From the NCBI RefSeq assembly GCF_016405905.1, contig NZ_JAEFCB010000001.1:62001-126000 (forward strand): a DNA stretch of 64,000 nucleotides. The letters run 5' to 3'. The position numbers and the translations under genes are program-made. This DNA is from Variovorax sp. IB41 (lineage in GTDB: Bacteria > Pseudomonadota > Gammaproteobacteria > Burkholderiales > Burkholderiaceae_C). Each line of letters starts with the position of its first letter. Position 1 is the stretch's first letter. Positions 1 through 64,000 of this stretch are shown one piece after another. The notes under the pieces were generated by a model, which worked only from the letters and a program-made list of their open reading frames with translations, was not told the origin of the DNA and did not search any database.

Positions 1-2
1 AT

Positions 3-1245
3 AGCCTGTCGACTTCGACGTCGACGGGATTGAGCACTGCGACGAGTGGCATCACAAGTTTGTCTACAGGCTTGAGCACGACCAACAGCAACGTTGACAG
101 CCTCTCGACGTCCACCTCGACGGGCTTGAGCACCGCGACGAGCGGCATCACAAGTTTGTCGACTGGGCTGAGCACTACGAACAGCAGTGTCGACAGCCTC
201 TCGACTTCGACATCGACAGGACTGAGCACCGCGACAAGTGGCATCTCAAGTTTGTCGACTGGGCTGAGCACGACCAACAGCAATGTCAACAGCCTTTCGA
301 CATCGACATCGACGGGATTGAGCACTGCGACGAGTGGCATCACAAGTTTGTCTACCGGCTTGAGCACGACCAACAGCAACGTCGACAGTCTCTCGACATC
401 GACATCAACGGGACTGAGTACCGCGACGAGTGGCATCACAAGTCTGTCTACTGGCTTGAGTACGACCAACAGCAACGTCGACAGTCTCTCGACATCGACA
501 TCGACGGGCTTGAGCACCGCGACAAGCGGCATCTCAAGTCTCTCGACTGGATTGAGCACGACCAATAGCAACGTCGACAGCCTCTCGACATCGACGTCAA
601 CGGGGCTGAGTACGGCCACGAGTGGCATCTCAAGTTTGTCGACTGGGCTGAGCACGACCAACAGCAATGTCGATAGCCTCTCGACTTCGACATCGACAGG
701 CCTGAGCACCGCCACAAGCGGAATCTCCAGCCTCTCGACGGGCCTGAGCACCGCAACCAGCGGGATCTCCAGCCTGTCCACCGGGCTGAGCACCGCGACG
801 AGCGGCATTTCAAGCCTTTCGACGGGCCTGAGCACCGCCACAAGCGGAATCTCCAGCCTCTCGACGGGCTTGAGCACTGCAACCAGCGGGATCTCCAGTC
901 TGTCCACCGGACTGAGCACGACCGCCAGCACCGTCGACAGCCTCTCGACCTCTACCTCCACAGGCCTGAGTACCGCGACAAGCAACATCTCCAGCCTGTC
1001 CACCGGCCTGAGCAGCACGACCAGCAACATCTCGAGTCTCTCGACCGGCTTGAGCACCACCGACAGCACCGTCAACAGCCTGTCGACCTCGACGTCCACA
1101 GGCTTGAGCACGGTCACGAGCAACATCGGCAGCCTCTCGACGGGCCTGAGCACGAACACCAGCGGCATCTCCAGCCTCTCCACGGGCCTGAGCACCACCA
1201 ACAGCAACTTCGCGAGCCTGTCGACCAGCGTCATCGGCGCGACGA
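3..1245 (+). repeat. Tandem repeats encoding the adhesin stalk (96-bp and 42-bp units)
   Basis: From the left edge to about 700 the sequence repeats every 96 bp (32 residues, of the type LSTSTSTGLSTATSG plus ISSLSTGLSTTNSNVDS). From about 700 to 910 five copies of a 42-bp (14-residue) unit, GLSTATSGISSLST, follow each other directly. Degenerate copies continue to about 1245. The high DNA-level identity and unit lengths divisible by three mean that copies could be lost or gained in frame. Confidence 0.9.
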
Positions 1246-2363
1246 GCGGCTTCGGCAGCCTGTCGACCGGCCTCAGCACGGTCGAGAGCAACGTCAGCAC
1301 GCTGAGCTCGACGGTCACCAGCATCTACAACGGCGGCACCAAGTACTTCCACGCCAACTCGACGGCCGGGGACGCGGATGCCAGCGGGCAGGAGGCGGTG
1401 GCGATCGGGCCGCAGTCGGTGGCGAGCGGGGCCAACTCGTTCGCCGCGGGCAACGGCGCGAAGGCGACCGAGGCGGGCGCGGTGGCGATCGGCTTCGGCG
1501 CGCAGGCGACCGGCGCCAACGCCATCGCGATCGGCACGGGCGCGCTGGCCACGGGGTCGCAGGCCATCGGCGTGGATTCGCGCGCGGGCGGTGGCGGCGT
1601 CGCGCTCGGCGACAAGGCCGATGCGGGCGGCACGCCGCTGAGCCAGGCGCAGAACATCGTGCAGGGCACGGCCGTCGGCTTCGGCGCGGTGGTGCAGCAA
1701 TCGGGCGGCGTGGCGCTCGGCGCGGGCTCGGTGGCATCGACGGCCGCGGGCGTGGCCGGCTTCGTGCCGGCGAGCGCGACGGCGCAGCAGGCGCAGGCGA
1801 TCAAGGCCACCACCGGCACACAAGCGGCGGTGTCGGTGGGCGACGCGGCCACGGGCCAGTTCCGCCAGATCACCGGCGTGGCGGCGGGCACGGCCGACAG
1901 CGACGCTACCAACGTCGCGCAGCTGCGCGCCACCACGGGCGCGGTGGCCGCGGGCAGCGTGCAGTACGGGGCCAACCCCGACGGCTCGGTCAACTACGGC
2001 CAGGTGACCCTGGGCAACGGCCAGGCGCCGGGCGGCACGCGCATCTCGAACGTGGCGCCGGGCATCGTGGCCAGCGACGCGGTCAACCTGGGCCAGCTGC
2101 AGGGCGTGCAGGGCCAGGTGCGCGACATCGCCCGCATCGCGTACTCGGGCGTGGCGATGGCCACCGCGATGAGTTCGCTGCCGCAGGCCATGACGCCGGG
2201 CAAGACGCTGATGTCGGTCGGCGTGGGCTACTACTCGGGCTACAGCGCCGTGGCCGTCGGCTTCTCGCAGCGTTCGGAGAGCGGCAGCTGGGTCTACAAG
2301 GTCAACGGCTCCTACAGCGGGCAGAAGTTCAACCTGGGGGTGGGGGTCGGCTACGAGTGGTAG
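3..2363 (+). CDS. Trimeric autotransporter adhesin (YadA-like), C-terminal part
   Basis: The frame is open from the left edge, so the true start lies outside the window. The visible protein (about 786 residues) begins with a Ser/Thr-rich stalk of near-identical repeats up to about residue 415. A YadA-type beta-roll head follows, with many AIG..A.A.G elements such as AVAIGFGAQATGANAIAIG. A neck with two DATNVAQL/DAVNLGQL-type motifs comes next. The last ~70 residues form the four-strand outer-membrane anchor, ending in an aromatic residue (GVGVGYEW). Members of this family trimerise on the cell surface and bind host or abiotic surfaces. The head sits close to the anchor and the long stalk is N-terminal to it, so more head domains probably lie upstream. 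The 3' end overlaps the convergent LysR gene by 13 bp. The family call is confident; the ligand is unknown. Confidence 0.93.
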   Translation, partial: SLSTSTSTGLSTATSGITSLSTGLSTTNSNVDSLSTSTSTGLSTATSGITSLSTGLSTTNSSVDSLSTSTSTGLSTATSGISSLSTGLSTTNSNVNSLSTSTSTGLSTATSGITSLSTGLSTTNSNVDSLSTSTSTGLSTATSGITSLSTGLSTTNSNVDSLSTSTSTGLSTATSGISSLSTGLSTTNSNVDSLSTSTSTGLSTATSGISSLSTGLSTTNSNVDSLSTSTSTGLSTATSGISSLSTGLSTATSGISSLSTGLSTATSGISSLSTGLSTATSGISSLSTGLSTATSGISSLSTGLSTTASTVDSLSTSTSTGLSTATSNISSLSTGLSSTTSNISSLSTGLSTTDSTVNSLSTSTSTGLSTVTSNIGSLSTGLSTNTSGISSLSTGLSTTNSNFASLSTSVIGATSGFGSLSTGLSTVESNVSTLSSTVTSIYNGGTKYFHANSTAGDADASGQEAVAIGPQSVASGANSFAAGNGAKATEAGAVAIGFGAQATGANAIAIGTGALATGSQAIGVDSRAGGGGVALGDKADAGGTPLSQAQNIVQGTAVGFGAVVQQSGGVALGAGSVASTAAGVAGFVPASATAQQAQAIKATTGTQAAVSVGDAATGQFRQITGVAAGTADSDATNVAQLRATTGAVAAGSVQYGANPDGSVNYGQVTLGNGQAPGGTRISNVAPGIVASDAVNLGQLQGVQGQVRDIARIAYSGVAMATAMSSLPQAMTPGKTLMSVGVGYYSGYSAVAVGFSQRSESGSWVYKVNGSYSGQKFNLGVGVGYEW

Positions 2364-3265
2364 CGGGTGGCGCGTGGTTCGGAGGAGGGCGCGAGCATCT
2401 CCTCGAACCACGTCGCCACGTGCTGCGCTTCGGGCGCGGCGTCGGGCGCGAGGCCGTAGTAGTAGCGGCTGAGCGTCATGCGCAGCGCGGGCAGCGGCGA
2501 CTGCAGCCGGCCCGAGGCCAGGTCGTGTGACACGAGCGAGGTCGGCGCGAGCGCGATGCCCAGGCCATCGACCGCCGCCTGCAGCACGAAGTGCAGGTGG
2601 TCGAACTGCAGCCGGCCCGCGGGCTTCGCGCGCGGCGCGCCGACCTGCTTCTTCCAGGCGTCCCAATCGTCCTTGCGCGTGCGGGCCGAGAGCTGCACGT
2701 GCGATGCGAGCGCGCGCAGGTCGGCGAGCGGATGCGTCTTGAACAGGGCCGGTGCGCCGACCACCAGCACCTCGTCTTCGAGAAAGGGATGCACGTCGAT
2801 GGAGGAGGGCCAGCCCTCGAGCCCGCGGCGCACCGCGATGTCGAAGCTGTCGGTGGCCTGTTCCGGCATCACCGTGCTCGTGATGACCTGCGGCTCGATG
2901 TCGGGGTGGCGCTCCACGAACGCCGGCAGGCGCGGAATCAGCCAGCGCACGGCGAACGAAGGCCGCACGTTGATCCGCACCGCGCGGGCCGGGCCTTGCG
3001 CCTGCAGCGCCTGGGCGGCTGCGTTGATCTGCGCCAGCGCCGGGCCGGCCTCGGCGAAGAACTGCTGGCCCTCCGCCGTCAGCGTGACCTGCCGGACGCG
3101 CCGCTCGAACAGCGCGACGCCCAGGCATTCCTCCAGGCTCTTGATCTGCCGGCTCACCGCGCTATGCGTGACGTGAAGCTCCTGCGCCGCGCGCGTGAAA
3201 CTCTGGTGGCGGGCCGCGGCGACAAAGGCGCGCACGGCGTTCAGGGGCGGTTCTCGAAGCGGCAT
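2351..3265 (-). CDS. LysR-family transcriptional regulator
   Basis: 304 residues, the usual length for LysR regulators. The N-terminal winged helix-turn-helix covers about residues 5-65 (NAVRAFVAAARHQSFTRAAQ, then HVTHSAVSRQIKSLE). A type 2 periplasmic-binding-like effector domain of the GcvA type makes up the rest. I chose the ATG at 3265, which begins MPLREPPLNAV; an in-frame ATG seven codons upstream is possible. The gene diverges from the MFS gene at 3344 across only 78 bp, the classic arrangement in which a LysR protein controls its neighbour and itself. The inducer cannot be read from sequence. Its 3' end overlaps the adhesin's 3' end by 13 bp. Confidence 0.9.
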   Translation of the reverse strand: MPLREPPLNAVRAFVAAARHQSFTRAAQELHVTHSAVSRQIKSLEECLGVALFERRVRQVTLTAEGQQFFAEAGPALAQINAAAQALQAQGPARAVRINVRPSFAVRWLIPRLPAFVERHPDIEPQVITSTVMPEQATDSFDIAVRRGLEGWPSSIDVHPFLEDEVLVVGAPALFKTHPLADLRALASHVQLSARTRKDDWDAWKKQVGAPRAKPAGRLQFDHLHFVLQAAVDGLGIALAPTSLVSHDLASGRLQSPLPALRMTLSRYYYGLAPDAAPEAQHVATWFEEMLAPSSEPRATRYHS

Positions 3266-3343
3266 GTGTGCGATTTTCTCACGCATGCGGGGCGTTAATC
3301 TCGTTTGTCAGCCCGCCTTGCCGCGGCGCACCATGCGGTCTCG

Positions 3344-4525
3344 ATGTCTTCAACGCCCCTCACACCTGCCCCCGCTCCCGCGCCCAGCGCCACCGACCTG
3401 AATTCCCGCCACGCAGCCATCGCGCTCGGGCTTTCACTGCCGGCCGACGTCGTTCTCTACCTGCTGCTGCCGATGTATGCCAGCCAGTTCGGCGTGACGC
3501 TGGCCGAGGCCGGCATGCTGCTGGCGGCCAACCGGCTGGTGCGCATCGCCGGCTACCGCTGGGTGGCGCGCTTCTATGCGCGCAACGGCGACCGGCCGAC
3601 CTGCACCATCGCCGTCGTGGCGGCCGCCGTGTGCGGCGTGGGCTACGCGACGCTCTCGGGCTTCTGGGCGCTCTTGCCGTTGCGGTTGATGTGGGGGCTG
3701 TGCTTTGCGGCGCTCAATCTCTCGACACAGGCGCTGGCCACGGCCGACCCCATCGGCGCGGCGCGCCGCAATGGACGCTCGCGCGCGTTCATCGCCATGG
3801 GGCCGGTGATCGCGCTGCCGCTGGGCGCGTTGATGGCGCACTGGATCGGGCCGCGCGCGATCTTCGGCATCCTCGCGGTGTTCTCGCTGCTGGCGGTGTT
3901 CGCGGCCCGGCGGCTGCCCTCGGCGCCGCATCGCTCGCAGAAGCCCACGCGGCGCTTCCAGTGGCCCAACAGCCTGGACGGCTGGTCGTTCATGGAAGGG
4001 CTGGCGCTCGACGGGCTCTTCATCGTCGGCCTCTCCTACCTCGGCAAGGACCTGCTGCCGGGCGGCGCGGTGATCGTGGCCGGCCTGCTGATGGCGCTGC
4101 GCTACCTCGCGGAGATTTTCCTGAGCCCGGTTGGCGGGCATCTGGCCGAGCGCTTCGGCGCGGAGCGGCTGCTGGTGAGCCTGTCGCTCGTGACGGCCGT
4201 GGCGCTCGTGGGCTTCGGTCTCGGCTGGCTCTGGAGCTGCGCGGCGCTCATCGTGGTGTTGCGCGCCTTGCAGCTGCCCTTGCTGTCGCCCATCGTGGCG
4301 CGCCGCACGCCGGGGCCCGAGCGCGTGCAGGCGCTGGCCGCGCGCTCGGTGTGGCGCGACATCGGCGCCGGAGCGGGCCCGCTCATCGCGGGGCTGCTGC
4401 TGCCGGTCGCATCGCCGCCGTGGATCTACGGCATCGCCGCAGTGCTGCTGGCCATCATGGCGATCGCCTGCGGCCGGAATCCGTCGCCCCATCCGACACC
4501 TCACGCTCAAGAGCCAACGTCATGA
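3344..4525 (+). CDS. MFS transporter
   Basis: 393 residues with about 12 hydrophobic segments. The early part reads ADVVLYLLLPMYASQFGVTL, and a loop carrying RFYARNGDRP corresponds to the conserved MFS loop 2-3. It is a major facilitator membrane transporter of unknown substrate. The ATG at 3344 (MSSTPLTPAPAPAP) is preferred over one 13 codons earlier because a short Pro/Ala tail precedes the first membrane helix. It is divergent from the LysR gene at 3265, probably its regulator. Its stop overlaps the next start in an ATGA at 4522-4525, so the next gene is translationally coupled to it. Confidence 0.88.
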   Translation: MSSTPLTPAPAPAPSATDLNSRHAAIALGLSLPADVVLYLLLPMYASQFGVTLAEAGMLLAANRLVRIAGYRWVARFYARNGDRPTCTIAVVAAAVCGVGYATLSGFWALLPLRLMWGLCFAALNLSTQALATADPIGAARRNGRSRAFIAMGPVIALPLGALMAHWIGPRAIFGILAVFSLLAVFAARRLPSAPHRSQKPTRRFQWPNSLDGWSFMEGLALDGLFIVGLSYLGKDLLPGGAVIVAGLLMALRYLAEIFLSPVGGHLAERFGAERLLVSLSLVTAVALVGFGLGWLWSCAALIVVLRALQLPLLSPIVARRTPGPERVQALAARSVWRDIGAGAGPLIAGLLLPVASPPWIYGIAAVLLAIMAIACGRNPSPHPTPHAQEPTS

Positions 4526-5142
4526 ACACTTCCCACGCCATCGAAACCGTCGCGCAGCTCGAGGCCTTGTTCGGTCAGCCGGGCGAGGCCTCGCTCAAGA
4601 AGGAAGTGGACTATCTGCATCCGGCTTACCAGGCGCTGATCGCCGCATCGCCCTTCGCGGTGCTCGCCACCACCGGCCCCGGCGGCCTCGATGCCTCGCC
4701 GCGCGGCGACCCGCCGGGCTTCGTGGTGGTGCAGGACGAGAAGACGCTGCTGCTGCCCGAGCGCCGCGGCAACAACCGCATCGACAGCCTGCGCAACATC
4801 GTGGCCGATCCGCGCGTGGCCTTGCTGTTCCTGATCCCCGGTGTGGGCGAGACGCTGCGCGTGAACGGAAGAGGGCGCATCACCGTCGCGCCCGACGTCA
4901 TGGCGCGCTTCGCGGTGGAGGGCAAGCTGCCGCAATGCGTGATCGAGGTGCAGGTAGAGACGGTGTACTTCCAGTGCGCCCGCGCGATCCAGCGCTCCAA
5001 GCTCTGGGCGCCGGTGGCGGCGGATGCGAAGCGCGAGGTGCCGACGGCCGGGGCCATTCTTTCCGCGCTGACCGATGCGGCGTTCGACGGGGCGGCCTAC
5101 GACCGTGAGCTGCCGGCACGGCAGCAGTCGACCTTGTACTGA
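4522..5142 (+). CDS. Pyridoxamine 5'-phosphate oxidase-family FMN protein
   Basis: 206 residues matching the PPOX split-barrel family subgroup annotated as MSMEG_1061/DR2398-like. Visible family features are the central strand region FAVLATTGPGGLDASPRGD, the LLLPERRGNNRIDSLRNI segment and the later GETLRVNGRGRIT. Such proteins bind FMN or related cofactors and usually act as small-molecule reductases or oxidases; the substrate here is unknown. The start codon overlaps the MFS stop by four bases, so the two genes form a coupled pair probably controlled by the divergent LysR regulator. Confidence 0.85.
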   Translation: MNTSHAIETVAQLEALFGQPGEASLKKEVDYLHPAYQALIAASPFAVLATTGPGGLDASPRGDPPGFVVVQDEKTLLLPERRGNNRIDSLRNIVADPRVALLFLIPGVGETLRVNGRGRITVAPDVMARFAVEGKLPQCVIEVQVETVYFQCARAIQRSKLWAPVAADAKREVPTAGAILSALTDAAFDGAAYDRELPARQQSTLY

Positions 5143-5146
5143 GAGC

Positions 5147-5591
5147 ATGGACAACCACATCACTTTTCGCACCGCGGCGCTGGCCGACCTGCCCGCCATC
5201 GTCGAGTTGCTGGCGAACGACGAACTGGGGCGCCGCCGGGAAATGACCGGGCCGACGCTGGACGCGCGATACCTCGCTGCGTTCAACGCGATCGAGGCCG
5301 ATCCGAATCAGCAGCTCGCCGTTGCAGTGGACGGGGCGAACGCGGTGGTCGGCACGTTGCAGCTGTCGTTCATACCGGGCATCGCCCGCACGGGCGCATG
5401 GCGCGGCCAGATCGAGGCGGTCCGCATTGCAGAGGCGTTGCGCGGTTCGGGCGTGGGCCATTGCGCAGTGCAGGGCGCGCGGCTGCACGCTGGTGCAATT
5501 GACCACGGACAAGGGCCGGCCGGACGCGCACCGCTTCTACGAAAAACTCGGCTTCGTCGCGAGCCACGAAGGCTACAAGCTGGTTCTCTGA
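5147..5591 (+). pseudogene. GNAT N-acetyltransferase, frameshifted
   Basis: The first ~105 codons from the ATG at 5147 encode a GNAT domain (MDNHITFRTAALADLPAIVE to IEAVRIAEALRGSGVG). The frame then changes near 5455, and the conserved C-terminal half continues in another frame (ARGCTLVQLTTDKGRPDAHR, then FYEKLGFVASHEGYKLVL), stopping at 5589-5591. Several residues of the acetyl-CoA-binding helix are missing at the junction. The junction lies on GTGGGCC, and loss of about 20 bp between two short TGGGC copies would explain it. Unless this is a sequencing error, the gene is inactive. It follows the PPOX gene by 4 bp. Confidence 0.85.
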
Positions 5592-5703
5592 GCGCGTCTG
5601 AAAAGCTGCTTTCGAGCGCCGAACTGACCATTGTGTTTCGAATGTTCAGCAAGATGTCACGCAAAGCAACGGCCAGTGGCGGCAGGGCCTTCCAGGGGGA
5701 GTC

Positions 5704-5727
5704 GGCAGTGTAGACTGCCAGGTTTTT
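5704..5727 (+). terminator. Possible intrinsic terminator upstream of the DUF3348 operon
   Basis: A six-base stem GGCAGT/ACTGCC with a GTAG loop is followed by AGG and five T residues. It lies 14 bp before the DUF3348 start, so it could end transcription from the PPOX/GNAT side or attenuate entry into the next operon. The stem is short, so the call is tentative. Confidence 0.35.
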
Positions 5728-5740
5728 CCATCTGGCGGTA

Positions 5741-6436
5741 ATGGTGCAAGTGTCAAGGCGCACAGGCTTCACCGGCTCGGCGCTGATTCGCTTGCTCGCT
5801 CGACTGACCGACATCGAAGTCCCCGAGCCCAAACAGGCTTTTGCGGATCGATTGAGTCAATGGCTCGGCTGGACCGATGCCATCTCCCTTTCTGCAGCGT
5901 TGAACGGCGGCGTGGCCGCCGTGCCTTCTGGCGCGCGCGCAGCCGGCAATCCCGAAGAACGCGAATGCGAGCGCGTGCGCAGCGCGATGGCCAACGCCAT
6001 CGCGGAAGACATGCACAGCGTAGCCAAAGACAACGCCGCCGACTTCCCGGCCTATCGCCGGCGCTACCACGCGAGGCAGCAGGCCATGGCGGCGAGCATC
6101 GGCCCCTTGCGCGGCCGCCTGCGCTCGACGCTGGCGACGCGCTCGCCCGACATGGCGCGGCTCGCGGCGGTGGATGTGGTGATGGAACAGGTGCTGGGCG
6201 CGCAGGAGCATCGCCTGCTGGCGAGCGTGCCGGCGACGCTCGAGAAGCACTTCAAGCGCCTGAGCCGGGCGCATGCAAGCGCCGATGCAGATGCCAGCAC
6301 CGAGGCTGACACCGAGGCCGAGCCCGGCGCATGGCTGGCCGTGTTCCGCAAGGACATGCACGACGTGCTGCTCGCCGAGATGGACGTCCGATTTCAACCG
6401 GTCGAAGGGCTGCTCGAAGCCCTTCGCGCGAGCTAA
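5741..6436 (+). CDS. DUF3348 family protein
   Basis: 231 residues, predicted soluble. It opens MVQVSRRTGFTGSALIRLLA, typical of DUF3348, and contains a largely helical middle with an Ala/Asp/Glu-rich linker near residues 180-200. The C-terminal segment ends VRFQPVEGLLEALRAS. No catalytic motif is visible. It is the first gene of a four-gene set with DUF802, OmpA and DUF2894 proteins, separated from DUF802 by only 10 bp. The family is known to co-occur with these partners in Burkholderiales, but no function is established to my knowledge. From context I infer a cytoplasmic partner of the membrane motor encoded next. Confidence 0.85.
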   Translation: MVQVSRRTGFTGSALIRLLARLTDIEVPEPKQAFADRLSQWLGWTDAISLSAALNGGVAAVPSGARAAGNPEERECERVRSAMANAIAEDMHSVAKDNAADFPAYRRRYHARQQAMAASIGPLRGRLRSTLATRSPDMARLAAVDVVMEQVLGAQEHRLLASVPATLEKHFKRLSRAHASADADASTEADTEAEPGAWLAVFRKDMHDVLLAEMDVRFQPVEGLLEALRAS

Positions 6437-6446
6437 CCAGAGTTTC

Positions 6447-8564
6447 ATGACCCAACTTCTTCATCGCATCGTCTTCGTCGTCGGCCTGGCCGCGGTCTGC
6501 TGGGTCGGCATCGGGTACATCGGCTCGAACCCGCTGGCGTTGGCGATCACCGTGCTCATCGGCGCGTTCTACGTGGTCGGCGCGCTCGAGCTGCACCGCT
6601 TCGGGCAGGCCACGACCACGCTGGCCGGCGCCGTAGCGGACTTGACCGGGCCGCCGGCCACCCTGGGCGAATGGCTCGACAAGCTGCATCCGTCGCTGCG
6701 CAACGCGGTGCGCCTGCGCATCGAGGGCGAGCGCGTCGGCCTGCCCGGCCCGAGCCTCACGCCGTACCTCGCGGGCCTCTTGGTGCTGCTGGGCATGCTG
6801 GGTACTTTCCTCGGCATGGTGGTCACGCTGAACGGCACGGGCACCGCGCTGGAGAGCGCGTCGGACCTGCAGGCCATGCGCGCCTCGCTGGCCGCGCCGG
6901 TCAAGGGGCTGGGCGTGGCGTTCGGCACCTCGCTCGCTGGCGTGGCGACGTCGGCGACGCTGGGCCTTCTGTCGGCCCTCGCGCGCAGAGACCGGATGCA
7001 GACCGCGCAGTCGCTAGACAGCCGGATCGCCACCACCTTGCGCGTCTTCTCGCAGGCCCATCAGCGTGAAGAGTCCTTCAAGCTGCTGCAGCGCCAGAGC
7101 GAGGCGATGCCCGCACTGGTCGACCAGCTGCAACTGATGATGGCGACGATGGAGCGTCAGAGCCACGCCTTGAACGAGCGCCTGATTTCCAGCCAGGACA
7201 GCTTCCACGGCAAGGCCGAGTCCGTGTACGCGGGCCTGGCTTCGTCCGTCGGCCAGTCGCTGAAAGAGGGCCTTGCCGACAGCGCCCGCATCGCCGGCGC
7301 GACGATCCAGCCGGTGGTCGAAGCCACCATGGCCGGCATCGCGCGCGAGACGGCCGCGCTGCACGCCACCGTCGAGCAGAGCGTGCAACGGCAGCTCGAC
7401 GGCCTCTCCACCCGCTTCGAGTCCAACACCGCCACCGTGGCGGACATCTGGAAGACGGCGCTCGCCGGTCAGCAACGCACGAGCGAGGCGCAAGCCAACG
7501 ACCTGCGCGCCACGCTCGCGCAGTTCACGCAGACCTTTGAAGAGCGTTCGGCTTCGCTGGTGGACGGCGTTTCCACGCGCCTTGAAACCACGGTCGAGCG
7601 CGTGTCCGACAACTGGCGCAGCGCGCTCGCGCAGCACGAACGCGCGAGCGAAACGCTGTCGGGCGACACGCACCGCGCGCTCACGGCCGCCGCAGCCACG
7701 TTCGAACAGCACTCGGCATCGCTGCTGAAGACGGTGGGCCAGGCGCACACCGACCTGCAGAGCGAGATGGCATCGCGCGACCAGCAGCGCCTCGCCACCT
7801 GGACCCAGGCGCTCGAAGCGATGGCCGTGTCGCTCCAGCAGGAATGGCAACAGGCCGGTGCCCGCAGCGAAGCCCAGCAGCAGGAAATCTGCAAGACGCT
7901 GGCACAGACCGCCAACGACATCTCCGCCCAGAGCGAAGCGCACGCAAGGAGCACCATCGCCGAGATCGGCCAGCTCATGCAGGCCGCCTCCGAAGCGCCC
8001 CGCGCCGCGGCTGAGGTGATCGCCGAGCTGCGCCAGAAGCTCTCGGACAGCATGGCGCGCGACAACGCGATGCTCGACGAGCGCAGCCGCATCCTCGGCA
8101 CATTGGAGACACTGCTCGATGCGGTGAACCACGCCTCCACCGAGCAGCGCAGCGCCATCGATGCGCTCGTGGCCACCTCGGCCGATCTGCTGGACCGCGT
8201 GGGCTCGCGCTTCACCGACAAGGTCGATGCGGAGACCGGAAAGATGGCCGATGTCGCCGCGCAGATCACCGGCAGCGCCGTCGAGGTGGCTAGCCTGGGC
8301 GAGGCCTTCGGCTTCGCCGTGAAGCTCTTCACCGAATCGAACGACAAGATGAGCGCGCACCTGCAGCGCATCGAAGGCGCGCTGGGCAAGTCGATCGCGC
8401 GCAGCGACGAGCAACTGGCGTACTACGTGGCACAGGCCCGCGAGGTCATCGACCTGAGCATCTCGTCGCAGAAGCAGATCGTCGAAGACCTGCAGCAGCT
8501 CGCCGTGCAGCGTGATCAGCGCGATCAACGCGATCACCGTGCGACAGCGGGCAGCGAAGCGTGA
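6447..8564 (+). CDS. DUF802 protein, MotA/TolQ/ZorA-like motor subunit with long helical tail
   Basis: 705 residues. Four hydrophobic helices are visible, at about 8-24, 27-46, 105-127 and 157-178. The last two carry the MotA/ExbB/TolQ signature: GMLGTFLGM at 116-124 and FGTSLAGVATSATLG at 159-173, with Thr120, Thr161 and Ser162 placed as pore-lining hydroxyl residues. After residue 180 comes a ~525-residue soluble helical tail rich in Ala/Gln/Glu. It includes DUF802 repeats of about 54 residues (near 322-430; pattern W..ALA.Q.R.SE then FE..SASL). Length and layout resemble ZorA of Zorya defence systems, a stator with a long cytoplasmic tail. The gene ends in TGATG shared with the OmpA gene. 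Motor homology is inference from motifs; the biological role is unknown. Confidence 0.85.
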   Translation: MTQLLHRIVFVVGLAAVCWVGIGYIGSNPLALAITVLIGAFYVVGALELHRFGQATTTLAGAVADLTGPPATLGEWLDKLHPSLRNAVRLRIEGERVGLPGPSLTPYLAGLLVLLGMLGTFLGMVVTLNGTGTALESASDLQAMRASLAAPVKGLGVAFGTSLAGVATSATLGLLSALARRDRMQTAQSLDSRIATTLRVFSQAHQREESFKLLQRQSEAMPALVDQLQLMMATMERQSHALNERLISSQDSFHGKAESVYAGLASSVGQSLKEGLADSARIAGATIQPVVEATMAGIARETAALHATVEQSVQRQLDGLSTRFESNTATVADIWKTALAGQQRTSEAQANDLRATLAQFTQTFEERSASLVDGVSTRLETTVERVSDNWRSALAQHERASETLSGDTHRALTAAAATFEQHSASLLKTVGQAHTDLQSEMASRDQQRLATWTQALEAMAVSLQQEWQQAGARSEAQQQEICKTLAQTANDISAQSEAHARSTIAEIGQLMQAASEAPRAAAEVIAELRQKLSDSMARDNAMLDERSRILGTLETLLDAVNHASTEQRSAIDALVATSADLLDRVGSRFTDKVDAETGKMADVAAQITGSAVEVASLGEAFGFAVKLFTESNDKMSAHLQRIEGALGKSIARSDEQLAYYVAQAREVIDLSISSQKQIVEDLQQLAVQRDQRDQRDHRATAGSEA

Positions 8565-9211
8565 TGACCGAGGACCTCGACGCCGGCACGGAAGCGACGG
8601 TCCCGGTCTGGGCCGTGTTCGGCGACCTGATGTCGGGCCTGCTCGGCGCCTTCGTGCTGATCCTGGTCTGCGTGATCGGCATGCAGCTCGAACTCGCGAC
8701 CAAGCTCGAAACCGAGGTCAAGCAGCGCAAGGTCGAGGCCGAACGGCTGCAGACGCTCGAGCAGGCGCTGGCCGGGCCGCTCGCGGCGGGCCGGGTGACA
8801 TTGAACAACGGCCGCATCGGCATCAGTGGCAGCGTGTTGTTCGCGCTGAACTCCGCCGAGCTGCAGCCCGAAGGCCGGCAACTGCTCAAGAGCCTGGCCG
8901 CGCCGCTCACCGCGTACCTGCAAGCCCGCGACGAGATCCTGATGGTGAGCGGCTTCACCGACGACCGACAGGTGCGCGGCGGCAACCGCCAGTTCGCGGA
9001 CAACTGGGAGCTCTCGGCGCAGCGCGCCCTGACGGTGACCCGCACGCTGATCGAAGAGGGCATTCCGTCGTCCGCGATCTTTGCCGCGGCGTTCGGCGCC
9101 GAGCAGGCGGTGGCGTCGAATGCCGATGCCGATGGGCGCTCGAAAAATCGGCGCGTGGAGATGGCGCCCACGCCGAAGCGCTCCGACGCAAAGACAAAGC
9201 CGCGTGAGTAG
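8564..9211 (+). CDS. OmpA-domain membrane protein, MotB/ZorB-like
   Basis: 215 residues from the ATG at 8564; a GTG at 8561 is the alternative. A short cytoplasmic tail leads into one membrane helix, PVWAVFGDLMSGLLGAFVL. Its Asp21 matches the ion-carrying Asp of MotB-type stators. A coiled linker (about 45-75) precedes an OmpA-like peptidoglycan-binding domain (about 80-200), with SGFTDDRQ, NWELSAQRA and SKNRRVE at the expected places. In MotAB, ExbBD and ZorAB motors this subunit anchors the stator to the wall and carries the ion. The pairing with the preceding MotA-like gene, which it overlaps by one base, supports a dedicated motor. The next gene starts inside its 3' end. Confidence 0.88.
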   Translation: MTEDLDAGTEATVPVWAVFGDLMSGLLGAFVLILVCVIGMQLELATKLETEVKQRKVEAERLQTLEQALAGPLAAGRVTLNNGRIGISGSVLFALNSAELQPEGRQLLKSLAAPLTAYLQARDEILMVSGFTDDRQVRGGNRQFADNWELSAQRALTVTRTLIEEGIPSSAIFAAAFGAEQAVASNADADGRSKNRRVEMAPTPKRSDAKTKPRE

Positions 9212-9809
9212 CAGCGACGAATCCAACGGAATCGATGCAACGCTCGGCGCATGGCGCGAGCGCGGGGCGCATCGCCTCGACCCGGTCCGCTTCCATTTCA
9301 TCGAGACGCTGGCCCGGCGCGCGGCGGACCACGGCGGGGAGGCGCGGCGCATCCTGGACGAAAAAGTCACCGCGCTGCTCGCAGCCTATGGCGACGATCT
9401 CGAAAAGATGCCGGATGCGCAAGCCACCGCGGTCAAGCCACCTGCGCACGGGCCGCTCGCGGAACTGACGGTCCACCTCGCGCAGCACGCATCGTCCGAG
9501 CGGATGGACCTGGCAACCCACGAGCTGAAGGTGCTCCCGTTTTTCCGGAGCACGTGGTCCAAGCTCAGCGCCGAACGGCGGCTCACGCAATCGCTGGCGA
9601 AGCTGCCGCAGAACGCCGGCCCGCTCAACTCGCACAACCTCGTGCATCAATCGCTCACGCTGATGCGAGAGCTCTCGCCCGAATACCTCAACCGGTTCGT
9701 GTCGTATGTCGATGCGCTGCTGTGGGTCGATCAGGCGAACGCCCCGGCGAGCAACGAAGCGCCGCGCGCCGAGGGCGGCAAGAAGACTGCGCGCAGCAAG
9801 TCCGGCTGA
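9204..9809 (+). CDS. DUF2894 family protein
   Basis: 201 residues from a GTG start at 9204 that overlaps the OmpA gene by 8 bp, showing translational coupling. It is predicted soluble and helical. Recognisable DUF2894 segments are LDPVRFHFIETLARRAADHG, LKVLPFFRSTW and QNAGPLNSHNLVHQSLTLMR, followed by a Lys/Ala-rich tail. No enzymatic motif is apparent. Its fixed position as the last gene of the motor cluster suggests that it works with the DUF802/OmpA pair, perhaps as a cytosolic effector or regulator. That role is inference only. Confidence 0.83.
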   Translation: MSSSDESNGIDATLGAWRERGAHRLDPVRFHFIETLARRAADHGGEARRILDEKVTALLAAYGDDLEKMPDAQATAVKPPAHGPLAELTVHLAQHASSERMDLATHELKVLPFFRSTWSKLSAERRLTQSLAKLPQNAGPLNSHNLVHQSLTLMRELSPEYLNRFVSYVDALLWVDQANAPASNEAPRAEGGKKTARSKSG

Positions 9810-9824
9810 CCCGCAGCGATCGGC

Positions 9825-10253
9825 TCAGCGGAGCGCTGCCCGGCGCCGCTCGCGCAGTCGCAACGCCAGCAGGCAAACCGTGGCCGCAAGCAACAGCGCC
9901 GCGGCAACGACTTCCGACAGGATCGTGAGGTTCGCCGTGCGGGTGTGCCAGGCCATCGGCGCCAGCGCATAGTGGCCGAGTCCGTCGAAGCCGAGCAGGG
10001 CATAGGCGGCGACAAGCAGAAGGCCCGTCATCACGAACCGCTTGCGGATGAGCAGGAACCCGAGCACCCCCACCGACGTGATGCCCACCCAGGCCGCATA
10101 GACCTTCGCGCTGGTGAGCGAAGCCGGAAGATTCGGGTACTCGCAGATGAACTCGGCGTTGTGGGTGAAATGTCCGAGGCTCGTCAGGAAGTACGCCACG
10201 GTCAGGACGGCGAGCAACTTGGGGAGGCCGGAGAGGCGAGGGGTTGAATTCAT
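9825..10253 (-). CDS. Small four-helix membrane protein, unknown function
   Basis: 142 residues with four hydrophobic segments, including LLAVLTVAYFLTSLGHFTHN, VGITSVGVLGFLLI and a C-terminal ALLLAATVCLLAL helix, ending in an Arg-rich tail. The first helix is followed by His and acidic residues (GHFTHNAEFICEYPN). I do not recognise the family. It is convergent with the DUF2894 gene (15 bp apart) and lies 7 bp upstream of the next minus-strand stop, so it may begin or close a small unit of its own. Confidence 0.7.
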   Translation of the reverse strand: MNSTPRLSGLPKLLAVLTVAYFLTSLGHFTHNAEFICEYPNLPASLTSAKVYAAWVGITSVGVLGFLLIRKRFVMTGLLLVAAYALLGFDGLGHYALAPMAWHTRTANLTILSEVVAAALLLAATVCLLALRLRERRRAALR

Positions 10254-10260
10254 CCGGGCC

Positions 10261-10617
10261 CTACTTTTTTCGTGTGACTGGCACGTTCACGTTCCACTTC
10301 TGCAGCGTGGTGCCCACGGCGCGTGCGCAGGTGACCATGACGTTGCGTCCCGTCAGCCCGTAGCTCTTGGGTGTCCATCGGGTTTCGAGCGGGACGCTGC
10401 ACCGCGGGACCAGGATTTTCATGTTCGGATCGAGCGCCACCCATCCGCTGTGCGTGCGCGCGTTCTCCTTCGCGACAAAATCGCGAGCCTCCTGCCGTAT
10501 CTCGAAGAGGCCATGCATCTCGGCGGTGGAGCGGTCGGTTTCGATGCGCCACGCAGCGAAGCAGCGCGCCGACGCAAGCGACAGAAACAGCAGCAGCAAG
10601 GCGCGGCTGCTGTTCAT
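10261..10617 (-). CDS. Exported small protein, unknown function
   Basis: 118 residues with a clear signal peptide (SSRALLLLFLSLASARCFA, probable cleavage before AWRIETD). The mature part has two cysteines, at positions 73 and 97 of the precursor, that could form a disulfide, and it ends in a basic TRKK. No domain is recognised. It is located 8 bp downstream of the MFS stop at 10626 on the same strand, so it is likely co-transcribed with that transporter. Confidence 0.65.
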   Translation of the reverse strand: MNSSRALLLLFLSLASARCFAAWRIETDRSTAEMHGLFEIRQEARDFVAKENARTHSGWVALDPNMKILVPRCSVPLETRWTPKSYGLTGRNVMVTCARAVGTTLQKWNVNVPVTRKK

Positions 10618-10625
10618 CGCAGCGC

Positions 10626-11930
10626 TCAGGCCCGCCCCGCCGCCGCCTGCTCGGCCCGCGCATCGTGCCCGATGATCAGCACCAGCACGAACGCCACCGC
10701 GGACAGCAGCGCGAGAAAGATCACCGCGTAGATGTCGTTGCCCATGCGGTCCTTCAGCGCGCCGAAGATCGTCGGGCCGATGTAGCCGCCCAGGTTGCCG
10801 ATGGAGTTGATCCACGCGATGCCGGCCGCGGCCGCGGTGCCGCTCAGGATGGCGGTGGGCAGCGTCCAGAACATCGGCAGCGCGCTGAAGATGCCGAATG
10901 CGGCGAGCGTCACGGCCGCCATCTTGGGCACCGGCGCGCTGGTTTCCGCGGCCGCGACGAGGCCCACGAAGATGCACGCGAGCGGGATCAGCAGGAACCA
11001 CTTGCGCTCCTTCTTCGCATCGGAGGCGCGGGTCCAGAACACCATCGCGATGGCGCCGATCAGGTACGGAAAGGCGTTGATGAAGCCGATCTCCACGTTG
11101 CCCAGACCTCCGAAGCCCTTGATGATCTGCGGCAGGAAAAAGCTCAGGCCGTACAGCGGCACGGTGATGCCCATGTAGACGAACCCGAGGCCGATCACGC
11201 GCGGATTCAGCAGCGCCTGCTTCCATGAAATGGTGTGCAGCGCCTCGCGGCTGCGACGCTCGCCGTCGAGCGTGTGCTGCAGCCAGTCGCGCTCTTCGTT
11301 GGAGAGCCACTTCGCATCCTTCGGGCCATCGGGCAGGTAGAAGAGGATGAAGAAGGTCAGGATCAGCGAGGGAATCGCCTCCAGGATGAACAGCCACTGC
11401 CAGCCGTGCATGCCGCCCACGCCATCCATGTTGAGGATGTAGCCCGAAATCGGCGAACCGATCACCGTGGAGATCGGAATGGCGAACATGAACCAGCCCA
11501 CGATGCGCGCGCGGTACGCCGCCGGAAACCACAGCGTGATGTAGAAGATCACGCCCGGAAAGAAACCGGCCTCGGCAATGCCGAGCAGGAAGCGCACGAC
11601 GTTGAAGCTGGTCGAGCCGCCCACCCAGGCCTGGGCCGCGGAAAGAATGCCCCAGCTGAACATGATGCGGGCGATCCAGCGGCGTGCGCCGAAGCGCTCC
11701 AGCGCCATGTTGCTCGGCACCTCGAAGAGAAAGTACGCGAGGAAGAAGATGCCCGCCGCGCTGCCGAACACCGCGGCGGTGAAGCCCAGGTCCTTGGACA
11801 TCGCCGACCCGGCAAAGCCCAGGTTCACGCGGTCCAGGTAGGCGATGAAGTAGCTGATCATCAAGAGCGGCAAGAGCCGCCAGCTGATCTTGGAGATGGT
11901 TCTCTGTTCGACGGGGTTCACGGTGTGCAT
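10626..11930 (-). CDS. MFS transporter, anion:cation symporter (ACS) type
   Basis: 434 residues, 12 predicted helices. The N-terminus (RLLPLLMISYFIAYLDRVNL, then GFAGSAMSKDLGFT) is the hallmark of the ACS family that takes up organic anions such as tartrate, phthalate or glucarate. Further family features are EVPSNMALERFGARRW and GIAEAGFFPGVIFYITLWFP. The substrate cannot be assigned because no catabolic enzyme is adjacent. It probably leads a two-gene unit with the exported protein downstream. The start ATG at 11930 gives a 15-residue cytoplasmic lead. Confidence 0.88.
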   Translation of the reverse strand: MHTVNPVEQRTISKISWRLLPLLMISYFIAYLDRVNLGFAGSAMSKDLGFTAAVFGSAAGIFFLAYFLFEVPSNMALERFGARRWIARIMFSWGILSAAQAWVGGSTSFNVVRFLLGIAEAGFFPGVIFYITLWFPAAYRARIVGWFMFAIPISTVIGSPISGYILNMDGVGGMHGWQWLFILEAIPSLILTFFILFYLPDGPKDAKWLSNEERDWLQHTLDGERRSREALHTISWKQALLNPRVIGLGFVYMGITVPLYGLSFFLPQIIKGFGGLGNVEIGFINAFPYLIGAIAMVFWTRASDAKKERKWFLLIPLACIFVGLVAAAETSAPVPKMAAVTLAAFGIFSALPMFWTLPTAILSGTAAAAGIAWINSIGNLGGYIGPTIFGALKDRMGNDIYAVIFLALLSAVAFVLVLIIGHDARAEQAAAGRA

Positions 11931-11991
11931 GTCTCCTGTTATGTGAAGGTTTTGGTGGAGCCTGTCCGGTGACAGGTGATGGGAAAAATGC

Positions 11992-13857
11992 TCAGGAGGA
12001 CGCCTGGTCCTCTTCTTTTTGCTGTGCCCTCATGACCTGGTGGCGTTGCCAGTAGTAGCCGACGGCGCCGCGGAAGTTGTCTTTCTGCTTGCCCAGGCCC
12101 GCCACCTTGACCTTGGTGGTGCGCGCGCCCAGCATGCCCTTGTCGTGGTGCGTGACGATCAGCGTGTCTCCGAAGCTGCCGTCCTTGTAGGTGAGGCCCT
12201 TCACCTCGTCCCACGCGATGGTCGAGCCGCCATCCGCGCTCGGGTGCAGGCCCGTGTAGTCGATCACGATGCGCTCGCCGTTCTTCAGCGCGAACTCGAC
12301 CGGCGGAAAGTGCCGCAGCACCACGACGCGCTCTTCCTCGGTGGCGGGTTCGTAGCGGTAGGCCAGGGCCAGATCGTGGTTCTGCACGAAGCGCTGCTCG
12401 TACTCGCTCCACAGACGCTGCTCGATCGCGAGGGCCGTCTCGATGTCGTCGGCCCACGTCGCTTGCGGCGCGGTCGCGACGATGGCGCCGTACACGCTCT
12501 CGGGCACATGGTGGTCGACGTTGCGCATGCGTTCGAGCAGTGGTGGATGGCTGTCGTAGGGGTGGGGCACGTCGGCGGTCTTCATCGTCTCGATGAACGC
12601 CTCGGAGCTCGCGTAGGGCGGCAGCCCGTCGGCCACGAAGCTGGCAATGCCCAGCGCGCCGTCGTGCTGGCGGTTCTGCGCGAAGAGCTTCTGCTCGACG
12701 TCGTTGCGGTAGCTCGCGTAGGCCGAGATCTTGATGAGCGACTGCACGATGGCGCTGGGGGCCGTGAGGCTCGCCGACACGCGGTCGGCCTTGTACTCGC
12801 GCTCGCGGCTGTCGCGCGCCAGGGCGAACTCGAAGATCATGCGATACAGGCGCAGCAGGTAGTGCGCCACGATGGTGAGGCCGCCGCTGCGCATCTTCCA
12901 GGTGTACTGGTCGAACTGCCGAAGCTTCGGGCCGAGCGCCGCGCTGCTGCGGGTGTCGCCGCCGCCCAGGTGGGCCAGCTCGTGCGCGAGCACCGCATCG
13001 GCTTCCGATTGATCGAGCACGCGCAGCAGCGGAAGGCTCACGAAGAGCGTGCGGCCTTGCAGCGTGCGGCCGCCGACTTCGATGGGCGCTTCGGTCACGA
13101 AGAAATTGGTGTCGATGCCCGCGACGATCTGGTCGGGCGGCGCGGTCTGCACGCGGCCCGCGAGCTGGCGGATGCGCTCCCACAGGCGCGGCGCGTCGCC
13201 CTCGGCGATGAGCTCGCCGTCGATCGCGTTGACCGAGGGCAGCTTCTTGAACAGCGTGTACACCGCATAGAACACGGCCGCCGCCGCCGCCACGCCGGCG
13301 ATGATGATGAGCTTGACGTAGTAGCTGTGCCAGAAGAAGGCGGTGAGCCAGAACGAGAGCCACACCAGCATCGCGCTCTGCAGCACGACCTCGATGGCGC
13401 TGGAGACGGTCATGAGCCGCCATCCCGCCACGAAGCTTGCGTAGCGCAGGCCCCGATTGGCGAAGGCCAGCGCGCCCAGCACGAGGGCCGCCGCGAGCAG
13501 CGCCGCGCCGAGCGCCAGCGTCCAGAGGGCGGCGCGGTCGGCCCAGTGGAACTGCCACTGCATCGAGTAAGGGCTGCACACCTTGTCGTGGAAATTCCTG
13601 TCTTCCGGCGCAGTGGCGTCGCAGGCCTTGGAGAGCGGGTGGCTGCGGTAGAACGCGGTGGCTTGCGCCTTGTCGTCGGCCGAGAGACGGGCATCGGAGC
13701 CGATGCGCTTTTCGATCGACTGCAGGAACTCGGCGTCCTGCGAGCGCAGTGCGTACTCGGTGAAGACCAGCGTCGCCGCCGGAATGGCGAAGAGCGACAC
13801 GAGGGTCAGAAGAAACACGCGAAGCAGATCGGCATGGATCGTTCGGGCGAAGGCCAT
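11992..13857 (-). CDS. M48-family membrane zinc metalloprotease
   Basis: 621 residues. The start at 13857 (MAFARTIHAD) has a strong Shine-Dalgarno (AGGAGG) 7 bp upstream and gives an immediate N-terminal membrane helix (about 12-33). A periplasmic loop with two Cys (80, 94) follows, then helices around 110-133, 150-175 and 181-203. The catalytic zinc motif HELAH is at 292-296 and the third ligand is probably Glu354 (EYKADR), as in HtpX/Ste24-like peptidases. The last ~150 residues form an extra basic, beta-rich domain ending QQKEEDQASS that is not part of the peptidase fold. The topology suggests a membrane-anchored protease for envelope quality control. Confidence 0.87.
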   Translation of the reverse strand: MAFARTIHADLLRVFLLTLVSLFAIPAATLVFTEYALRSQDAEFLQSIEKRIGSDARLSADDKAQATAFYRSHPLSKACDATAPEDRNFHDKVCSPYSMQWQFHWADRAALWTLALGAALLAAALVLGALAFANRGLRYASFVAGWRLMTVSSAIEVVLQSAMLVWLSFWLTAFFWHSYYVKLIIIAGVAAAAAVFYAVYTLFKKLPSVNAIDGELIAEGDAPRLWERIRQLAGRVQTAPPDQIVAGIDTNFFVTEAPIEVGGRTLQGRTLFVSLPLLRVLDQSEADAVLAHELAHLGGGDTRSSAALGPKLRQFDQYTWKMRSGGLTIVAHYLLRLYRMIFEFALARDSREREYKADRVSASLTAPSAIVQSLIKISAYASYRNDVEQKLFAQNRQHDGALGIASFVADGLPPYASSEAFIETMKTADVPHPYDSHPPLLERMRNVDHHVPESVYGAIVATAPQATWADDIETALAIEQRLWSEYEQRFVQNHDLALAYRYEPATEEERVVVLRHFPPVEFALKNGERIVIDYTGLHPSADGGSTIAWDEVKGLTYKDGSFGDTLIVTHHDKGMLGARTTKVKVAGLGKQKDNFRGAVGYYWQRHQVMRAQQKEEDQASS

Positions 13858-14057
13858 GGGTAACTCCTCCTGGAAGGCAGATGCTGTGAGTTGTTGTGGA
13901 AGCGGTCCGGGAAGCCGATAGCGTAGCCGCCGATCGTGTCGCTGGGAAATCCGGGGCCGCGTCAAGCATGTGCGACTGCCGACCAGCCGGCAAATAAGGT
14001 TATCGCTTTTGCATCGTTCCACGGCCCGCAGCGCAGGTATAGCCTTCGGCGTCACGT

Positions 14058-14879
14058 ATGCCTCCAAACACGCCTCCCACCACGCCTCCCACCTCTGCAC
14101 CATCCCCTGTTTCTCCCTCGGGTTCGAGCCCGTCCCCGGTGGCCTGGATCGCCGGTGTCGGCGCCAGCGCGGGCCTGGGCGCAGCGCTCGCGCGGCGCTT
14201 CGCGGCCGAGGGATTTCTCGTCGCGCTGACCGGCCGCACCCAGGCCCAACTGGCCGCGGTGGCGGCCGAAATTGAAGCCGCCGGCGGGCGCGCCCAGGTG
14301 TTCGCCGGCGACGTCGCCAGCGAGGCCGAAATCCACGGCATCGCGCAGCGCGTGAAGGCGCTGGGCCCGCTTTCGGTGGCGATCTTCAATGCCTCGAGCG
14401 CGGTGCGCGCGCCGACGCTGGAGATCTCGGTCGACCAGTTCACGCAGGCCTGGCGCACCAGCGCGCTGGGCGGTTTCATCTTCGCGCGCGAAGCGCTGCA
14501 GGGCCTGCTGGCCAACGGCTTCGAGGCCACCGCACCGCGGGCGCGCGGCAGCCTGCTTTTCACCGGCGCCACCGCGGCGCTGCGCGGCAAGCCGCCGTTC
14601 GCCGCCTTCGCAGCGGCCAAGGCCAGCCTGCGTTCGCTCAGCCAGAGCCTCGCGCGCGAGTTCGGGCCAGAGGGCATTCACGTGGCGCACGTGGTGATCG
14701 ATGGCGGCATCGACGGCGAGCGCCTGCGCAGCAACGCACCCCAGCGCGTGGCGCAGGCGGGCGACGATGGCCTGCTGCAGCTGGACGCCATCGCCGAGAA
14801 CTACTGGCAGCTGCATGTGCAGCACCGCAGCGCGTGGACGCAGGAACTCGACCTGCGCCCGTTCAAGGAACCCTTCTGA
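14058..14879 (+). CDS. SDR-family oxidoreductase lacking the catalytic Tyr
   Basis: 273 residues. After a Pro/Ser-rich lead of about 28 residues comes the Rossmann motif GVGASAGLG (33-41), then TGR at 58-60 and GDVAS at 84-88, which identify a short-chain dehydrogenase. The usual YxxxK reads F184-AAA-K188, and the Ser-containing strand reads FTGATAAL, so the canonical Tyr is absent. Either the family uses another acid or it is a non-catalytic or divergent SDR. A later start (for example at about 14145) would remove the low-complexity lead. It lies 13 bp before the CmcJ-like gene, probably in one operon. Confidence 0.85.
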   Translation: MPPNTPPTTPPTSAPSPVSPSGSSPSPVAWIAGVGASAGLGAALARRFAAEGFLVALTGRTQAQLAAVAAEIEAAGGRAQVFAGDVASEAEIHGIAQRVKALGPLSVAIFNASSAVRAPTLEISVDQFTQAWRTSALGGFIFAREALQGLLANGFEATAPRARGSLLFTGATAALRGKPPFAAFAAAKASLRSLSQSLAREFGPEGIHVAHVVIDGGIDGERLRSNAPQRVAQAGDDGLLQLDAIAENYWQLHVQHRSAWTQELDLRPFKEPF

Positions 14880-14892
14880 GGAGTCATGCCGC

Positions 14893-15750
14893 ATGGGCAC
14901 CGCATCGAACGGCCACCTGGTGGCCGCCACGCTTTCCTCGGTGGAGGGCGAGCTCAATTACCTGAAGGCGGGGCAGGGCAGGCCGGTGAGCTACACCTTC
15001 GAGCCGCCGCCGGGCGTGCCCTGGGTGACCGGCGAGCTGGAGCCGCGCCGCGTGGCGATCCGCGACGGCCGCCCGCTCGTGGCGCTGCACGAGCTCTCGC
15101 TCGACCGCAGCGGCTTCACGCAGATCTCGCACCGCAGCGTGGTGGCCGACTTTTCGCACGATGCGACCATCCGCGACATCTACTACCGCGAGGCCGAGGC
15201 GCTGCTGCGCGACGTGACGGGCGCCGAGAAAATCGTGGTCTTCGACCACACGCTGCGCGACAGCGCGCAAGGCTCGCGCCGCACGGCCGAACTGCGGGAG
15301 CCCGTGCGCCGGGTGCACAACGACCAGACCTTCGTCTCCGCGCCGCGCCGCGTGCGCGACCACCTGCCGCCCGACGAAGCCGAGGAGCGCCTGAAGCACC
15401 GCTTCGCCATCGTCAACCTGTGGCGCCCGCTCGCGACGGTGGAGCGCCTGCCGCTCGCGCTGTGCGATGCGCGCTCCATCGCGTTCGAGGACATGGTGCC
15501 CAGCGACCTGGTCTACCCCGACAGGGTGGGCGAGACCTATTCCTTCACCTGGAACCCGAAGCACCAGTGGTACTGGTTCCCGAGGCTGCGGCCCGACGAG
15601 GCGCTGCTGCTGAAGATCTACGACTCGCGCGAGGACGGCACCGCGCGCTTCACCGCGCACACCGCGTTCGAAGACCCGACCGGCGCCCGCGAAGCACCGC
15701 CGCGCCGCAGCATCGAGCTGCGGGCACTCGTGTTCTGGCCGGCCGCCTGA
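14893..15750 (+). CDS. CmcJ/NvfI-family oxidoreductase
   Basis: 285 residues. Segments such as KIVVFDHTLRDS, VHNDQTF, FAIVNLWRPL and the late HTAFEDPTG plus RRSIELRALVFW are characteristic of the CmcJ/NvfI/AsaB family. This group contains the cephamycin 7-alpha-methoxylation subunit and fungal oxygenase-like proteins. The His and Asp residues are compatible with an iron/2-oxoglutarate-like fold, but activity is not proven in bacteria. The ATG at 14893 follows closely on the SDR stop. Together the pair may modify a small carbonyl compound, which is inference. Confidence 0.8.
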   Translation: MGTASNGHLVAATLSSVEGELNYLKAGQGRPVSYTFEPPPGVPWVTGELEPRRVAIRDGRPLVALHELSLDRSGFTQISHRSVVADFSHDATIRDIYYREAEALLRDVTGAEKIVVFDHTLRDSAQGSRRTAELREPVRRVHNDQTFVSAPRRVRDHLPPDEAEERLKHRFAIVNLWRPLATVERLPLALCDARSIAFEDMVPSDLVYPDRVGETYSFTWNPKHQWYWFPRLRPDEALLLKIYDSREDGTARFTAHTAFEDPTGAREAPPRRSIELRALVFWPAA

Positions 15751-15765
15751 GTACGAAGTTCGTAC
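15751..15765. promoter_or_regulatory. Perfect palindrome GTACGAA-G-TTCGTAC
   Basis: A 7-bp perfect inverted repeat around a single base starts directly after the stop codon of the CmcJ-like gene and lies about 120 bp before the Bcr/CflA-type pump. Odd-length palindromes of this type are typical operators for TetR/MarR-like dimers. No such regulator gene is adjacent, so the role is speculative. Confidence 0.35.
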
Positions 15766-15883
15766 GCCGCACGCACCGCGGCCTGCCAGTCGATTCTTTC
15801 GCCTGAATTAGTGCGGGCGCGCGGCCATGGGGCGCCCGACCCCACGCCTGCGCCGATCGCCTGGCTTGGCGACAATCGGGGCA

Positions 15884-17098
15884 ATGCGTTCTTCCCCCTT
15901 CTTCAAGATGGCCCTCTTGCTGGGCCTGCTTTCGGCCATCGGGCCCTTCGCCATCGACATGTACCTGCCCGCGCTCCCCGCCATCGGGCAGAGCCTGCGC
16001 GCCGACATCGGCGCGGTGCAGATGAGCCTCACGGCGTTCTTTCTTTCGCTGGGCGCGGGCCAGCTGCTCTACGGGCCGATCTCCGACATGGTCGGGCGCA
16101 AGCCGCCTCTCTATGCCGGGCTGGTGCTCTTCGCAGTGGCCAGCGTGGGCTGCGCCTTGGCCACCGACATCCAGACGCTGATCGCGCTGCGCTTCATCCA
16201 GGGCCTGGGCGCCGCGGCCGGCATGGCGATTCCGCGCGCGGTCGTGCGCGACCTGCACACGGGCACCGACGCGGCGCGGCTGATGTCGCTCCTGATGCTG
16301 GTGTTCAGCGTGTCGCCGATCCTCGCGCCGCTCGCGGGCAGCGCGGTCATCGCCGTGGCCGGCTGGCGCGGCGTGTTCTGGGCGGTGACCATCGCTGCCG
16401 TGGCGGGCCTCGCGATGATGGTCAAGCTGCTCGACGAAACCCGGCCCGCCTCGGAGCGCGTCGAAAGCAGCCTGGGCAGCGCGCTCTCGGCCTACTGGCT
16501 GCTGCTGCGCGATTCGCACTACCTCGGGCTCGTGTTCATCGGCAGCTTCGCGATGGCGGGCTTCTTCACCTACCTGGCCAATTCGTCGTTCGTGATGATC
16601 GACCACTACGGCCTCTCGCCCGCGCTCTACAGCGTGGCCTTCGGCGTGAATGCCGCGGCCTTCATCGGCGCATCGCAGTTCACGGGTTCGCTCGGCGAGC
16701 GCTACGGGCTCGTCAACCTCGTGAAGTTCGGCGTGGCCTGCTGCGGCGCCGCGATGGTGGCGATGTTCGCGTACTTCGCCATGGGCGGCGACAGCATCTG
16801 GGTGCTCATCGTCCTGTATTTCATCGCCTCGGGCTTCATGGGCCTGGTGATCCCGACCACCGGCGTGCTCGCGCTGGAGATGCACGGCGCCATCGCGGGC
16901 ACCGCCTCTGCGCTGCTCGGCACGCTGCAGATGCTGACGGGCGCACTCGCCATGGCGGTGGTGGGCTTCTTCACCGATGGCCGCCCGCTGCCGATGGTCG
17001 CCGGCATGGCCGCAGGCGCATTGATCGCGCTGGTGCTGACCTGGCTCACGCTGGGCAGCGTGCGCTCGGAACCCACACGAAGGACGCAGGAAGCGTGA
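15884..17098 (+). CDS. MFS drug-resistance transporter, Bcr/CflA type
   Basis: 404 residues, 12 helices. The opening IGPFAIDMYLPALPAIGQSL is the Bcr/CflA signature. GPISDMVGRKPPLYAG is MFS motif A, and GLGAAAGMAIPRAVVRDLH is the conserved stretch of helix 4 plus loop. Members export drugs or small metabolites by proton antiport. The ATG at 15884 (MRSSPFFKMALLLG) is preferred over upstream in-frame starts because it places the first helix normally. Its stop overlaps the GTG start of the next pump (GTGA), so the two are co-translated. Confidence 0.88.
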   Translation: MRSSPFFKMALLLGLLSAIGPFAIDMYLPALPAIGQSLRADIGAVQMSLTAFFLSLGAGQLLYGPISDMVGRKPPLYAGLVLFAVASVGCALATDIQTLIALRFIQGLGAAAGMAIPRAVVRDLHTGTDAARLMSLLMLVFSVSPILAPLAGSAVIAVAGWRGVFWAVTIAAVAGLAMMVKLLDETRPASERVESSLGSALSAYWLLLRDSHYLGLVFIGSFAMAGFFTYLANSSFVMIDHYGLSPALYSVAFGVNAAAFIGASQFTGSLGERYGLVNLVKFGVACCGAAMVAMFAYFAMGGDSIWVLIVLYFIASGFMGLVIPTTGVLALEMHGAIAGTASALLGTLQMLTGALAMAVVGFFTDGRPLPMVAGMAAGALIALVLTWLTLGSVRSEPTRRTQEA

Positions 17099-18546
17099 GC
17101 TCGATACATCCAGGCGCCGCGTTGGCAAGCGCCGAAGAAAGCACCCTGAAACCCATCGACGGGCTGGCTTCGCCCGCGCGCGGCTGGGCCATGCTGGTCA
17201 TCATCCTCGGGCTGATCGTGGCGGTGCTCGACGGCACCATCGTCAACCTCGCGCTCCCGGGCATCGCGCGCGAGCTGCAGGCCAGCCCCTCGGAGGCGAT
17301 CTGGGTGGTCAACGCCTACCAGATCGCCACGCTGGTGATGCTGCTGCCGCTGGCCTCGCTCGGCGACCTGGTGGGCTACCGGCGCGTGTACCTCGTGGGC
17401 ATGGCGGTGTTCGCGCTGTCGTCGCTGGCCGCGACTTTCGCCAACTCGCTCGGCACGCTGATCGCGGCGCGTGCGTTCCAGGGCCTGGGCGCGGCGGGGA
17501 TCATGAGCGTCAACGCGGCGCTGGTGCGCCTCACGTACCCCTCGTCGCAACTGGGCAAGGGCATGGCCATCAATTCGCTGGTGGTCGCCACGTCTTCGGT
17601 GGCCGGGCCCTCGGTGGCGGCGGCGATTCTCTCGGTGGCTTCGTGGCCGTGGCTCTTCGCAATCAACGTGCCACTGGGCATCGTCACCTTCGCGCTGGGC
17701 ATGAGGGCGCTGCCGTTCAACCGCGTGGCGCCGGCGGCGGGGCTCCGGTTCTCGCCCGTGGACGTGACGCTCAACGTGCTGATGTTCTCGCTGGTGTTCC
17801 TGGGCGTGGACCGGCTGGGCGTGCGCGAGGGTGGCGTGGACGGGGGCGGCTCGCACTGGTCCGCCTGGGTCATTCTGGTGGCCGGGCTGGCGGTGGGCTT
17901 CGTCTACCTGCGGCGCCAGCGCACGCAGGCGGTGCCGCTTTTCCCCATCGACCTGTTGCGCATTCCGGTCTTCGCGCTGTCCATGGGCACCTCGGTGGCC
18001 GCGTTCTGCGCGCAGATGCTGGCCTACATCGCGCTGCCGTTCCTGCTGCTCGATGTGTACGGCCGCAGCCACATCGAGGCGGGCCTGCTCATCACCGCGT
18101 GGCCGCTGGCCATCGTGGTGATGGCGCCCATCGCGGGGAAGCTGATCGGCAAGTATCCGGATGGCCTGCTCGGCGGCATCGGCCTGGGTTTACTGGCGGC
18201 GGGCCTCGCGCTGCTGGCCGCGCTGCCGGCGCATCCGGGCAATGCCGACATCGCCTGGCGCATGGCGCTGTGCGGGCTGGGCTTCGGGCTGTTCCAGTCG
18301 CCCAACAACCACACCATCGTCAGCTCGCCGCCCGCGCACCGAAGCGGTGCGGCCAGCGGCATGCTGGGCACGGCCCGGCTCACGGGCCAGACCCTGGGCG
18401 CCGTGGTGCTGGCGGGGGTCTTCAGCGTCTGGAGCCCGCACGGCGGGCATGGCCCGGTGGTGGCGCTGGTGCTGGCCGCCTGCTGCGCGGCGGTGGCGGC
18501 GGTCTTCAGCAGTCTGCGATTGAAGACGACAAACCCGCACCACTGA
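17095..18546 (+). CDS. MFS transporter, DHA2 (EmrB/QacA) type
   Basis: 483 residues with about 14 helices. Helix 1 carries VAVLDGTIVNLALPGIAREL, the typical DHA2 motif with an acidic residue in the membrane. GDLVGYRRVYLVG is motif A, and GLGAAGIMSVNAALVR fits motif C-type antiporters. The GTG at 17095 overlaps the preceding stop and has a purine-rich site (AGGAAGC) upstream. The pair of pumps in one operon suggests broad export capacity; substrates are unknown. Confidence 0.87.
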   Translation: MSSIHPGAALASAEESTLKPIDGLASPARGWAMLVIILGLIVAVLDGTIVNLALPGIARELQASPSEAIWVVNAYQIATLVMLLPLASLGDLVGYRRVYLVGMAVFALSSLAATFANSLGTLIAARAFQGLGAAGIMSVNAALVRLTYPSSQLGKGMAINSLVVATSSVAGPSVAAAILSVASWPWLFAINVPLGIVTFALGMRALPFNRVAPAAGLRFSPVDVTLNVLMFSLVFLGVDRLGVREGGVDGGGSHWSAWVILVAGLAVGFVYLRRQRTQAVPLFPIDLLRIPVFALSMGTSVAAFCAQMLAYIALPFLLLDVYGRSHIEAGLLITAWPLAIVVMAPIAGKLIGKYPDGLLGGIGLGLLAAGLALLAALPAHPGNADIAWRMALCGLGFGLFQSPNNHTIVSSPPAHRSGAASGMLGTARLTGQTLGAVVLAGVFSVWSPHGGHGPVVALVLAACCAAVAAVFSSLRLKTTNPHH

Positions 18547-18566
18547 ATAGGGTAGGGTACGACCCC

Positions 18567-19202
18567 ATGAAGGAAGTACCTGACACGGTGGTCTGCCCGG
18601 GTTGCGACGCGGTCTACGCCCGCACGCCCCTCGCGCCGCGCGACGTGGCCCGCTGCCCGCGCTGCGGCACCGAGCTGGACAGGCACCCCGGCGCGCAGCA
18701 GCAGCGCATCCTGCCGCTCACGGTGACCAGCCTCATCATGTTCGCCATCGCCAACCTGTTTCCGATCGTGGAGATCGAGCTGCGGGGCCTCACCAGCCAG
18801 ACCACGCTGGCCGGCGCGGTGGTGGTGCTGGCGGGCGAGGGCATGTCGGTGGTGGCGCTGCTGGTGCTGGCCACGACCATCCTCTTTCCGCTGCTGCAGC
18901 TGTGCATCCTGGCGTACCTCCTGATTCCGCTGCGCCGCGAGCACCGCCCGCTGGGCTTCGCGCTGCTGGTGCGCATGATGCAGTCGCTGCGCCCGTGGGG
19001 AATGATCGAGGTGTTCCTGCTCGGCGTGCTGGTGGCCATCGTCAAGCTATCGAGCATGGCGACCGTGGTGCCGGGGCCGGCGCTCTGGGCCTTCATGGCG
19101 CTCACGGTCACGCTGACGGCGGTGCTGTCGTTCAACCCGGGGGCGTTCTGGGAGATGACCTACCGTGCCGCCGGGGATGAGGAGAAGGAGGCTTCCGCAT
19201 GA
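18567..19202 (+). CDS. pqiA: PqiA-like membrane protein, first half
   Basis: 211 residues, about half the length of E. coli PqiA. It begins with a zinc-ribbon (CPGC and CPRCG, residues 10-35) followed by four hydrophobic helices, as in each half of PqiA/YebS. In the Pqi system these proteins sit in the inner membrane and work with the MCE-domain tunnel PqiB to move lipids across the periplasm. The stop overlaps the next pqiA-like start (ATGA), so the two halves are made together. The whole operon continues to 22262. Confidence 0.88.
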   Translation: MKEVPDTVVCPGCDAVYARTPLAPRDVARCPRCGTELDRHPGAQQQRILPLTVTSLIMFAIANLFPIVEIELRGLTSQTTLAGAVVVLAGEGMSVVALLVLATTILFPLLQLCILAYLLIPLRREHRPLGFALLVRMMQSLRPWGMIEVFLLGVLVAIVKLSSMATVVPGPALWAFMALTVTLTAVLSFNPGAFWEMTYRAAGDEEKEASA

Positions 19203-19948
19203 GGCTCTTTCCCCGTTCCTTTCGCTTTCGCAGAACGCGCGAACCGGTGCCGGCCGATGAAGCGCACCACCTGCACGATCACGACCACGACGCGCCCGTC
19301 GCCACCGCCGCATCGCTCGGCCTGCTGGCCTGCCCGCACTGCGCGGCCGTCTGGCAGAACGCCGAGGAGGGCGATGCCTGCGGCCGCTGCGGCACGCACC
19401 TGCACACGCGAAAGCCCCAGAGCCTCACACGCACCTGGGCCTTCCTGATCGCGGCCTGCATCATGTACATCCCGGCGAACCTGCTGCCGGTGATGATCAC
19501 GCGCACGCTCTTCGGCGCGCAGTACGACACCATCCTGAGCGGGGTGATCTATTTCTGGGTGTCGGGGGCCTACGGGCTGGCCGCCATCGTCTTCATCGCG
19601 AGCTTCCTGGTGCCGCTGTTCAAGCTGGCGGTGCTCTTCTTGCTTGTGGTGACGGCCCAGCGCGGCAGCAGCTGGCGGCAGCACGAGCGGGCGAAGCTCT
19701 ATCACATCATCGAGATCATCGGGCGCTGGTCGATGCTCGACGTGTTCGTGGTGTCGCTGCTGACCGGGCTGGTGCAGATCCAGGGCTTCGCGGTCATCAC
19801 CGCGGGCGTGGGCATCGCGGCCTTCGGCTCGGTGGTGGTGCTGACCATGCTGGCCTCGCTGAGCTTCGACCCGAAGCTCACCTGGGACAGCAAGGAGGCG
19901 CAGGCGGTGCAAGAGAGTTTCGAGAACAGGGAAGAACAAGCAGCATGA
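19199..19948 (+). CDS. pqiA: PqiA-like membrane protein, second half
   Basis: 249 residues. A His/Asp-rich N-terminal stretch (HHLHDHDHD, about 23-31) precedes a zinc-ribbon (CPHC and CGRCG). Four membrane helices follow, with the family motif MYIPANLLPVM and a later IEIIGRWSMLDVFVV. It corresponds to the C-terminal half of E. coli PqiA, here encoded as a separate protein. The His-rich patch could bind metal. The stop overlaps the pqiB start by ATGA. Confidence 0.88.
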   Translation: MRLFPRSFRFRRTREPVPADEAHHLHDHDHDAPVATAASLGLLACPHCAAVWQNAEEGDACGRCGTHLHTRKPQSLTRTWAFLIAACIMYIPANLLPVMITRTLFGAQYDTILSGVIYFWVSGAYGLAAIVFIASFLVPLFKLAVLFLLVVTAQRGSSWRQHERAKLYHIIEIIGRWSMLDVFVVSLLTGLVQIQGFAVITAGVGIAAFGSVVVLTMLASLSFDPKLTWDSKEAQAVQESFENREEQAA

Positions 19949-21612
19949 GTGAAGAAGATCCGCAACCGCAAGACAAACCGGCGCCTTCCGCGCCCCCATC
20001 TGCGCCCCCATTGCCCAAACCCCAGGTCAAGCGCCGCCGCGAATGGCTGCCCTCGCTGATCTGGCTCATCCCCATCGTGGCCGCGCTCGTGGGCGTGACG
20101 CTGGTCGCGCGCATCCTGCTGGAGCGTGGGCCCGAGATCGTGCTCACCTTCAAGACCGCCGAGGGCCTGGAGGCGGGCAAGACGGCGGTGAAATACAAGG
20201 ACGTGCAGATCGGCCTCGTGCAGAGCCTGCGCCTGGCGCGCGACCGCTCGCACGTGCGCGTGCTGGTGCAGCTGAACAAGGACGCCGACGGCTTCACCGC
20301 GCAAGACTCGCGCTTCTGGGTCGTGCGGCCGCGCCTGGACACCTCGGGCATCTCGGGCCTGGGCACGCTGCTGTCGGGCGCCTACATCGGCGCCGACGCG
20401 GGCACCGCGACCGAGACGGCCGGCGAATTCACCGGGCTGGAGACGCCGCCCATCGTCACGCGCGACGCCTCGGGCCAGCAGTTCCTGCTGCGTGCGACCG
20501 ACATCGGCTCGCTCGACGTGGGCTCGCCCGTGTACTTCCGCCGCATCAAGGTCGGCCAGGTGGCCGCGTACGAACTGGACGGCGACGGCCGCGGCGTCAC
20601 GCTGCGCGTGTTCGTCAATGCGCCCTACGACAAGTTCGTGGGCGTCAACACGCGCTTCTGGCAGGCCAGCGGCATCGATGCGCAGCTGAGCGCCAGCGGC
20701 TTCACGCTGCGCACGCAGTCGCTCGCGACCATCCTGCTCGGCGGCATCGCGTTCCAGGCGCCCGAAGACGCGATGGGGCCGCTCGCCAAGGAAAACACCG
20801 CCTTCATGCTGGCGCAGGACGAAGCCGCGGCCATGAAGGAGCCCGACGGGCCGTCGCAGACATTGCTGATGTACTTCAACCAGTCGCTGCGCGGCTTGGT
20901 GCCCGGCGCGCCGGTCGATTTCCGCGGCGTGGTGATCGGCGAGGTCAAGTCCATCGGCGTGGAGTTCGACCGCGCCGAGCGCGAGTTCCGCATGCCGGTG
21001 CTGGTGCAGGTCTACCCCGACCGCCTGCGCCGCCGCGAGAACGGGCAGCCCCCGGGCGCCGAGTCGCGCGTCACGCAGCAGGAGCGCCTGCGCTTCCTGG
21101 CCGAGAAGGGATTGCGCGCGCAGCTGCGCAACGGCAACCTGCTGACCGGCTCGGTCTATGTGGCGCTCGACTTCTTCCCGAAGGCGCCGCCCGCCAAGAT
21201 CGACCTGGCCAAGAGCCCGATCGAGTTGCCCACGATGCCCAACAGCCTCGACGAGATCCAGTCGCAGGTGCAGGAAATCGCGAGCAAGCTCAACAAGGTG
21301 CCCTACGAGCAGATTGCCGCCGACCTGCGCACCACGCTCGCCACGCTCAACAAGACGCTCACCAGCGCCGAGCAGACCGTCACGCGCATCAACAACGACG
21401 TGACGCCCGAGCTGGCCGCAGCCATGAAGGACGTGCGCAAGACCGTCAACACGGCCGAGCGCACGCTGGCCGACGACTCGCCGCTGCAACAGGACATGCG
21501 CCAGACGCTGCAGGAGCTGACCCGCGCCGCGGGCTCGGTGCGCGTGCTGACCGACTACCTGGAGCGCCATCCCGAGTCGCTGCTGCGCGGCAAACCGGAC
21601 GACAAGAAATGA
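19945..21612 (+). CDS. pqiB: PqiB-like MCE-domain lipid transport protein
   Basis: 555 residues. One N-terminal membrane helix (about 33-55, LPSLIWLIPIVAALVGVTLV) is followed by MCE domains: one clear near 65-150, a second around 175-270, and a third around 305-420. The C-terminal ~130 residues are helical (LDEIQSQVQEIASKLNKVPY and after), matching the PqiB needle that spans the periplasm. PqiB hexamers carry lipids between the membranes. It is overlapped at both ends by its neighbours in pqiAABC. Confidence 0.92.
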   Translation: MSEEDPQPQDKPAPSAPPSAPPLPKPQVKRRREWLPSLIWLIPIVAALVGVTLVARILLERGPEIVLTFKTAEGLEAGKTAVKYKDVQIGLVQSLRLARDRSHVRVLVQLNKDADGFTAQDSRFWVVRPRLDTSGISGLGTLLSGAYIGADAGTATETAGEFTGLETPPIVTRDASGQQFLLRATDIGSLDVGSPVYFRRIKVGQVAAYELDGDGRGVTLRVFVNAPYDKFVGVNTRFWQASGIDAQLSASGFTLRTQSLATILLGGIAFQAPEDAMGPLAKENTAFMLAQDEAAAMKEPDGPSQTLLMYFNQSLRGLVPGAPVDFRGVVIGEVKSIGVEFDRAEREFRMPVLVQVYPDRLRRRENGQPPGAESRVTQQERLRFLAEKGLRAQLRNGNLLTGSVYVALDFFPKAPPAKIDLAKSPIELPTMPNSLDEIQSQVQEIASKLNKVPYEQIAADLRTTLATLNKTLTSAEQTVTRINNDVTPELAAAMKDVRKTVNTAERTLADDSPLQQDMRQTLQELTRAAGSVRVLTDYLERHPESLLRGKPDDKK

Positions 21613-22262
21613 TGAAGAACTTCGCTTTCGGGAAACCCGCGCTAGCCGTTGCAGCCGCGCTGCTGGCGCTCGTCGGCTGTGCGAGCAAGCCCGACAACTA
21701 CTACACGCTCGCGAGCCCGGTCGCGGCCGCCGATGCGGCACCGTCGACGCTGGGCAGCCCCGCGCCGCTCTACGTCGAGCTCGCGCCGGTCGCGGTGCCC
21801 GAGCGCTTCGCACGGCCGCAGATGGTGGTGCGCCGACCGGGCGGCAGCGTGCAGGTCGAGGTGCTGGAGCAGCACCGCTGGGCTTCGTCGTTCGAGAACG
21901 AGCTGCGCGATGCGCTCGCGAGCAACATTTCCGCGCGGCTCGGCGCACTCGACGTGACCAAGGGCGGACGGCAGACCTCGCAACCGGTCTGGCGCATCGC
22001 GGTGCAACTGCGGCAGTTCGATGCGGTCGATGGCGGGCGCGTCGATGCGAGCTTCAGCTGGACGCTCCGCCGCTCCGACGAGGCGCGCACTGTTGTCTGC
22101 CAGCTGAACGTCGGCGAACCGGTCGGCAGCGGCATGGACGCCGTGGCGCAAGGCGCCCAGCGCGTAACGGCCGCGGCGGCCGCGGCCATGGCGCGCAGCG
22201 TGAGCGCGGCGCGTGCGAACCCGGCTTCCACGGCCTGCGCGAACGGCCAGATGAACGGATAG
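21609..22262 (+). CDS. pqiC: PqiC-like outer-membrane lipoprotein
   Basis: 217 residues. The signal peptide ends in the lipobox ALVGC, with the lipidated Cys near residue 24. The mature start (NYYTLASPVA) and the central VPERFARPQMVVRRPGG match the ABC-type lipoprotein family (DUF330/PqiC) that forms the outer-membrane end of the Pqi complex. Two adjacent ATGs (21609, 21612) are possible; the first overlaps the pqiB stop. It is the last gene of the operon, although the MFS at 22275 follows by 12 bp. Confidence 0.88.
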   Translation: MMKNFAFGKPALAVAAALLALVGCASKPDNYYTLASPVAAADAAPSTLGSPAPLYVELAPVAVPERFARPQMVVRRPGGSVQVEVLEQHRWASSFENELRDALASNISARLGALDVTKGGRQTSQPVWRIAVQLRQFDAVDGGRVDASFSWTLRRSDEARTVVCQLNVGEPVGSGMDAVAQGAQRVTAAAAAAMARSVSAARANPASTACANGQMNG

Positions 22263-22274
22263 CGAGGCCCACCC

Positions 22275-23879
22275 ATGGCACAGATCGGCAAGGCGCCCTG
22301 CGACGACACGCTGATCCTGCACGGCGCCGGGGCGCAGGAAAGCGCCTGCCCCGAGGCCTCCAAGCCGTGGGTGCTGGCCGCGGCCATCGTCGGCTCGAGC
22401 ATGGCCTTCATCGATGGCACGGTGGTCAACGTCGCGCTGCCGGCCATCCAGTCCGATCTCAAGGCCACGGCCTTCCAGGCGCAGTGGGTGGTCGAATCGT
22501 ATGCCTTGCTGCTGGCGGCGCTGCTGCTGGTGGGCGGGGCGCTCGGCGATCACTACGGCCGCCGCCGCATCTTCGCCATCGGCGTGGGCCTCTTCGCGCT
22601 GTCCTCGGTGGCCTGCGGGCTGGCGGCCGATGTGCACCAGCTCATCGCCGCGCGCGCCGTGCAGGGCATCGGCGGGGCGCTGCTGGTGCCCGGGAGCCTC
22701 GCGCTCATCAGCGCGGCGTTTCCCGAGAAGGAGCGCGGCAAGGCCATCGGCACCTGGTCGGGCTTCAGCGGCATCACGGCGGCCGTGGGGCCGGTGCTCG
22801 GCGGCTTCCTGGTCGATCACATCTCCTGGACCTGGGCCTTCTACATCAACGTGCCGATGGCGCTGCTGGTGCTGTGGATCACGTGGCGCCACGTGCCCGA
22901 GAGCCACGGCGCATCGGCCAGCGGCGGGCTCGACGTGTGGGGTGCGCTGCTTGCCACCGCCGGGCTGGGCGGCGTGGTCTATGCCTTCATCGAGGCGCCC
23001 ACGCAGGGCTGGAACTCGCCGTACGTGCTCGCGGCGCTGGCCGTCGGCGTCGTGGGCAGCGCGGCCTTCATCGCGGTGGAGCGCAAGGCGCGCACACCGA
23101 TGCTGCCGCTGGGCCTGCTGCGCATCGGCAACTTCAGCGGCGCGAACCTGCTGACTTTGCTGCTCTATGCGGCGCTCGGCGGCGGGCTGTATTTCTTTCC
23201 GCTCAACATGATCCAGGTGCAGGGCTACTCGGCCACCGCGGCGGGCGCGGCGCTGCTGCCGTTCATCTTCATCATGTTCGCGCTCTCGGGCTGGGCCGGG
23301 CAACTGGTCGACCGCTTCGGGCCGCGCCTGCCGCTGGTCATCGGGCCGGCCATCGCGGCGGCGGGGTTCGTGCTGTTCGCGGTGCCGGGCGTCGGCGCGA
23401 GTTACTGGAGCGGCTTTCTGCCCGCGGTCGTGGTGCTGGGCCTGGGGATGGCGGTGACGGTCGCGCCGCTCACCACCACCGTCATGAACGCGGTCGGCCC
23501 CGACCTCGCGGGCGTGGCCTCCGGCGTGAACAACGCGGTGTCGCGCGCGGCGGCGGTGCTGGCGATCGCGGTGTTCGGCGCGGTCATGGCGTGGGCCTTC
23601 GATGCCGCGCTGGCCGATGGCTTGCGCGAGATGGGCGCCTCGGCCGAGGTGGCGAAATTTCTCGAAGGCGAGCGCAGCAAGCTGGCCGGTGCGGTGATGC
23701 CGCCGGGCATCGATGCGGCCACCGCGGCGTCCGTCAAGCGCGCCGTCGCCGAGTCGTTCGTGGCGGGCTTTCGCTGGGTGATGCTGCTGAGCGCAGGCCT
23801 GGCGGTACTCAGTGCGTTGAGCGCGTGGCTGATGATTGGCCGAGGACCCGCCGCACCACCGGCCGACGAAAAACGATAG
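22275..23879 (+). CDS. MFS transporter, DHA2 family (14 helices)
   Basis: 534 residues. It shows MAFIDGTVVNVALPAIQSDL in helix 1, GALGDHYGRRRIFAIGV as motif A and GIGGALLVPGSLALIS as motif C. These place it in the DHA2 drug:H+ antiporter family together with EmrB. The extra periplasmic loop around residues 440-480 (ALADGLREMGASAEV) is typical of the group. It follows pqiC by 12 bp and may be read through from the pqi operon. The substrate is not predictable. Confidence 0.88.
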   Translation: MAQIGKAPCDDTLILHGAGAQESACPEASKPWVLAAAIVGSSMAFIDGTVVNVALPAIQSDLKATAFQAQWVVESYALLLAALLLVGGALGDHYGRRRIFAIGVGLFALSSVACGLAADVHQLIAARAVQGIGGALLVPGSLALISAAFPEKERGKAIGTWSGFSGITAAVGPVLGGFLVDHISWTWAFYINVPMALLVLWITWRHVPESHGASASGGLDVWGALLATAGLGGVVYAFIEAPTQGWNSPYVLAALAVGVVGSAAFIAVERKARTPMLPLGLLRIGNFSGANLLTLLLYAALGGGLYFFPLNMIQVQGYSATAAGAALLPFIFIMFALSGWAGQLVDRFGPRLPLVIGPAIAAAGFVLFAVPGVGASYWSGFLPAVVVLGLGMAVTVAPLTTTVMNAVGPDLAGVASGVNNAVSRAAAVLAIAVFGAVMAWAFDAALADGLREMGASAEVAKFLEGERSKLAGAVMPPGIDAATAASVKRAVAESFVAGFRWVMLLSAGLAVLSALSAWLMIGRGPAAPPADEKR

Positions 23880-24057
23880 GCCAAGCACAAGCCGATGACA
23901 GCCCGACGTATAGGCCTGCTCAATACGACACAGAAGATTTTTGAATTGGATCGATAGCAGCCGCCAGTGATTTACTCCGCCCGGAGTTGCAAAAAGCCAC
24001 GCGAAAAAGCGGGCAACACGGGATTCATCCAACGTTCACGCGATGAGGAGACATCAC

Positions 24058-25491
24058 ATGAAGCCATCGATCCGCGCCGGCCTGGCGTGCCTGTTCACTG
24101 CGCTCGCCGGCCATGCGGCCGCAGCGCCGCTCGACGCGTTCACGCGCTCGCCGAATGCGGCGATCTCGGGCTACAACGTCGAGAACATTGCACAGTCCAC
24201 ACCCGAGATGTGCGCCACGGCCTGCCTCGCGGCGCCGCGTTCGACCTGGTGCGTGTCGTTCGATTTCAACAAGACCAACCAGAGCTGCGACCTGAGCGAC
24301 AAACGCGCCGACGACATTGGCGGCCTGAAGACCGATTACCCCGGCAACCCCTACGACCACTACAGCCTGAAGCCCGATCCACTGAAGGCGTTCACGCGCA
24401 CGCCCGATGCGGCCATCAGCGGCCACAACACCGAGACCCTGCAGGCCGTGACGCCCGCGGACTGCGCCACCGCCTGCACCGACGCGAGCCGCACCGCATG
24501 GTGCAAGTCCTTCGACTATCACAAGACCCCGCAGCGCTGCGACCTGAGCGACAAGCGCGCCGGCGACGTCGGCGGTTTGAAGACCGACTACGCCGGCAAC
24601 CCCTACGACCACTACGCGCTGATCGCAGGCGAGGGCGTTCCCAACCCGGTGCCGGGCAACAAGCACGTGCTGCTCATCGGCATCGACGGCCTGCGCGGCG
24701 ACGCGGTCCAGTGCCAGGGCTGCGTGCAGACGCCCGCCATGTCGGCGCTGATCGCGGGCGGCGCCTTCCACGGCAACGTGCTCGCAGGCGGCACCCAGCA
24801 GGCCACCGTCAGCGGCCCCGGCTGGTCGTCGGTGTTCACCGGCTTCTGGGCCGACAAGCACGGCGTGACCTCGAACGACACTGGCCTCGTGCTGAAGAAG
24901 ACGCACGTGTTCGACCTCATCAAGCAGGCCTGGCCCACGGCCACGACGGCGGTGGTGGGCGACTGGTTCAACATCACCCACAACCTGCGCCCCGCGAAGG
25001 CCGACTTCGTCGTGGCCAACGCGGCCAAGAACTCGCAGCAGGCCACCGATGCCGTCAAGGGCTGGCTCGGCTGGAAGAACCCGCCGACGGCCATCTTCTA
25101 TTACCTGCACAACGTGGACATCCACGCGCCGAGCTACGACCCGCTGAACGCCAACTACCGCAGCAAGATCGCCGGTGAAGACCAGCAGATCGCCCAGGTG
25201 CTCGCGGCGCTGACCGCACGGCCGAACTACGCGAACGAGGAGTGGCTGATCGTCGTGACCTCCGACCACGGCGGCACCGGCAGCAGCCATGGCGGACAGA
25301 CCGCCGCGGAGCGCGACACCTTGCTCATCCTCAACAACAACTACGCGAACCCGCTCAAGCCCAGCTATTGCCAGGGCAACCTGAGCGCGACCACGATGCT
25401 GCAGGTGGACGGCGCGACGCCGCACATCCTCGATTTCATGGGCCTGCCCAACGCCACCGAAGGGCACAAGCACCCGAGCTGCGGACAGTAG
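24058..25491 (+). CDS. Exported alkaline-phosphatase-superfamily protein with two PAN domains
   Basis: 477 residues. A signal peptide ends near AGHAAAA. Two PAN/Apple-like domains follow (about 25-105 and 106-185), each with the same Cys pattern (CATAC..WC.SFD..C DLSDKR). They are about 60-65 percent identical to each other, implying an internal duplication. From about residue 200 a type I phosphodiesterase/nucleotide-pyrophosphatase fold begins: VLLIGIDGLRGDAV, the nucleophile region QATVSGPGWSSVFTGF, HNVDIHAP and the metal site SDHGG at about 405. The start at 24058 has a GAGGAG site. PAN domains usually bind carbohydrate or protein, so this is probably a surface-binding phosphohydrolase; the substrate is unknown. 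Confidence 0.87.
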   Translation: MKPSIRAGLACLFTALAGHAAAAPLDAFTRSPNAAISGYNVENIAQSTPEMCATACLAAPRSTWCVSFDFNKTNQSCDLSDKRADDIGGLKTDYPGNPYDHYSLKPDPLKAFTRTPDAAISGHNTETLQAVTPADCATACTDASRTAWCKSFDYHKTPQRCDLSDKRAGDVGGLKTDYAGNPYDHYALIAGEGVPNPVPGNKHVLLIGIDGLRGDAVQCQGCVQTPAMSALIAGGAFHGNVLAGGTQQATVSGPGWSSVFTGFWADKHGVTSNDTGLVLKKTHVFDLIKQAWPTATTAVVGDWFNITHNLRPAKADFVVANAAKNSQQATDAVKGWLGWKNPPTAIFYYLHNVDIHAPSYDPLNANYRSKIAGEDQQIAQVLAALTARPNYANEEWLIVVTSDHGGTGSSHGGQTAAERDTLLILNNNYANPLKPSYCQGNLSATTMLQVDGATPHILDFMGLPNATEGHKHPSCGQ

Positions 25492-25534
25492 TCAGAGCAC
25501 TGGTCGATCGCCCAATAGCCAGCAGCGCGTCCAA

Positions 25535-25629
25535 GTGCGCAGGGCATCGGGTGCTCCCGCAGCGAAATCAAGGAGGAGGGCGAAGCCCGGGGGACATTCG
25601 CAGAGGGGAGCACCCGGTGGCCTGCGCAC
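25535..25629 (+). repeat. 95-bp palindromic intergenic repeat, copy A
   Basis: The element starts GTGCGCAGGGCATCGGGTG and ends in the inverse of that sequence (CACCCGGTGGCCTGCGCAC) with a few mismatches. Its core holds AAATCAAGGAGGAG and GGGGGACATTCGC. The same element occurs inverted at 55052-55147. It lies between the 3' ends of two convergent genes. The arrangement resembles REP/BIME-like or MITE-like elements; no coding capacity is seen. Confidence 0.85.
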
Positions 25630-25647
25630 GCCGCCCCGAACAGGGCC

Positions 25648-26187
25648 TCACGAAGCCCGCCACTCCAGCAAGAGCTCATCGAGCTCGCCCCACAGCGGAT
25701 CACATTGCCCCTTGCGAAACGCAGCAGCCCGAAACGTCGGGTGCTCGCCGCGATAGGTGTCCCACAGCTGCCGATGCCCATCGGCCACGCAAGCCCGCAC
25801 ATTCGCCAGCCGGTCCGCCGCCTTGACCACGAGCGCGAGCTCTTCATCGCCCGACACCTGCGCCATCGCCGCATAGGTCTTGGCCTTGCGCTCCTTGCGG
25901 TTGGCGCCGGGCGCATCGGTCAACAGCGACACGCACCGGGCCACCAGGTCGCCGAACCGCGCTTGCACATCCGACACCGTGGCATCGGTGTCCTCCACCA
26001 CGTCGTGCAGGTAGCCGACGACCTGCGCCTTCTCGCCGTAGGGCTGGAGCAGGGCGACCACCGCGTCCAGATGGTGAACGTAGGGGTGCGGGCCGTATTT
26101 CTGGTCGCCATGCATCGCGATGGCGTAAGTGCGCGCGGCTTCGGGTGTCGATGGGGTCATGGGGGCATCCGTGAGCTGGTTTTCCAT
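25648..26187 (-). CDS. HD-domain hydrolase related to RelA/SpoT hydrolase (MESH1-like)
   Basis: 179 residues. HxxQ at 26-29, PYVHHLDAVV (35-44), HDVVEDT (61-67) and the late AADRLANVR form the metal-binding HD set seen in the hydrolase domain of SpoT and stand-alone MESH1/SAH enzymes. These degrade (p)ppGpp or related nucleotides. No synthetase domain is present. The start is uncertain: the ATG at 26187 (MENQLTDAP) or the one at 26160 (MTPSTPEAA), neither with a strong ribosome site. It diverges from the TRAP operon, and its upstream region contains that operon's LacI-type operator. Confidence 0.82.
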   Translation of the reverse strand: MENQLTDAPMTPSTPEAARTYAIAMHGDQKYGPHPYVHHLDAVVALLQPYGEKAQVVGYLHDVVEDTDATVSDVQARFGDLVARCVSLLTDAPGANRKERKAKTYAAMAQVSGDEELALVVKAADRLANVRACVADGHRQLWDTYRGEHPTFRAAAFRKGQCDPLWGELDELLLEWRAS

Positions 26188-26263
26188 TCTGCCTTTGCGG
26201 CCTGCCGATTTACCTCGTTTACGGAGGAAAACACCTATCGGAATCGCATTGCCGCCATTCTTG

Positions 26264-26275
26264 TGTATCGATACA
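26264..26275. promoter_or_regulatory. LacI-type operator upstream of the TRAP operon
   Basis: TGTATCGATACA is a perfect 12-bp palindrome with the central CG typical of LacI/PurR-family operators. It lies 69 bp before the dctP ATG, in the divergent region shared with the HD gene. A LacI-family gene is encoded inside the same operon (29301), so it is the likely binding protein. Confidence 0.6.
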
Positions 26276-26344
26276 GTAAATCGTTCCACCAAACGCGCCA
26301 GACCGAGCAACCGAATGGGCAATCGACCCACAGGAGACAACACC

Positions 26345-27379
26345 ATGACCCCGATTTCACGCCGCCAGTTCGTCCAGTCTTCCTCGGCGCTGTCGCTCGC
26401 GATGGCCACCGCAGGCCTTCCGCACACTGCGTCCGCGCAGGAAAAAACCGTGGTGCTGCGGCTGTCGTCGTCCCACGTGGCCGACCTCAATTCGTCGCAC
26501 TTCGCCTGGTCGCAATTGATGCAGGCCAATCTCAAGAAGGCGGTGGGCGAGCAGATCCGCATCGACTACTTTCCGAACAACCAGCTGGGCAAGGAAAGCG
26601 ACGTGGTGCAGCAGGTGAAGGTGGGCTCCATCGACATGATGCTCACCGGCTCCTCGATCTGGGCCACGGTGACGCCGCAGCTGGGCATGCTCGACCTGGG
26701 CTACGTGTTCGACAGCTACGAGCACGCCGCGCGCGCGCTCGACAGCGGCGTGGGCGGCAAGCTCAACGACATGCTGGTGAAGAGCACCGGCTGCCAGGTC
26801 ATCACCTGGGGCGCGCACTACGGCGCGCGCAACGTGTACACCAAGCAGCCGGTGAAATCGCTCGCCGACGTGAAGAACGTCAAGCTGCGCGTGCTGCCGA
26901 CGCCCGCCTTCATCGAGACCTTCAAGATCATGGGCGCCATCCCCACGCCCATCTCCTTCGGCGAGCTCTACATGGCCGCGCAGACCGGCGTGGTCGACGG
27001 CTTCGAGCACGACGCGGCCACGGTGCTCGCGAGCAAGCTCAACGAGGTCGTCAAGTACTGCTGGATGACCGAGCACCTGTTCAGCCCCATGGTGTGCGTG
27101 GCCGGCAAGCGCGCGATGGACAAGATCCCCGCCACGCTGCGCCCCGCGTTCCTGAAGGCCGCGGCCGACTCCACGCTGCAGCAGCGCGAGATCGGCACGC
27201 AGAAGGGCCTGCAGGCCATCGAGGAACTCAAGAAGCTGGGCATCGTCTTCACGCCGATGGCCAAGAGCGAGCGCGACTTCGTGCGCAAGGAAATGGAAAC
27301 GCGCCTCTGGTCGGGCTTTGCCAAGCAGTACCCGGAGACGGGGCCGCTGTTCGCCGCCATCACGGCCGCGCGTGCCTGA
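26345..27379 (+). CDS. dctP: TRAP transporter substrate-binding protein, DctP family
   Basis: 344 residues. A twin-arginine-like signal (SRRQFVQSSSALSLAMATA) ends near ASA. The mature protein has DctP features: RIDYFPNNQLGKESDVVQQV, the conserved arginine segment NVKLRVLPTPAFIETFK, and MAAQTGVVDGFEHD. It captures a carboxylate ligand in the periplasm for the TRAP permease encoded next. The start at 26345 follows an AGGAGA site. It heads an operon dctP-dctQM-lacI-dehydrogenase-amidohydrolase under a putative LacI operator. Confidence 0.92.
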   Translation: MTPISRRQFVQSSSALSLAMATAGLPHTASAQEKTVVLRLSSSHVADLNSSHFAWSQLMQANLKKAVGEQIRIDYFPNNQLGKESDVVQQVKVGSIDMMLTGSSIWATVTPQLGMLDLGYVFDSYEHAARALDSGVGGKLNDMLVKSTGCQVITWGAHYGARNVYTKQPVKSLADVKNVKLRVLPTPAFIETFKIMGAIPTPISFGELYMAAQTGVVDGFEHDAATVLASKLNEVVKYCWMTEHLFSPMVCVAGKRAMDKIPATLRPAFLKAAADSTLQQREIGTQKGLQAIEELKKLGIVFTPMAKSERDFVRKEMETRLWSGFAKQYPETGPLFAAITAARA

Positions 27380-27385
27380 GCGGCC

Positions 27386-29275
27386 ATGTCGAGCCTCTCG
27401 ATTTCGCCGGTGGCCATGGAGCCCGCGCTCGGCTTCGACGTCACCCGCGCCTCCGGCCGGTGGCTCGCCTGGCTGATGCGCATGACCGAATACGTGGCCG
27501 GCGTGGTGCTGGCCATCGACGTCATCGTGGTCTTCATCTCGGTGGTGTTCCGCTACTTCCTGCACGACCCCTTCGACTGGGCCGAGGAGGTGGCGCGCGC
27601 GCTCATGATCATCCAGGTGTTCTTCGGCGCGGCCACCGTGCTCGCGCGCAGCCAGCACGTGGGCGTGGACCTGTTCCGCGGCCTCCTGCCGGCGCGCTGG
27701 CAGCCGGCGCTGATCCAGTTCGGCAGCTGGATCATCGTGGGCGTCTCGGCGAGCCTCTTCGCCTCGTCGTGCGAGCTCCTGCTCGACTCGTACAACATGA
27801 CCACGCCGATCGGCATGCCGCAGTGGATCTACGTGTACCCGGTGACCATCGGCAGTCTGTTCATGACGCTTTTCGGCCTGGCCAATGCCATCAACGGGCC
27901 CGCGCGCATGGTGTGGTCCACGCTGGGCGTGGGTGTCGCGCTCACGGCCGCGGTCGTCGCATGGAACACGCTCGTGCCGAACCACGGGATTCCTCCGTGG
28001 GCGCTGCTCACCGCGGGCTTTCTGGGCGGCATGGCGCTGGGCATGCCGATCGCGTTCGTGCTCGCGCTTTCGTCGCTGGTGTTCTTCATGGCCGATCCGT
28101 CGCTGCCGATGCTGGTGTATTCGCAGCAGGTGATGGCGGGCACCGACCACTACGTGCTGCTGGCGATTCCGTTCTTCGTGCTCGCGGGATTGCTGATGGA
28201 GGCCAACGGCATGTCGTCGCGGCTCATCGAACTCTTGCTGCGCATGTTCGGGCGGCTGCGCGGCGGGCTCGGGCTCATCACCATCACGGCGACGGCGTTT
28301 TTCTCGGGCGTCTCGGGCTCCAAGCTCGCGGACATCGCGGCGGTGGGCGGCATCATCATGCCGGCCGTGCGCAAGACCAAGCAGGACCCGAACGAGACGG
28401 CGGGCCTCCTGGCCTGTACCGCGGTGATGGCCGAGACGATCCCGCCCTGCATCAACATGATCATCATGGGCTTCGTCGCCAACATCTCGATCGCCGGGCT
28501 CTTCATGGCGGGGCTGGTGCCCGCGGTGGTGCTGGCGCTGTCGCTCGCAGCGGTCACGATCTACGTGGGCACCAAGATCAACCCTGACGAAGCCTTCGAC
28601 GTGCGCACGCCGACGTTCCGGCTGCTGGGTGGCGCGTTCGTGGCGCTCCTCATGGTCGCGATGATCGGCAAGGGCGTGACCTCGGGCATCGCGACATCGA
28701 CCGAGGTGTCGTCGTTCGCGGTGATCTACGCGCTGGTGGTCGGATGGCTCGCCTTCAGGGAGCTCACGGTGAAGTCGGTGGCACGCCTGTTCGTGCGGTC
28801 GGCGTCGATGGCCGGGGGCATTCTCTTCATCGTGGCGGCGGCGTCGAGCCTGTCGTTCGCGCTCACGATCCAGCAGATTCCGCAGTACCTGTCGGAGTTC
28901 ATGATCGGCTTTGCGCATTCGTACGGCAGCACGATGTTCGTGATGCTGTCGGTGCTCATCATGATCGTGTTCGGCGCCATCCTGGAGGGCGCGCCCGCGC
29001 TCATCATCTTCGGGCCTCTGCTGACGCCGATCGCTTCGCAGCTGGGCGTGAATCCGCTGCACTTCGGCACGGTGATGGTCATCGCCATGGGCTTCGGCCT
29101 CTTCGCGCCGCCCGTGGGCCTGGGGCTTTTCGCGACCTGCGCGATCACCGGCACGCAGGTCAAGGACGTGGCCCGGCCGATGATGAAATACCTGGCCGTG
29201 TTGTTCGTTACGCTCGTGGTGCTGGTGCTCGTGCCGGCGTTCTCCACGTGGCTGCCGACGCGCATGGGCTTGTGA
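27386..29275 (+). CDS. TRAP transporter fused permease, DctQ-DctM
   Basis: 629 residues. The N-terminal ~200 residues are a small DctQ subunit (four helices; FRYFLHDPFDWAEEVARALM and RSQHVGVDLFRGLLPARW). They are fused to a full DctM subunit with GMALGMPIAFVLALSS, LLAIPFFVLAGLLMEANGM and FFSGVSGSKLADIAAVGGI. The membrane pair moves the ligand delivered by DctP using a sodium gradient. It starts 6 bp after dctP. Fused DctQM proteins are known from other TRAP systems. Confidence 0.92.
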   Translation: MSSLSISPVAMEPALGFDVTRASGRWLAWLMRMTEYVAGVVLAIDVIVVFISVVFRYFLHDPFDWAEEVARALMIIQVFFGAATVLARSQHVGVDLFRGLLPARWQPALIQFGSWIIVGVSASLFASSCELLLDSYNMTTPIGMPQWIYVYPVTIGSLFMTLFGLANAINGPARMVWSTLGVGVALTAAVVAWNTLVPNHGIPPWALLTAGFLGGMALGMPIAFVLALSSLVFFMADPSLPMLVYSQQVMAGTDHYVLLAIPFFVLAGLLMEANGMSSRLIELLLRMFGRLRGGLGLITITATAFFSGVSGSKLADIAAVGGIIMPAVRKTKQDPNETAGLLACTAVMAETIPPCINMIIMGFVANISIAGLFMAGLVPAVVLALSLAAVTIYVGTKINPDEAFDVRTPTFRLLGGAFVALLMVAMIGKGVTSGIATSTEVSSFAVIYALVVGWLAFRELTVKSVARLFVRSASMAGGILFIVAAASSLSFALTIQQIPQYLSEFMIGFAHSYGSTMFVMLSVLIMIVFGAILEGAPALIIFGPLLTPIASQLGVNPLHFGTVMVIAMGFGLFAPPVGLGLFATCAITGTQVKDVARPMMKYLAVLFVTLVVLVLVPAFSTWLPTRMGL

Positions 29276-29300
29276 CGACGATGAAAACAGGAAGGATTCC

Positions 29301-30341
29301 GTGAGCAGAATCACCGATGTGGCCCAGAGGGCCGGGGTGTCGACCAGCACCGTCTCGAACGTGTTGAACGGCCGCAGCGACCGCATGGCCGCCGAGACGC
29401 TGGCGCGCGTGGAGGCGGCGATCCGCGAACTGAAGTACCGGCCCAACACCTCGGCGCGGCAGTTGAAGACGGGGCACACGCCGCTCCTGGGCCTGCTGGT
29501 GCCGTCGATGGCCAATCCGATGTACGGCTTCATCGCGCGCGAGGTCGAGACGCTGGCGCAGGAGCGCTACGGCTTTCGCATCATGATCGGCAACACCTAC
29601 CGCGATGCCGAGAAGGAAAAGCACTTCTTCGAAGACCTGATGGCGCACGGCGTGCGCGGCGTGATCATCATCTCGTCGCTGGTGGACGAGCAGCACGTGG
29701 AGGCCGCGGCCGAGCGCGGGCTGGTGGTGGTGAGCTACGACCGGCGCGCGACACCTGGCATGCCTTCGGTCATCGACCACGTGACCGTTGACAGCTTCGA
29801 GTCGTCGCGCATCGCGACCGCGCACCTTATCGAACAGGGGCACCGGCGCCTGGCCTTCGTCACGCCCTCGGGCCGCACCATGAGCCGGAACGAGAAGATC
29901 AACGGCTTTCTCGCCGCGGCGAAAAGCGCCGGCCTCGAGGCGAGCGCGCAGGTCGTCGAGGGCCTGCCGGTGGACGAGTACGGCGATTCGATGATGAGCG
30001 AGCTGGGCCGCATGCAGGCCGGCCTGCTCGCCAAGTTGCCCGACCACCCCACGGGTGTGATCGGCGTGAACGACCTGCTGGCCTTCGGCCTCATGGCGGG
30101 GTTTCGCGATGCCGGGCTCTCGGTGCCGCGGGACGTGTCGGTCATCGGCATCGACAACGTGTTTCTCTCCACGCTCATGTACCCCGCGATGACCTCGGTG
30201 CGCGTGCCGGTGCCCGAGATGGCGCAGGTGATGGTCGAGCGGGTGATGAGCCGGCTGGCCGACGCGTCGCTGCCGACGCAGGAGTTCGTCTTTGCGCCCA
30301 CGCTGGTGGCGCGCGATTCGGTGGCGCCGCCGCGCGCCTAG
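29301..30341 (+). CDS. LacI-family transcriptional regulator
   Basis: 346 residues from a GTG start preceded by an AGGAAGG site. The helix-turn-helix is at residues 2-25 (RITDVAQRAGVSTSTVSNVL) and the hinge helix at about 48-58 (NTSARQLKTG). A sugar-binding-like periplasmic fold fills the remainder. It is inside the TRAP operon and most likely senses the transported acid or a derivative and represses from the TGTATCGATACA site at 26264. A seven-codon frame (29281-29304) ends in the GTGA of its start. Confidence 0.9.
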   Translation: MSRITDVAQRAGVSTSTVSNVLNGRSDRMAAETLARVEAAIRELKYRPNTSARQLKTGHTPLLGLLVPSMANPMYGFIAREVETLAQERYGFRIMIGNTYRDAEKEKHFFEDLMAHGVRGVIIISSLVDEQHVEAAAERGLVVVSYDRRATPGMPSVIDHVTVDSFESSRIATAHLIEQGHRRLAFVTPSGRTMSRNEKINGFLAAAKSAGLEASAQVVEGLPVDEYGDSMMSELGRMQAGLLAKLPDHPTGVIGVNDLLAFGLMAGFRDAGLSVPRDVSVIGIDNVFLSTLMYPAMTSVRVPVPEMAQVMVERVMSRLADASLPTQEFVFAPTLVARDSVAPPRA

Positions 30342-30367
30342 TCTTCTTTCCGGAAATTTCCTTCTTC

Positions 30368-31360
30368 ATGACCACGGTTTTCGTCAGCCATCCGCAGGGC
30401 AAGCTCGCCCACTATTTCGGCGACCGCGCCAGCGCCGCGCTGCAGGCCATCGCGCAGGTGCGCTTCAACCCGACGGACAACGACCTGTCGTCCGCCGAAC
30501 TCGCCGAGCTCGCGAAGGGCTGCGACGCGATCGTCTCGTACCGGCAGACGGTGGGCGACGAGGCGCTGTTCGCGGCGCTGCCCGACCTGAAGGCGTTCGT
30601 GCGCTGCGCCATCGACATCCGCAACATCGACGTGGCGTCGGCCAGCCGCCACGGCGTGCTGGTGACACAGGCGAGCGCCGGGTTCATCGCGTCGGTGTCG
30701 GAGTGGATCGTGGGCGCGATGATCGACCTGGGGCGGCATATCAGCGCCTCGACGGCGCTGTACCACGCGGGGCGGCCGGTCGTGCCGGCGATGGGGCGCG
30801 AGCTGCGCGGCAGCACGCTGGGCGTGATCGGTTATGGGCAGATCAGCCGGTACCTGTGCGACGTGGCGCTGGCGCTGGGGATGCGCATCGTCGTGCACGA
30901 TCCGCATGCTTCGACAGGGCGCGCCGAACTCGAGCAGGTCGCGCTCGATGCGCTGCTCGCGCGGTCCGATTTCGTGGTGTGCCTCGCGCCCGCCAACGAG
31001 GCGACGGAAAACATGATGAACGCCGCCGCCTTCGCCGCGATGCAGCCGCATGCCTTCTTCATCAATGCCGCGCGCGGCAACCTCGTGGACGAAGACGCGC
31101 TCCTGGCCGCGCTGGACGCCGGCACCATCGCCGGCTGCGCGCTCGACGTGGGCCGCGCGCCCGACCAGATGCCATCGCCGCGCGTGGCCGCGCATCCGCG
31201 CGTGATCGCCACGCCGCACATCGGCGGACTCACGCCAGCCGCCGTGGAGCACCAGGCGATGGAGACGGTCGCGCAGCTGGGCGAGATCTTCCAGGGGCGG
31301 GCACCGAAGGGCGCCGTCAACGCGGCCGAGGCCTGGCGCTGGCAGAAGGCCTTCGGCTGA
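30368..31360 (+). CDS. D-isomer 2-hydroxyacid dehydrogenase family protein
   Basis: 330 residues. The NAD-binding motif reads GVIGYGQISRYL, with Ser in place of the last Gly of GxGxxG. The catalytic region shows INAARGNLVDEDALL (Arg/Glu side) and TPHIGGLTPAAVE (His). The usual GVGvDnID stretch is replaced by RCAIDIRNIDV. The family reduces 2-oxo acids or oxidises D-2-hydroxy acids. As part of the TRAP operon it probably processes the imported hydroxy acid. It begins 26 bp after lacI. Confidence 0.87.
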   Translation: MTTVFVSHPQGKLAHYFGDRASAALQAIAQVRFNPTDNDLSSAELAELAKGCDAIVSYRQTVGDEALFAALPDLKAFVRCAIDIRNIDVASASRHGVLVTQASAGFIASVSEWIVGAMIDLGRHISASTALYHAGRPVVPAMGRELRGSTLGVIGYGQISRYLCDVALALGMRIVVHDPHASTGRAELEQVALDALLARSDFVVCLAPANEATENMMNAAAFAAMQPHAFFINAARGNLVDEDALLAALDAGTIAGCALDVGRAPDQMPSPRVAAHPRVIATPHIGGLTPAAVEHQAMETVAQLGEIFQGRAPKGAVNAAEAWRWQKAFG

Positions 31361-31397
31361 CCGTTTCCCTCATCACAAGCAAACAAAGAGACGCCCC

Positions 31398-32219
31398 ATG
31401 GAACCCACCCGCAACACGCGCTACCCCGGCGCCTGCGACTGCCACGTCCACATCTACGAAGACCGATTTCCGCTGATCCCGAACGTGGCCTGGGTGCCGC
31501 CGCATTCGCCGGTCTCGGCCTACCGGGCCGAGGTGCAGGCGCCGCTGGGCGTCGACCGCGCGATCGTCGTGCAGCCGACCGGCTACGGCTTCGACAACAG
31601 CTGCACGCTCGATGCGCTCGCGCAGTTCGGCGATGCGGCGCGCGGCATCGCGCTGGTCGCGCCCGAGGTGAGCGATGAAGAGATCGCGCGCCTGCATGCG
31701 GGCGGCATGCGCGGGGTGCGCTACATGATGATCGGCGGCGTGCTGAGCTGGGCATCGCTGGAGCCGATGGCCGCGCGGTTGGCGAATGCCGAATGGATGG
31801 TCAACCTGCAACTGGACGGCCGCACGATCCCCGAGCACGAAGAGGTGCTCAAGCGCCTGCCGTGCCGGCTGGTGCTCGACCACAACGGCAAGTTCCTGGA
31901 GCCGGTCGCGCCGTCGCATCCGTCGTTCCAGTCGCTCCTGCGCGTGCTCGATTCGGGCCGTGTGTGGATCAAGCTCTCCGCGCCCTACGAGACCTCGAAG
32001 GTGGGCGCGCCCGGCTACGACGACGTGAGCCTGCTCGCGCGCACGCTGGCCGAGAAGTTTCCCGAGCGCTGCCTCTGGGCGAGCAACTGGCCGCACCCGG
32101 GACGCGACCCGCGGCCGGACGCGGTCCCGCTCTACGACCTGCTGTTTTCGTGGGCCGCGAGCGACGACACGCGGCGCCGCATCCTCGTGGACAACCCGGG
32201 CGCGCTGTACGGGTTCTAG
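31398..32219 (+). CDS. Amidohydrolase-family protein (COG3618, LigI-like)
   Basis: 273 residues. DCHVHIYEDRFP carries the N-terminal HxH of the amidohydrolase superfamily. CRLVLDHNGKF and WASNWPHPG match the COG3618 group, which includes 2-pyrone-4,6-dicarboxylate lactonase. The usual Asp of the last motif (DWPHP) is Asn here, which fits metal-independent or altered chemistry. It is the last gene of the TRAP operon (37 bp after the dehydrogenase) and likely opens a lactone or ester in the same pathway. Confidence 0.85.
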   Translation: MEPTRNTRYPGACDCHVHIYEDRFPLIPNVAWVPPHSPVSAYRAEVQAPLGVDRAIVVQPTGYGFDNSCTLDALAQFGDAARGIALVAPEVSDEEIARLHAGGMRGVRYMMIGGVLSWASLEPMAARLANAEWMVNLQLDGRTIPEHEEVLKRLPCRLVLDHNGKFLEPVAPSHPSFQSLLRVLDSGRVWIKLSAPYETSKVGAPGYDDVSLLARTLAEKFPERCLWASNWPHPGRDPRPDAVPLYDLLFSWAASDDTRRRILVDNPGALYGF

Positions 32220-32402
32220 TCGCGCGGCTCACGCAGGGGAGGGTAGCCAGCAAGGGTTTCGCGACGGCAGGCGGAACGCCTACCTACGAAAGCTCGGCTT
32301 GACACGGTCCTTTGGGGCTTGAATACTGAACTCCCTGGTTCATCGAGGGCTCACCGAAAACCCATCGAGGACCGTGACTCAAACCCTCAAGGAGAACGCT
32401 TC

Positions 32403-32882
32403 ATGCAACGGATCATTCCGTGCCTCTGGTTCGACGGCAACGGCGAAGAGGTGCTCGATTTCTACACCGGCATCTTCCCCAACTCCCGCGTGACCGACCG
32501 GCTGAATTGGCCCGCCAACGGCCCGGGCCCCAAGGACGGCAGCCTGCTGACCGCGACCTTCGAGCTCGACGGCCAGGCGTTCATGGTGCTCAACGGCGGT
32601 CCCGACTACAAGTTCACCCCGGCGCTCTCGCTCTACGTGCCGTGCGAGACGCAGGCCGAGGTCGATCACTACTGGGACAAGCTGCTCGAAGGCGGCGGCA
32701 AGCCCGTGAAGTGCGGCTGGCTCACCGACCGCTACGGCGTCTCGTGGCAGGTGGCGCCCACCGCCATGATCCGCATGTTCCAGGACAAGGACCCCGAGAA
32801 GGCCGGCCGCGCGATGCGGGCCATGATGGAGATGACCAAGCTCGACCTGGCCACCGTGCAGAAGGCCTACGAGGGCCGCTGA
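32403..32882 (+). CDS. VOC-superfamily protein, PhnB type
   Basis: 159 residues. The protein starts QRIIPCLWFDGNGEEVLDFY and has FMVLNGGPDYKFTPALSLYV and LTDRYGVSWQVAPT. All are typical of the PhnB/3-demethylubiquinone-9 3-methyltransferase-like VOC fold. Members are metal-binding or glyoxalase-like proteins; no reaction can be given. The ATG at 32403 has a clean AAGGAG site. It stands alone, convergent with the MATE gene. Confidence 0.87.
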   Translation: MQRIIPCLWFDGNGEEVLDFYTGIFPNSRVTDRLNWPANGPGPKDGSLLTATFELDGQAFMVLNGGPDYKFTPALSLYVPCETQAEVDHYWDKLLEGGGKPVKCGWLTDRYGVSWQVAPTAMIRMFQDKDPEKAGRAMRAMMEMTKLDLATVQKAYEGR

Positions 32883-32911
32883 CCCTCGAAGACCCTCGCC
32901 GAGGCGCCGGC

Positions 32912-34372
32912 TCACACCAGCTTGTGGATGGCTTTCTTGCGCCACACGAGCTGGTAGTACGCGGTCTGCAGCAGCAGCATCGCGCCGAAGGTCACGGGGT
33001 AGGCGATCCAGATCCCGTCGAGCCCGATGCGGTGGCTCATGACCCACGCCACCGGCACCTCGACGCCCAGGATGCAGACGATCGAGATCAACGTGGGCAC
33101 CAGCACCGAGCCGCTCGCGCGCATGACCCCCGACGTGGCCGCGGCCATGCCGAAGATCACCAGGCTCCACAGCATGATGTGCAAGAGCGTCTGCGCGATC
33201 TCGATCACCGGCGGGCTGGTGATGAAGAAGCCCATGAGCGGCCGCGAGAAGAGATAACCCAGCAGCACGAGGCTGCCGGTCAGCACGAGGTTCATCAGGA
33301 GCGCGGTCCTGGTGATCGCGCCGAGCCGATCGGCGCGGCCCGCGCCGATCGCCTGCGCGCCGAGGATCGACGCGGCAATGGCGATCGAGATGGCCGGGAA
33401 CTGCACGTACGCCACCACCTGGTTCACCGCGCCATAAGCCGCTGTCGCGTTGGAGCCGTAGCTGTTGACCATCGACAGCAGCACCACTTCGGCCAGCGCC
33501 ACCACGATCATCTGCACGCCCGTGGGCACGCCGATGCGCAGCACGGCTTTGAGCAGTTGCGGCTGGATGCGCAGGTACCGGAAGAACTCGGCATCGGGCG
33601 CGAGCGGGCTCTTTTTCTGGCGCAGCCGAAACCCGAGCCACGTGGTCGCCACCACGAACGACAGCACCGAGGCCCACGCGCCGCTGGCCACGCCCATCTG
33701 CGGCAAACCGCCCCAGCCGCGGATGAGCGCTGGCGTGACCACCAGGCCGATCAGCGTGGAGATCACCAGCGTGAGCAGCGGCGTGACGGTGTCGCCCACG
33801 CCGCGCAGCATCGCGGTCGCGAGCAGGAACACGAACACGCCCGGCATCGCGATCAGCATGATGCGGGCATAGCGCGTGGAGTCGGCCAGCACGTCGGGTG
33901 GCGTGCCCAGCGCGGCCAGCATCGGCGTGGTGAAGGCGCCGCCGAACACCGCGATCACCAGGCCCATCAGCACGCCGACGGTGAGCGTGGTGCCCGCGAC
34001 CGCCTTGGCCTTGGCCGCGTCGCGCGCGCCCCAGGCCTGGCCGATGAGCACCGAGGCGCCCGCGCCCAGGCCGATGATGAAGGCGATGAAGAAGAACATC
34101 ACCGGAAAGAAGCTCGATACCGCCGCCAGCGCGCCCACGCCGAGTATCTGCCCCACGTAGACGTTGTTCAGCGTGCCCGAGAGCGATTGCAGGATGTTGC
34201 TGAGCAACATCGGCGCGAGGAAGAAGAGAAACACCTTCCACAGCGGCCGCGCCGCGCCGACGGGCGCCACGGGCACCCCCTTCAGGCCGCTCGGGCCGGC
34301 GGCGGGAGACGTGGGATTCGCAGAGGCCGAGGGAGTCGTGGGATTCGTGGAAGTCGCGGGGGTAGCGCTCAT
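32912..34372 (-). CDS. MATE-family efflux transporter
   Basis: 486 residues. A Thr/Ser/Pro-rich lead of about 40 residues precedes 12 helices. MATE hallmarks are PMLLSNILQSLSGTLNNVYV, GLGAGASVLIGQAWGA and the second-half mirror GVPTGVQMIVVALAEVVLL with AIGAGRADR. The family exports cationic drugs or metabolites with Na+ or H+. Its start overlaps the stop of the upstream DUF2239 gene by 4 bp, so the two are co-translated. Confidence 0.9.
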   Translation of the reverse strand: MSATPATSTNPTTPSASANPTSPAAGPSGLKGVPVAPVGAARPLWKVFLFFLAPMLLSNILQSLSGTLNNVYVGQILGVGALAAVSSFFPVMFFFIAFIIGLGAGASVLIGQAWGARDAAKAKAVAGTTLTVGVLMGLVIAVFGGAFTTPMLAALGTPPDVLADSTRYARIMLIAMPGVFVFLLATAMLRGVGDTVTPLLTLVISTLIGLVVTPALIRGWGGLPQMGVASGAWASVLSFVVATTWLGFRLRQKKSPLAPDAEFFRYLRIQPQLLKAVLRIGVPTGVQMIVVALAEVVLLSMVNSYGSNATAAYGAVNQVVAYVQFPAISIAIAASILGAQAIGAGRADRLGAITRTALLMNLVLTGSLVLLGYLFSRPLMGFFITSPPVIEIAQTLLHIMLWSLVIFGMAAATSGVMRASGSVLVPTLISIVCILGVEVPVAWVMSHRIGLDGIWIAYPVTFGAMLLLQTAYYQLVWRKKAIHKLV

Positions 34373-34944
34373 GCAGGGGTGCTCCAGCCAGCGGCTGACA
34401 GTTCTTGAAGGTGGGTGCGCAGGTCCGCGGGCCAGGCGTCGATGAGGCCCTCGAAGCGGTTGCGCTCGCCGGCGAACAGCGCGCGCGTGGCTTCCTCGAA
34501 ACCGGGCAGGGCGCCGGCGATCGCGGTCATGAAACGGTAGGTGGATTCGCGCGAGGCGCGCACGGCGTCGCGGTCGGCGTTCACGCGGCTGGCTTCCTGC
34601 ACCAGGCGCCGCAGCGCCACCGAGGCGCCGCCGGGCTGGCGGTTGAGCCAGTCCCAGTGGCGCGGCAAGAGCGTGACCTCGCGCGCGACCACGCCCAGCT
34701 TGGGGCGGCCCACGCCGCGCGGTGCGTCGTCATGGGCTTCGGCGCTGGCCGCGTGCGGCACGACGCCGGCCTGGTTGTGCACGTCGAAGTCGAGCGACTC
34801 GCCGGTCTGCGCGTCGAAGATGAGGTAGGGCGTGTCGTCCTTGCGTTCGCGCAGTTGCGCGAGCACGTCGGCGGTGCTGCCCTGCGCGATGCGCTTGAAG
34901 CCGGCGAAAACAATGAGGTGGATGGGTTGCGTGTCGGATGGCAT
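34369..34944 (-). CDS. DUF2239 family protein
   Basis: 191 residues. IHLIVFAGFKRIAQGS and YLIFDAQTGESLDFD mark the N-terminal beta region. GRPKLGVVAREVTLLPRHWD and SVALRRLVQEASR give a DNA-binding-like helical stretch seen in this family. The function is unknown in the literature I know. It is coupled to the MATE pump by a 4-bp overlap and could regulate or assist it; that is inference. Confidence 0.85.
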   Translation of the reverse strand: MPSDTQPIHLIVFAGFKRIAQGSTADVLAQLRERKDDTPYLIFDAQTGESLDFDVHNQAGVVPHAASAEAHDDAPRGVGRPKLGVVAREVTLLPRHWDWLNRQPGGASVALRRLVQEASRVNADRDAVRASRESTYRFMTAIAGALPGFEEATRALFAGERNRFEGLIDAWPADLRTHLQELSAAGWSTPA

Positions 34945-35034
34945 GTCGAATGGCTTGTTCTTTCTTCCGGTCCGTTCGAGGCGAGGTGCGTCACAAGGTG
35001 CGCAACGAGGTGCGTAATCTACCCGCTGAACGGC

Positions 35035-35484
35035 TCAGGCGTTCGGTGTGTTATCGAGGCACAGCGCAAGGAGCGCGGCATGAATCTGCGGCAGGCTTTC
35101 GGGGGCCAGCGGTTTCATTGCATCGGCGCAGATCGCCTCGGCGGTCGTGACCGCAGCTTGCATCAATTTGCGGCCGCCCGGGCGGATGGCTGCAAGGCGG
35201 TGGTCGTGGTGGTTGTCTTCGTTGGCACCGGCCGTGCGTTCGGCCAGTCCTGTTTTCTCGAGCAGGACCATTTTGCGAAGCAGCGCCGACATCGGCAACC
35301 CCAAGGTGCGCGAAAGCTGGCTCATCGGCATGCGGCCGCCTTCGGCGCGCAGCAGCAGATGGAGCAGCGTGAAGTCTTCGTAGTCCAGCCCGTGGAACGC
35401 GCCCAGGTTGTCGCGGAGCTTCAGGTTCAGGCAGGCGTGGGCGCGGCCGATCGTGAGGCAAAAATCCAGTGCATCGGCGCTCAT
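35035..35484 (-). CDS. MarR-like transcriptional regulator
   Basis: 149 residues. A winged helix-turn-helix is seen around 35-95: LHLLLRAEGGRMPMSQLSRT, LGLPMSALLRKMVLLEKTGL and then DHRLAAIRPGGRK at the wing. Members bind palindromic operators and respond to small aromatic or oxidative signals. Its start overlaps the upstream GIY-YIG gene by 4 bp. The twin ACCCGGGT palindromes before that gene are a good candidate for its own operator. Confidence 0.82.
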   Translation of the reverse strand: MSADALDFCLTIGRAHACLNLKLRDNLGAFHGLDYEDFTLLHLLLRAEGGRMPMSQLSRTLGLPMSALLRKMVLLEKTGLAERTAGANEDNHHDHRLAAIRPGGRKLMQAAVTTAEAICADAMKPLAPESLPQIHAALLALCLDNTPNA

Positions 35485-35843
35485 GGCGTGTTGTAGCCCT
35501 TGTCGCCGGTGCACTGGAGTTCTTCCCGCCAGAGTTCGAGCAGCTTCTCGAGCTCGGCGGCGCGGTCGAAGGCCGGGTCGTCGCGCTCCTTCACGCGGTC
35601 GATCACCTCGAAGCTGAAATGCGCGGCGCCATGCGCCACCCAGTCGCGCACCAGCGCCTTGTTGCGGTGCGAGCGCAGGCCGAGCTCGAAGCGGGCCCGG
35701 TTCATCGCGCCCTCCACGTCGAGGCTGCCGGACACATAGACGCGGCCGTTCAGCAGGTTGCGGATGACGAAGACGCCCGCGGGGAGCACCGTTTCCTTGT
35801 ATTTCCTGACGAGGGCGCGCCGCGTCTCTTGAGGCATGTTCAT
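35481..35843 (-). CDS. GIY-YIG-domain protein
   Basis: 120 residues from the ATG at 35843 (MNMPQETRR); the one at 35837 is equally possible. The domain begins AGVFVIRNLLNGRVYVSGS, in which the signature Tyr pairs are partly replaced (GVF, VYV), followed by NRARFELGLRSHRNKALVRD with the conserved Arg. This short form is often found with regulators and its nuclease activity is unproven. It is the first gene of a pair with the MarR regulator, and its promoter region holds two ACCCGGGT sites. Confidence 0.78.
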   Translation of the reverse strand: MNMPQETRRALVRKYKETVLPAGVFVIRNLLNGRVYVSGSLDVEGAMNRARFELGLRSHRNKALVRDWVAHGAAHFSFEVIDRVKERDDPAFDRAAELEKLLELWREELQCTGDKGYNTP

Positions 35844-35853
35844 GCCGTCGATA

Positions 35854-35893
35854 TTACCCGGGTGAAATAGAAAAGGCAATAAGACCCGGGTAA
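35854..35893. promoter_or_regulatory. Twin ACCCGGGT palindromes before the GIY-YIG/marR unit
   Basis: TTACCCGGGTGA at 35854-35865 and AGACCCGGGTAA at 35882-35893 are arranged as mirror images, with palindrome centres 28 bp apart. They sit 11-50 bp upstream of the GIY-YIG start. Paired palindromes close to a small operon that encodes a MarR-like protein suggest an autoregulatory operator. Confidence 0.5.
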
Positions 35894-35903
35894 AACTGGC
35901 AAA

Positions 35904-36428
35904 TCAGCCTTCCCGCAACCGCCGCCATCCGCGATGGATGCCGCGGTTGAACACCCGCACCACGCGCCACGGCCGGCTCTGGCGAACGAGGTCCAGCACC
36001 CGGTCCTTCCAGGCCTTCCAGCGCGGATACCAGCGGGCGAACCAGGGAATGCGCATCAGCGGGCCTTCGACCAGCTGGAAGATCCGCGCCACGACCGCCG
36101 TGCCGGCCAGCTTGGCCAGCACCAGCACCGTCACACCGCTGGCGGCGTGGCCGTGGCTGAAGAGAAAGAGCGCCAGCACCTTGACCGGCAAGAGCAGCAC
36201 CACCGGCACGAAGAACGCCAGCAGCGCGCCCCACGGCGGCAGGCGGCGCAGCCGCTCTTCCAGGCGCGCCCAGAAGGGCAGGCGCGACAGCCGCCCCACG
36301 AGCGCCGCCAGCGGCTCCCAGCCCCACTCCTCGAAGAGCAGGAAGGGAACGATGAGCACCGTGGCGACTGCACGGAACACGGTGCGCAGGACGCGCAGGA
36401 CGCGCGCAACACCCGAGGGGGAGGTCAT
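35904..36428 (-). CDS. Basic membrane protein, unknown function
   Basis: 174 residues with three hydrophobic segments (TVFRAVATVLIVPFLLFEEW, ALLAFFVPVVLLLPVKVLAL and ASGVTVLVLAKLAGTAVV). The C-terminus is strongly basic and Trp-rich (YPRWKAWKDRVLDLVRQSRP). No domain is recognised beyond a generic inner-membrane protein. The start ATG is at 36428; an earlier in-frame ATG at 36446 is possible. It precedes the GIY-YIG unit on the same strand but is separated by the operator-like region. Confidence 0.7.
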   Translation of the reverse strand: MTSPSGVARVLRVLRTVFRAVATVLIVPFLLFEEWGWEPLAALVGRLSRLPFWARLEERLRRLPPWGALLAFFVPVVLLLPVKVLALFLFSHGHAASGVTVLVLAKLAGTAVVARIFQLVEGPLMRIPWFARWYPRWKAWKDRVLDLVRQSRPWRVVRVFNRGIHRGWRRLREG

Positions 36429-36488
36429 GCGCGAAGGGTACGGCATCGCGCGGCCGGGTGGTCCGGCCGCGTTTGCCGCCGGGCGCCG

Positions 36489-36812
36489 TTACTTGCGGAC
36501 CGGCCGGAAGAACAGGTACTCGCCGCGGCCCAGCTCCGGCGTGACTTCGTAGCCCGCGCACAGCTCGTTGGCGCACGGGATCTCGACGACGCGCGGCCAG
36601 ATGGTCGCGGAGGTCGGATAGCCGGGCATGTACTGCGGCACGTGCCACACGCCCAGGTCGCCGACCGGCTCGGCGGTGTCCTTGCCGATGCCGTTCTGCT
36701 GGCCGCTGCCGAAGGTCATCCGTTCGACGCGCAGGTTGGGAACGGCCGGGCCCGCGGAGGCCGTCGCCACGCAACAAGCCGCGATCCAGAGGAATACGGT
36801 CCTGGTCATCAT
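36489..36812 (-). CDS. Exported small protein, unknown function
   Basis: 107 residues with a signal peptide (MMTRTVFLWIAACCVATASA). The mature part has a Cys pair (CANELC) and Trp/Tyr/Pro-rich stretches such as GVWHVPQYMPGYPTSATIWP. I do not recognise it. It follows the Ser/Thr-rich exported protein gene at 36826 by 13 bp, so it is likely the last gene of the same unit. Confidence 0.68.
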   Translation of the reverse strand: MMTRTVFLWIAACCVATASAGPAVPNLRVERMTFGSGQQNGIGKDTAEPVGDLGVWHVPQYMPGYPTSATIWPRVVEIPCANELCAGYEVTPELGRGEYLFFRPVRK

Positions 36813-36825
36813 GGGCTCCGGGCGG

Positions 36826-37776
36826 TCATTGCGAAACGGCGATCGCCGAGAGCTCGCCGATGGGCTCGCCGGCCATCACGCTGCGCAGCTCGACCGGCAT
36901 CGTCACCACCGCGACTGCATGCTGCTCTTCCTGCAGCATGGGCTGCACCGGCGCGGCCGCCTGCGGCGCGGGTGCCGATTCGGCGACGGGCGCCTGGGGC
37001 AACGGCAGCGGGGCGGGTACGGGCGTGGACGTGGACGAAGACGTGGGCGGCGGCATCGACGCCACCGGCGGCGCAATGACCACCGCCTGCGGCGGCTGCA
37101 TCGGCTGCACCGACACGGCGATGGGCTGCGCAGGCGGCATGGTTTGCACGGGCTGCGTGGCCTGCACGGGTTGCATGGCCGCGATCGGGCGCCCCGTCAC
37201 CTGTGCCGCGGCGTTGGCCGGCGACGCATACGGGCCGAACGCACTCACGCGCTCCTCGGCGGTCATGGACTGCGGGCACTTCGTGCCGGTCATCTCCATC
37301 GCGGCCATCGCGGCCGCATCCATGCAGTCCATCGCGAGCGAGGCGGCCTTCATGCCCTTGTTCCAGAGCTCGCGGCTCATCTTCAGGCGCTTGCAGTGCT
37401 CGTCCGTCCAGGTGGTGCCGAAGCTGATGCCGACGCCGGGGCCGTTCGCGCTGGCGCTCGTGCTGCCCATGCAGGTGTCGTTGCTGGTGGTCAGGTTGGG
37501 CCCGCTCACCGACGGCACGTTCTTGATCGTGTAGCTGCCCTGGTAGTCCAGGGTGCTGGTCGTGGCGCCGGTGTTGTTGATGTTCTGGTTGCTGCTCAAC
37601 GTCGAGCGGGTGGTGGTGTCCGCCGGCGTATTGGTGTTGAAGTTCACGGCCTGGGTGTTGCCCTGCGCCGATGTGGTGGCCGAACTCGATGACTGGTTGT
37701 TGGCCCCGCCCGCCGTGGTCTGCGCGAAGGCGCCGGCGGACAAGCCCATCAAGGTCAGGACAATCAGTTTTTTCAT
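36826..37776 (-). CDS. Exported Ser/Thr/Asn-rich protein with a conserved Cys-rich core
   Basis: 316 residues. A signal peptide ends at GAFAQ. An Asn/Thr/Ser-rich region (20-75) leads to a compact core of about 60 residues: SNDTCMGSTSASANGPGVGI, then TTWTDEHCKRLKMSRELWNK, then several Cys/Met residues. The C-terminal third is a Pro/Ala/Gln low-complexity tail (PVQATQPVQTMPPAQPI and similar). The core looks like a real domain, but I cannot name it. It is preceded by an AAAGGAG site and by a strong hairpin, and it forms a unit with the exported genes on either side. Confidence 0.75.
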   Translation of the reverse strand: MKKLIVLTLMGLSAGAFAQTTAGGANNQSSSSATTSAQGNTQAVNFNTNTPADTTTRSTLSSNQNINNTGATTSTLDYQGSYTIKNVPSVSGPNLTTSNDTCMGSTSASANGPGVGISFGTTWTDEHCKRLKMSRELWNKGMKAASLAMDCMDAAAMAAMEMTGTKCPQSMTAEERVSAFGPYASPANAAAQVTGRPIAAMQPVQATQPVQTMPPAQPIAVSVQPMQPPQAVVIAPPVASMPPPTSSSTSTPVPAPLPLPQAPVAESAPAPQAAAPVQPMLQEEQHAVAVVTMPVELRSVMAGEPIGELSAIAVSQ

Positions 37777-37797
37777 GTTCTCACTCCTTTGAAAGCC

Positions 37798-37820
37798 GGG
37801 GAGGGGGCATGCCCCTCCCC
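37798..37820 (-). promoter_or_regulatory. GC-rich intercistronic hairpin
   Basis: GGGGAGGGG and CCCCTCCCC flank a short GCATGC centre, a near-perfect palindrome located between two exported-protein genes on the minus strand. There is no T-run, so it is not a canonical terminator. It may stabilise the upstream transcript or reduce read-through. Confidence 0.45.
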
Positions 37821-37852
37821 ATTTCTGGTCCAACAACCGTGATGTGGCCCGT

Positions 37853-38542
37853 TCAGGGAGCCGATGCGGTTGCGCCAGCGCCCGCGAGGCCGCCGGTGCC
37901 GCCACCGTTGCTGAAGCCGCCCGCGTTGCCGAAGGCGAAGTTGCTCACGCCGAAGGAGCCGCCGGTCGAGCCCGCCGTGGCCGACGTGGTGGTGCCGTTG
38001 ACGAAGCCGTTGATGGCGCCCGACGAGGCGTTGTAGCCGGACGTCGTGCCCGAGGTGCGCGTCACCACGGCCAGGCCGCCGCCAGGGCCGGCTGCGGTGG
38101 CAGCCGTGTTGTTGGTGGTGGAAGCCGCACCGCCGGTTGCGCTGCCGTTCACCTGGTTGGGGCCGCCCGCGCTGTAGTTGGCGGTGCCGGCCGAGGTCGA
38201 ATTGGCCGAGGCGTTGGCACCGCCCAGGGCCACGCCGTTGCCGGTCGTTGCGGCCACGCTGGTCACGCGTCCCTGGGTGGTTGCGGAGCCGCTGGCGGTG
38301 GCGCCGCCAACGCGCAGGCCCGGAATGCTGACCGCGCCGCCGGCTGCATTGGCGGTGGCCGACGAACTGGAATTGGCCGCGTTGTAGCTCAGTGCACTGC
38401 CCGTGCCCGAGCTGGCTGCCACCGACCCGGCCGAGCTGGAAGAGCCCGTGGTCGTGCTGGTCACGGCCAGGGCCGTGGTGCTGGTCGCCGAGGCCACGCC
38501 TGCAAGCAGGACCACGGCTGCCGTGATGAGAGTCTTCTTCAT
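37853..38542 (-). CDS. Exported low-complexity Ser/Ala/Gly/Thr-rich protein
   Basis: 229 residues. The signal peptide is MKKTLITAAVVLLAGVASA. The rest contains almost only Ser, Thr, Ala, Gly, Asn and Val (for example GGATASGSATTQGRV and GGPNQVNGSATGGAAS), with no Cys and almost no charge. Such composition is typical of fibre-forming or matrix surface proteins. No family is recognised. It is the first gene of a three-gene exported unit and is divergent from the LuxR-type regulator, with 384 bp between them. Confidence 0.75.
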   Translation of the reverse strand: MKKTLITAAVVLLAGVASATSTTALAVTSTTTGSSSSAGSVAASSGTGSALSYNAANSSSSATANAAGGAVSIPGLRVGGATASGSATTQGRVTSVAATTGNGVALGGANASANSTSAGTANYSAGGPNQVNGSATGGAASTTNNTAATAAGPGGGLAVVTRTSGTTSGYNASSGAINGFVNGTTTSATAGSTGGSFGVSNFAFGNAGGFSNGGGTGGLAGAGATASAP

Positions 38543-38926
38543 GATGATGCTTCCTCGAATGGTGTTGAAACGAACCCGATCGCCGGCGAATCCGGCCTAT
38601 CAGCCAACGGTCAGCGAGCGCGGATTGAATGTTTCCGATGCGACCGGGATGCAGTTTCTGCGTGGGTGAGGAAACCCAAAATGCCCAGTGGTGGGTAGTG
38701 CAAGGCTATGACGAAAGCAATGGAAGCGGCCGTTTCGGGCACCCGGCCAAAGGCCCTGTTCCGCGTGATGACGCTTGCAATTTCTACTTCTTTAGTTCAC
38801 ATTCATCCCTGACTGCAACAAGAAGAAACCAAAGTAATCAAAAAAGCTCAAAAACAAAATTTGAGTAGAAATGAATTAACTTTTGCTCACGAACTAGCGG
38901 ATAGTTTTTGTCACCAGGGGATAGAA
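38543..38926. other. AT-richer divergent intergenic region
   Basis: 384 bp between the exported-protein gene and the response regulator, clearly richer in A/T than its surroundings from about 38770 on. It must contain both promoters. A short inverted repeat CTCAAA-N7-TTTGAG is at 38847-38865. No consensus promoter, RNA gene or ORF with a plausible ribosome site could be assigned. Confidence 0.6.
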
Positions 38927-39721
38927 ATGGAAAACGAACTTGACATTTCATTGACGGACATGGGCGGCGGTGCTAGGAAATTTTCCAATCCTGGCCAGTT
39001 CGGCGGGCTGCTCGCACCCTCCGCCGACACGCTCCCCTGGCCCGACTATCTGACCGGCCAACAGACCAAGCCGGTGCGCGTCGTCCTGGTGGACGACGAC
39101 CCCTTCGTGAGACGCGTCATCGCGCAGGAATTGCTGGGCGACCTGCGCATCCAGCTCGAAGGCCAGGCCGGGAGCCTGCGCGAAGGGCGGCGCCTCCTGA
39201 TGCAGCATGAATTCGACGTGCTCATGGTCGACATCCGCCTCGGAGACGGCAGCGGTTTCGAGCTGATCGAGGAGGCCAAGAAGCACCGCAGCGCGGCCGA
39301 GATCATCGTCATCTCGGCCATCGAGGACGAGCCCCAGGTGCTGCATGCCTTCGAGCTCGGCGCCTCGGGTTTCCTGGTGAAGAACGCGTGGTTCCAGAGC
39401 TATGCGCAGGCCGTGCTGCAGGTGGTCAACGGGGGCGCGGCCATCACCCCGCGGCTGGCCCGGCGCCTGCTCGTGCACCTGGACCACCAGCGCAGCAACC
39501 CGAGCCCGGTCCGCCCGCCCGAGACCAAGGCGGCGCTCTCCGCACGGGAGCGCGAAGTGTTGCGACTTGTAGCCACAGGGTATGTGACCGAAGAGATCGC
39601 GTTGCAGCTCACCATCAGCGCGCAGACCGTCAATGCGCACGTGAAGAACATCTACCGCAAGCTCCATGCGCACACCCGCGCGCAGGCCGTGAGCTTCGCC
39701 TCGCACCGCGGCCTGCTCTGA
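38927..39721 (+). CDS. LuxR/NarL-type response regulator
   Basis: 264 residues from the ATG at 38927, which has an AGGGGA site; an upstream TTG at 38861 is less likely. An unusual lead of about 45 residues precedes the receiver domain (50-165), with acidic pocket D56-D58, phospho-acceptor D102 (VDIRLGDGSG) and K152. The C-terminal LuxR-type helix-turn-helix (about 200-262) reads LSAREREVLRLVATGYVTEE and INAHVKNIYRKL-like. It is followed by a histidine kinase 36 bp downstream and diverges from exported low-complexity proteins, which it may control. Confidence 0.9.
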   Translation: MENELDISLTDMGGGARKFSNPGQFGGLLAPSADTLPWPDYLTGQQTKPVRVVLVDDDPFVRRVIAQELLGDLRIQLEGQAGSLREGRRLLMQHEFDVLMVDIRLGDGSGFELIEEAKKHRSAAEIIVISAIEDEPQVLHAFELGASGFLVKNAWFQSYAQAVLQVVNGGAAITPRLARRLLVHLDHQRSNPSPVRPPETKAALSAREREVLRLVATGYVTEEIALQLTISAQTVNAHVKNIYRKLHAHTRAQAVSFASHRGLL

Positions 39722-39757
39722 CGCCGATGCAACGACCTGTGACCGGCGCGTTCGCCC

Positions 39758-40654
39758 ATGCTGTCCTCGGTGTTTCAACTGCCCCACCACCTGCAAGACC
39801 AGGGGGTGTGGCTTTCCATCGCCGCCTCGTACGGCGACGTTCCGCCGGCGTTCTGGGCGCTGCAGGGGCTGTGCATCGCGGCGGCGGGCATGGCCGGGGG
39901 CATCGGCTACCTGCTGCGCCAATGGTTCGTTCGCGACCGGCATGCGCATGCGGTTCAGGGCGGGCAGGGCGTTCAGGGCATTCAGACGGGTCAGGCCGCG
40001 CAAGCGGTGCAGGCCGAGCGGCGCCGCATCGCGAGCGACCTGCACGACGGCGTCGGCTCCCGGCTGGTGGCGCTGCTCGCGAGCAATGACCCGCGCTCGG
40101 CCGCGCCGAGCGAACTCTCGATCGCGCTGCAGGCCTGTCTGCTCGAGCTGCAGATGACCGTCGATTCCCTCGACGACCAGGCCTCGGCCACCATCGCCGA
40201 GCGGCTGGCGCACCTGCGCTACCGGCTGCAGCCCGCTTTCGACCGGCTGGGCATCGGCCTTGCCTGGAACGTGCGCGACGTGCCGCTCGCGCACGCCATG
40301 CCCGCCGAATCGGCGCTGCAGATCTGCCGGATCGCCCAGGAAGCCTTGTCCAACGTGCTGCGCCATTCGCACGCCGGCAGCGTCGAGGTCCGCTTCGGCC
40401 CGCTCGGGCGCTCGCGCGGGCTGCTGCTCGAAGTGCGCGACGACGGCCGCGGCCTCGGCGCACCGGCGCGCATGCCGATCGAGAGACTGGGCAAGGGCCT
40501 GCGCAGCATGCGCGCGCGGGCCGATGCGCTGCATGGCGACCTGGCCGTCATGGACGCCGTGCCGCACGGGCTGTGCGTGCGCCTCGTGCTCGGCCACGAG
40601 GCGCTGGCGCCGGCTCTGCGCGATCCGTTGCCCGCGGCCGCCAGCAGCCTGTAA
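39758..40654 (+). CDS. Sensor histidine kinase, HisKA_3 type, minimal input
   Basis: 298 residues. One membrane helix (about 34-54) follows a short N-terminal segment. A Gln/Gly-rich linker built of short repeats (VQGGQGVQGIQTGQAAQAVQ, 66-85) leads to the dimerisation/phospho-acceptor motif ERRRIASDLHDGVG with His96. The ATPase domain has QEALSNVLRHSHA, DDGRGLG and GKGLRSM. This is the NarX/DegS-like kinase class that partners NarL-type regulators, here the gene just upstream. No sensory domain is visible, so the signal is probably membrane- or partner-derived. Confidence 0.9.
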   Translation: MLSSVFQLPHHLQDQGVWLSIAASYGDVPPAFWALQGLCIAAAGMAGGIGYLLRQWFVRDRHAHAVQGGQGVQGIQTGQAAQAVQAERRRIASDLHDGVGSRLVALLASNDPRSAAPSELSIALQACLLELQMTVDSLDDQASATIAERLAHLRYRLQPAFDRLGIGLAWNVRDVPLAHAMPAESALQICRIAQEALSNVLRHSHAGSVEVRFGPLGRSRGLLLEVRDDGRGLGAPARMPIERLGKGLRSMRARADALHGDLAVMDAVPHGLCVRLVLGHEALAPALRDPLPAAASSL

Positions 40655-40733
40655 CAGGCCCGCGGCGCCGGCGGCCGGAACCCGCCCGCGCCTATGGCAA
40701 ACTTCCGCGCTTTGCCAGGGATGCGCTCAAGAC

Positions 40734-43109
<2,376 letters not shown>

Positions 43110-43124
43110 TCTCGAAGGAACGCC

Positions 43125-43331
43125 ATGAATCGCAAGCCAGCATCAATCACCAAGGACTGCGCCGAGCCTCTGAATGACGGATCGAAAATTGGCGCTGCGC
43201 CGAGTGGCGATGCGCTCGCGGCGGTCAATCTGTCGTTGAAGCAATTGCTGCTTTCCGCGCCTGCAAGTGCCGACGTTCCGGCTTTGCCGAGAGGCGCGGC
43301 GCGCAGACGGAGTGTTGCGCCGGTTCATTGA
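43125..43331 (+). CDS. Possible small protein, unknown
   Basis: 68 codons starting at an ATG with a GGAACG-like site 15 bp after tex. The product is Ala/Ser/Pro/Arg-rich (LSLKQLLLSAPASADVPALP) with no recognisable domain. Codon use does not clearly support translation. It could equally be noncoding space before the patatin gene. Confidence 0.25.
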   Translation: MNRKPASITKDCAEPLNDGSKIGAAPSGDALAAVNLSLKQLLLSAPASADVPALPRGAARRRSVAPVH

Positions 43332-43386
43332 GAGAAGTCTGTGGACCGTCGTCAGTCATGAATGTTTTTCGCGAGCACGGCACTGC

Positions 43387-44472
43387 ATGAAAGCCCTGCG
43401 CATCTACGCCGGTCCCGCGGCCCGCAAGCACATCGAACAGAGCGGCCTGCGCCCGCAGGACGTGCGCACCGTTCCCGGCGCGGCGGGCGGGCCGAAGGGG
43501 CTGATCCTCGGGCCGCTCGATCGCTTCATCTTCGGCCGGTGGCTCACGCAGTCGAGCCAGCAAGTGCACTTGGTGGGTGCATCGATCGGCGCTTGGCGGC
43601 TCTCGACGGCGTGCCTCTCGGACCCCGAAGCCGCCTTCCAGCGCTTCGAGCACGACTACGTGCGCCAGCAGTTCGAGGTGCCGCCGGGCCAGAAGCGCCT
43701 GAGCCCGCACCAGCTGAGCGAGCGCTTCGCCGAAAGCCTGGTCGACTTCTACGGCGGGCGCATCGGCGAGGTGCTGAACCATCCGCGCTACCGCCTGCAC
43801 GTGGTGACTTCGCGCGGCCGCCACATCCTCGGGCGCGAGGGCAGGGCACGCACGCCGTTCGGCTATCTCGGCGCCTTCGCGTCGAACAGCGTCTACCGCA
43901 AGAGCCTGGGCGCGTGGCTGGAGCGCTGCGTGTTCTCCACGCCGGGCGCGGCGCTGCCTTTCGGCACGCAGGACTTCCGCACGCGCCAGCACGCGCTGAG
44001 CGAGGCCAACTTCAACATGGTGCTGCAGGCCTCGTGCTCGATCCCGTTCCTGCTCGCCGCGGTGCACGACATTCCGGGCGCGCCGCGCGGCGCCTACTGG
44101 GACGGCGGCATCACCGACTACCACCTGCACCTGGACTACCGGACTGCCCATGACGCGGCCGACGAAGGCATCGTGCTGTACCCGCACTTCCAGCGCGCGG
44201 TGGTGCCGGGCTGGCTCGACAAGGGGCTGCGCTGGCGCCACAAGGCCACCGGGTTCCTGGACCGCATGGTGGTGCTCGCGCCCGACCCCGAATGGGTGAA
44301 GTCGCTGCCCAACGGCAAGCTGCCCGACCGCAAGGACTTCATCCATTTCCAGAACGACGCGCAGGCGCGCATCACGGCCTGGGGCAAGGCGACGCGCGAG
44401 GCGCAGCGGCTGTCGGATGAGTTCGAAGGGTGGCTCGCGAACGGGCGCGCGCCCGACGTTCTGCCGCTCTGA
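43387..44472 (+). CDS. Patatin-like phospholipase family protein
   Basis: 361 residues. The glycine-rich oxyanion segment is VPGAAGGPKGLILGP (29-43), the nucleophile elbow is GASIGAW with Ser66 (64-70), and the catalytic Asp is D239 in YWDGGITDY. This Ser-Asp dyad arrangement defines patatin-type lipid acyl hydrolases. There is no signal peptide, so it acts in the cytoplasm or is exported by another route. It stands alone between tex and the Bug protein gene. Confidence 0.88.
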   Translation: MKALRIYAGPAARKHIEQSGLRPQDVRTVPGAAGGPKGLILGPLDRFIFGRWLTQSSQQVHLVGASIGAWRLSTACLSDPEAAFQRFEHDYVRQQFEVPPGQKRLSPHQLSERFAESLVDFYGGRIGEVLNHPRYRLHVVTSRGRHILGREGRARTPFGYLGAFASNSVYRKSLGAWLERCVFSTPGAALPFGTQDFRTRQHALSEANFNMVLQASCSIPFLLAAVHDIPGAPRGAYWDGGITDYHLHLDYRTAHDAADEGIVLYPHFQRAVVPGWLDKGLRWRHKATGFLDRMVVLAPDPEWVKSLPNGKLPDRKDFIHFQNDAQARITAWGKATREAQRLSDEFEGWLANGRAPDVLPL

Positions 44473-44576
44473 GCAAGTGAGGGCGCCTCGCCGCCGGGGC
44501 AAACCCTGACGGGCATCGCAGGTGGCGCTTCGAGAATGGCCCGGTCCATTCAGAAGCAACAAGAGACAAGCCACGC

Positions 44577-45578
44577 ATGCCCCATTTCCAACCTCCCCAG
44601 CCTTCCACGCTGACACGCCGCCGATTCACGCTCGCCGCCGCCGCCTCCAGCCTCGCCGTTCCCTCGTTCGCGCAGACGACCGCGTGGCCGAGCAAGCCGA
44701 TCCGCATCGTCGTGCCCTACACGCCCGGCGGCTTCACCGACCAGATGGCGCGGCTCGTGCAGATCGGCCTGCAGACGCGCCTGGGCCAGCCGGTGCTCAT
44801 CGACAACAAGCCCGGCGCCAACAGCCTCATCGGCGTGGACGCGATCGCCAAGGCGCCGGCCGACGGCAGCACCTTCGGCGTCGTCATCGCGGCGTACGCG
44901 GCCAACACCACGCTGTACCCCAAGCTCCCGTACGACCCGCAGAAGGACTTGACGGGCGTCTCGCTGATGGGCGTCTCGCCGCTCCTCGCAGCGGTGAACA
45001 TCAACGCGCCGTTCAAGACCGCGCGCGAGCTCATCGACTACGCGCGCGCCAACCCCGGCAAGGTGAGCTTCGGCTCCTCGGGCAACGGCTCGGCCGCGCA
45101 CCTGACGACCGAGCTGTGGAAGTCGCTCACGCAGACGTACATGATCCACATCCCCTACCGCGGCGCCGTGCCCGCGCTCACGGATTTGATGGGCGGGCAG
45201 ATCCAGCTGTTCTTCGACGCGCCCACCGGCCTCATCAACCAGGCCAAGGCCGGCAAGGTGCGGCTGATCGGCGTGGCGGGCGACAAGCGCCTGGCCGCCG
45301 CGCCCGATGTGCCCACCTTCATCGAGCAGGGCTTCGCGGGCTTCACCGGTAGCACCTGGGCCGGCATGCTGGCGCCGGCGGGCACGCCGCGCGATGTGGT
45401 CAAGCGCATGTCCGACGAGGTGGCGCGGATCATCAAGAGCGACGAGACGCGCGCCAGGCTCGACGCGATGGGCACGATTCCGGCGGGCAGCACGCCCGAG
45501 GAGTTCGACGCGTTCATCACGGCCGAGACGGCCAAGTGGGGCAAGGTCATCCGCACGGCGGGGGTCAAGGCTGAATAG
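44577..45578 (+). CDS. Bug-family (TctC-like) periplasmic binding protein
   Basis: 333 residues. A twin-arginine-like signal (TRRRFTLAAAASSLAVPSFA) is followed by the hallmark WPSKPIRIVVPYTPGGFTDQ. ADGSTFGVVIAAYA and YRGAVPALTDLMGGQIQLFF are further Bug signatures. Such proteins bind carboxylates; many are orphans without adjacent TctAB permease genes, as here. The downstream tannase-family gene might use or supply its ligand, but they are 167 bp apart and the link is weak. Confidence 0.92.
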   Translation: MPHFQPPQPSTLTRRRFTLAAAASSLAVPSFAQTTAWPSKPIRIVVPYTPGGFTDQMARLVQIGLQTRLGQPVLIDNKPGANSLIGVDAIAKAPADGSTFGVVIAAYAANTTLYPKLPYDPQKDLTGVSLMGVSPLLAAVNINAPFKTARELIDYARANPGKVSFGSSGNGSAAHLTTELWKSLTQTYMIHIPYRGAVPALTDLMGGQIQLFFDAPTGLINQAKAGKVRLIGVAGDKRLAAAPDVPTFIEQGFAGFTGSTWAGMLAPAGTPRDVVKRMSDEVARIIKSDETRARLDAMGTIPAGSTPEEFDAFITAETAKWGKVIRTAGVKAE

Positions 45579-45677
45579 CCGACCGCACATGCACTGAAGG
45601 TCATTCGATTGGCGCCGCAGGGATAGTGCGGCCCGTCGCCAGGCGATTGAGAATTTCCACGGCCTCGCAGAAGGCGC

Positions 45678-45705
45678 GGCGCCATCCATACGCATGGATG
45701 GTGCC
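45678..45705. promoter_or_regulatory. Inverted repeat upstream of the tannase gene
   Basis: GGCGCCATCCAT and ATGGATGGTGCC flank an ACGC loop (11 of 12 positions pair). It lies 40 bp before the chosen TTG start of the tannase-family gene, followed by AT-rich CAATT repeats. It could be an RNA hairpin in the leader or an operator. No T-run follows, so it is not a clear terminator. Confidence 0.4.
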
Positions 45706-45745
45706 CGTGAATATTCAATTCAATTCAATCAATTGGAGACAAATC

Positions 45746-47218
45746 TTGACCAAGACAGAAAATAATGGGTCTTCGGGAGCTCGGCCGTCGCCGCGGTTGC
45801 CTAAATCATTTTTCGTGGCAATCGCCTTCGGAGGCGTTTTCTCCGTGGCGCATGCGGCCAATGATATTTCTGCCACGCTCGTGCGCACTTGCACCAATCA
45901 ATTGAATGGGTCGGCCTATACCGATGCCGTATTGAATGATTTCCGGAACACCCGATTTCCTTCGCCCAAGACCGGCGGATTCAAGATCACATCGGTCGAG
46001 CAGGTCTGGCTTGCGTTTCCTGCCTATTGTTTGATCAAGGGAACCATCCAACCCACATCGCCCGGTGGAATAGATCCTGCCGTCAAGGCACCCGATTACC
46101 GAATTCCAGATATCAATTACCAGGTCTATATACCGGCGCAATGGAACGGTAAATTCATTCAGCTAGGAGGCGGTGGATTTGCATGGGATACCAACGTAGT
46201 CGCGGCCGGCCAGCAAAGCAACCAGCAATTCTCGCCGTCGTGGCAAGGTCCGGCGCTGTCGAATTACGCGGTCGTCCTCGGCGATGCCGGTGCCGGTGCT
46301 TCGTCGAAGGCATTCGATCCGGCGTTCGTGCAACCGGGCAGGCAATTGAGCGATGTGCCCAGGCAGGAGGCAGTGAAGAATTTCGGGCAGGATTCAATCA
46401 AGAAAACGCTCGACGTCGGCCTGTACCTGTCGCGAAAACTCACAGGCGCCGCGCCCACCGACACCTATTTCGTCGGCATTTCCACTGGTGGCCGGCAGGC
46501 TTTGAAAGCCGTGGCGAATTGGCCCGATGCGTATGACGGCGTCATTGCCGGTGCGCCGCCGGTCGATGAAACCAATCTGCTGAAAACGCTGGAAGTCCCG
46601 GCGGTGGTCAATGATTGGGTGGTCAATTGGAACAGCAGCGCCGCCATATTGACCAGTCTTTTTGGCCAGGACGTGTCCGATCAGACACTCAGCGATGCGC
46701 TGGGCTCGACATCCCGGCGCCTGGCGGATGTCGCCGTTCAATCCGGTGCGAATTACGATGGTTATGGCAGATTGCTGGATGCACTGGCGCCCGTGTGGAA
46801 CGTCAAGCCGCGTGATCTTGCCAATTTCTTCGATGCTGCGGCAAACCAGAAAAGAGCAGGCAAAAAAGGCAAGAAGATCATTATTTACCAGGGGACTTCC
46901 GATTTCCTGGTGCCTTGCAGCCAGGCAGGCGAATTCGTCAAGGAATTGGCCCGAAAAGAAACGGCGAGCGATATCAAGAATTCCGTTCGCACCTATTTCA
47001 TCGAAGATTACAGCCACGGGTTCTACAACACCAATTCGCTGCTCAAGAGAATCGGATTGAGCGCCATGCAATTGAATTGGAACGCTGTGTCTGACCTCGA
47101 CAAATGGGTCCACGACGACAACGCCGTCGCCAGCACGCCATCGCTTGTCAGGAACGCCTCCGGTGAAATTCCTGCGGCCTCGACGCTGGGCGCGTGGAGG
47201 TGCTCGGCGCCCCAATGA
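45746..47218 (+). CDS. Tannase/feruloyl esterase family protein, exported
   Basis: 490 residues from a TTG at 45746 with a GGAGAC site 5 bp upstream. This start yields a normal signal peptide (LPKSFFVAIAFGGVFSVAHA). The esterase core has the nucleophile elbow GISTGG (Ser246), IIYQGTSDFLVPCSQ for the Asp and DYSHGFYN for the His. Fungal and many bacterial tannases have Cys next to the Ser and His (CS-D-HC); both Cys are missing here. The gene is visibly richer in A/T than its neighbours, with AAT/ATT codons common, which suggests acquisition. It probably hydrolyses aromatic esters outside the cytoplasm. Confidence 0.85.
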   Translation: MTKTENNGSSGARPSPRLPKSFFVAIAFGGVFSVAHAANDISATLVRTCTNQLNGSAYTDAVLNDFRNTRFPSPKTGGFKITSVEQVWLAFPAYCLIKGTIQPTSPGGIDPAVKAPDYRIPDINYQVYIPAQWNGKFIQLGGGGFAWDTNVVAAGQQSNQQFSPSWQGPALSNYAVVLGDAGAGASSKAFDPAFVQPGRQLSDVPRQEAVKNFGQDSIKKTLDVGLYLSRKLTGAAPTDTYFVGISTGGRQALKAVANWPDAYDGVIAGAPPVDETNLLKTLEVPAVVNDWVVNWNSSAAILTSLFGQDVSDQTLSDALGSTSRRLADVAVQSGANYDGYGRLLDALAPVWNVKPRDLANFFDAAANQKRAGKKGKKIIIYQGTSDFLVPCSQAGEFVKELARKETASDIKNSVRTYFIEDYSHGFYNTNSLLKRIGLSAMQLNWNAVSDLDKWVHDDNAVASTPSLVRNASGEIPAASTLGAWRCSAPQ

Positions 47219-47233
47219 CCGGGCGACCGGCCC

Positions 47234-47620
47234 TCAAGCCGCCAGCACCAGCACCTTGAACTGGCTCGGCACGATCCGCATCCCGACGATGTTGCAGCGG
47301 TTCTGCACCGACAGGCTGGTCATGCGCGTGCACGGCGTGCCTTTGAGCAGCACCGTGAACGCGCCGGTGATGTGCCGCGAGGGCCCCATCACCGTCTGCG
47401 ACACCACGCCCATCAGCACGCCGGCGTTGTCGCCGTTGGTGATCGGCGTGGTGGTCGCCATGTTGTGCGCGGGCGTTCCGCCGTAGAGGATGTTCCAGGC
47501 GTTGGGAATGGCCGTGGGCCCGAGCGCGAAGTTGGGGTAGGGGATGGGCAGCGCCGGGGGCGTCTTGCAGACGTCCGGGAAGGCGAGGTCCACGCCCATC
47601 ATCTGTGCATTGGCGAACAT
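47234..47620 (-). CDS. PAAR-like DUF4150 protein (type VI secretion tip)
   Basis: 128 residues covering one PAAR-like DUF4150 domain: CKTPPALPIPYPNFA, YGGTPAHNMATTTPITNGDN and GVVSQTVMGPSRHI. These proteins cap the VgrG spike of type VI systems and often carry toxins; here no extension follows the domain. It is the last gene of the minus-strand island that starts with vgrG at 54932, and it is convergent with the tannase gene. Confidence 0.88.
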   Translation of the reverse strand: MFANAQMMGVDLAFPDVCKTPPALPIPYPNFALGPTAIPNAWNILYGGTPAHNMATTTPITNGDNAGVLMGVVSQTVMGPSRHITGAFTVLLKGTPCTRMTSLSVQNRCNIVGMRIVPSQFKVLVLAA

Positions 47621-47657
47621 GGCAACGGCTCCTTGAATCGGTGGGGGTCAGCGGGCT

Positions 47658-48374
47658 TCAGCCCATGTGGATCTGTTCGGCATCGACCTTGACCAGCGCC
47701 TTGCTGGTGACAAGCGTGTTCTTCGCGTGCAGGCGCAGCGTCTCCTTGGCCTGCATGTCGATCTGCCCGGCGCGCACCTGCTCGACTTCTTCGGTCAGGC
47801 GAAAGCTCGAACGCGTGAGCACGCTCAGGCGGTCGAGCACCGTCTCCAGCGTGCGACCCACGAAGCGCGCGACCAGCGTGGTCACGCGCACCTCGGCGCC
47901 GCGGTAGTCCATGTCGGCGATATCCAGCTGCGCCTTCTGCGCCTGCATGCGCAGCTCGGGCGCATCGAGCGCGATGCGGCCCTGGCGCGAGCGGATGGTG
48001 AGATCGCCGTCGGTGACGATGTGCGCCTGACTCGCATCCGCCTGCGTGATGACCGCGATCAGGTAGACGTGCTCGCGGTGCGGCCCGGCCATAAGCACGG
48101 TGTCGCCGGCGGCGGGTTGCAGCAGGCAGCTCGCGGCGCGCGGGCACTGCCAGGGGGCGCCGCCGTCCTGCGGCGCGACGAGAAAGCCGCCTTCCGCCAC
48201 GGGCTGCACGACGGTGCCGAGGGCGCTGCCGGTCCACGGAGAGACGGCGGTCGCGACGGAGGAGGGCAGGGGCTTGCGCAGGAGCGCCTGCATGTCGCCT
48301 TCGGGGGCGTGCGCGGGCATGTCCGGCACGAGGTGCGGCGCTTCTATGGATTCGCGGATGGCGCGATGGGTCAT
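47658..48374 (-). CDS. DUF3540 protein (type VI secretion accessory)
   Basis: 238 residues. LGTVVQPVAEGGFLVAPQDG and VYLIAVITQADASQAHIVTD form the conserved N-terminal beta part. LRMQAQKAQLDIADMDYRGA and the following helix-rich stretch resemble the gp5/VgrG-type repeat region. DUF3540 genes are regularly found with vgrG, DUF2169 and PAAR-like genes, but their job is not defined. The start overlaps the upstream pentapeptide gene's stop by 4 bp. Confidence 0.85.
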   Translation of the reverse strand: MTHRAIRESIEAPHLVPDMPAHAPEGDMQALLRKPLPSSVATAVSPWTGSALGTVVQPVAEGGFLVAPQDGGAPWQCPRAASCLLQPAAGDTVLMAGPHREHVYLIAVITQADASQAHIVTDGDLTIRSRQGRIALDAPELRMQAQKAQLDIADMDYRGAEVRVTTLVARFVGRTLETVLDRLSVLTRSSFRLTEEVEQVRAGQIDMQAKETLRLHAKNTLVTSKALVKVDAEQIHMG

Positions 48375-49492
48375 GAAAGGTCCTTGCGGTCTGGCGGCAA
48401 CGGGCGGCCCAGCGGGTCGCGGCCCGCGCGCTGGGGACGGCGCTCGCGCATCGCCGAGAAGCGCTCGGCCTCGAACAGCGCGGGGTCGCTGTCGAGCACG
48501 CCGAGGCGGTCGCTCCAGCGCGTGCCGGCTTCGATCGCGCGGTGCAGCTGCGTGCGCTGGAAGGTCGCGCCGCGCATGTCGGCGTCGCTCAGGTCGGCGT
48601 ACGAAAAGTCCGCGTAGACCAGCTGGCTGCGCGCGAACGAAGCGCGGTTGCAGCGCGCGCGGTGGAACACGCATTGCACGAGCTGCGCGTCCGACAGGTC
48701 CGCATCGGTAAGCGTCGCGTCGACCCAGATGCTTTGCTCGAACTGCCCGCCGCGGCAGTCGGCACCGCGCAGGTCGGCCTCCGGAAACAGGCACTGCGGC
48801 GCATGCACGCCGGTGAGCACCGCGCGCTCCAGCTTCGCGCCCTTGAAGTTGCACTGCGTGAGCCGCGCGCTGTCGAAATTGCAGCCTGTCAGGTCGGCGT
48901 CGATGAACTGGCAGAGATGGAACTGCTGCCCCGAGAAATCCTGCCCCGCCAGATCGGCCTCGCTGAAGATCACGTTGTGAAAGCTCGCGCCCTTGAAGCT
49001 CGCGCCGCGCAGCCCGGCTCGGTAGTAGACGGTGGTGTCGAGCCGCACATCGTCGAAGTGCGCGGCGTCCAGCGCCGACTCGCCGAACACGGTCTTGGTG
49101 AGGTCGGCGCGGTCGAAGCGCGCCGCATCGAGCGTGCTCTTGTGAAAGGCGGCGAGGTCGAGCCGGGCCTCTGCGAAATCGGCGTGCTTCAGGGCCGATT
49201 CGCTGAAGGCCGCGCGCGTCATCGTCGCGCCCCGCAGGCTCGCTTGCGACAGGCCGCATTTGTGAAACGCTGTGCGCTGCAAGTCGGCGGCATCGAGCCG
49301 CGCGCCGTCGAAGCGGCAGGTGTCGAACATCGATTCGGTCAGTTGCGCGCCTTCGAGGCTGGCCTGCGAGAAATCGCATTCGCCGAAGCTGCCGCCGCGC
49401 AGGTCGAGGTGGTCCAGCTGCATGCCCTTGAAATCCTGGCCCTTGATGAACTCGCCGCCGCGAACCTTCTGCGCCAACGCCTCCGGCGTCAT
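48371..49492 (-). CDS. Pentapeptide-repeat protein
   Basis: 373 residues, almost entirely A(D/N)LXX-type pentapeptide repeats (examples: FDGARLDAADLQRTAF, ADLTGCNFDSARLTQC, ADLSDADMRGATF). They should fold as a right-handed quadrilateral beta-helix of about 60 repeats. A short charged tail ends the protein. It overlaps both neighbours by 4 bp. In this type VI setting such a protein may be a scaffold, adaptor or cargo; no toxin domain is seen. Confidence 0.9.
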   Translation of the reverse strand: MTPEALAQKVRGGEFIKGQDFKGMQLDHLDLRGGSFGECDFSQASLEGAQLTESMFDTCRFDGARLDAADLQRTAFHKCGLSQASLRGATMTRAAFSESALKHADFAEARLDLAAFHKSTLDAARFDRADLTKTVFGESALDAAHFDDVRLDTTVYYRAGLRGASFKGASFHNVIFSEADLAGQDFSGQQFHLCQFIDADLTGCNFDSARLTQCNFKGAKLERAVLTGVHAPQCLFPEADLRGADCRGGQFEQSIWVDATLTDADLSDAQLVQCVFHRARCNRASFARSQLVYADFSYADLSDADMRGATFQRTQLHRAIEAGTRWSDRLGVLDSDPALFEAERFSAMRERRPQRAGRDPLGRPLPPDRKDLS

Positions 49493-52146
49493 CGCGCCGG
49501 TTCCGCCACGCGCCGCGGGAGGGTCTTGGCCTGCTCGATGTAGGCGCCGCGGGTTTCGGTGACGGTGTCGATCAGCGCCTGCGACACGTCGGCGCGAAAG
49601 AGGTTGGCGTCGCGCAGGTCGACGCCCACGAGCGTCGCTTTCTGGAGGCTTGCGTTCATGAGGTTGGCACCGCGCAGCGACGCATGGGTGAGGTCCGCGC
49701 GGATGAAAAGGCTTTCGGGCGCGTCGATGAGGCCGAGGTCCGCGCCCACGAGGCTGCAGCCGGAGAAGTCGCAGGTGTCCAGCGTGGCGCGAGCGAGAAG
49801 CGCGCCGTCGAGCATCATGTCGCGCAGGCTGCACTGGAGGAGCGTCGCGTCTTCGAAGTCGATGGTGCGCAGGCTGCTGGTGCCGACGAAGCAGGTGGTC
49901 TTGAGCGTGGCCGCGGTGAACGCGATGCCGTGGTCGCCGACGGTGTGGACCCAGGCGCAGGCCTCGAGATTCGCCTCCGAAAAATCCAGCCGCTCGACCA
50001 CGCAGGAGATGAGCCCGAACTTGTGCAGCGTCGCCGCGCGAAAGCTGCAGTCCACGAGGCGGCTCTGCTCGAGCATCGTCACGTAGTCGAAGTGCGCGCG
50101 GTCGAAGCGGCAGTTCTGGAAATGCATGCCCAGGAGGTTCAGGTGCGCGAGGCGCGCCTCCGAGAAATCGCAGTCGTCGAAGCGGGTTTTCTCGATCGTC
50201 GTTTCATCGAACTGCGCGCGCGCGAACGAGGTGCGCGCGCAGTGCGCGAGGCTCAGGTTGGCGCTCTGCAGCACGCAGCCCGCGAGCGATGCGCCCGCGA
50301 GCCGCGCGCGGACCAGCACGGCTTCGGTGGCGTCGGCATCGTCCAGTTGTGCGCCCGAGAGGTCCGCGCTTTCGAGCAGCGTGCGGTGCAGGCGGGCGCC
50401 GCGCAGGTCCATGTGCGAGAGGTCGGCGCCGGTCAGGTCCAGGCCCGAGAGGTCGCGCGTGGTGGCCATGAGCGCCTGCACGCGCGCGCGGGCTTCGCCG
50501 GTGCGTGCGGTGGTCATCGCATCGGCCGCGGACTGGTGCTGCGCGCCGAGCCGGTACATGTCGATGAGGCCGCGCTGGCCGCTTTCCGCGGTCTTGCGCA
50601 GGTCCGCCTCCTGGGCCGGCGACAGGGGCGCGGTGCGCGTGGCCGGGGCGATGCCCAGCATGCCCTGCATCACGCCGCGCGCATCGAAGCTGGGCGGGCC
50701 CTTGACCTGGCTGCCGTTCGCATCGGCCACGAGCGCGCGGCTGTCGAAGCCCACCTTGCGCGACTCCACCGCGTTGGCCTCCGCCATCTGCGCGAGCTCG
50801 CGGCGCGCGGCGTCGAGCTTTTGCTGCTGCTCGCGCTCGTAGACCTTGGTGCGCTCGATGAACCCGGGCAGTTCGCCGAGCGTCGGCATCTTCGTGAAGG
50901 GCGCGGGCAGCGCCTGCGTCTTGAAGTGGCGCGGCTTGTGGCCGGCGTCGAGGCCTTGCTGCGTGAGGTCCTGCCGCAGCGTGTTGCCGCGTTCGCGCAT
51001 GTTGCGCACGAGCGCGGACTCTTCCTCTTCCATCTGGTCGATCCACGGGCCGATGGCCTCGGCGGGCAGCAGTTCGTCGTCGCGGAACATGTAGAGGCCG
51101 CCCGTCTCGGGGTCGCTGCGGCGCTGCAGGATCGCGAAGTAGTGCGCGAGCGGCCGCTCGGCTTCGGCGGCGGATTCGATCGCGGGCATCACGTGCGTCA
51201 CGTCGGCCGCATCGTCTTCCGCGATGGCGGTTTCGCCGTGCCAGATCAACGCGATTTGCGACAGGTGCGGAAAGAACCACGCGGTCGTGAGCCGCAGCGG
51301 CACCTCTTCGAAGCGCTCGGGCTCGGCCTGGCCCGAGGCGGTCTTGCGTGCGATGAAGGCGCGCGCGCGCCAGTTGGGCAGCCGGCCGCGCTGCACCGGC
51401 AGGGTGGGGTGCATGTTCCACACCTCGTAGGGCGTGCCGCCCGGAATGCGGTCGTGGTCGGGCCAGCGCTGCTCGGGCGATGCGGCGTTGAAGAGGCGCC
51501 AGTCCATGTCTTCCGAAAAGCCCGGAAAGAGGCTCTCGCGCCAGTGCGCGTCGTAATGCCGGCCGATGAGGCGCATGCGGCTCGGCCAGCTCACGTCCAT
51601 CGCGCCGAAGCACGCGGGCTCGGGTTGCCGCGAGGGCTGGTCGATGCGGCGGTGCGGATGCTCGATGTTGGGCAGGCGTTGCACCAGCAGGCCATTCACC
51701 AGCTCGGGCGCATGGCCAATGCCCAGCGGGTTGTCGGCGAAGGCGGGGCCGCCGAAGGCACGGGTCCAATCGAGGCGCATCGATTCGAAGGGCTGCGGCG
51801 CGGTCGCGCGGCCATCGAGCCAGAAGCGGTCGCCGAAGACCACGAGCTGGCGGCTCAGCGCGCCGACGTTGAGCGCGACGGCGCAGGCGGTCTTTTCTTT
51901 CTGATGGTGCGTGTAGGCATGGCCGGTCGCGAGGAATTCGGCGCAGGCCTTGGGCATGCCGAGGTCGAGCACGCCGGTGGGGCCGAGTTCGTCGGAGACC
52001 GCTTTCCAGAACTCGGGTTCGGGCAGCAGCACCGGTGTCTCGTCCATCGCGACCATGCCCATCGCGGTCACGCCCAGCCGCTGGTGGCCGGCGCGCAAGA
52101 ACGGGCGCGTGATGACGCTCAGGCGCAGGGGTTTGACGGTCTTCAC
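49489..52146 (-). CDS. DUF2169 adaptor fused to pentapeptide repeats
   Basis: 885 residues from a GTG start. The N-terminal ~320 residues are a DUF2169 domain (VITRPFLRAGHQRLGVTAMG, MRLDWTRAFGGPAFADNPLG). That domain is known in type VI clusters as a chaperone/adaptor that loads effectors on VgrG/PAAR. A helical linker (about 370-560) follows, then pentapeptide repeats from about 565 to 870 (LSGLDLTGADLSHMDLRGAR). It overlaps the next pentapeptide gene by 4 bp. The fusion suggests an adaptor with a built-in docking surface. Confidence 0.88.
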   Translation of the reverse strand: MKTVKPLRLSVITRPFLRAGHQRLGVTAMGMVAMDETPVLLPEPEFWKAVSDELGPTGVLDLGMPKACAEFLATGHAYTHHQKEKTACAVALNVGALSRQLVVFGDRFWLDGRATAPQPFESMRLDWTRAFGGPAFADNPLGIGHAPELVNGLLVQRLPNIEHPHRRIDQPSRQPEPACFGAMDVSWPSRMRLIGRHYDAHWRESLFPGFSEDMDWRLFNAASPEQRWPDHDRIPGGTPYEVWNMHPTLPVQRGRLPNWRARAFIARKTASGQAEPERFEEVPLRLTTAWFFPHLSQIALIWHGETAIAEDDAADVTHVMPAIESAAEAERPLAHYFAILQRRSDPETGGLYMFRDDELLPAEAIGPWIDQMEEEESALVRNMRERGNTLRQDLTQQGLDAGHKPRHFKTQALPAPFTKMPTLGELPGFIERTKVYEREQQQKLDAARRELAQMAEANAVESRKVGFDSRALVADANGSQVKGPPSFDARGVMQGMLGIAPATRTAPLSPAQEADLRKTAESGQRGLIDMYRLGAQHQSAADAMTTARTGEARARVQALMATTRDLSGLDLTGADLSHMDLRGARLHRTLLESADLSGAQLDDADATEAVLVRARLAGASLAGCVLQSANLSLAHCARTSFARAQFDETTIEKTRFDDCDFSEARLAHLNLLGMHFQNCRFDRAHFDYVTMLEQSRLVDCSFRAATLHKFGLISCVVERLDFSEANLEACAWVHTVGDHGIAFTAATLKTTCFVGTSSLRTIDFEDATLLQCSLRDMMLDGALLARATLDTCDFSGCSLVGADLGLIDAPESLFIRADLTHASLRGANLMNASLQKATLVGVDLRDANLFRADVSQALIDTVTETRGAYIEQAKTLPRRVAEPAR

Positions 52147-52159
52147 GGCGTGGCTTCGA

Positions 52160-52597
52160 TCAACCCGCGGCGCGCGCGATTTCGAGCGGCGTGCGCGTGC
52201 GGTCGATGGCCAGGCTCGATGCGTCGTCGGGGTCGCGCAGCAGGTGCACCCGCGTGCCCGCGATGCAGAACTGCGGCAGCAGCGCTTCGTCGACCAGCGT
52301 GCGCACGACGGCAGGGCTCGCGCCGCCCGCGCCGTCGAACACCTTCAGCGACATCTCCACGGCCAGCACCGTCTGCCCCTGCGAGCCGCCGCGCGTGAGC
52401 TCGTGCTCGGAGCGCTTGACCGATTCGACGATGGCCTCCGCCGGAATGCCGTGCTGCGCGAGGCGCTTCCAGGTTTTTTCTTCGGCCGAATAGATGCGGT
52501 TCTCGCGCGAGGCGACGATCACCACCGAAATGGCCGTCACGATCACCGCGCTCATCACGACGGCGAACACGACCCAGAGCAGCGTTTCAAACCACAA
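52160..52597 (-). CDS. Small single-helix membrane protein in the type VI island
   Basis: 145 residues from a TTG at 52597 that overlaps the vgrG stop by 11 bp and has an AAGGTG site. One N-terminal membrane helix (WVVFAVVMSAVIVTAISVVI) is followed by a soluble domain of about 110 residues (GIPAEAIVESVKRSEHELTR and ARTLVDEALL-like elements). I do not recognise the domain. Its position directly after vgrG is where effector, immunity or adaptor genes often lie. A membrane-anchored immunity protein is one option, but no partner toxin is identified. Confidence 0.65.
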   Translation of the reverse strand: MWFETLLWVVFAVVMSAVIVTAISVVIVASRENRIYSAEEKTWKRLAQHGIPAEAIVESVKRSEHELTRGGSQGQTVLAVEMSLKVFDGAGGASPAVVRTLVDEALLPQFCIAGTRVHLLRDPDDASSLAIDRTRTPLEIARAAG

Positions 52598-54932
52598 GGG
52601 TGAGCACCTTGAACTTCGCGGCCAGGCCGCCGGTGGCGATGAGCATGCCCTTGTTCGCAATGGCCAGGCCCTTGGTGCTGACTTCGAGCGGCTTGTTCTT
52701 GAGCGAAAAGACGGCCGTGTCGATCTTCACGGTCGCGATCTGCGCGTTCAGGCCCGCGTAGTACTGCAGGCGCGCGCCCCACACGTCCAGCGAGATGCCC
52801 ACCAGGCTGATGCGAAAACCCACGCCGCCCGCGCGGAACCAGCGCCAGTCGCTGCTCTTGGCGTAGTTGTTGATGTAGGTGGCGGAGTTGTTGGTGTAGT
52901 TGACCGTGAGGTTGTTGTAGGTGGTCGACGTGGTGTTGTAGGTCGTCGTGTTGATGACGTGCTGCGTCGTGTTGTGGATGTGGTTGGTCGTGTTGAAGGT
53001 CACGTCGGGCGAGGTGTGCACCGTGGGGCCGGTGACCACCGTGGTCGAGGGGCCGTTGACCGTGACGTTGTTCGAGGTGTCGATGGTGTCGGTGCGGCCA
53101 TCGCTCACGAAGCGGATTTCCTTGCCGTCGATGGTGCCGTGGAAGCCGCCGGTGATCGCCAGTTGCACGCCGCCCGTGATGGTGTCGTTCAGCCCGCCGC
53201 TCAGCGTGCGCGTCTTGCCGCCAGAAATGGTCTGGCTCACGCCGCCGGTGATGGTCTCGCCGAAGCCGCCGGTCACGCTGCGGGTGTCGCCGCCGGTGAT
53301 GGTTTCTTTCGCGCCCGCGGTGATGTCGCGCGTTTCGCCGCTCTGGTAGGTGGCCGACTCGTGGCCCTTGATGAGGGTTGTGCGGGTGCCGTCGGTGGTG
53401 TGGGTCTCGTCGGCCTCGACCTCCACATCGAGGTTGCGCTCGGCGTGCAGCAGGATCTGCTCGGCGCCGGTGCGGTCCTCGAAGCGCAGCATGTTGGCCT
53501 GGTTGGCCGCGCCGCCGGTGCTCGAGCGCGTGAGGATGCCGCTGGCCGTGGCGTTGGCCGGCAGCTCCCACGGCGGCATCTGGTCGCTGTTGTAGACGCG
53601 GCCGGTGATGATGGGGCGGTCGGGTTCGCCGCCGATGAAATCGACGATCACTTCCTGGCCCACGCGCGGCATGTGCATGGTGCCGTAGTTGGTGCCGGCC
53701 CAACTGCTGGACACGCGCACCCAGCAGGAGCTGTTCTCGTCCGACTGGCCGTAGCGGTCCCAGCGGAACTGCAGCTTCACGCGGCCGAAGCGGTCGGTCC
53801 AGATCTCCTCGGGGCCGACGACGGTGGCGGTCTGCGGGCCGTTGGTGCGCGGCTTGGGGGTCTTGCGCGCGGGGCGGTAGGCCACGGTGGAGGGCAGCAC
53901 GGTGAAGTCGAATTCGCACACCGATTCGGCGCTGCCGCCGCTGGAGTACTCGGGCTCCTGCAGGTCGTAGCGCGTTTCGGTGACCAGGTACTCGCGGTTG
54001 TCGGCCTCGCGCGGGCAGTGCGTCATCTGGAACAGGTAGCCGGGCGCCATGCCCACCACGTTGGTGTGGCCCGCGGCCAGTTCGTAGGCGCACTGCAGCT
54101 CCTGCAGGCGGATCTTGGCGTAGGCGTCGCCCTGGCCGTGCTCGCTGTAGCCGCCGAGCCATTCATAGACTTCGTAGGTCGAGTGGTCGTGGGGCTTGGG
54201 GTCTTGCTGCACGCTCTGCAGCGAGGCACGCGACTTCTTGAAATCGAAGTCGTCCAGCATCACGCGGCCCGAGGTGATCTGCTCGGCGATGCGCCAGCGA
54301 TCGATGCAGGGCTCCATCGCGTTGACCACGCGGTCGCGCGGGCGGTAGGGAATGGTCGCGTAGCCCGGCAGGTTGCCGTAGCCGCCGGTGTCGTCGGCCA
54401 GCACCAAGAGGTGCGAGCCGTTGCCGTGCTCGAAGTGGTAGGCGATGCCCTCGTGCTCCATGAGGCGGCTGGCGAAGGCGAAGTCGCTCTCCTGGTACTG
54501 CACGCAGTATTCCCACGCGCGGTAGCTGCCCGTCAGGCGCTTCTCGAACTGGAAGCCGTATTTGCCCAGCACGTCGTCGAGCACCTCGGGCACGCTCTTG
54601 TTCTGGAAGATGCGGCTGTCGGTGGTGCGGGTGAGGTACCAGAGCCAGGGCTGCACGAGCGCGCGGTAGATGTAGTGGCGGCCGGTTTCGTTGGCGCGGC
54701 CCACGAGCTCGAAGCGCACCACGGTGCCGTTCAGGAATCGCGGCGCGCCGCCGTCCTGCAGCTCGATCGTGAGCGATGTGCCCAGCAGCGTCTTCAGGTC
54801 CAGGCTGAAGCTGGGGCTGACCATGTCGACCTCGAACTCGAACAGCTGCGAGAGGCCTTCGCGTCCCCGCATCGCGCGGAACTTCAGCTGCTCGGTGTTC
54901 AGGACGGTGTGAACCTGGACGGTACGTGGCAT
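52587..54932 (-). CDS. vgrG: VgrG/TssI type VI secretion spike protein
   Basis: 781 residues. The gp27-like part (about 1-370) includes LKFRAMRGREGLSQLFEFEV and EYCVQYQESDFAFASRLMEH. The gp5 OB-fold follows (about 385-470) with EIWTDRFGRVKLQFRWDR and MHMPRVGQEVIVDFIGGEPD. A beta-helix needle has repeated TGG-type blocks (ETITGG, SVTGG, TISGG; about 535-620) and an Asn/Thr-rich stretch. The C-terminal ~110 residues are an extra domain without recognised catalytic motif. It heads the island, with a palindromic repeat in its upstream region. Confidence 0.95.
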   Translation of the reverse strand: MPRTVQVHTVLNTEQLKFRAMRGREGLSQLFEFEVDMVSPSFSLDLKTLLGTSLTIELQDGGAPRFLNGTVVRFELVGRANETGRHYIYRALVQPWLWYLTRTTDSRIFQNKSVPEVLDDVLGKYGFQFEKRLTGSYRAWEYCVQYQESDFAFASRLMEHEGIAYHFEHGNGSHLLVLADDTGGYGNLPGYATIPYRPRDRVVNAMEPCIDRWRIAEQITSGRVMLDDFDFKKSRASLQSVQQDPKPHDHSTYEVYEWLGGYSEHGQGDAYAKIRLQELQCAYELAAGHTNVVGMAPGYLFQMTHCPREADNREYLVTETRYDLQEPEYSSGGSAESVCEFDFTVLPSTVAYRPARKTPKPRTNGPQTATVVGPEEIWTDRFGRVKLQFRWDRYGQSDENSSCWVRVSSSWAGTNYGTMHMPRVGQEVIVDFIGGEPDRPIITGRVYNSDQMPPWELPANATASGILTRSSTGGAANQANMLRFEDRTGAEQILLHAERNLDVEVEADETHTTDGTRTTLIKGHESATYQSGETRDITAGAKETITGGDTRSVTGGFGETITGGVSQTISGGKTRTLSGGLNDTITGGVQLAITGGFHGTIDGKEIRFVSDGRTDTIDTSNNVTVNGPSTTVVTGPTVHTSPDVTFNTTNHIHNTTQHVINTTTYNTTSTTYNNLTVNYTNNSATYINNYAKSSDWRWFRAGGVGFRISLVGISLDVWGARLQYYAGLNAQIATVKIDTAVFSLKNKPLEVSTKGLAIANKGMLIATGGLAAKFKVLTLVV

Positions 54933-55051
54933 TCGGAATTTCCCTGTCCCTTGGGGCTTCTGCGGATGCGGAGCCTTCGAAGGGCAGTCTAGGAATTCGT
55001 TATGTCATATGCATGACGCGGGGAGGGCGCTCGCGCTGTCGTTCGGGGCGC

Positions 55052-55147
55052 GTGCGCAGGGCATCGGGTGCTCCCCTCCGCGAATGTCCCCCGGCCTGCG
55101 GCCTCCTCCTTGATTTCGCTGCGGGGAGCACCCGATGCCCTGCGCAC
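55052..55147 (-). repeat. 96-bp palindromic intergenic repeat, copy B
   Basis: The sequence begins GTGCGCAGGGCATCGGGTG and ends with its exact reverse complement. The outer arms pair for about 25 bp. Read on the minus strand it matches copy A at 25535-25629 through most of its length, including the AAATCAAGGAGGAG core. It lies between the Fe-alcohol dehydrogenase stop and the vgrG start. Confidence 0.88.
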
Positions 55148-55207
55148 GATGGGCGTGGCGCTTGTGCGGGGCGATCGACGATTGCGCGCTCGATGGCGCG
55201 GTGCGCC

Positions 55208-56344
55208 TTACATCGACGCTTCGAGCATGGCCTTGTAGTCGTCGCGCGTGGCCAGGCGCGGGTTGGTCTTGTGGCAGTGGTCGGCCATGGCGCCGTCGAT
55301 GATCTTCTCGAACAACGCGGGGGTGACGCCGACTTCCGCGAGGCCCTTGGGCAGGCCGAGGCGCGCGTTCATGTCGCGGATCGCATCGCCGAGATCGCCG
55401 GCCGAATCGAGGTGCATCGCTTGGGCCATGCGCTGCAGGCGCTGGTCTTTCTGCACCGACTCGGCGCCCGCGTTGAAGTGGATCACCGCGGGCAGGAAGA
55501 GGGCGTTGAGCGTGCCGTGGTGCAGGCGCGGATCGACGCCGCCCAGGCTGTGGCTGAGCGAATGGACGCAGCCCAGGCCCTTCTGGAAGGCCATCGCGCC
55601 CTGCATCGATGCGCTCATGAGATTGAGGCGCGCCTCGCGGTCGCTGCCGTCTTTCGTCGCGCGTTCGATGTGAAGCCACGCGCGTTCCAGGCCGTCCAGG
55701 CCGATGCCGTCGGCCGGCGGATTGAACGCGGCGGACATGAAGGTCTCCATGCAGTGCGCAATGGCGTCCATGCCGGTCGCGGCCGTGAGCTTGGGCGGCA
55801 GGCCCAGCGTGAGTTCGGGGTCGCAGATCGCGGCCTTGGGCATGAGGAACCAGCTGTGAAAGCCGAGCTTGCGGTGGTCGTCGACGATGACGATGGCGCC
55901 GCGCGCCACCTCGCTGCCGGTGCCGCTGGTGGTGGGCACCGCGATGAGGGGCACCACGCGATCGGTGATCTTGGGCGAGCCGCCCTCGATGGTGGCGTAG
56001 GTCTTGAGCGGGCCTTCGTGCGTGGCCGCGATGGCCACGCCCTTGGCGCAGTCGATGGCCGAGCCGCCGCCCACGGCGATGAGGCCGTCGCAGCGGCCGC
56101 TGCGGTAGAGCTCGACGGCCGCGCGCACGGCGGCTTCGGTGGGGTTGGAAGGGGTCTGGTCGAACACCGAGACCTCCAGGTCTGCGATGGCGTCGAGCGC
56201 CTTCTGCAGCACGCCGGCCGCGCGGACGCCCGCGTCGGTCACGATCAGCGGGCGGTTGATGCCGATGCGGGCGCACTCGCTGGACAGGAGCTTGATGGCG
56301 CCGAATTCGAACTGGATCTGGGTGAGGTATTGGATGAGTGCCAT
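55208..56344 (-). CDS. Iron-containing alcohol dehydrogenase
   Basis: 378 residues. GGGSAIDCAKGVA is the nucleotide-binding segment and PTTSGTGSEVA the family motif. The metal site is supplied by MDAIAHCMETF, VHSLSHSLGG and LHHGTLNALFLP. These type III enzymes oxidise or reduce small alcohols/aldehydes using NAD(P) and Fe2+. The ATG at 56344 was chosen because an upstream in-frame ATG would add residues lacking family similarity. It is divergent from the alpha/beta hydrolase at 56449 across 104 bp. Confidence 0.92.
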   Translation of the reverse strand: MALIQYLTQIQFEFGAIKLLSSECARIGINRPLIVTDAGVRAAGVLQKALDAIADLEVSVFDQTPSNPTEAAVRAAVELYRSGRCDGLIAVGGGSAIDCAKGVAIAATHEGPLKTYATIEGGSPKITDRVVPLIAVPTTSGTGSEVARGAIVIVDDHRKLGFHSWFLMPKAAICDPELTLGLPPKLTAATGMDAIAHCMETFMSAAFNPPADGIGLDGLERAWLHIERATKDGSDREARLNLMSASMQGAMAFQKGLGCVHSLSHSLGGVDPRLHHGTLNALFLPAVIHFNAGAESVQKDQRLQRMAQAMHLDSAGDLGDAIRDMNARLGLPKGLAEVGVTPALFEKIIDGAMADHCHKTNPRLATRDDYKAMLEASM

Positions 56345-56448
56345 GGGGCGTGTTCGCTGGGGGAAGTACGATTGCCGACCATCCGAATCTAACAACAGGG
56401 GAGCGTCTTGCCCATCCACAAAACCCTTGCAGCTGTCACGCCCGGAAC

Positions 56449-57414
56449 ATGACGAGCAACCCGCCGACGACTTTCCCCCCGCACCCGCTGACGGCCAAGA
56501 TGGCCAGCGTGGTCGAGCGCATGGCGCGTGCGGGCCATCCGACGCTCGACCAGCTGTCGCCCGACGAGGCGAAGGCGTCCTACGAAAAAGGCGCGGGCGT
56601 GCTCGAAGTGCCCAAGCCCGAGTTGGCGCGCATCGAGGACTTCAGCATCGCTGCACGTGACGGCTTTGCGATACCCGCGCGGCTCTACGCGCCTTCGTCG
56701 GACGTGCTGCCGGTGCTGGTGTACTTTCATGGCGGCGGCTTCACCGTCGGCAACGTCCGCACGCACGACACGCTGTGCCGCGTGCTGAGCGGCAAGAGCG
56801 GGTGCGCGGTGGTGTCGGTGGACTACCGCCTCGCGCCCGCGCACAAATTTCCGACCGCCTCCGACGATGCATGGGACGCCTTCCAGTTCGTCGCCACGCA
56901 GGGCGCGAGCCTCGGGCTCGATGGCGGGCGCATCGCGGTCGGCGGCGACAGCGCCGGCGGCACGCTGGCCGCGGTGTGCGCGATCATGGCGCGCGATGCG
57001 GGCCTGCCGGTGGCGCTGCAGATGCTGATCTACCCCGGCATGACCGCGCACCAGGACACGGACTCGCACCGGCGCTTCGAGCACGGCCCGCTGCTCACGA
57101 AGGCGATGATCGATTTCTTCTTCGCGCAGTACGTTCGCACGCCGGCCGACCGCGACGACTGGCGCTTTGCGCCGCTGCTGGCCGACGACGTCGATGGCGT
57201 CGCGCCCGCGTGGATCGGCCTGGCGGAATGCGACCCGGTGGTGGACGAAGGCATCGCCTATGCCGACAAGCTGCGCGCGGCGGGCGTGGCGGTGGACCTG
57301 GAGATCTACCGCGGCGTGATCCACGAATTCATCAAGATGGGCCGCGCATTGCCCGAGGCGCTGCAGGCGCAGGGCGACGCGGCCCGGGCACTCAAGGACG
57401 CATTGGCACCATGA
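56449..57414 (+). CDS. HSL-type alpha/beta hydrolase (GDXG family)
   Basis: 321 residues. The oxyanion motif HGGG is at 94-97 (VYFHGGGFTVG) and the nucleophile Ser168 is in GGDSAGG. The acid is in ECDPVVDEG and the His in GVIHEFIKMG, the full hormone-sensitive-lipase set. It is likely an acyl or carboxyl esterase in the cytoplasm. Its stop overlaps the next start in an ATGA, so it is coupled to the thioesterase-acetyltransferase fusion. Confidence 0.92.
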   Translation: MTSNPPTTFPPHPLTAKMASVVERMARAGHPTLDQLSPDEAKASYEKGAGVLEVPKPELARIEDFSIAARDGFAIPARLYAPSSDVLPVLVYFHGGGFTVGNVRTHDTLCRVLSGKSGCAVVSVDYRLAPAHKFPTASDDAWDAFQFVATQGASLGLDGGRIAVGGDSAGGTLAAVCAIMARDAGLPVALQMLIYPGMTAHQDTDSHRRFEHGPLLTKAMIDFFFAQYVRTPADRDDWRFAPLLADDVDGVAPAWIGLAECDPVVDEGIAYADKLRAAGVAVDLEIYRGVIHEFIKMGRALPEALQAQGDAARALKDALAP

Positions 57415-58298
57415 CAGAGACCGCTAAAGAGACAGCGAACCGGCGCGAGGACTTCCGCTTTTTTCACCGCCTGCGCGTGCGCTGGGCCGAAGTGGACATG
57501 CAGAAGATCGTCTTCAACGCGCACTACCTGATGTACTTCGACACGGCCATCGCCGACTACTGGCGCGCGATGGCGCTGCCGTATGAAGAGGCGATGCATG
57601 CGCTGGGCGGCGACCTGTACGTGCGCAAGGCGACGATCGATTTCCGCGCCTCGGCCCGCATGGACGACGTGATCGACGTGGGCATGAAGTGCGCGCGCAT
57701 CGGCAATTCGTCGATCGTGTTCGAGGGCGCACTGTTCCGGCAGGACCAGTACCTGGTGGGCTGCGAGCTGGTCTATGTGTTTGCCGATCCGGCCACGCAG
57801 ACGTCGAAGCCCGTTCCTGCGGCGTTGCGCGAAGTGCTGCTGGGCTTCGAGGCCGGCGAGCCGATGCGCGCCGTGGAAACGGGCGGGTGGGATGCGCTCG
57901 GCGAAGGCGCGGCCGCCTTGCGGCGCGCGGTGTTCATCGAGGAGCAGAACATTCCGAAGGAACTGGAGTGGGACGCGCACGATGCCGTCGTGCTGCATGC
58001 GGTGGCGCGCAATCGCATCGGCCAGGTCATCGCGACCGGGCGGCTGCTGGACGCGGAAGACGGCGTCTCCTACATCGGCCGCGTGGCGGTGCATCGCACG
58101 CTGCGCAGCACCGGGCATGGCGCTGCCGTGCTGCAGGCGCTGGAAGATGCGGCCCGGGCGCGCGGTGATCGCGAAGTGGCGCTCAATGCACAGCGCAGCG
58201 CCGAGCGGTTCTATGCGCGGCTGGGATATGCGGTGCATGGCGAGCCGTTCGACGAGGCAGGCATCCCGCACGTGGAGATGCGGCGGGCGCTGCGCTGA
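57411..58298 (+). CDS. Fusion of FadM/YbgC-like thioesterase and GNAT acetyltransferase
   Basis: 295 residues. Residues about 15-150 are a hotdog thioesterase: LRVRWAEVDMQKIVFNAHYL with the usual Asp at 29, and NSSIVFEGALFRQDQYLVGC. Residues about 155-290 are an ElaA-like GNAT domain: RRAVFIEEQNIPKELEWDAH, RVAVHRTLRSTGHGAAVLQA and NAQRSAERFYARLGY. One chain thus joins acyl-CoA hydrolysis with acyl transfer. It is coupled to the esterase gene upstream. Substrates are unknown. Confidence 0.88.
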   Translation: MTETAKETANRREDFRFFHRLRVRWAEVDMQKIVFNAHYLMYFDTAIADYWRAMALPYEEAMHALGGDLYVRKATIDFRASARMDDVIDVGMKCARIGNSSIVFEGALFRQDQYLVGCELVYVFADPATQTSKPVPAALREVLLGFEAGEPMRAVETGGWDALGEGAAALRRAVFIEEQNIPKELEWDAHDAVVLHAVARNRIGQVIATGRLLDAEDGVSYIGRVAVHRTLRSTGHGAAVLQALEDAARARGDREVALNAQRSAERFYARLGYAVHGEPFDEAGIPHVEMRRALR

Positions 58299-58308
58299 TC
58301 GCTTTCGG

Positions 58309-59226
58309 TCAATAGCGTGCGGGCGGGTCCGGCACGTAGCCGGGATCTGAGCCGGGGAACGGCGACGGGCCGGCCGGACGCGGCCAGCGCGGTGTCGGTG
58401 GCACCGGAATCACGCCCGCGGCGACGAGGTTCTCGCGGCTGTCGTAGCGGATGCGGACCACTTCGTCGGGCGTCGATTGCGCGCGCTCGAAGTTCGTCTT
58501 GCCGACATAAGAGGTCTCGCGGCGGCCATGGGCCGTGCCCAGGCTCGGGGCCGGTGCCTGGCGGCGCGCCATGCTGCCGGCGGGGGCCTGGGCCGACGCT
58601 TCGGCCTCGGCGGGCGCCGACTTGGCGCGGGCATCGCCCATCGCAGAGGATTCGCTGCGCAGTTCGCGGTCGCGCGAACTGTACTCGTCGCGGCTCGGAT
58701 AAGGCGCAATCGGTGGTGGGGGCGGCACGGGCACGTTCTCGCGGAACAACGCGACGCCGATCACGCCGACGTCATCGGGCCGGCCGGTGCGGCTTGCGTA
58801 GGAGTTGCCGGCAGAAGCGAACTCGAAGGCCGCGATCTGCGAATCGCTCTTGCGCCAGCCGGTGATGTCGCTGTTCTCGCGCGCGCCGAACACGTAGCCG
58901 GTCTGCCCGATGCCCGCGGTTTCGCCGCTGACGACATTGACGCCGTCCACCGACATCACGGCCATGATGCGTTCGCCCATCGCGTTGCGCGCCCTGATCG
59001 CATAGCGTGCGCCGGGGCGGCCGGCTACCCAGTATTCGCCGCGGTGGCGATAGATCGGGAGCTCGGCGCCGGTCGTGCGATCGACGATGGCGATCTGCAT
59101 CAGCGAGCCGATGCGGCTCGCGGAAGACGGCAGCGCGAACGGCCGGGCCGGGCTTTCGGCGCAGGCCGCCAGGCCGGTGGTGAGGGCGGTCAGGGCCAGG
59201 ACGGTGGAAAAAAGTCTGCGCTTCAT
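58309..59226 (-). CDS. Putative lipoprotein, unknown function
   Basis: 305 residues. The signal peptide ends in the lipobox-like GLAAC, with lipidation likely at Cys22. A beta-rich domain follows (about 40-165), with LMQIAIVDRTTGAELPIYRH and GETAGIGQTGYVFGARENSD. A Pro/Ser/Ala/Arg low-complexity region (170-245) and a Pro-rich tail (PRWPRPAGPSPFPGSDPGY) complete it. No family name is assigned. It is convergent with the fusion gene (10 bp apart) and lies downstream of the ygfZ terminator. Confidence 0.75.
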   Translation of the reverse strand: MKRRLFSTVLALTALTTGLAACAESPARPFALPSSASRIGSLMQIAIVDRTTGAELPIYRHRGEYWVAGRPGARYAIRARNAMGERIMAVMSVDGVNVVSGETAGIGQTGYVFGARENSDITGWRKSDSQIAAFEFASAGNSYASRTGRPDDVGVIGVALFRENVPVPPPPPIAPYPSRDEYSSRDRELRSESSAMGDARAKSAPAEAEASAQAPAGSMARRQAPAPSLGTAHGRRETSYVGKTNFERAQSTPDEVVRIRYDSRENLVAAGVIPVPPTPRWPRPAGPSPFPGSDPGYVPDPPARY

Positions 59227-59302
59227 GGTGCTCTTCCTTGCCAGGAGTGGATCGATGCAGGCTTCTACGGCGCAGCATCGACGGCGGGGTTAAGCGACAC
59301 AC

Positions 59303-59335
59303 AAAAAAATGGCGCCATCTTTTTCGATGGCGCCA
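59303..59335 (-). terminator. Intrinsic terminator after ygfZ
   Basis: On the minus strand a perfect 10-bp stem (TGGCGCCATC/GATGGCGCCA) with a six-base loop is followed by seven T residues. It lies 37 bp after the ygfZ stop and separates it from the lipoprotein gene. Confidence 0.85.
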
Positions 59336-59371
59336 AACGCCCTTTCAGTCAGGGCTTTGGGGGAAGAAAAA

Positions 59372-60301
59372 TCAGATGTCTTCGAGCAGGGGGTAGGGGA
59401 GCGGCTCGACCGAGAGGGCCGGGCCGTTGGCCGCGCCCGCATGCAGGGCGCCAGCTTCGAGCGCCGAGATCTGCATCGAGACCAGTGCGGACCAACCGCC
59501 GCCGGGTGCCTGCGCGGCCTGGGCCACGGTGCCGACCGGCTGGTCGCCATCGGCCGCCGCGAACACTTCCTGCCCGGCCGCCACGGCCGCGCCGGCCTGC
59601 ATGAGGTAGGTGCGGCGCTTGAGCGTCCCGCGGAACTGGCTGCGCGCCACGATCTCCTGGCCGGGGTAGCAGCCTTTCTTGAAGTTCACGCCGCCCACCG
59701 ATTCGTAATTGATCATCTGCGGCACGAAGGCTTCGATGATCGGCGTGGTCACGGTGACGATGCCGCTGCGGACTTCGCTCCATTGCCAGAGGTCGGTGTC
59801 GAGCTGCGGGCCGGCCGGCGCGGCATGGTCGGCGGGGGCGATCCAGAGTGCGCGGGGCACGCCGTCGGCCGGATACAGGGAGACGGCGCTGACGCCATCG
59901 CCGACGGCCGTGCGCTGGCCGGGCGGCGTGGCCGCGTCCAGGCCGTTGGCGGTGAGCGCGGTGCCGGCCAGGCCGTAGAGCGCGAACTGGTCGGTGGCGT
60001 CGGTCAGCTTGACCTTGGCGCGCAGCACGTACATCGACAGGCGCTTGAGCGTCGCGGCGAGGATGTCGCGGCTGCACACCAGAAGGATCAATTCGGGCTG
60101 CGGCCGGATGCCGATGAAGCTCGCGATCACGCGGCCCTTGGCGGTACAGAGCGCGGCCAGGCGGGCTTCGGTGGCGCCGAGCACGGAGAAATCCTGGGTC
60201 AGTTGTCCGTGCAGGAAGCTGGCGGCATCGGGGCCTTCGGCGCGGATCACGCCGAGTGGGGACAGCGTGGCAGCCCCGTTGAGAACGACTGTGGTGGTCA
60301 T
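59372..60301 (-). CDS. ygfZ: YgfZ/GcvT-like folate-binding protein
   Basis: 309 residues. The signature KGCYPGQE (209-216) with Cys211 is the hallmark of YgfZ/IBA57-type proteins, which use tetrahydrofolate in repair or assembly of iron-sulfur clusters. The N-terminal part (LGVIRAEGPDAASFLHGQLT) and C-terminal barrel fit the GcvT fold. The ATG at 60301 is used. It diverges from mltG across 95 bp, an arrangement seen in related genomes, and has its own terminator. Confidence 0.94.
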   Translation of the reverse strand: MTTTVVLNGAATLSPLGVIRAEGPDAASFLHGQLTQDFSVLGATEARLAALCTAKGRVIASFIGIRPQPELILLVCSRDILAATLKRLSMYVLRAKVKLTDATDQFALYGLAGTALTANGLDAATPPGQRTAVGDGVSAVSLYPADGVPRALWIAPADHAAPAGPQLDTDLWQWSEVRSGIVTVTTPIIEAFVPQMINYESVGGVNFKKGCYPGQEIVARSQFRGTLKRRTYLMQAGAAVAAGQEVFAAADGDQPVGTVAQAAQAPGGGWSALVSMQISALEAGALHAGAANGPALSVEPLPYPLLEDI

Positions 60302-60396
60302 CGCTGAATTATCATGGTCGGCCTGTCCCCCCCGGTGCGGCAGGGACTCCCCCCTTTTTTTTCTTCCTGGTCGATCCAACGCTCTCCATCGGATTC

Positions 60397-61428
60397 GTGC
60401 GCAGCTTCTTTCTTACGCTCTTCCTGCTGGCCGCCCTGATCGCGCTCGCGCTCGGCGCCGGTGGACTCTGGTGGGTGCACCAGCCGCTCAAGATGTCGGC
60501 GCCCAGCGCCGATCTTTCGGTCGAGCCCGGCACCACGCCGCGCGGCATCGCGCAGGCCGTGGCCGATGCCGGCGTCGATGTGCAGCCGCAATTGCTCTAC
60601 CTGTGGTTCCGCGTCTCGGGGCAAGACCGCCAGATGCGCGCCGGCAGCTACGAGCTGGAGCGCGGCGTCACGCCCAAGCTGCTGCTCAACATCCTGGTGC
60701 GCGGCGAAGAGGCCACCCGCAGCCTCGTGCTGGTCGAGGGCTGGAACATGCGCCAGGTGCGCGCGGCGCTGGGTAAGGCCGACCAGCTCAAGCCCGAGAG
60801 CGTGGGCCTGACCGACGACGCGCTCATGGCCAAGCTGGGCAAGCCGGGCGTGCACCCCGAAGGGCGCTTCTTCCCGGACACCTACACCTACTCGAAGGGC
60901 TCGACCGACATCGTGTTGCTGCAGCGGGCCATGCGTGCCATGGACAAGAAGCTCGAGGCCGCCTGGGCGGCGCGGGCGGCCGATTTGCCCCTCAAATCGG
61001 CCGATGAGGCGCTTATCTTGGCCAGCATTGTCGAAAAGGAGACAGGAAAGGCCAACGACCGCGCCGAAATCGCCGCCGTCTTCACCAACCGCCTGCGCAT
61101 CGGCATGCCGCTGCAGACCGACCCGACGGTGATCTACGGCCTGGGCGCCACCTTCGATGGCAACCTGCGCAAGAAAGACCTGCAGACCGACAGCCCCTGG
61201 AACACCTACACCCGCGGCGGCCTGCCGCCCACGCCGATCGCGATGCCGGGCAAGGCCGCGCTGCTCGCGGCGGTGCAGCCGGCGCAAAGCAAATCGCTGT
61301 ATTTCGTCTCGCGGGGCGATGGCACCAGTCAATTCAGCAGTTCGCTGGACGATCACAACCGTGCGGTCAATCGCTATCAGCGCGGTGGTGGCAGTGGTGG
61401 TGAAACCAAACCGAAGGCTACGCAATGA
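60397..61428 (+). CDS. mltG: Endolytic murein transglycosylase MltG
   Basis: 343 residues from a GTG start. One N-terminal membrane helix (about 5-27) is followed by a LysM-like subdomain (about 40-110) and the YceG catalytic domain, with [11 protein letters not shown] and catalytic Glu213 in [13 protein letters not shown]. MltG cleaves nascent glycan strands at the inner membrane. It heads the conserved mltG-tmk-holB-pilZ-tatD order; its stop overlaps tmk by 4 bp. Confidence 0.95.
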
Positions 61429-62084
61429 GCGAGGGGCTTTTTCTGACGCTGGAAGGCATCGATGGCGCGGGCAAGTCGAGCCACCTCGACGCGATGGAAG
61501 CGCTCTTCAAGGCGCAGGGCCGCACCGTCGTGCGCACGCGCGAGCCCGGCGGCACGCCGCTCGCGGAAACGCTGCGTGGGCTGATCCTCGAACAGCCGAT
61601 GGACCCGCTGACCGAATCGCTCTTGGTGTTCGCGGCGCGCCGCGACCACATCGTGCAGGTCATCGAACCGGCGCTCGCGCGCGGCGACCTCGTGCTGTGC
61701 GACCGCTTCACCGACGCCACCTTCGCCTACCAGGGCGCGGGGCGCGGCTTCGATGCATCAGTGCTCTCGACGCTGGAGCAGTGGGTGCAAGGGGGCAGGG
61801 CGCAAGGGCTGCTGCAGCCGCATGTCACGCTGTGGTTCGACCTGGCGCCCGAGATCGCCGCGCAGCGGCTGGCCGGTGCGCGCGTGCCCGACAAGTTCGA
61901 GGCGCAGCCGGTCGAGTTCTTCCGCCGCGTGGCGCAAGGCTACGCAGACCGCGCCGCCGCGGACGCGCAACGCTTCGTTCGCATCGACGCCAGCCAGGCG
62001 CGCGACCAGGTCTGGCAGCAGATCGAGACGGCGCTGGTGGCGCGCGGCGTGCTGGCGTCGCATAACGCAGGAATCTCACGATGA
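61425..62084 (+). CDS. tmk: Thymidylate kinase
   Basis: 219 residues. The P-loop [10 protein letters not shown] (11-20), the DR motif in [20 protein letters not shown] and [14 protein letters not shown] identify dTMP kinase, which makes dTDP for DNA synthesis. It overlaps mltG and holB by ATGA at both ends. Confidence 0.97.
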
Positions 62085-63097
62085 GCACGCCGGCCCTTAC
62101 GCCCTGGTTGCGCCAGCCGCTCGCTGAATTGCTGCGCCAGCGCGGCCATGCCTGGCTGCTGCAGGGGCCGTCGGGCATCGGCCAATATGAACTCGCGTTG
62201 GCGCTCGCGGCCGCCTGGCTGTGCGAGCAGCCAGCGGAAGAGGGCGGTACGGCCTGCGGCCATTGCGCGAGCTGCCACGCCATCGAGGTCCGCACCCACG
62301 CCGACCTGTGCGTGCTGATGCCCGAAGTCGCGATGCAGGAACTGGGCTGGCCGCTCGACGAAAAGGCGCAGGCCGACATCGACGACAAGAAGCGCAAGGC
62401 AAGCCGCGAGATCCGCGTCGAGGCGATGCGCGATGCGGTCGGCTTTGCCCAGCGCACCAGCGCGCGCGGGCGCGGCAAGGTGGTGCTGGTGTATCCGGCC
62501 GAGCGCATGAACACCATCACCGCGAACGCGCTGCTCAAGACGCTGGAGGAGCCGGTCGGCGACGTGCGCTTCGTGCTCGCCAGCGAAGCCGCGTGGCAGC
62601 TGCTGCCGACCATTCGCAGCCGCTGCCTGGGCTTCACGCTGCCGTGGCCCGAAACGGCCGAGGCCGAAGCCTGGCTCATTGCGCAGGACGTTCCGGCCGC
62701 CGATGCGGCCGCCCTGTTGCGCGCTGCCGGCGGACGCCCGAGCGATGCACTACGTCTTGCGCGCTCTGGCCAGTCGCCCAAGGCGTGGTCGCTGTTTCCC
62801 AAGGCCATCTCGCGCGGTGACGTGGGTGCGTTGTCGGACCACGCGCCGGCCCAGGCCGTCGGCGCGCTGCAGAAGCTCTGCCACGACCTGATGGCTGTCG
62901 GCAACGGCGCCGAGCCACGTTTCTTCGAGGCGGCCGACCTGCCGGCGGCGCCGTCGCGGCTGGCGTTGGCGCGTTGGTCGAAGTCGCTCGCGAACGCCGC
63001 GAGAACCGCCGAACATCCATTCAATGCAGGTCTCATGCTCGAAGCGCTTGTGAGCGAAGCGCGAAGCACCCTAAACTCAGCCGCTCGCCGCCCATGA
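62081..63097 (+). CDS. holB: DNA polymerase III subunit delta'
   Basis: 338 residues. The AAA+ fold shows [19 protein letters not shown] (degenerate P-loop), a zinc-binding Cys cluster around [27 protein letters not shown] and [16 protein letters not shown]. These are the delta' clamp-loader features. It is coupled to tmk upstream and pilZ downstream by 4-bp overlaps. Confidence 0.96.
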
Positions 63098-63483
63098 ACC
63101 AACCTGTCGCCCCCGCCCCCGCTGCGTCCGCAGCCGCCACGCCCGCCAGGCCGAGCGTCATCCAGCTCGCCATCAAGGAGAAGGGCGCGCTCTATGCGGC
63201 GTACATCCCGCTCTTTGCCGAGGGCGGCATCTTCATTCCGACCACGCGCGAGTACCGGCTGGGCGACGATGTCTACGTGCTGTTGACGCTGCCTGAAGAC
63301 CCGCAGCGTTATCCGGTGGCCGGCAAGGTCGCATGGATCACGCCGGCACGCGCCGCCGGCAACCGGGCGCCCGGCGTGGGCATCCGGTTTCCGTCGGACG
63401 AGAAATCGCGGCAGCTGAAGGCGCGCATCGAGGCCGCCCTCGGCGGCTCGATGGCGTCGGACCGCCCCACCCAAACCATCTGA
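63094..63483 (+). CDS. pilZ: PilZ-domain protein, type IV pilus-associated class
   Basis: 129 residues. After an Ala/Pro-rich lead of about 20 residues the PilZ fold reads LAIKEKGALYAAYIPLFAEG to GVGIRFPSDE. The canonical c-di-GMP motifs RxxxR and (D/N)xSxxG are missing, as in Pseudomonas PilZ, which is needed for type IV pili but does not bind the nucleotide well. The neighbourhood tmk-holB-pilZ-tatD supports the assignment. It overlaps holB by 4 bp. Confidence 0.9.
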   Translation: MNQPVAPAPAASAAATPARPSVIQLAIKEKGALYAAYIPLFAEGGIFIPTTREYRLGDDVYVLLTLPEDPQRYPVAGKVAWITPARAAGNRAPGVGIRFPSDEKSRQLKARIEAALGGSMASDRPTQTI

Positions 63484-63570
63484 GTTTTCTGCCGTCCCGG
63501 TGACGCGGAACTCCGTGCTCGGCGCCATTTCACACTTGTGACGGGTGCGCCGGCCCTACCGTCATTTCCG

Positions 63571-64000
63571 ATGTTCACAGACTCCCATTGCCACCTGACC
63601 TTCCCTGAGTTCGCGGACCAGATGCCGCAGATCCGCGCCGCCATGGCCGCGGCCAAGGTCGACCGGGCCCTGTGCATCTGCACCAAGCTCGAGGAGTTCG
63701 ACGATGTGCAGGCCCTGGCTGCCAGCTACGACAACTTCTGGGCCAGCGTGGGCGTGCACCCCGACAACGAGGACATCGCCGAGCCCAGCGTCGAAGACCT
63801 GGTGCGGCTTTCGGCCCGGCCGCGCGTGGTGGCGATCGGCGAGACGGGCCTGGACTACTACCAGATGGAAGAGCGCAAGGGCGGCCGCAGCATCGCCGAC
63901 ATGGAATGGCAGCGCGACCGCTTTCGCGTGCACATTCGCGCCGCGCAACAGACCCGCAAGCCGCTCATCATCCACACCCGCGAGGCCTCCGCCGACACGA
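63571..64000 (+). CDS. tatD: TatD-family metal-dependent hydrolase, 5' part
   Basis: 143 residues are visible before the window ends. SHCHLTFPEF supplies the HxH metal site, SVGVHPDNED and AIGETGLDYY are further TatD motifs, and KPLIIHTREAS holds a third His. TatD enzymes are Mg2+-dependent DNases linked to DNA repair and quality control. It follows pilZ by 87 bp. Confidence 0.95.
   Translation, partial: MFTDSHCHLTFPEFADQMPQIRAAMAAAKVDRALCICTKLEEFDDVQALAASYDNFWASVGVHPDNEDIAEPSVEDLVRLSARPRVVAIGETGLDYYQMEERKGGRSIADMEWQRDRFRVHIRAAQQTRKPLIIHTREASADT

Follow-up and report, generated by a model that had tools for sequence, protein, structure and literature searches.

A probable Zorya type III operon in Variovorax and the helical register of its ZorA tail

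Relation to described Zorya systems

Cryo-EM has shown that ZorA and ZorB of Zorya types I and II are ion-driven motors with a 5:2 stoichiometry, and neither type works without its ZorA tail, its peptidoglycan-binding domain, or a flow of ions (PMC11890865). ZorC and ZorD serve type I, and the nickase ZorE serves type II. In 2021, Payne et al. defined Zorya type III as Zor motor genes flanked by genes for DUF3348 and DUF2894 proteins (PMC8565338). The definition in that text prints 'zorBC' for the motor pair, and its discussion names ZorA, ZorB, ZorF, and ZorG. In that work, E. coli carrying the type III operon of Stenotrophomonas nitritireducens gave reduced plaquing with at least one of the phages tested (PMC8565338). 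DUF3348 is named ZorF and DUF2894 ZorG in the 2021 and 2025 papers, and the PADLOC-DB labels are reversed (ZorG3 and ZorF3, respectively). In the literature searched, less is understood of type III than of the other Zorya types: its partner proteins carry no recognised enzyme domain, and no structure of either was found.

The operon studied here lies on the plus strand (positions 5741–9809) of the window, the whole 64-kb stretch of Variovorax DNA that was analysed, and its source genome has a size of 6.87 Mb. ORF analysis revealed four co-directional genes, with a 10-base gap after the first and overlaps thereafter (Table 1). The start of ZorA was set at 6447, since relatives align from there, within a longer ORF that begins at 6273. 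ZorB can start at GTG 8561 or at ATG 8564, giving an overlap with ZorA of 4 bases or 1 base, respectively, and it overlaps the DUF2894 gene by 8 bases. The Pfam match of DUF2894 was obtained with its ORF scanned as 9081–9806. The nearest named relatives of the operon's ZorB, at 98% identity, were those of Variovorax sp. ZS18.2.2 and V. paradoxus MEDvA23.

Table 1 Features of the operon and its site (positions in the window).
Feature	Position	Strand	Length and evidence
DUF3348 protein	5741..6436	+	231 aa; PF11828 8.7e-84; PADLOC ZorG3 6.6e-91
ZorA (type III), DUF802 protein	6447..8564	+	705 aa; PADLOC ZorA3 E=0, 1258 bits; DUF802 1.1e-33
ZorA motor signature, GMLGTFLGM to FGTSLAGVATSATLG	6792..6965	+	alignment of 25; HMMER alignment to 8vvn_C
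ZorA tail, from ~residue 206	7062..8561	+	hydrophobic periodogram; tandem modules here in relatives
Best DUF802 match, ZorA residues 320–372	7404..7562	+	PF05650; one of two stretches
ZorB (type III), one membrane helix and OmpA-type peptidoglycan-binding domain	8561..9211	+	PADLOC ZorB3 6.5e-115; PF00691 3.9e-19
ZorB Asp21 codon (ATG start), predicted ion-binding Asp	8624..8626	+	invariant in 34/34 aligned ZorB
OmpA domain of ZorB	8837..9151	+	PF00691, residues 93–197 numbered from GTG start
DUF2894 protein	~9204..9809	+	201 aa from GTG; PF11445 1.8e-57; PADLOC ZorF3 1.9e-74
Stretch absent at same site in relatives	5143..10625	.	flanks 55–436 bp apart in 5/12 genomes

All four genes matched the Zorya type III profiles of PADLOC-DB (Table 1), and ZorA was matched by four separate ZorA3 profiles with E-values from 0 to 8.7e-303. 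The PADLOC type II profiles matched only weakly (ZorA2, 3.7e-10; ZorB2, 1.8e-7). With the same four gene families, adjacent and co-directional, and strong type III profile matches, the operon is very probably a Zorya type III anti-phage system. It differs from the published type III in its host organism, in its near-universal presence in Variovorax, and in its variable chromosomal position.

The first-pass annotation of this DNA had read the operon as a ZorAB-type motor, coupled to flanking DUF3348 and DUF2894 genes, that serves a system not yet described. The motor and its two coupled partners held up. The claim of novelty did not, given that these two partners define type III and were published in 2021 together with phage-protection data for another member (PMC8565338). 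A new motor-based signalling or defence system would accord with the literature searched, in which no structure or mechanism of DUF3348 or DUF2894 was found; it was nevertheless ruled out by the type III profile matches of all four genes and by that publication of the type with the same partners, and we regard it as extremely improbable. The kind of system is already known, and the Variovorax operon is an additional member of Zorya type III.

No zorC, zorD, or zorE was found near the operon, as had been claimed, and its Pfam neighbours (MFS, LysR, PNPOx, and M48 genes) belong to other families. This absence is normal for type III. Compared to Zorya type I (zorABCD; Shewanella 8VVN, PMC11890865), the operon shares the ZorA motor region, ZorB, the long tail, and the conserved Asp, but the ZorC and ZorD genes that stand beside zorAB in type I are missing at the locus; for ZorC, no EH_Signature match was found anywhere in the operon's own genome. 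Zorya type II (zorABE) has the HNH nuclease ZorE, which does not adjoin the operon here, and the Sulfuricurvum ZorA of the 2025 paper has 378 residues, the tail here being longer.

Motor proteins, partner proteins, and a possible mechanism

ORF, hydrophobicity, and alignment analyses agreed with the initial description of four genes, their coordinates, the membrane helices, the motifs, and Asp21, and of a ZorA tail of ~525 residues that follows the membrane region. Four hydrophobic segments were found within approximately the first 180 residues of ZorA, the fourth being weak (1.51 on the Kyte-Doolittle scale), and the two motor motifs occupy residues 116–124 (GMLGTFLGM) and 159–173 (FGTSLAGVATSATLG). 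Residues T120, T161, and S162 of the motor helices were invariant (25/25) in an alignment of the window's ZorA with 24 of the 78 available ZorA sequences from named loci. The ZorB alignment, in which Asp21 was invariant, comprised the window and 33 of the 54 listed sequences. ZorB is nearly constant in length, with a median of 217 aa and a range of 193–232 aa in the genus.

Among solved structures, the top match of the ZorA profile was the ZorA of Zorya type I (8vvn_C, 7.2e-10), aligned over profile positions 108–179, and similarity to the MotA/ExbB/ZorA group was thus present in the motor region. This match supports the original assignment of the motor to the ZorA/ZorB type instead of the flagellar, Tol, or Exb types. 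In the PDB, 8vvn_C is labelled 'MotA/TolQ/ExbB proton channel domain-containing protein'. MotA, ExbB, or TolQ labels, flagellar MotA included, were absent from the other chains among the 26 PDB matches of ZorA at E ≤ 1, which were apolipoproteins and other helical proteins aligned to the tail. The ZorB profile matched the type I ZorB (8vvn_B, 3.2e-7) over profile positions 8–206, and on its periplasmic domain this chain was outscored by MotB and OmpA-type proteins, the best PDB match being a MotB protein (1.1e-17). ZorB carries a domain of the peptidoglycan-binding type, and binding itself is predicted.

Flagellar MotAB and PomAB have in common with the operon a MotB-like periplasmic domain and a membrane Asp, both in ZorB. 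The operon differs from them in its long coiled-coil tail, in its coupling to DUF3348 and DUF2894, and in its ZorA, for which Pfam MotA_ExbB (PF01618) was not listed up to E = 10 in a search whose filters discard most weak matches. For a partner of the TolQR or ExbBD type, no ExbD was found among the Pfam matches of ZorB up to E = 1, and the partner carries an OmpA domain. A flagellar, Tol, or Exb stator was ruled out on the missing MotA_ExbB match and the PDB profile matches.

The AlphaFold2 model of DUF3348 consists entirely of helices (pLDDT 85, pTM 0.81, from a 57-row alignment), and that of DUF2894 is also helical (pLDDT 76, from a 59-row alignment), with a pTM of 0.44 that denotes low global confidence. 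Neither protein gave a significant fold match or sequence match to a solved structure, and no further Pfam domain was found in either up to E = 1, so that no enzyme domain was recognised, a point that weighs against the defence reading. Both partners diverge fast, with mean distances of 0.40 and 0.45 compared to 0.06 for gyrB. We infer that DUF3348 and DUF2894 ride on the ZorA tail as regulators or effector adaptors.

By analogy with types I and II, a ZorA5:ZorB2 assembly would be expected for the type III operon, with five ZorA surrounding two ZorB. An injecting phage would disturb the envelope, ZorB would dock onto peptidoglycan, and ions would pass via Asp21 of ZorB and the Thr/Ser site of ZorA. 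ZorA would then turn, and its coiled-coil tail would carry the motion into the cytoplasm; there, the helical proteins DUF3348 and DUF2894, which probably bind the tail, may act as the effector or recruit one. A signalling route from the tail to both cytosolic partners, as first suggested, is plausible.

Length and helical register of the ZorA tail

In the genus, 51 of the 91 ZorA ORFs uncut by contig ends encode 695–705 aa, and the remaining ones range from 601 to 1027 aa, save one of 473 aa (L138). Lengths of 940 aa were found in four loci (L132, L134, L142, and L144) and of 829 aa in L182, and the longest ZorA in the loci read, from Achromobacter pestifer (L098), has 1229 aa. The tail varies approximately two-fold in length, largely via tandem modules. 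Such modules were present in 94 of 206 ZorA proteins, a set that counts some genomes twice, and in 21 of 59 non-redundant species, where at least 9 to 11 changes are required on the trees. In one clade, repeats of the same 87-aa unit extend a base length of ~696 aa to ~785, 876, and 962 aa. The module analysis excluded ZorA proteins shorter than 590 aa (473 aa in L138 and 222 aa in L231).

A periodogram gave the tail a mean hydrophobic period of 3.66 residues (3.67 for the tail in the window) with a second peak at 3.57, and the heptad period of 3.5 was absent. Self-similarity of the tail at a lag of 55 residues reflects the DUF802 repeat common to most tails. The 14 distinct lengths of the tandem units (47 to 204 aa) fell close to whole-number multiples of 3.645 residues (R = 0.94), a value reached by none of 20,000 random length sets, the best of which gave 0.77. 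These unit lengths were hand-picked as basic lags, with lag 55, multiples, and sums left out, and were kept at ≥75% identity over 60 residues. They are counted as distinct lengths; lineages may share unit ancestry, and independent events are not implied. A wider list of 21 units gave R = 0.86 (0/20,000), with the proviso that weak repeats could favour in-phase lags. The phase persisted for units at ≥93% identity (8 lengths, R = 0.94, 1/20,000) and after removal of possibly composite units (11 lengths, R = 0.945, 0/20,000). Pairwise tail indels gave a noisier and much weaker signal that pointed the same way (72 distinct lengths, R = 0.38, 1/20,000; 0.57 when weighted by count).

Based on these repeat lengths, the in-phase modules suggest a register-locked shaft of free length. 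Tail length appears free and helical register kept, a combination that suits a continuous shaft better than a ruler of fixed length. We tentatively propose, as a reading that falls just short of probable, that type III tails are shafts selected for register and not for length, lengthened by tandem duplication of whole in-phase modules of 47 to 204 aa so that rotation or twist at the membrane stays in phase with DUF3348 and DUF2894, and that the operon is a core yet relocating immune motor in Variovorax.

The in-phase modules may also be a trivial property of long coiled coils that says nothing on the transmission of torque or signal, and we consider this a serious possibility, itself slightly less than probable. 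Any continuous coiled coil should select against insertions that break the register, the phase test was confined to ZorA, DUF3348, and DUF2894, and the noisier indel test gave the weaker value. However, indels in the partners showed less phase than those in the tail (DUF3348, R = 0.22; DUF2894, R = 0.10), and phase still tells an ordered rod without breaks apart from a flexible linker or a ruler of fixed length. Duplications that keep the register are to be expected in every continuous coiled coil, so the rule supports a continuous, phase-sensitive shaft and is in itself no proof of torque transmission.

The natural series of tails (ZorA of ~601 to 1229 aa) makes the function of the ZorA tail directly testable. 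Under a ruler model, lengthening would abolish function; under a shaft model, in-phase changes would be tolerated and out-of-phase changes would not. Within the limited reach of our literature search, no paper on the length or phase of type III tails was found, and no priority is claimed.

Distribution, chromosomal position, and role of the operon

DUF3348 was found in 97 of 100 sampled Variovorax species (84 of 86 good genomes), almost always as a single copy. In same-sized samples of the genus, 2 of 100 carried zorC of Zorya type I; for hsdR, 36 of 100 passed the cut-off and 45 of 100 matched at E ≤ 0.001. At the family level, DUF3348 was present in 56 of 200 genomes, spread over 42 of the 141 genera, both counts including two Variovorax genomes. 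It was present in 24 of 399 at the order level over the cut-off (25 at E ≤ 0.001), and in 8 of 369 at the class level.

A survey of operon conservation covered 95 same-genus loci, including the window, with two of the 97 match-bearing genomes (G037 and G068) left out. In 90 of these loci, the four frames were free of contig ends and had the same order and strand, and the other five were cut by contig ends. Among the 90, the exceptions were a DUF3348 gene broken by a stop in L201 (genome G064) and the short ZorA of L138. In other genera of the family, 39 of 40 loci, drawn from 54 genomes with a DUF3348 match, had four uncut frames, and ZorA was interrupted at 222 aa in L231. Median dN/dS values between the window and seven close relatives were 0.037 for ZorB, 0.10 for ZorA, 0.23 for DUF2894, and 0.32 for DUF3348. 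All four operon genes are kept by purifying selection, and the cytosolic partners change fastest, as would be expected for parts meeting variable targets.

The operon is retained at changing chromosomal positions. Of the 94 other same-genus loci, just 7 have the MFS and PNPOx genes that flank the operon in the window. A comparison of operon flanks alone sorted the species with gyrB data (59 of 60, after a paralogue in G003, L325, was dropped) into 23 neighbourhoods, a pattern that requires no fewer than 26 changes on the gyrB tree and 24 on the operon tree. The upstream flank (2395–5142) and the downstream flank (10626–14048) of the window were searched for in 12 genomes. In five of them, the site was tightly empty, with the flanks separated by 397 bp (G089), 436 bp (G086), 393 bp (G016), 368 bp (G061), and 55 bp (G025), and the operon was found elsewhere in each. 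At the empty site of G025, a flanking MFS gene was missing too. Two further genomes that also carry the operon elsewhere had wider gaps of 2.2 kb (G098) and 32 kb (G066), and in the remaining five the two flanks were not both among the matches listed. The empty sites show that the operon itself moved.

Distances of the operon proteins correlated with those of gyrB (rho = 0.51 for gyrB protein, the best of 500 permutations reaching 0.20; rho = 0.49 for gyrB DNA, best permutation 0.29). The gyrB and operon trees had 22 of 56 splits in common, and of the strong splits, 12 of 33 in the gyrB tree and 9 of 30 in the operon tree were contradicted by the other tree; the trees were of a quick kind that gave long-branch warnings, and gyrB was the sole species marker. 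Taken together, the distance correlation and the split conflicts suggest that the operon has been inherited vertically over shallow depths and exchanged or replaced at deeper ones.

A phage- or plasmid-borne element was rejected on searches of phage and plasmid records. DUF3348 had no match at E ≤ 1e-5 in 50,697 phage records, and ZorB was found in 27 of 72,556 plasmid records at E ≤ 1e-20; the 25 records listed are 0.59 to 3.5 Mb in size and were read as chromids and megaplasmids. No tRNA gene was found in the window, and no terminal repeats around the operon were obvious among the 20 of 43 direct repeat families and 25 of 68 inverted pairs listed.

The distribution bears on the role of the operon, since near-universality counts against defence, whose genes usually spread patchily. 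In Variovorax, the operon may mainly be a housekeeping envelope motor that senses peptidoglycan or envelope stress, for which phage defence is a by-product or a role acquired in other lineages. Its retention in nearly all species, usually once, compared to the much rarer zorC and hsdR, and the strong purifying selection on ZorB and ZorA speak for such a motor. No evident defence island was found either: the window genes scanned with Pfam, a subset of the ORFs, were transporters, regulators, and metabolic genes, and no other defence family appeared among 27 further window ORFs, PADLOC having been run on the operon only. In addition, a study on B. cenocepacia K56-2 reports that knock-down of predicted defence systems, Zorya III included, left fitness against one phage, Bcep176, unchanged (PMC12584637).

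We nevertheless consider a mainly housekeeping role unlikely. A type III system protected E. coli from phage in the 2021 work (PMC8565338), the distribution outside the genus is patchy at the family, order, and class levels, and the changing address together with the fast-diverging partners fits immune genes better. We retain the reading as a Zorya type III immune system, and by analogy with the Stenotrophomonas system the Variovorax operon would be expected to protect against phage; the literature search turned up no phage test on the operon of this strain. A defence system that nearly all species keep (97 of 100) at varying addresses (23 in 59 genomes) would be an unusual case of immune-gene retention.

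Zorya III is counted among the defences of a Variovorax strain in another study (PMC11953036). In B. cenocepacia K56-2, transcript levels changed for the leading one or two genes of both the Zorya I and the Zorya III operon (PMC12584637). For the operon in the window, a simple scan found no sigma-70-like promoter site. Terminator-like sites numbered 9 compared to 3.1 expected, and one of them, at 5704–5719, lies just upstream of the operon.

Operon site and upstream gene

In the relative G066, both flanks of the operon site are separated by ~32 kb of other DNA (C1:6366642-6398992), and because of this intervening stretch the site is suggested to be an insertion-prone spot. Directly 5' of the operon, the N-terminal and C-terminal parts of an acetyltransferase-like gene were read by eye in different frames, and from the sequence this gene seems to be frameshifted. 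The gene of the autotransporter-like protein (YadA-type) is possibly truncated by the window start. Members of the DUF3540 family are frequent neighbours of type VI secretion genes.

Features of the window outside the operon
Feature	Window position	Strand	Remarks
YadA-type trimeric-autotransporter-like protein	30-2363		repeat-rich (SLSTGLSTTNS repeats); named by eye
GNAT-family acetyltransferase-like gene	5147-5600		directly 5' of operon; DNA read by eye
DUF3540 protein	47661-49379	-	family match 5e-46

ZorA tails with short repeats

The ZorA tails of two relatives' loci (L182 and L149) contained long runs of short repeats, with lags of 22, 33, 44, 66 ... 143 residues that were all multiples of 11, in contrast to the large modules seen in other lineages.

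DUF3348: absence and naming

Within the genus sample, G046 and G080 were the two high-quality genomes lacking a DUF3348 match, and both carried hsdR over the cut-off. In PADLOC-DB 2.0.0 (profiles PDLC00652-PDLC00658) DUF3348 was labelled ZorG, whereas the 2021 (PMC8565338) and 2025 (PMC11890865) papers call it ZorF, the ZorF and ZorG labels being swapped between the database and these papers.
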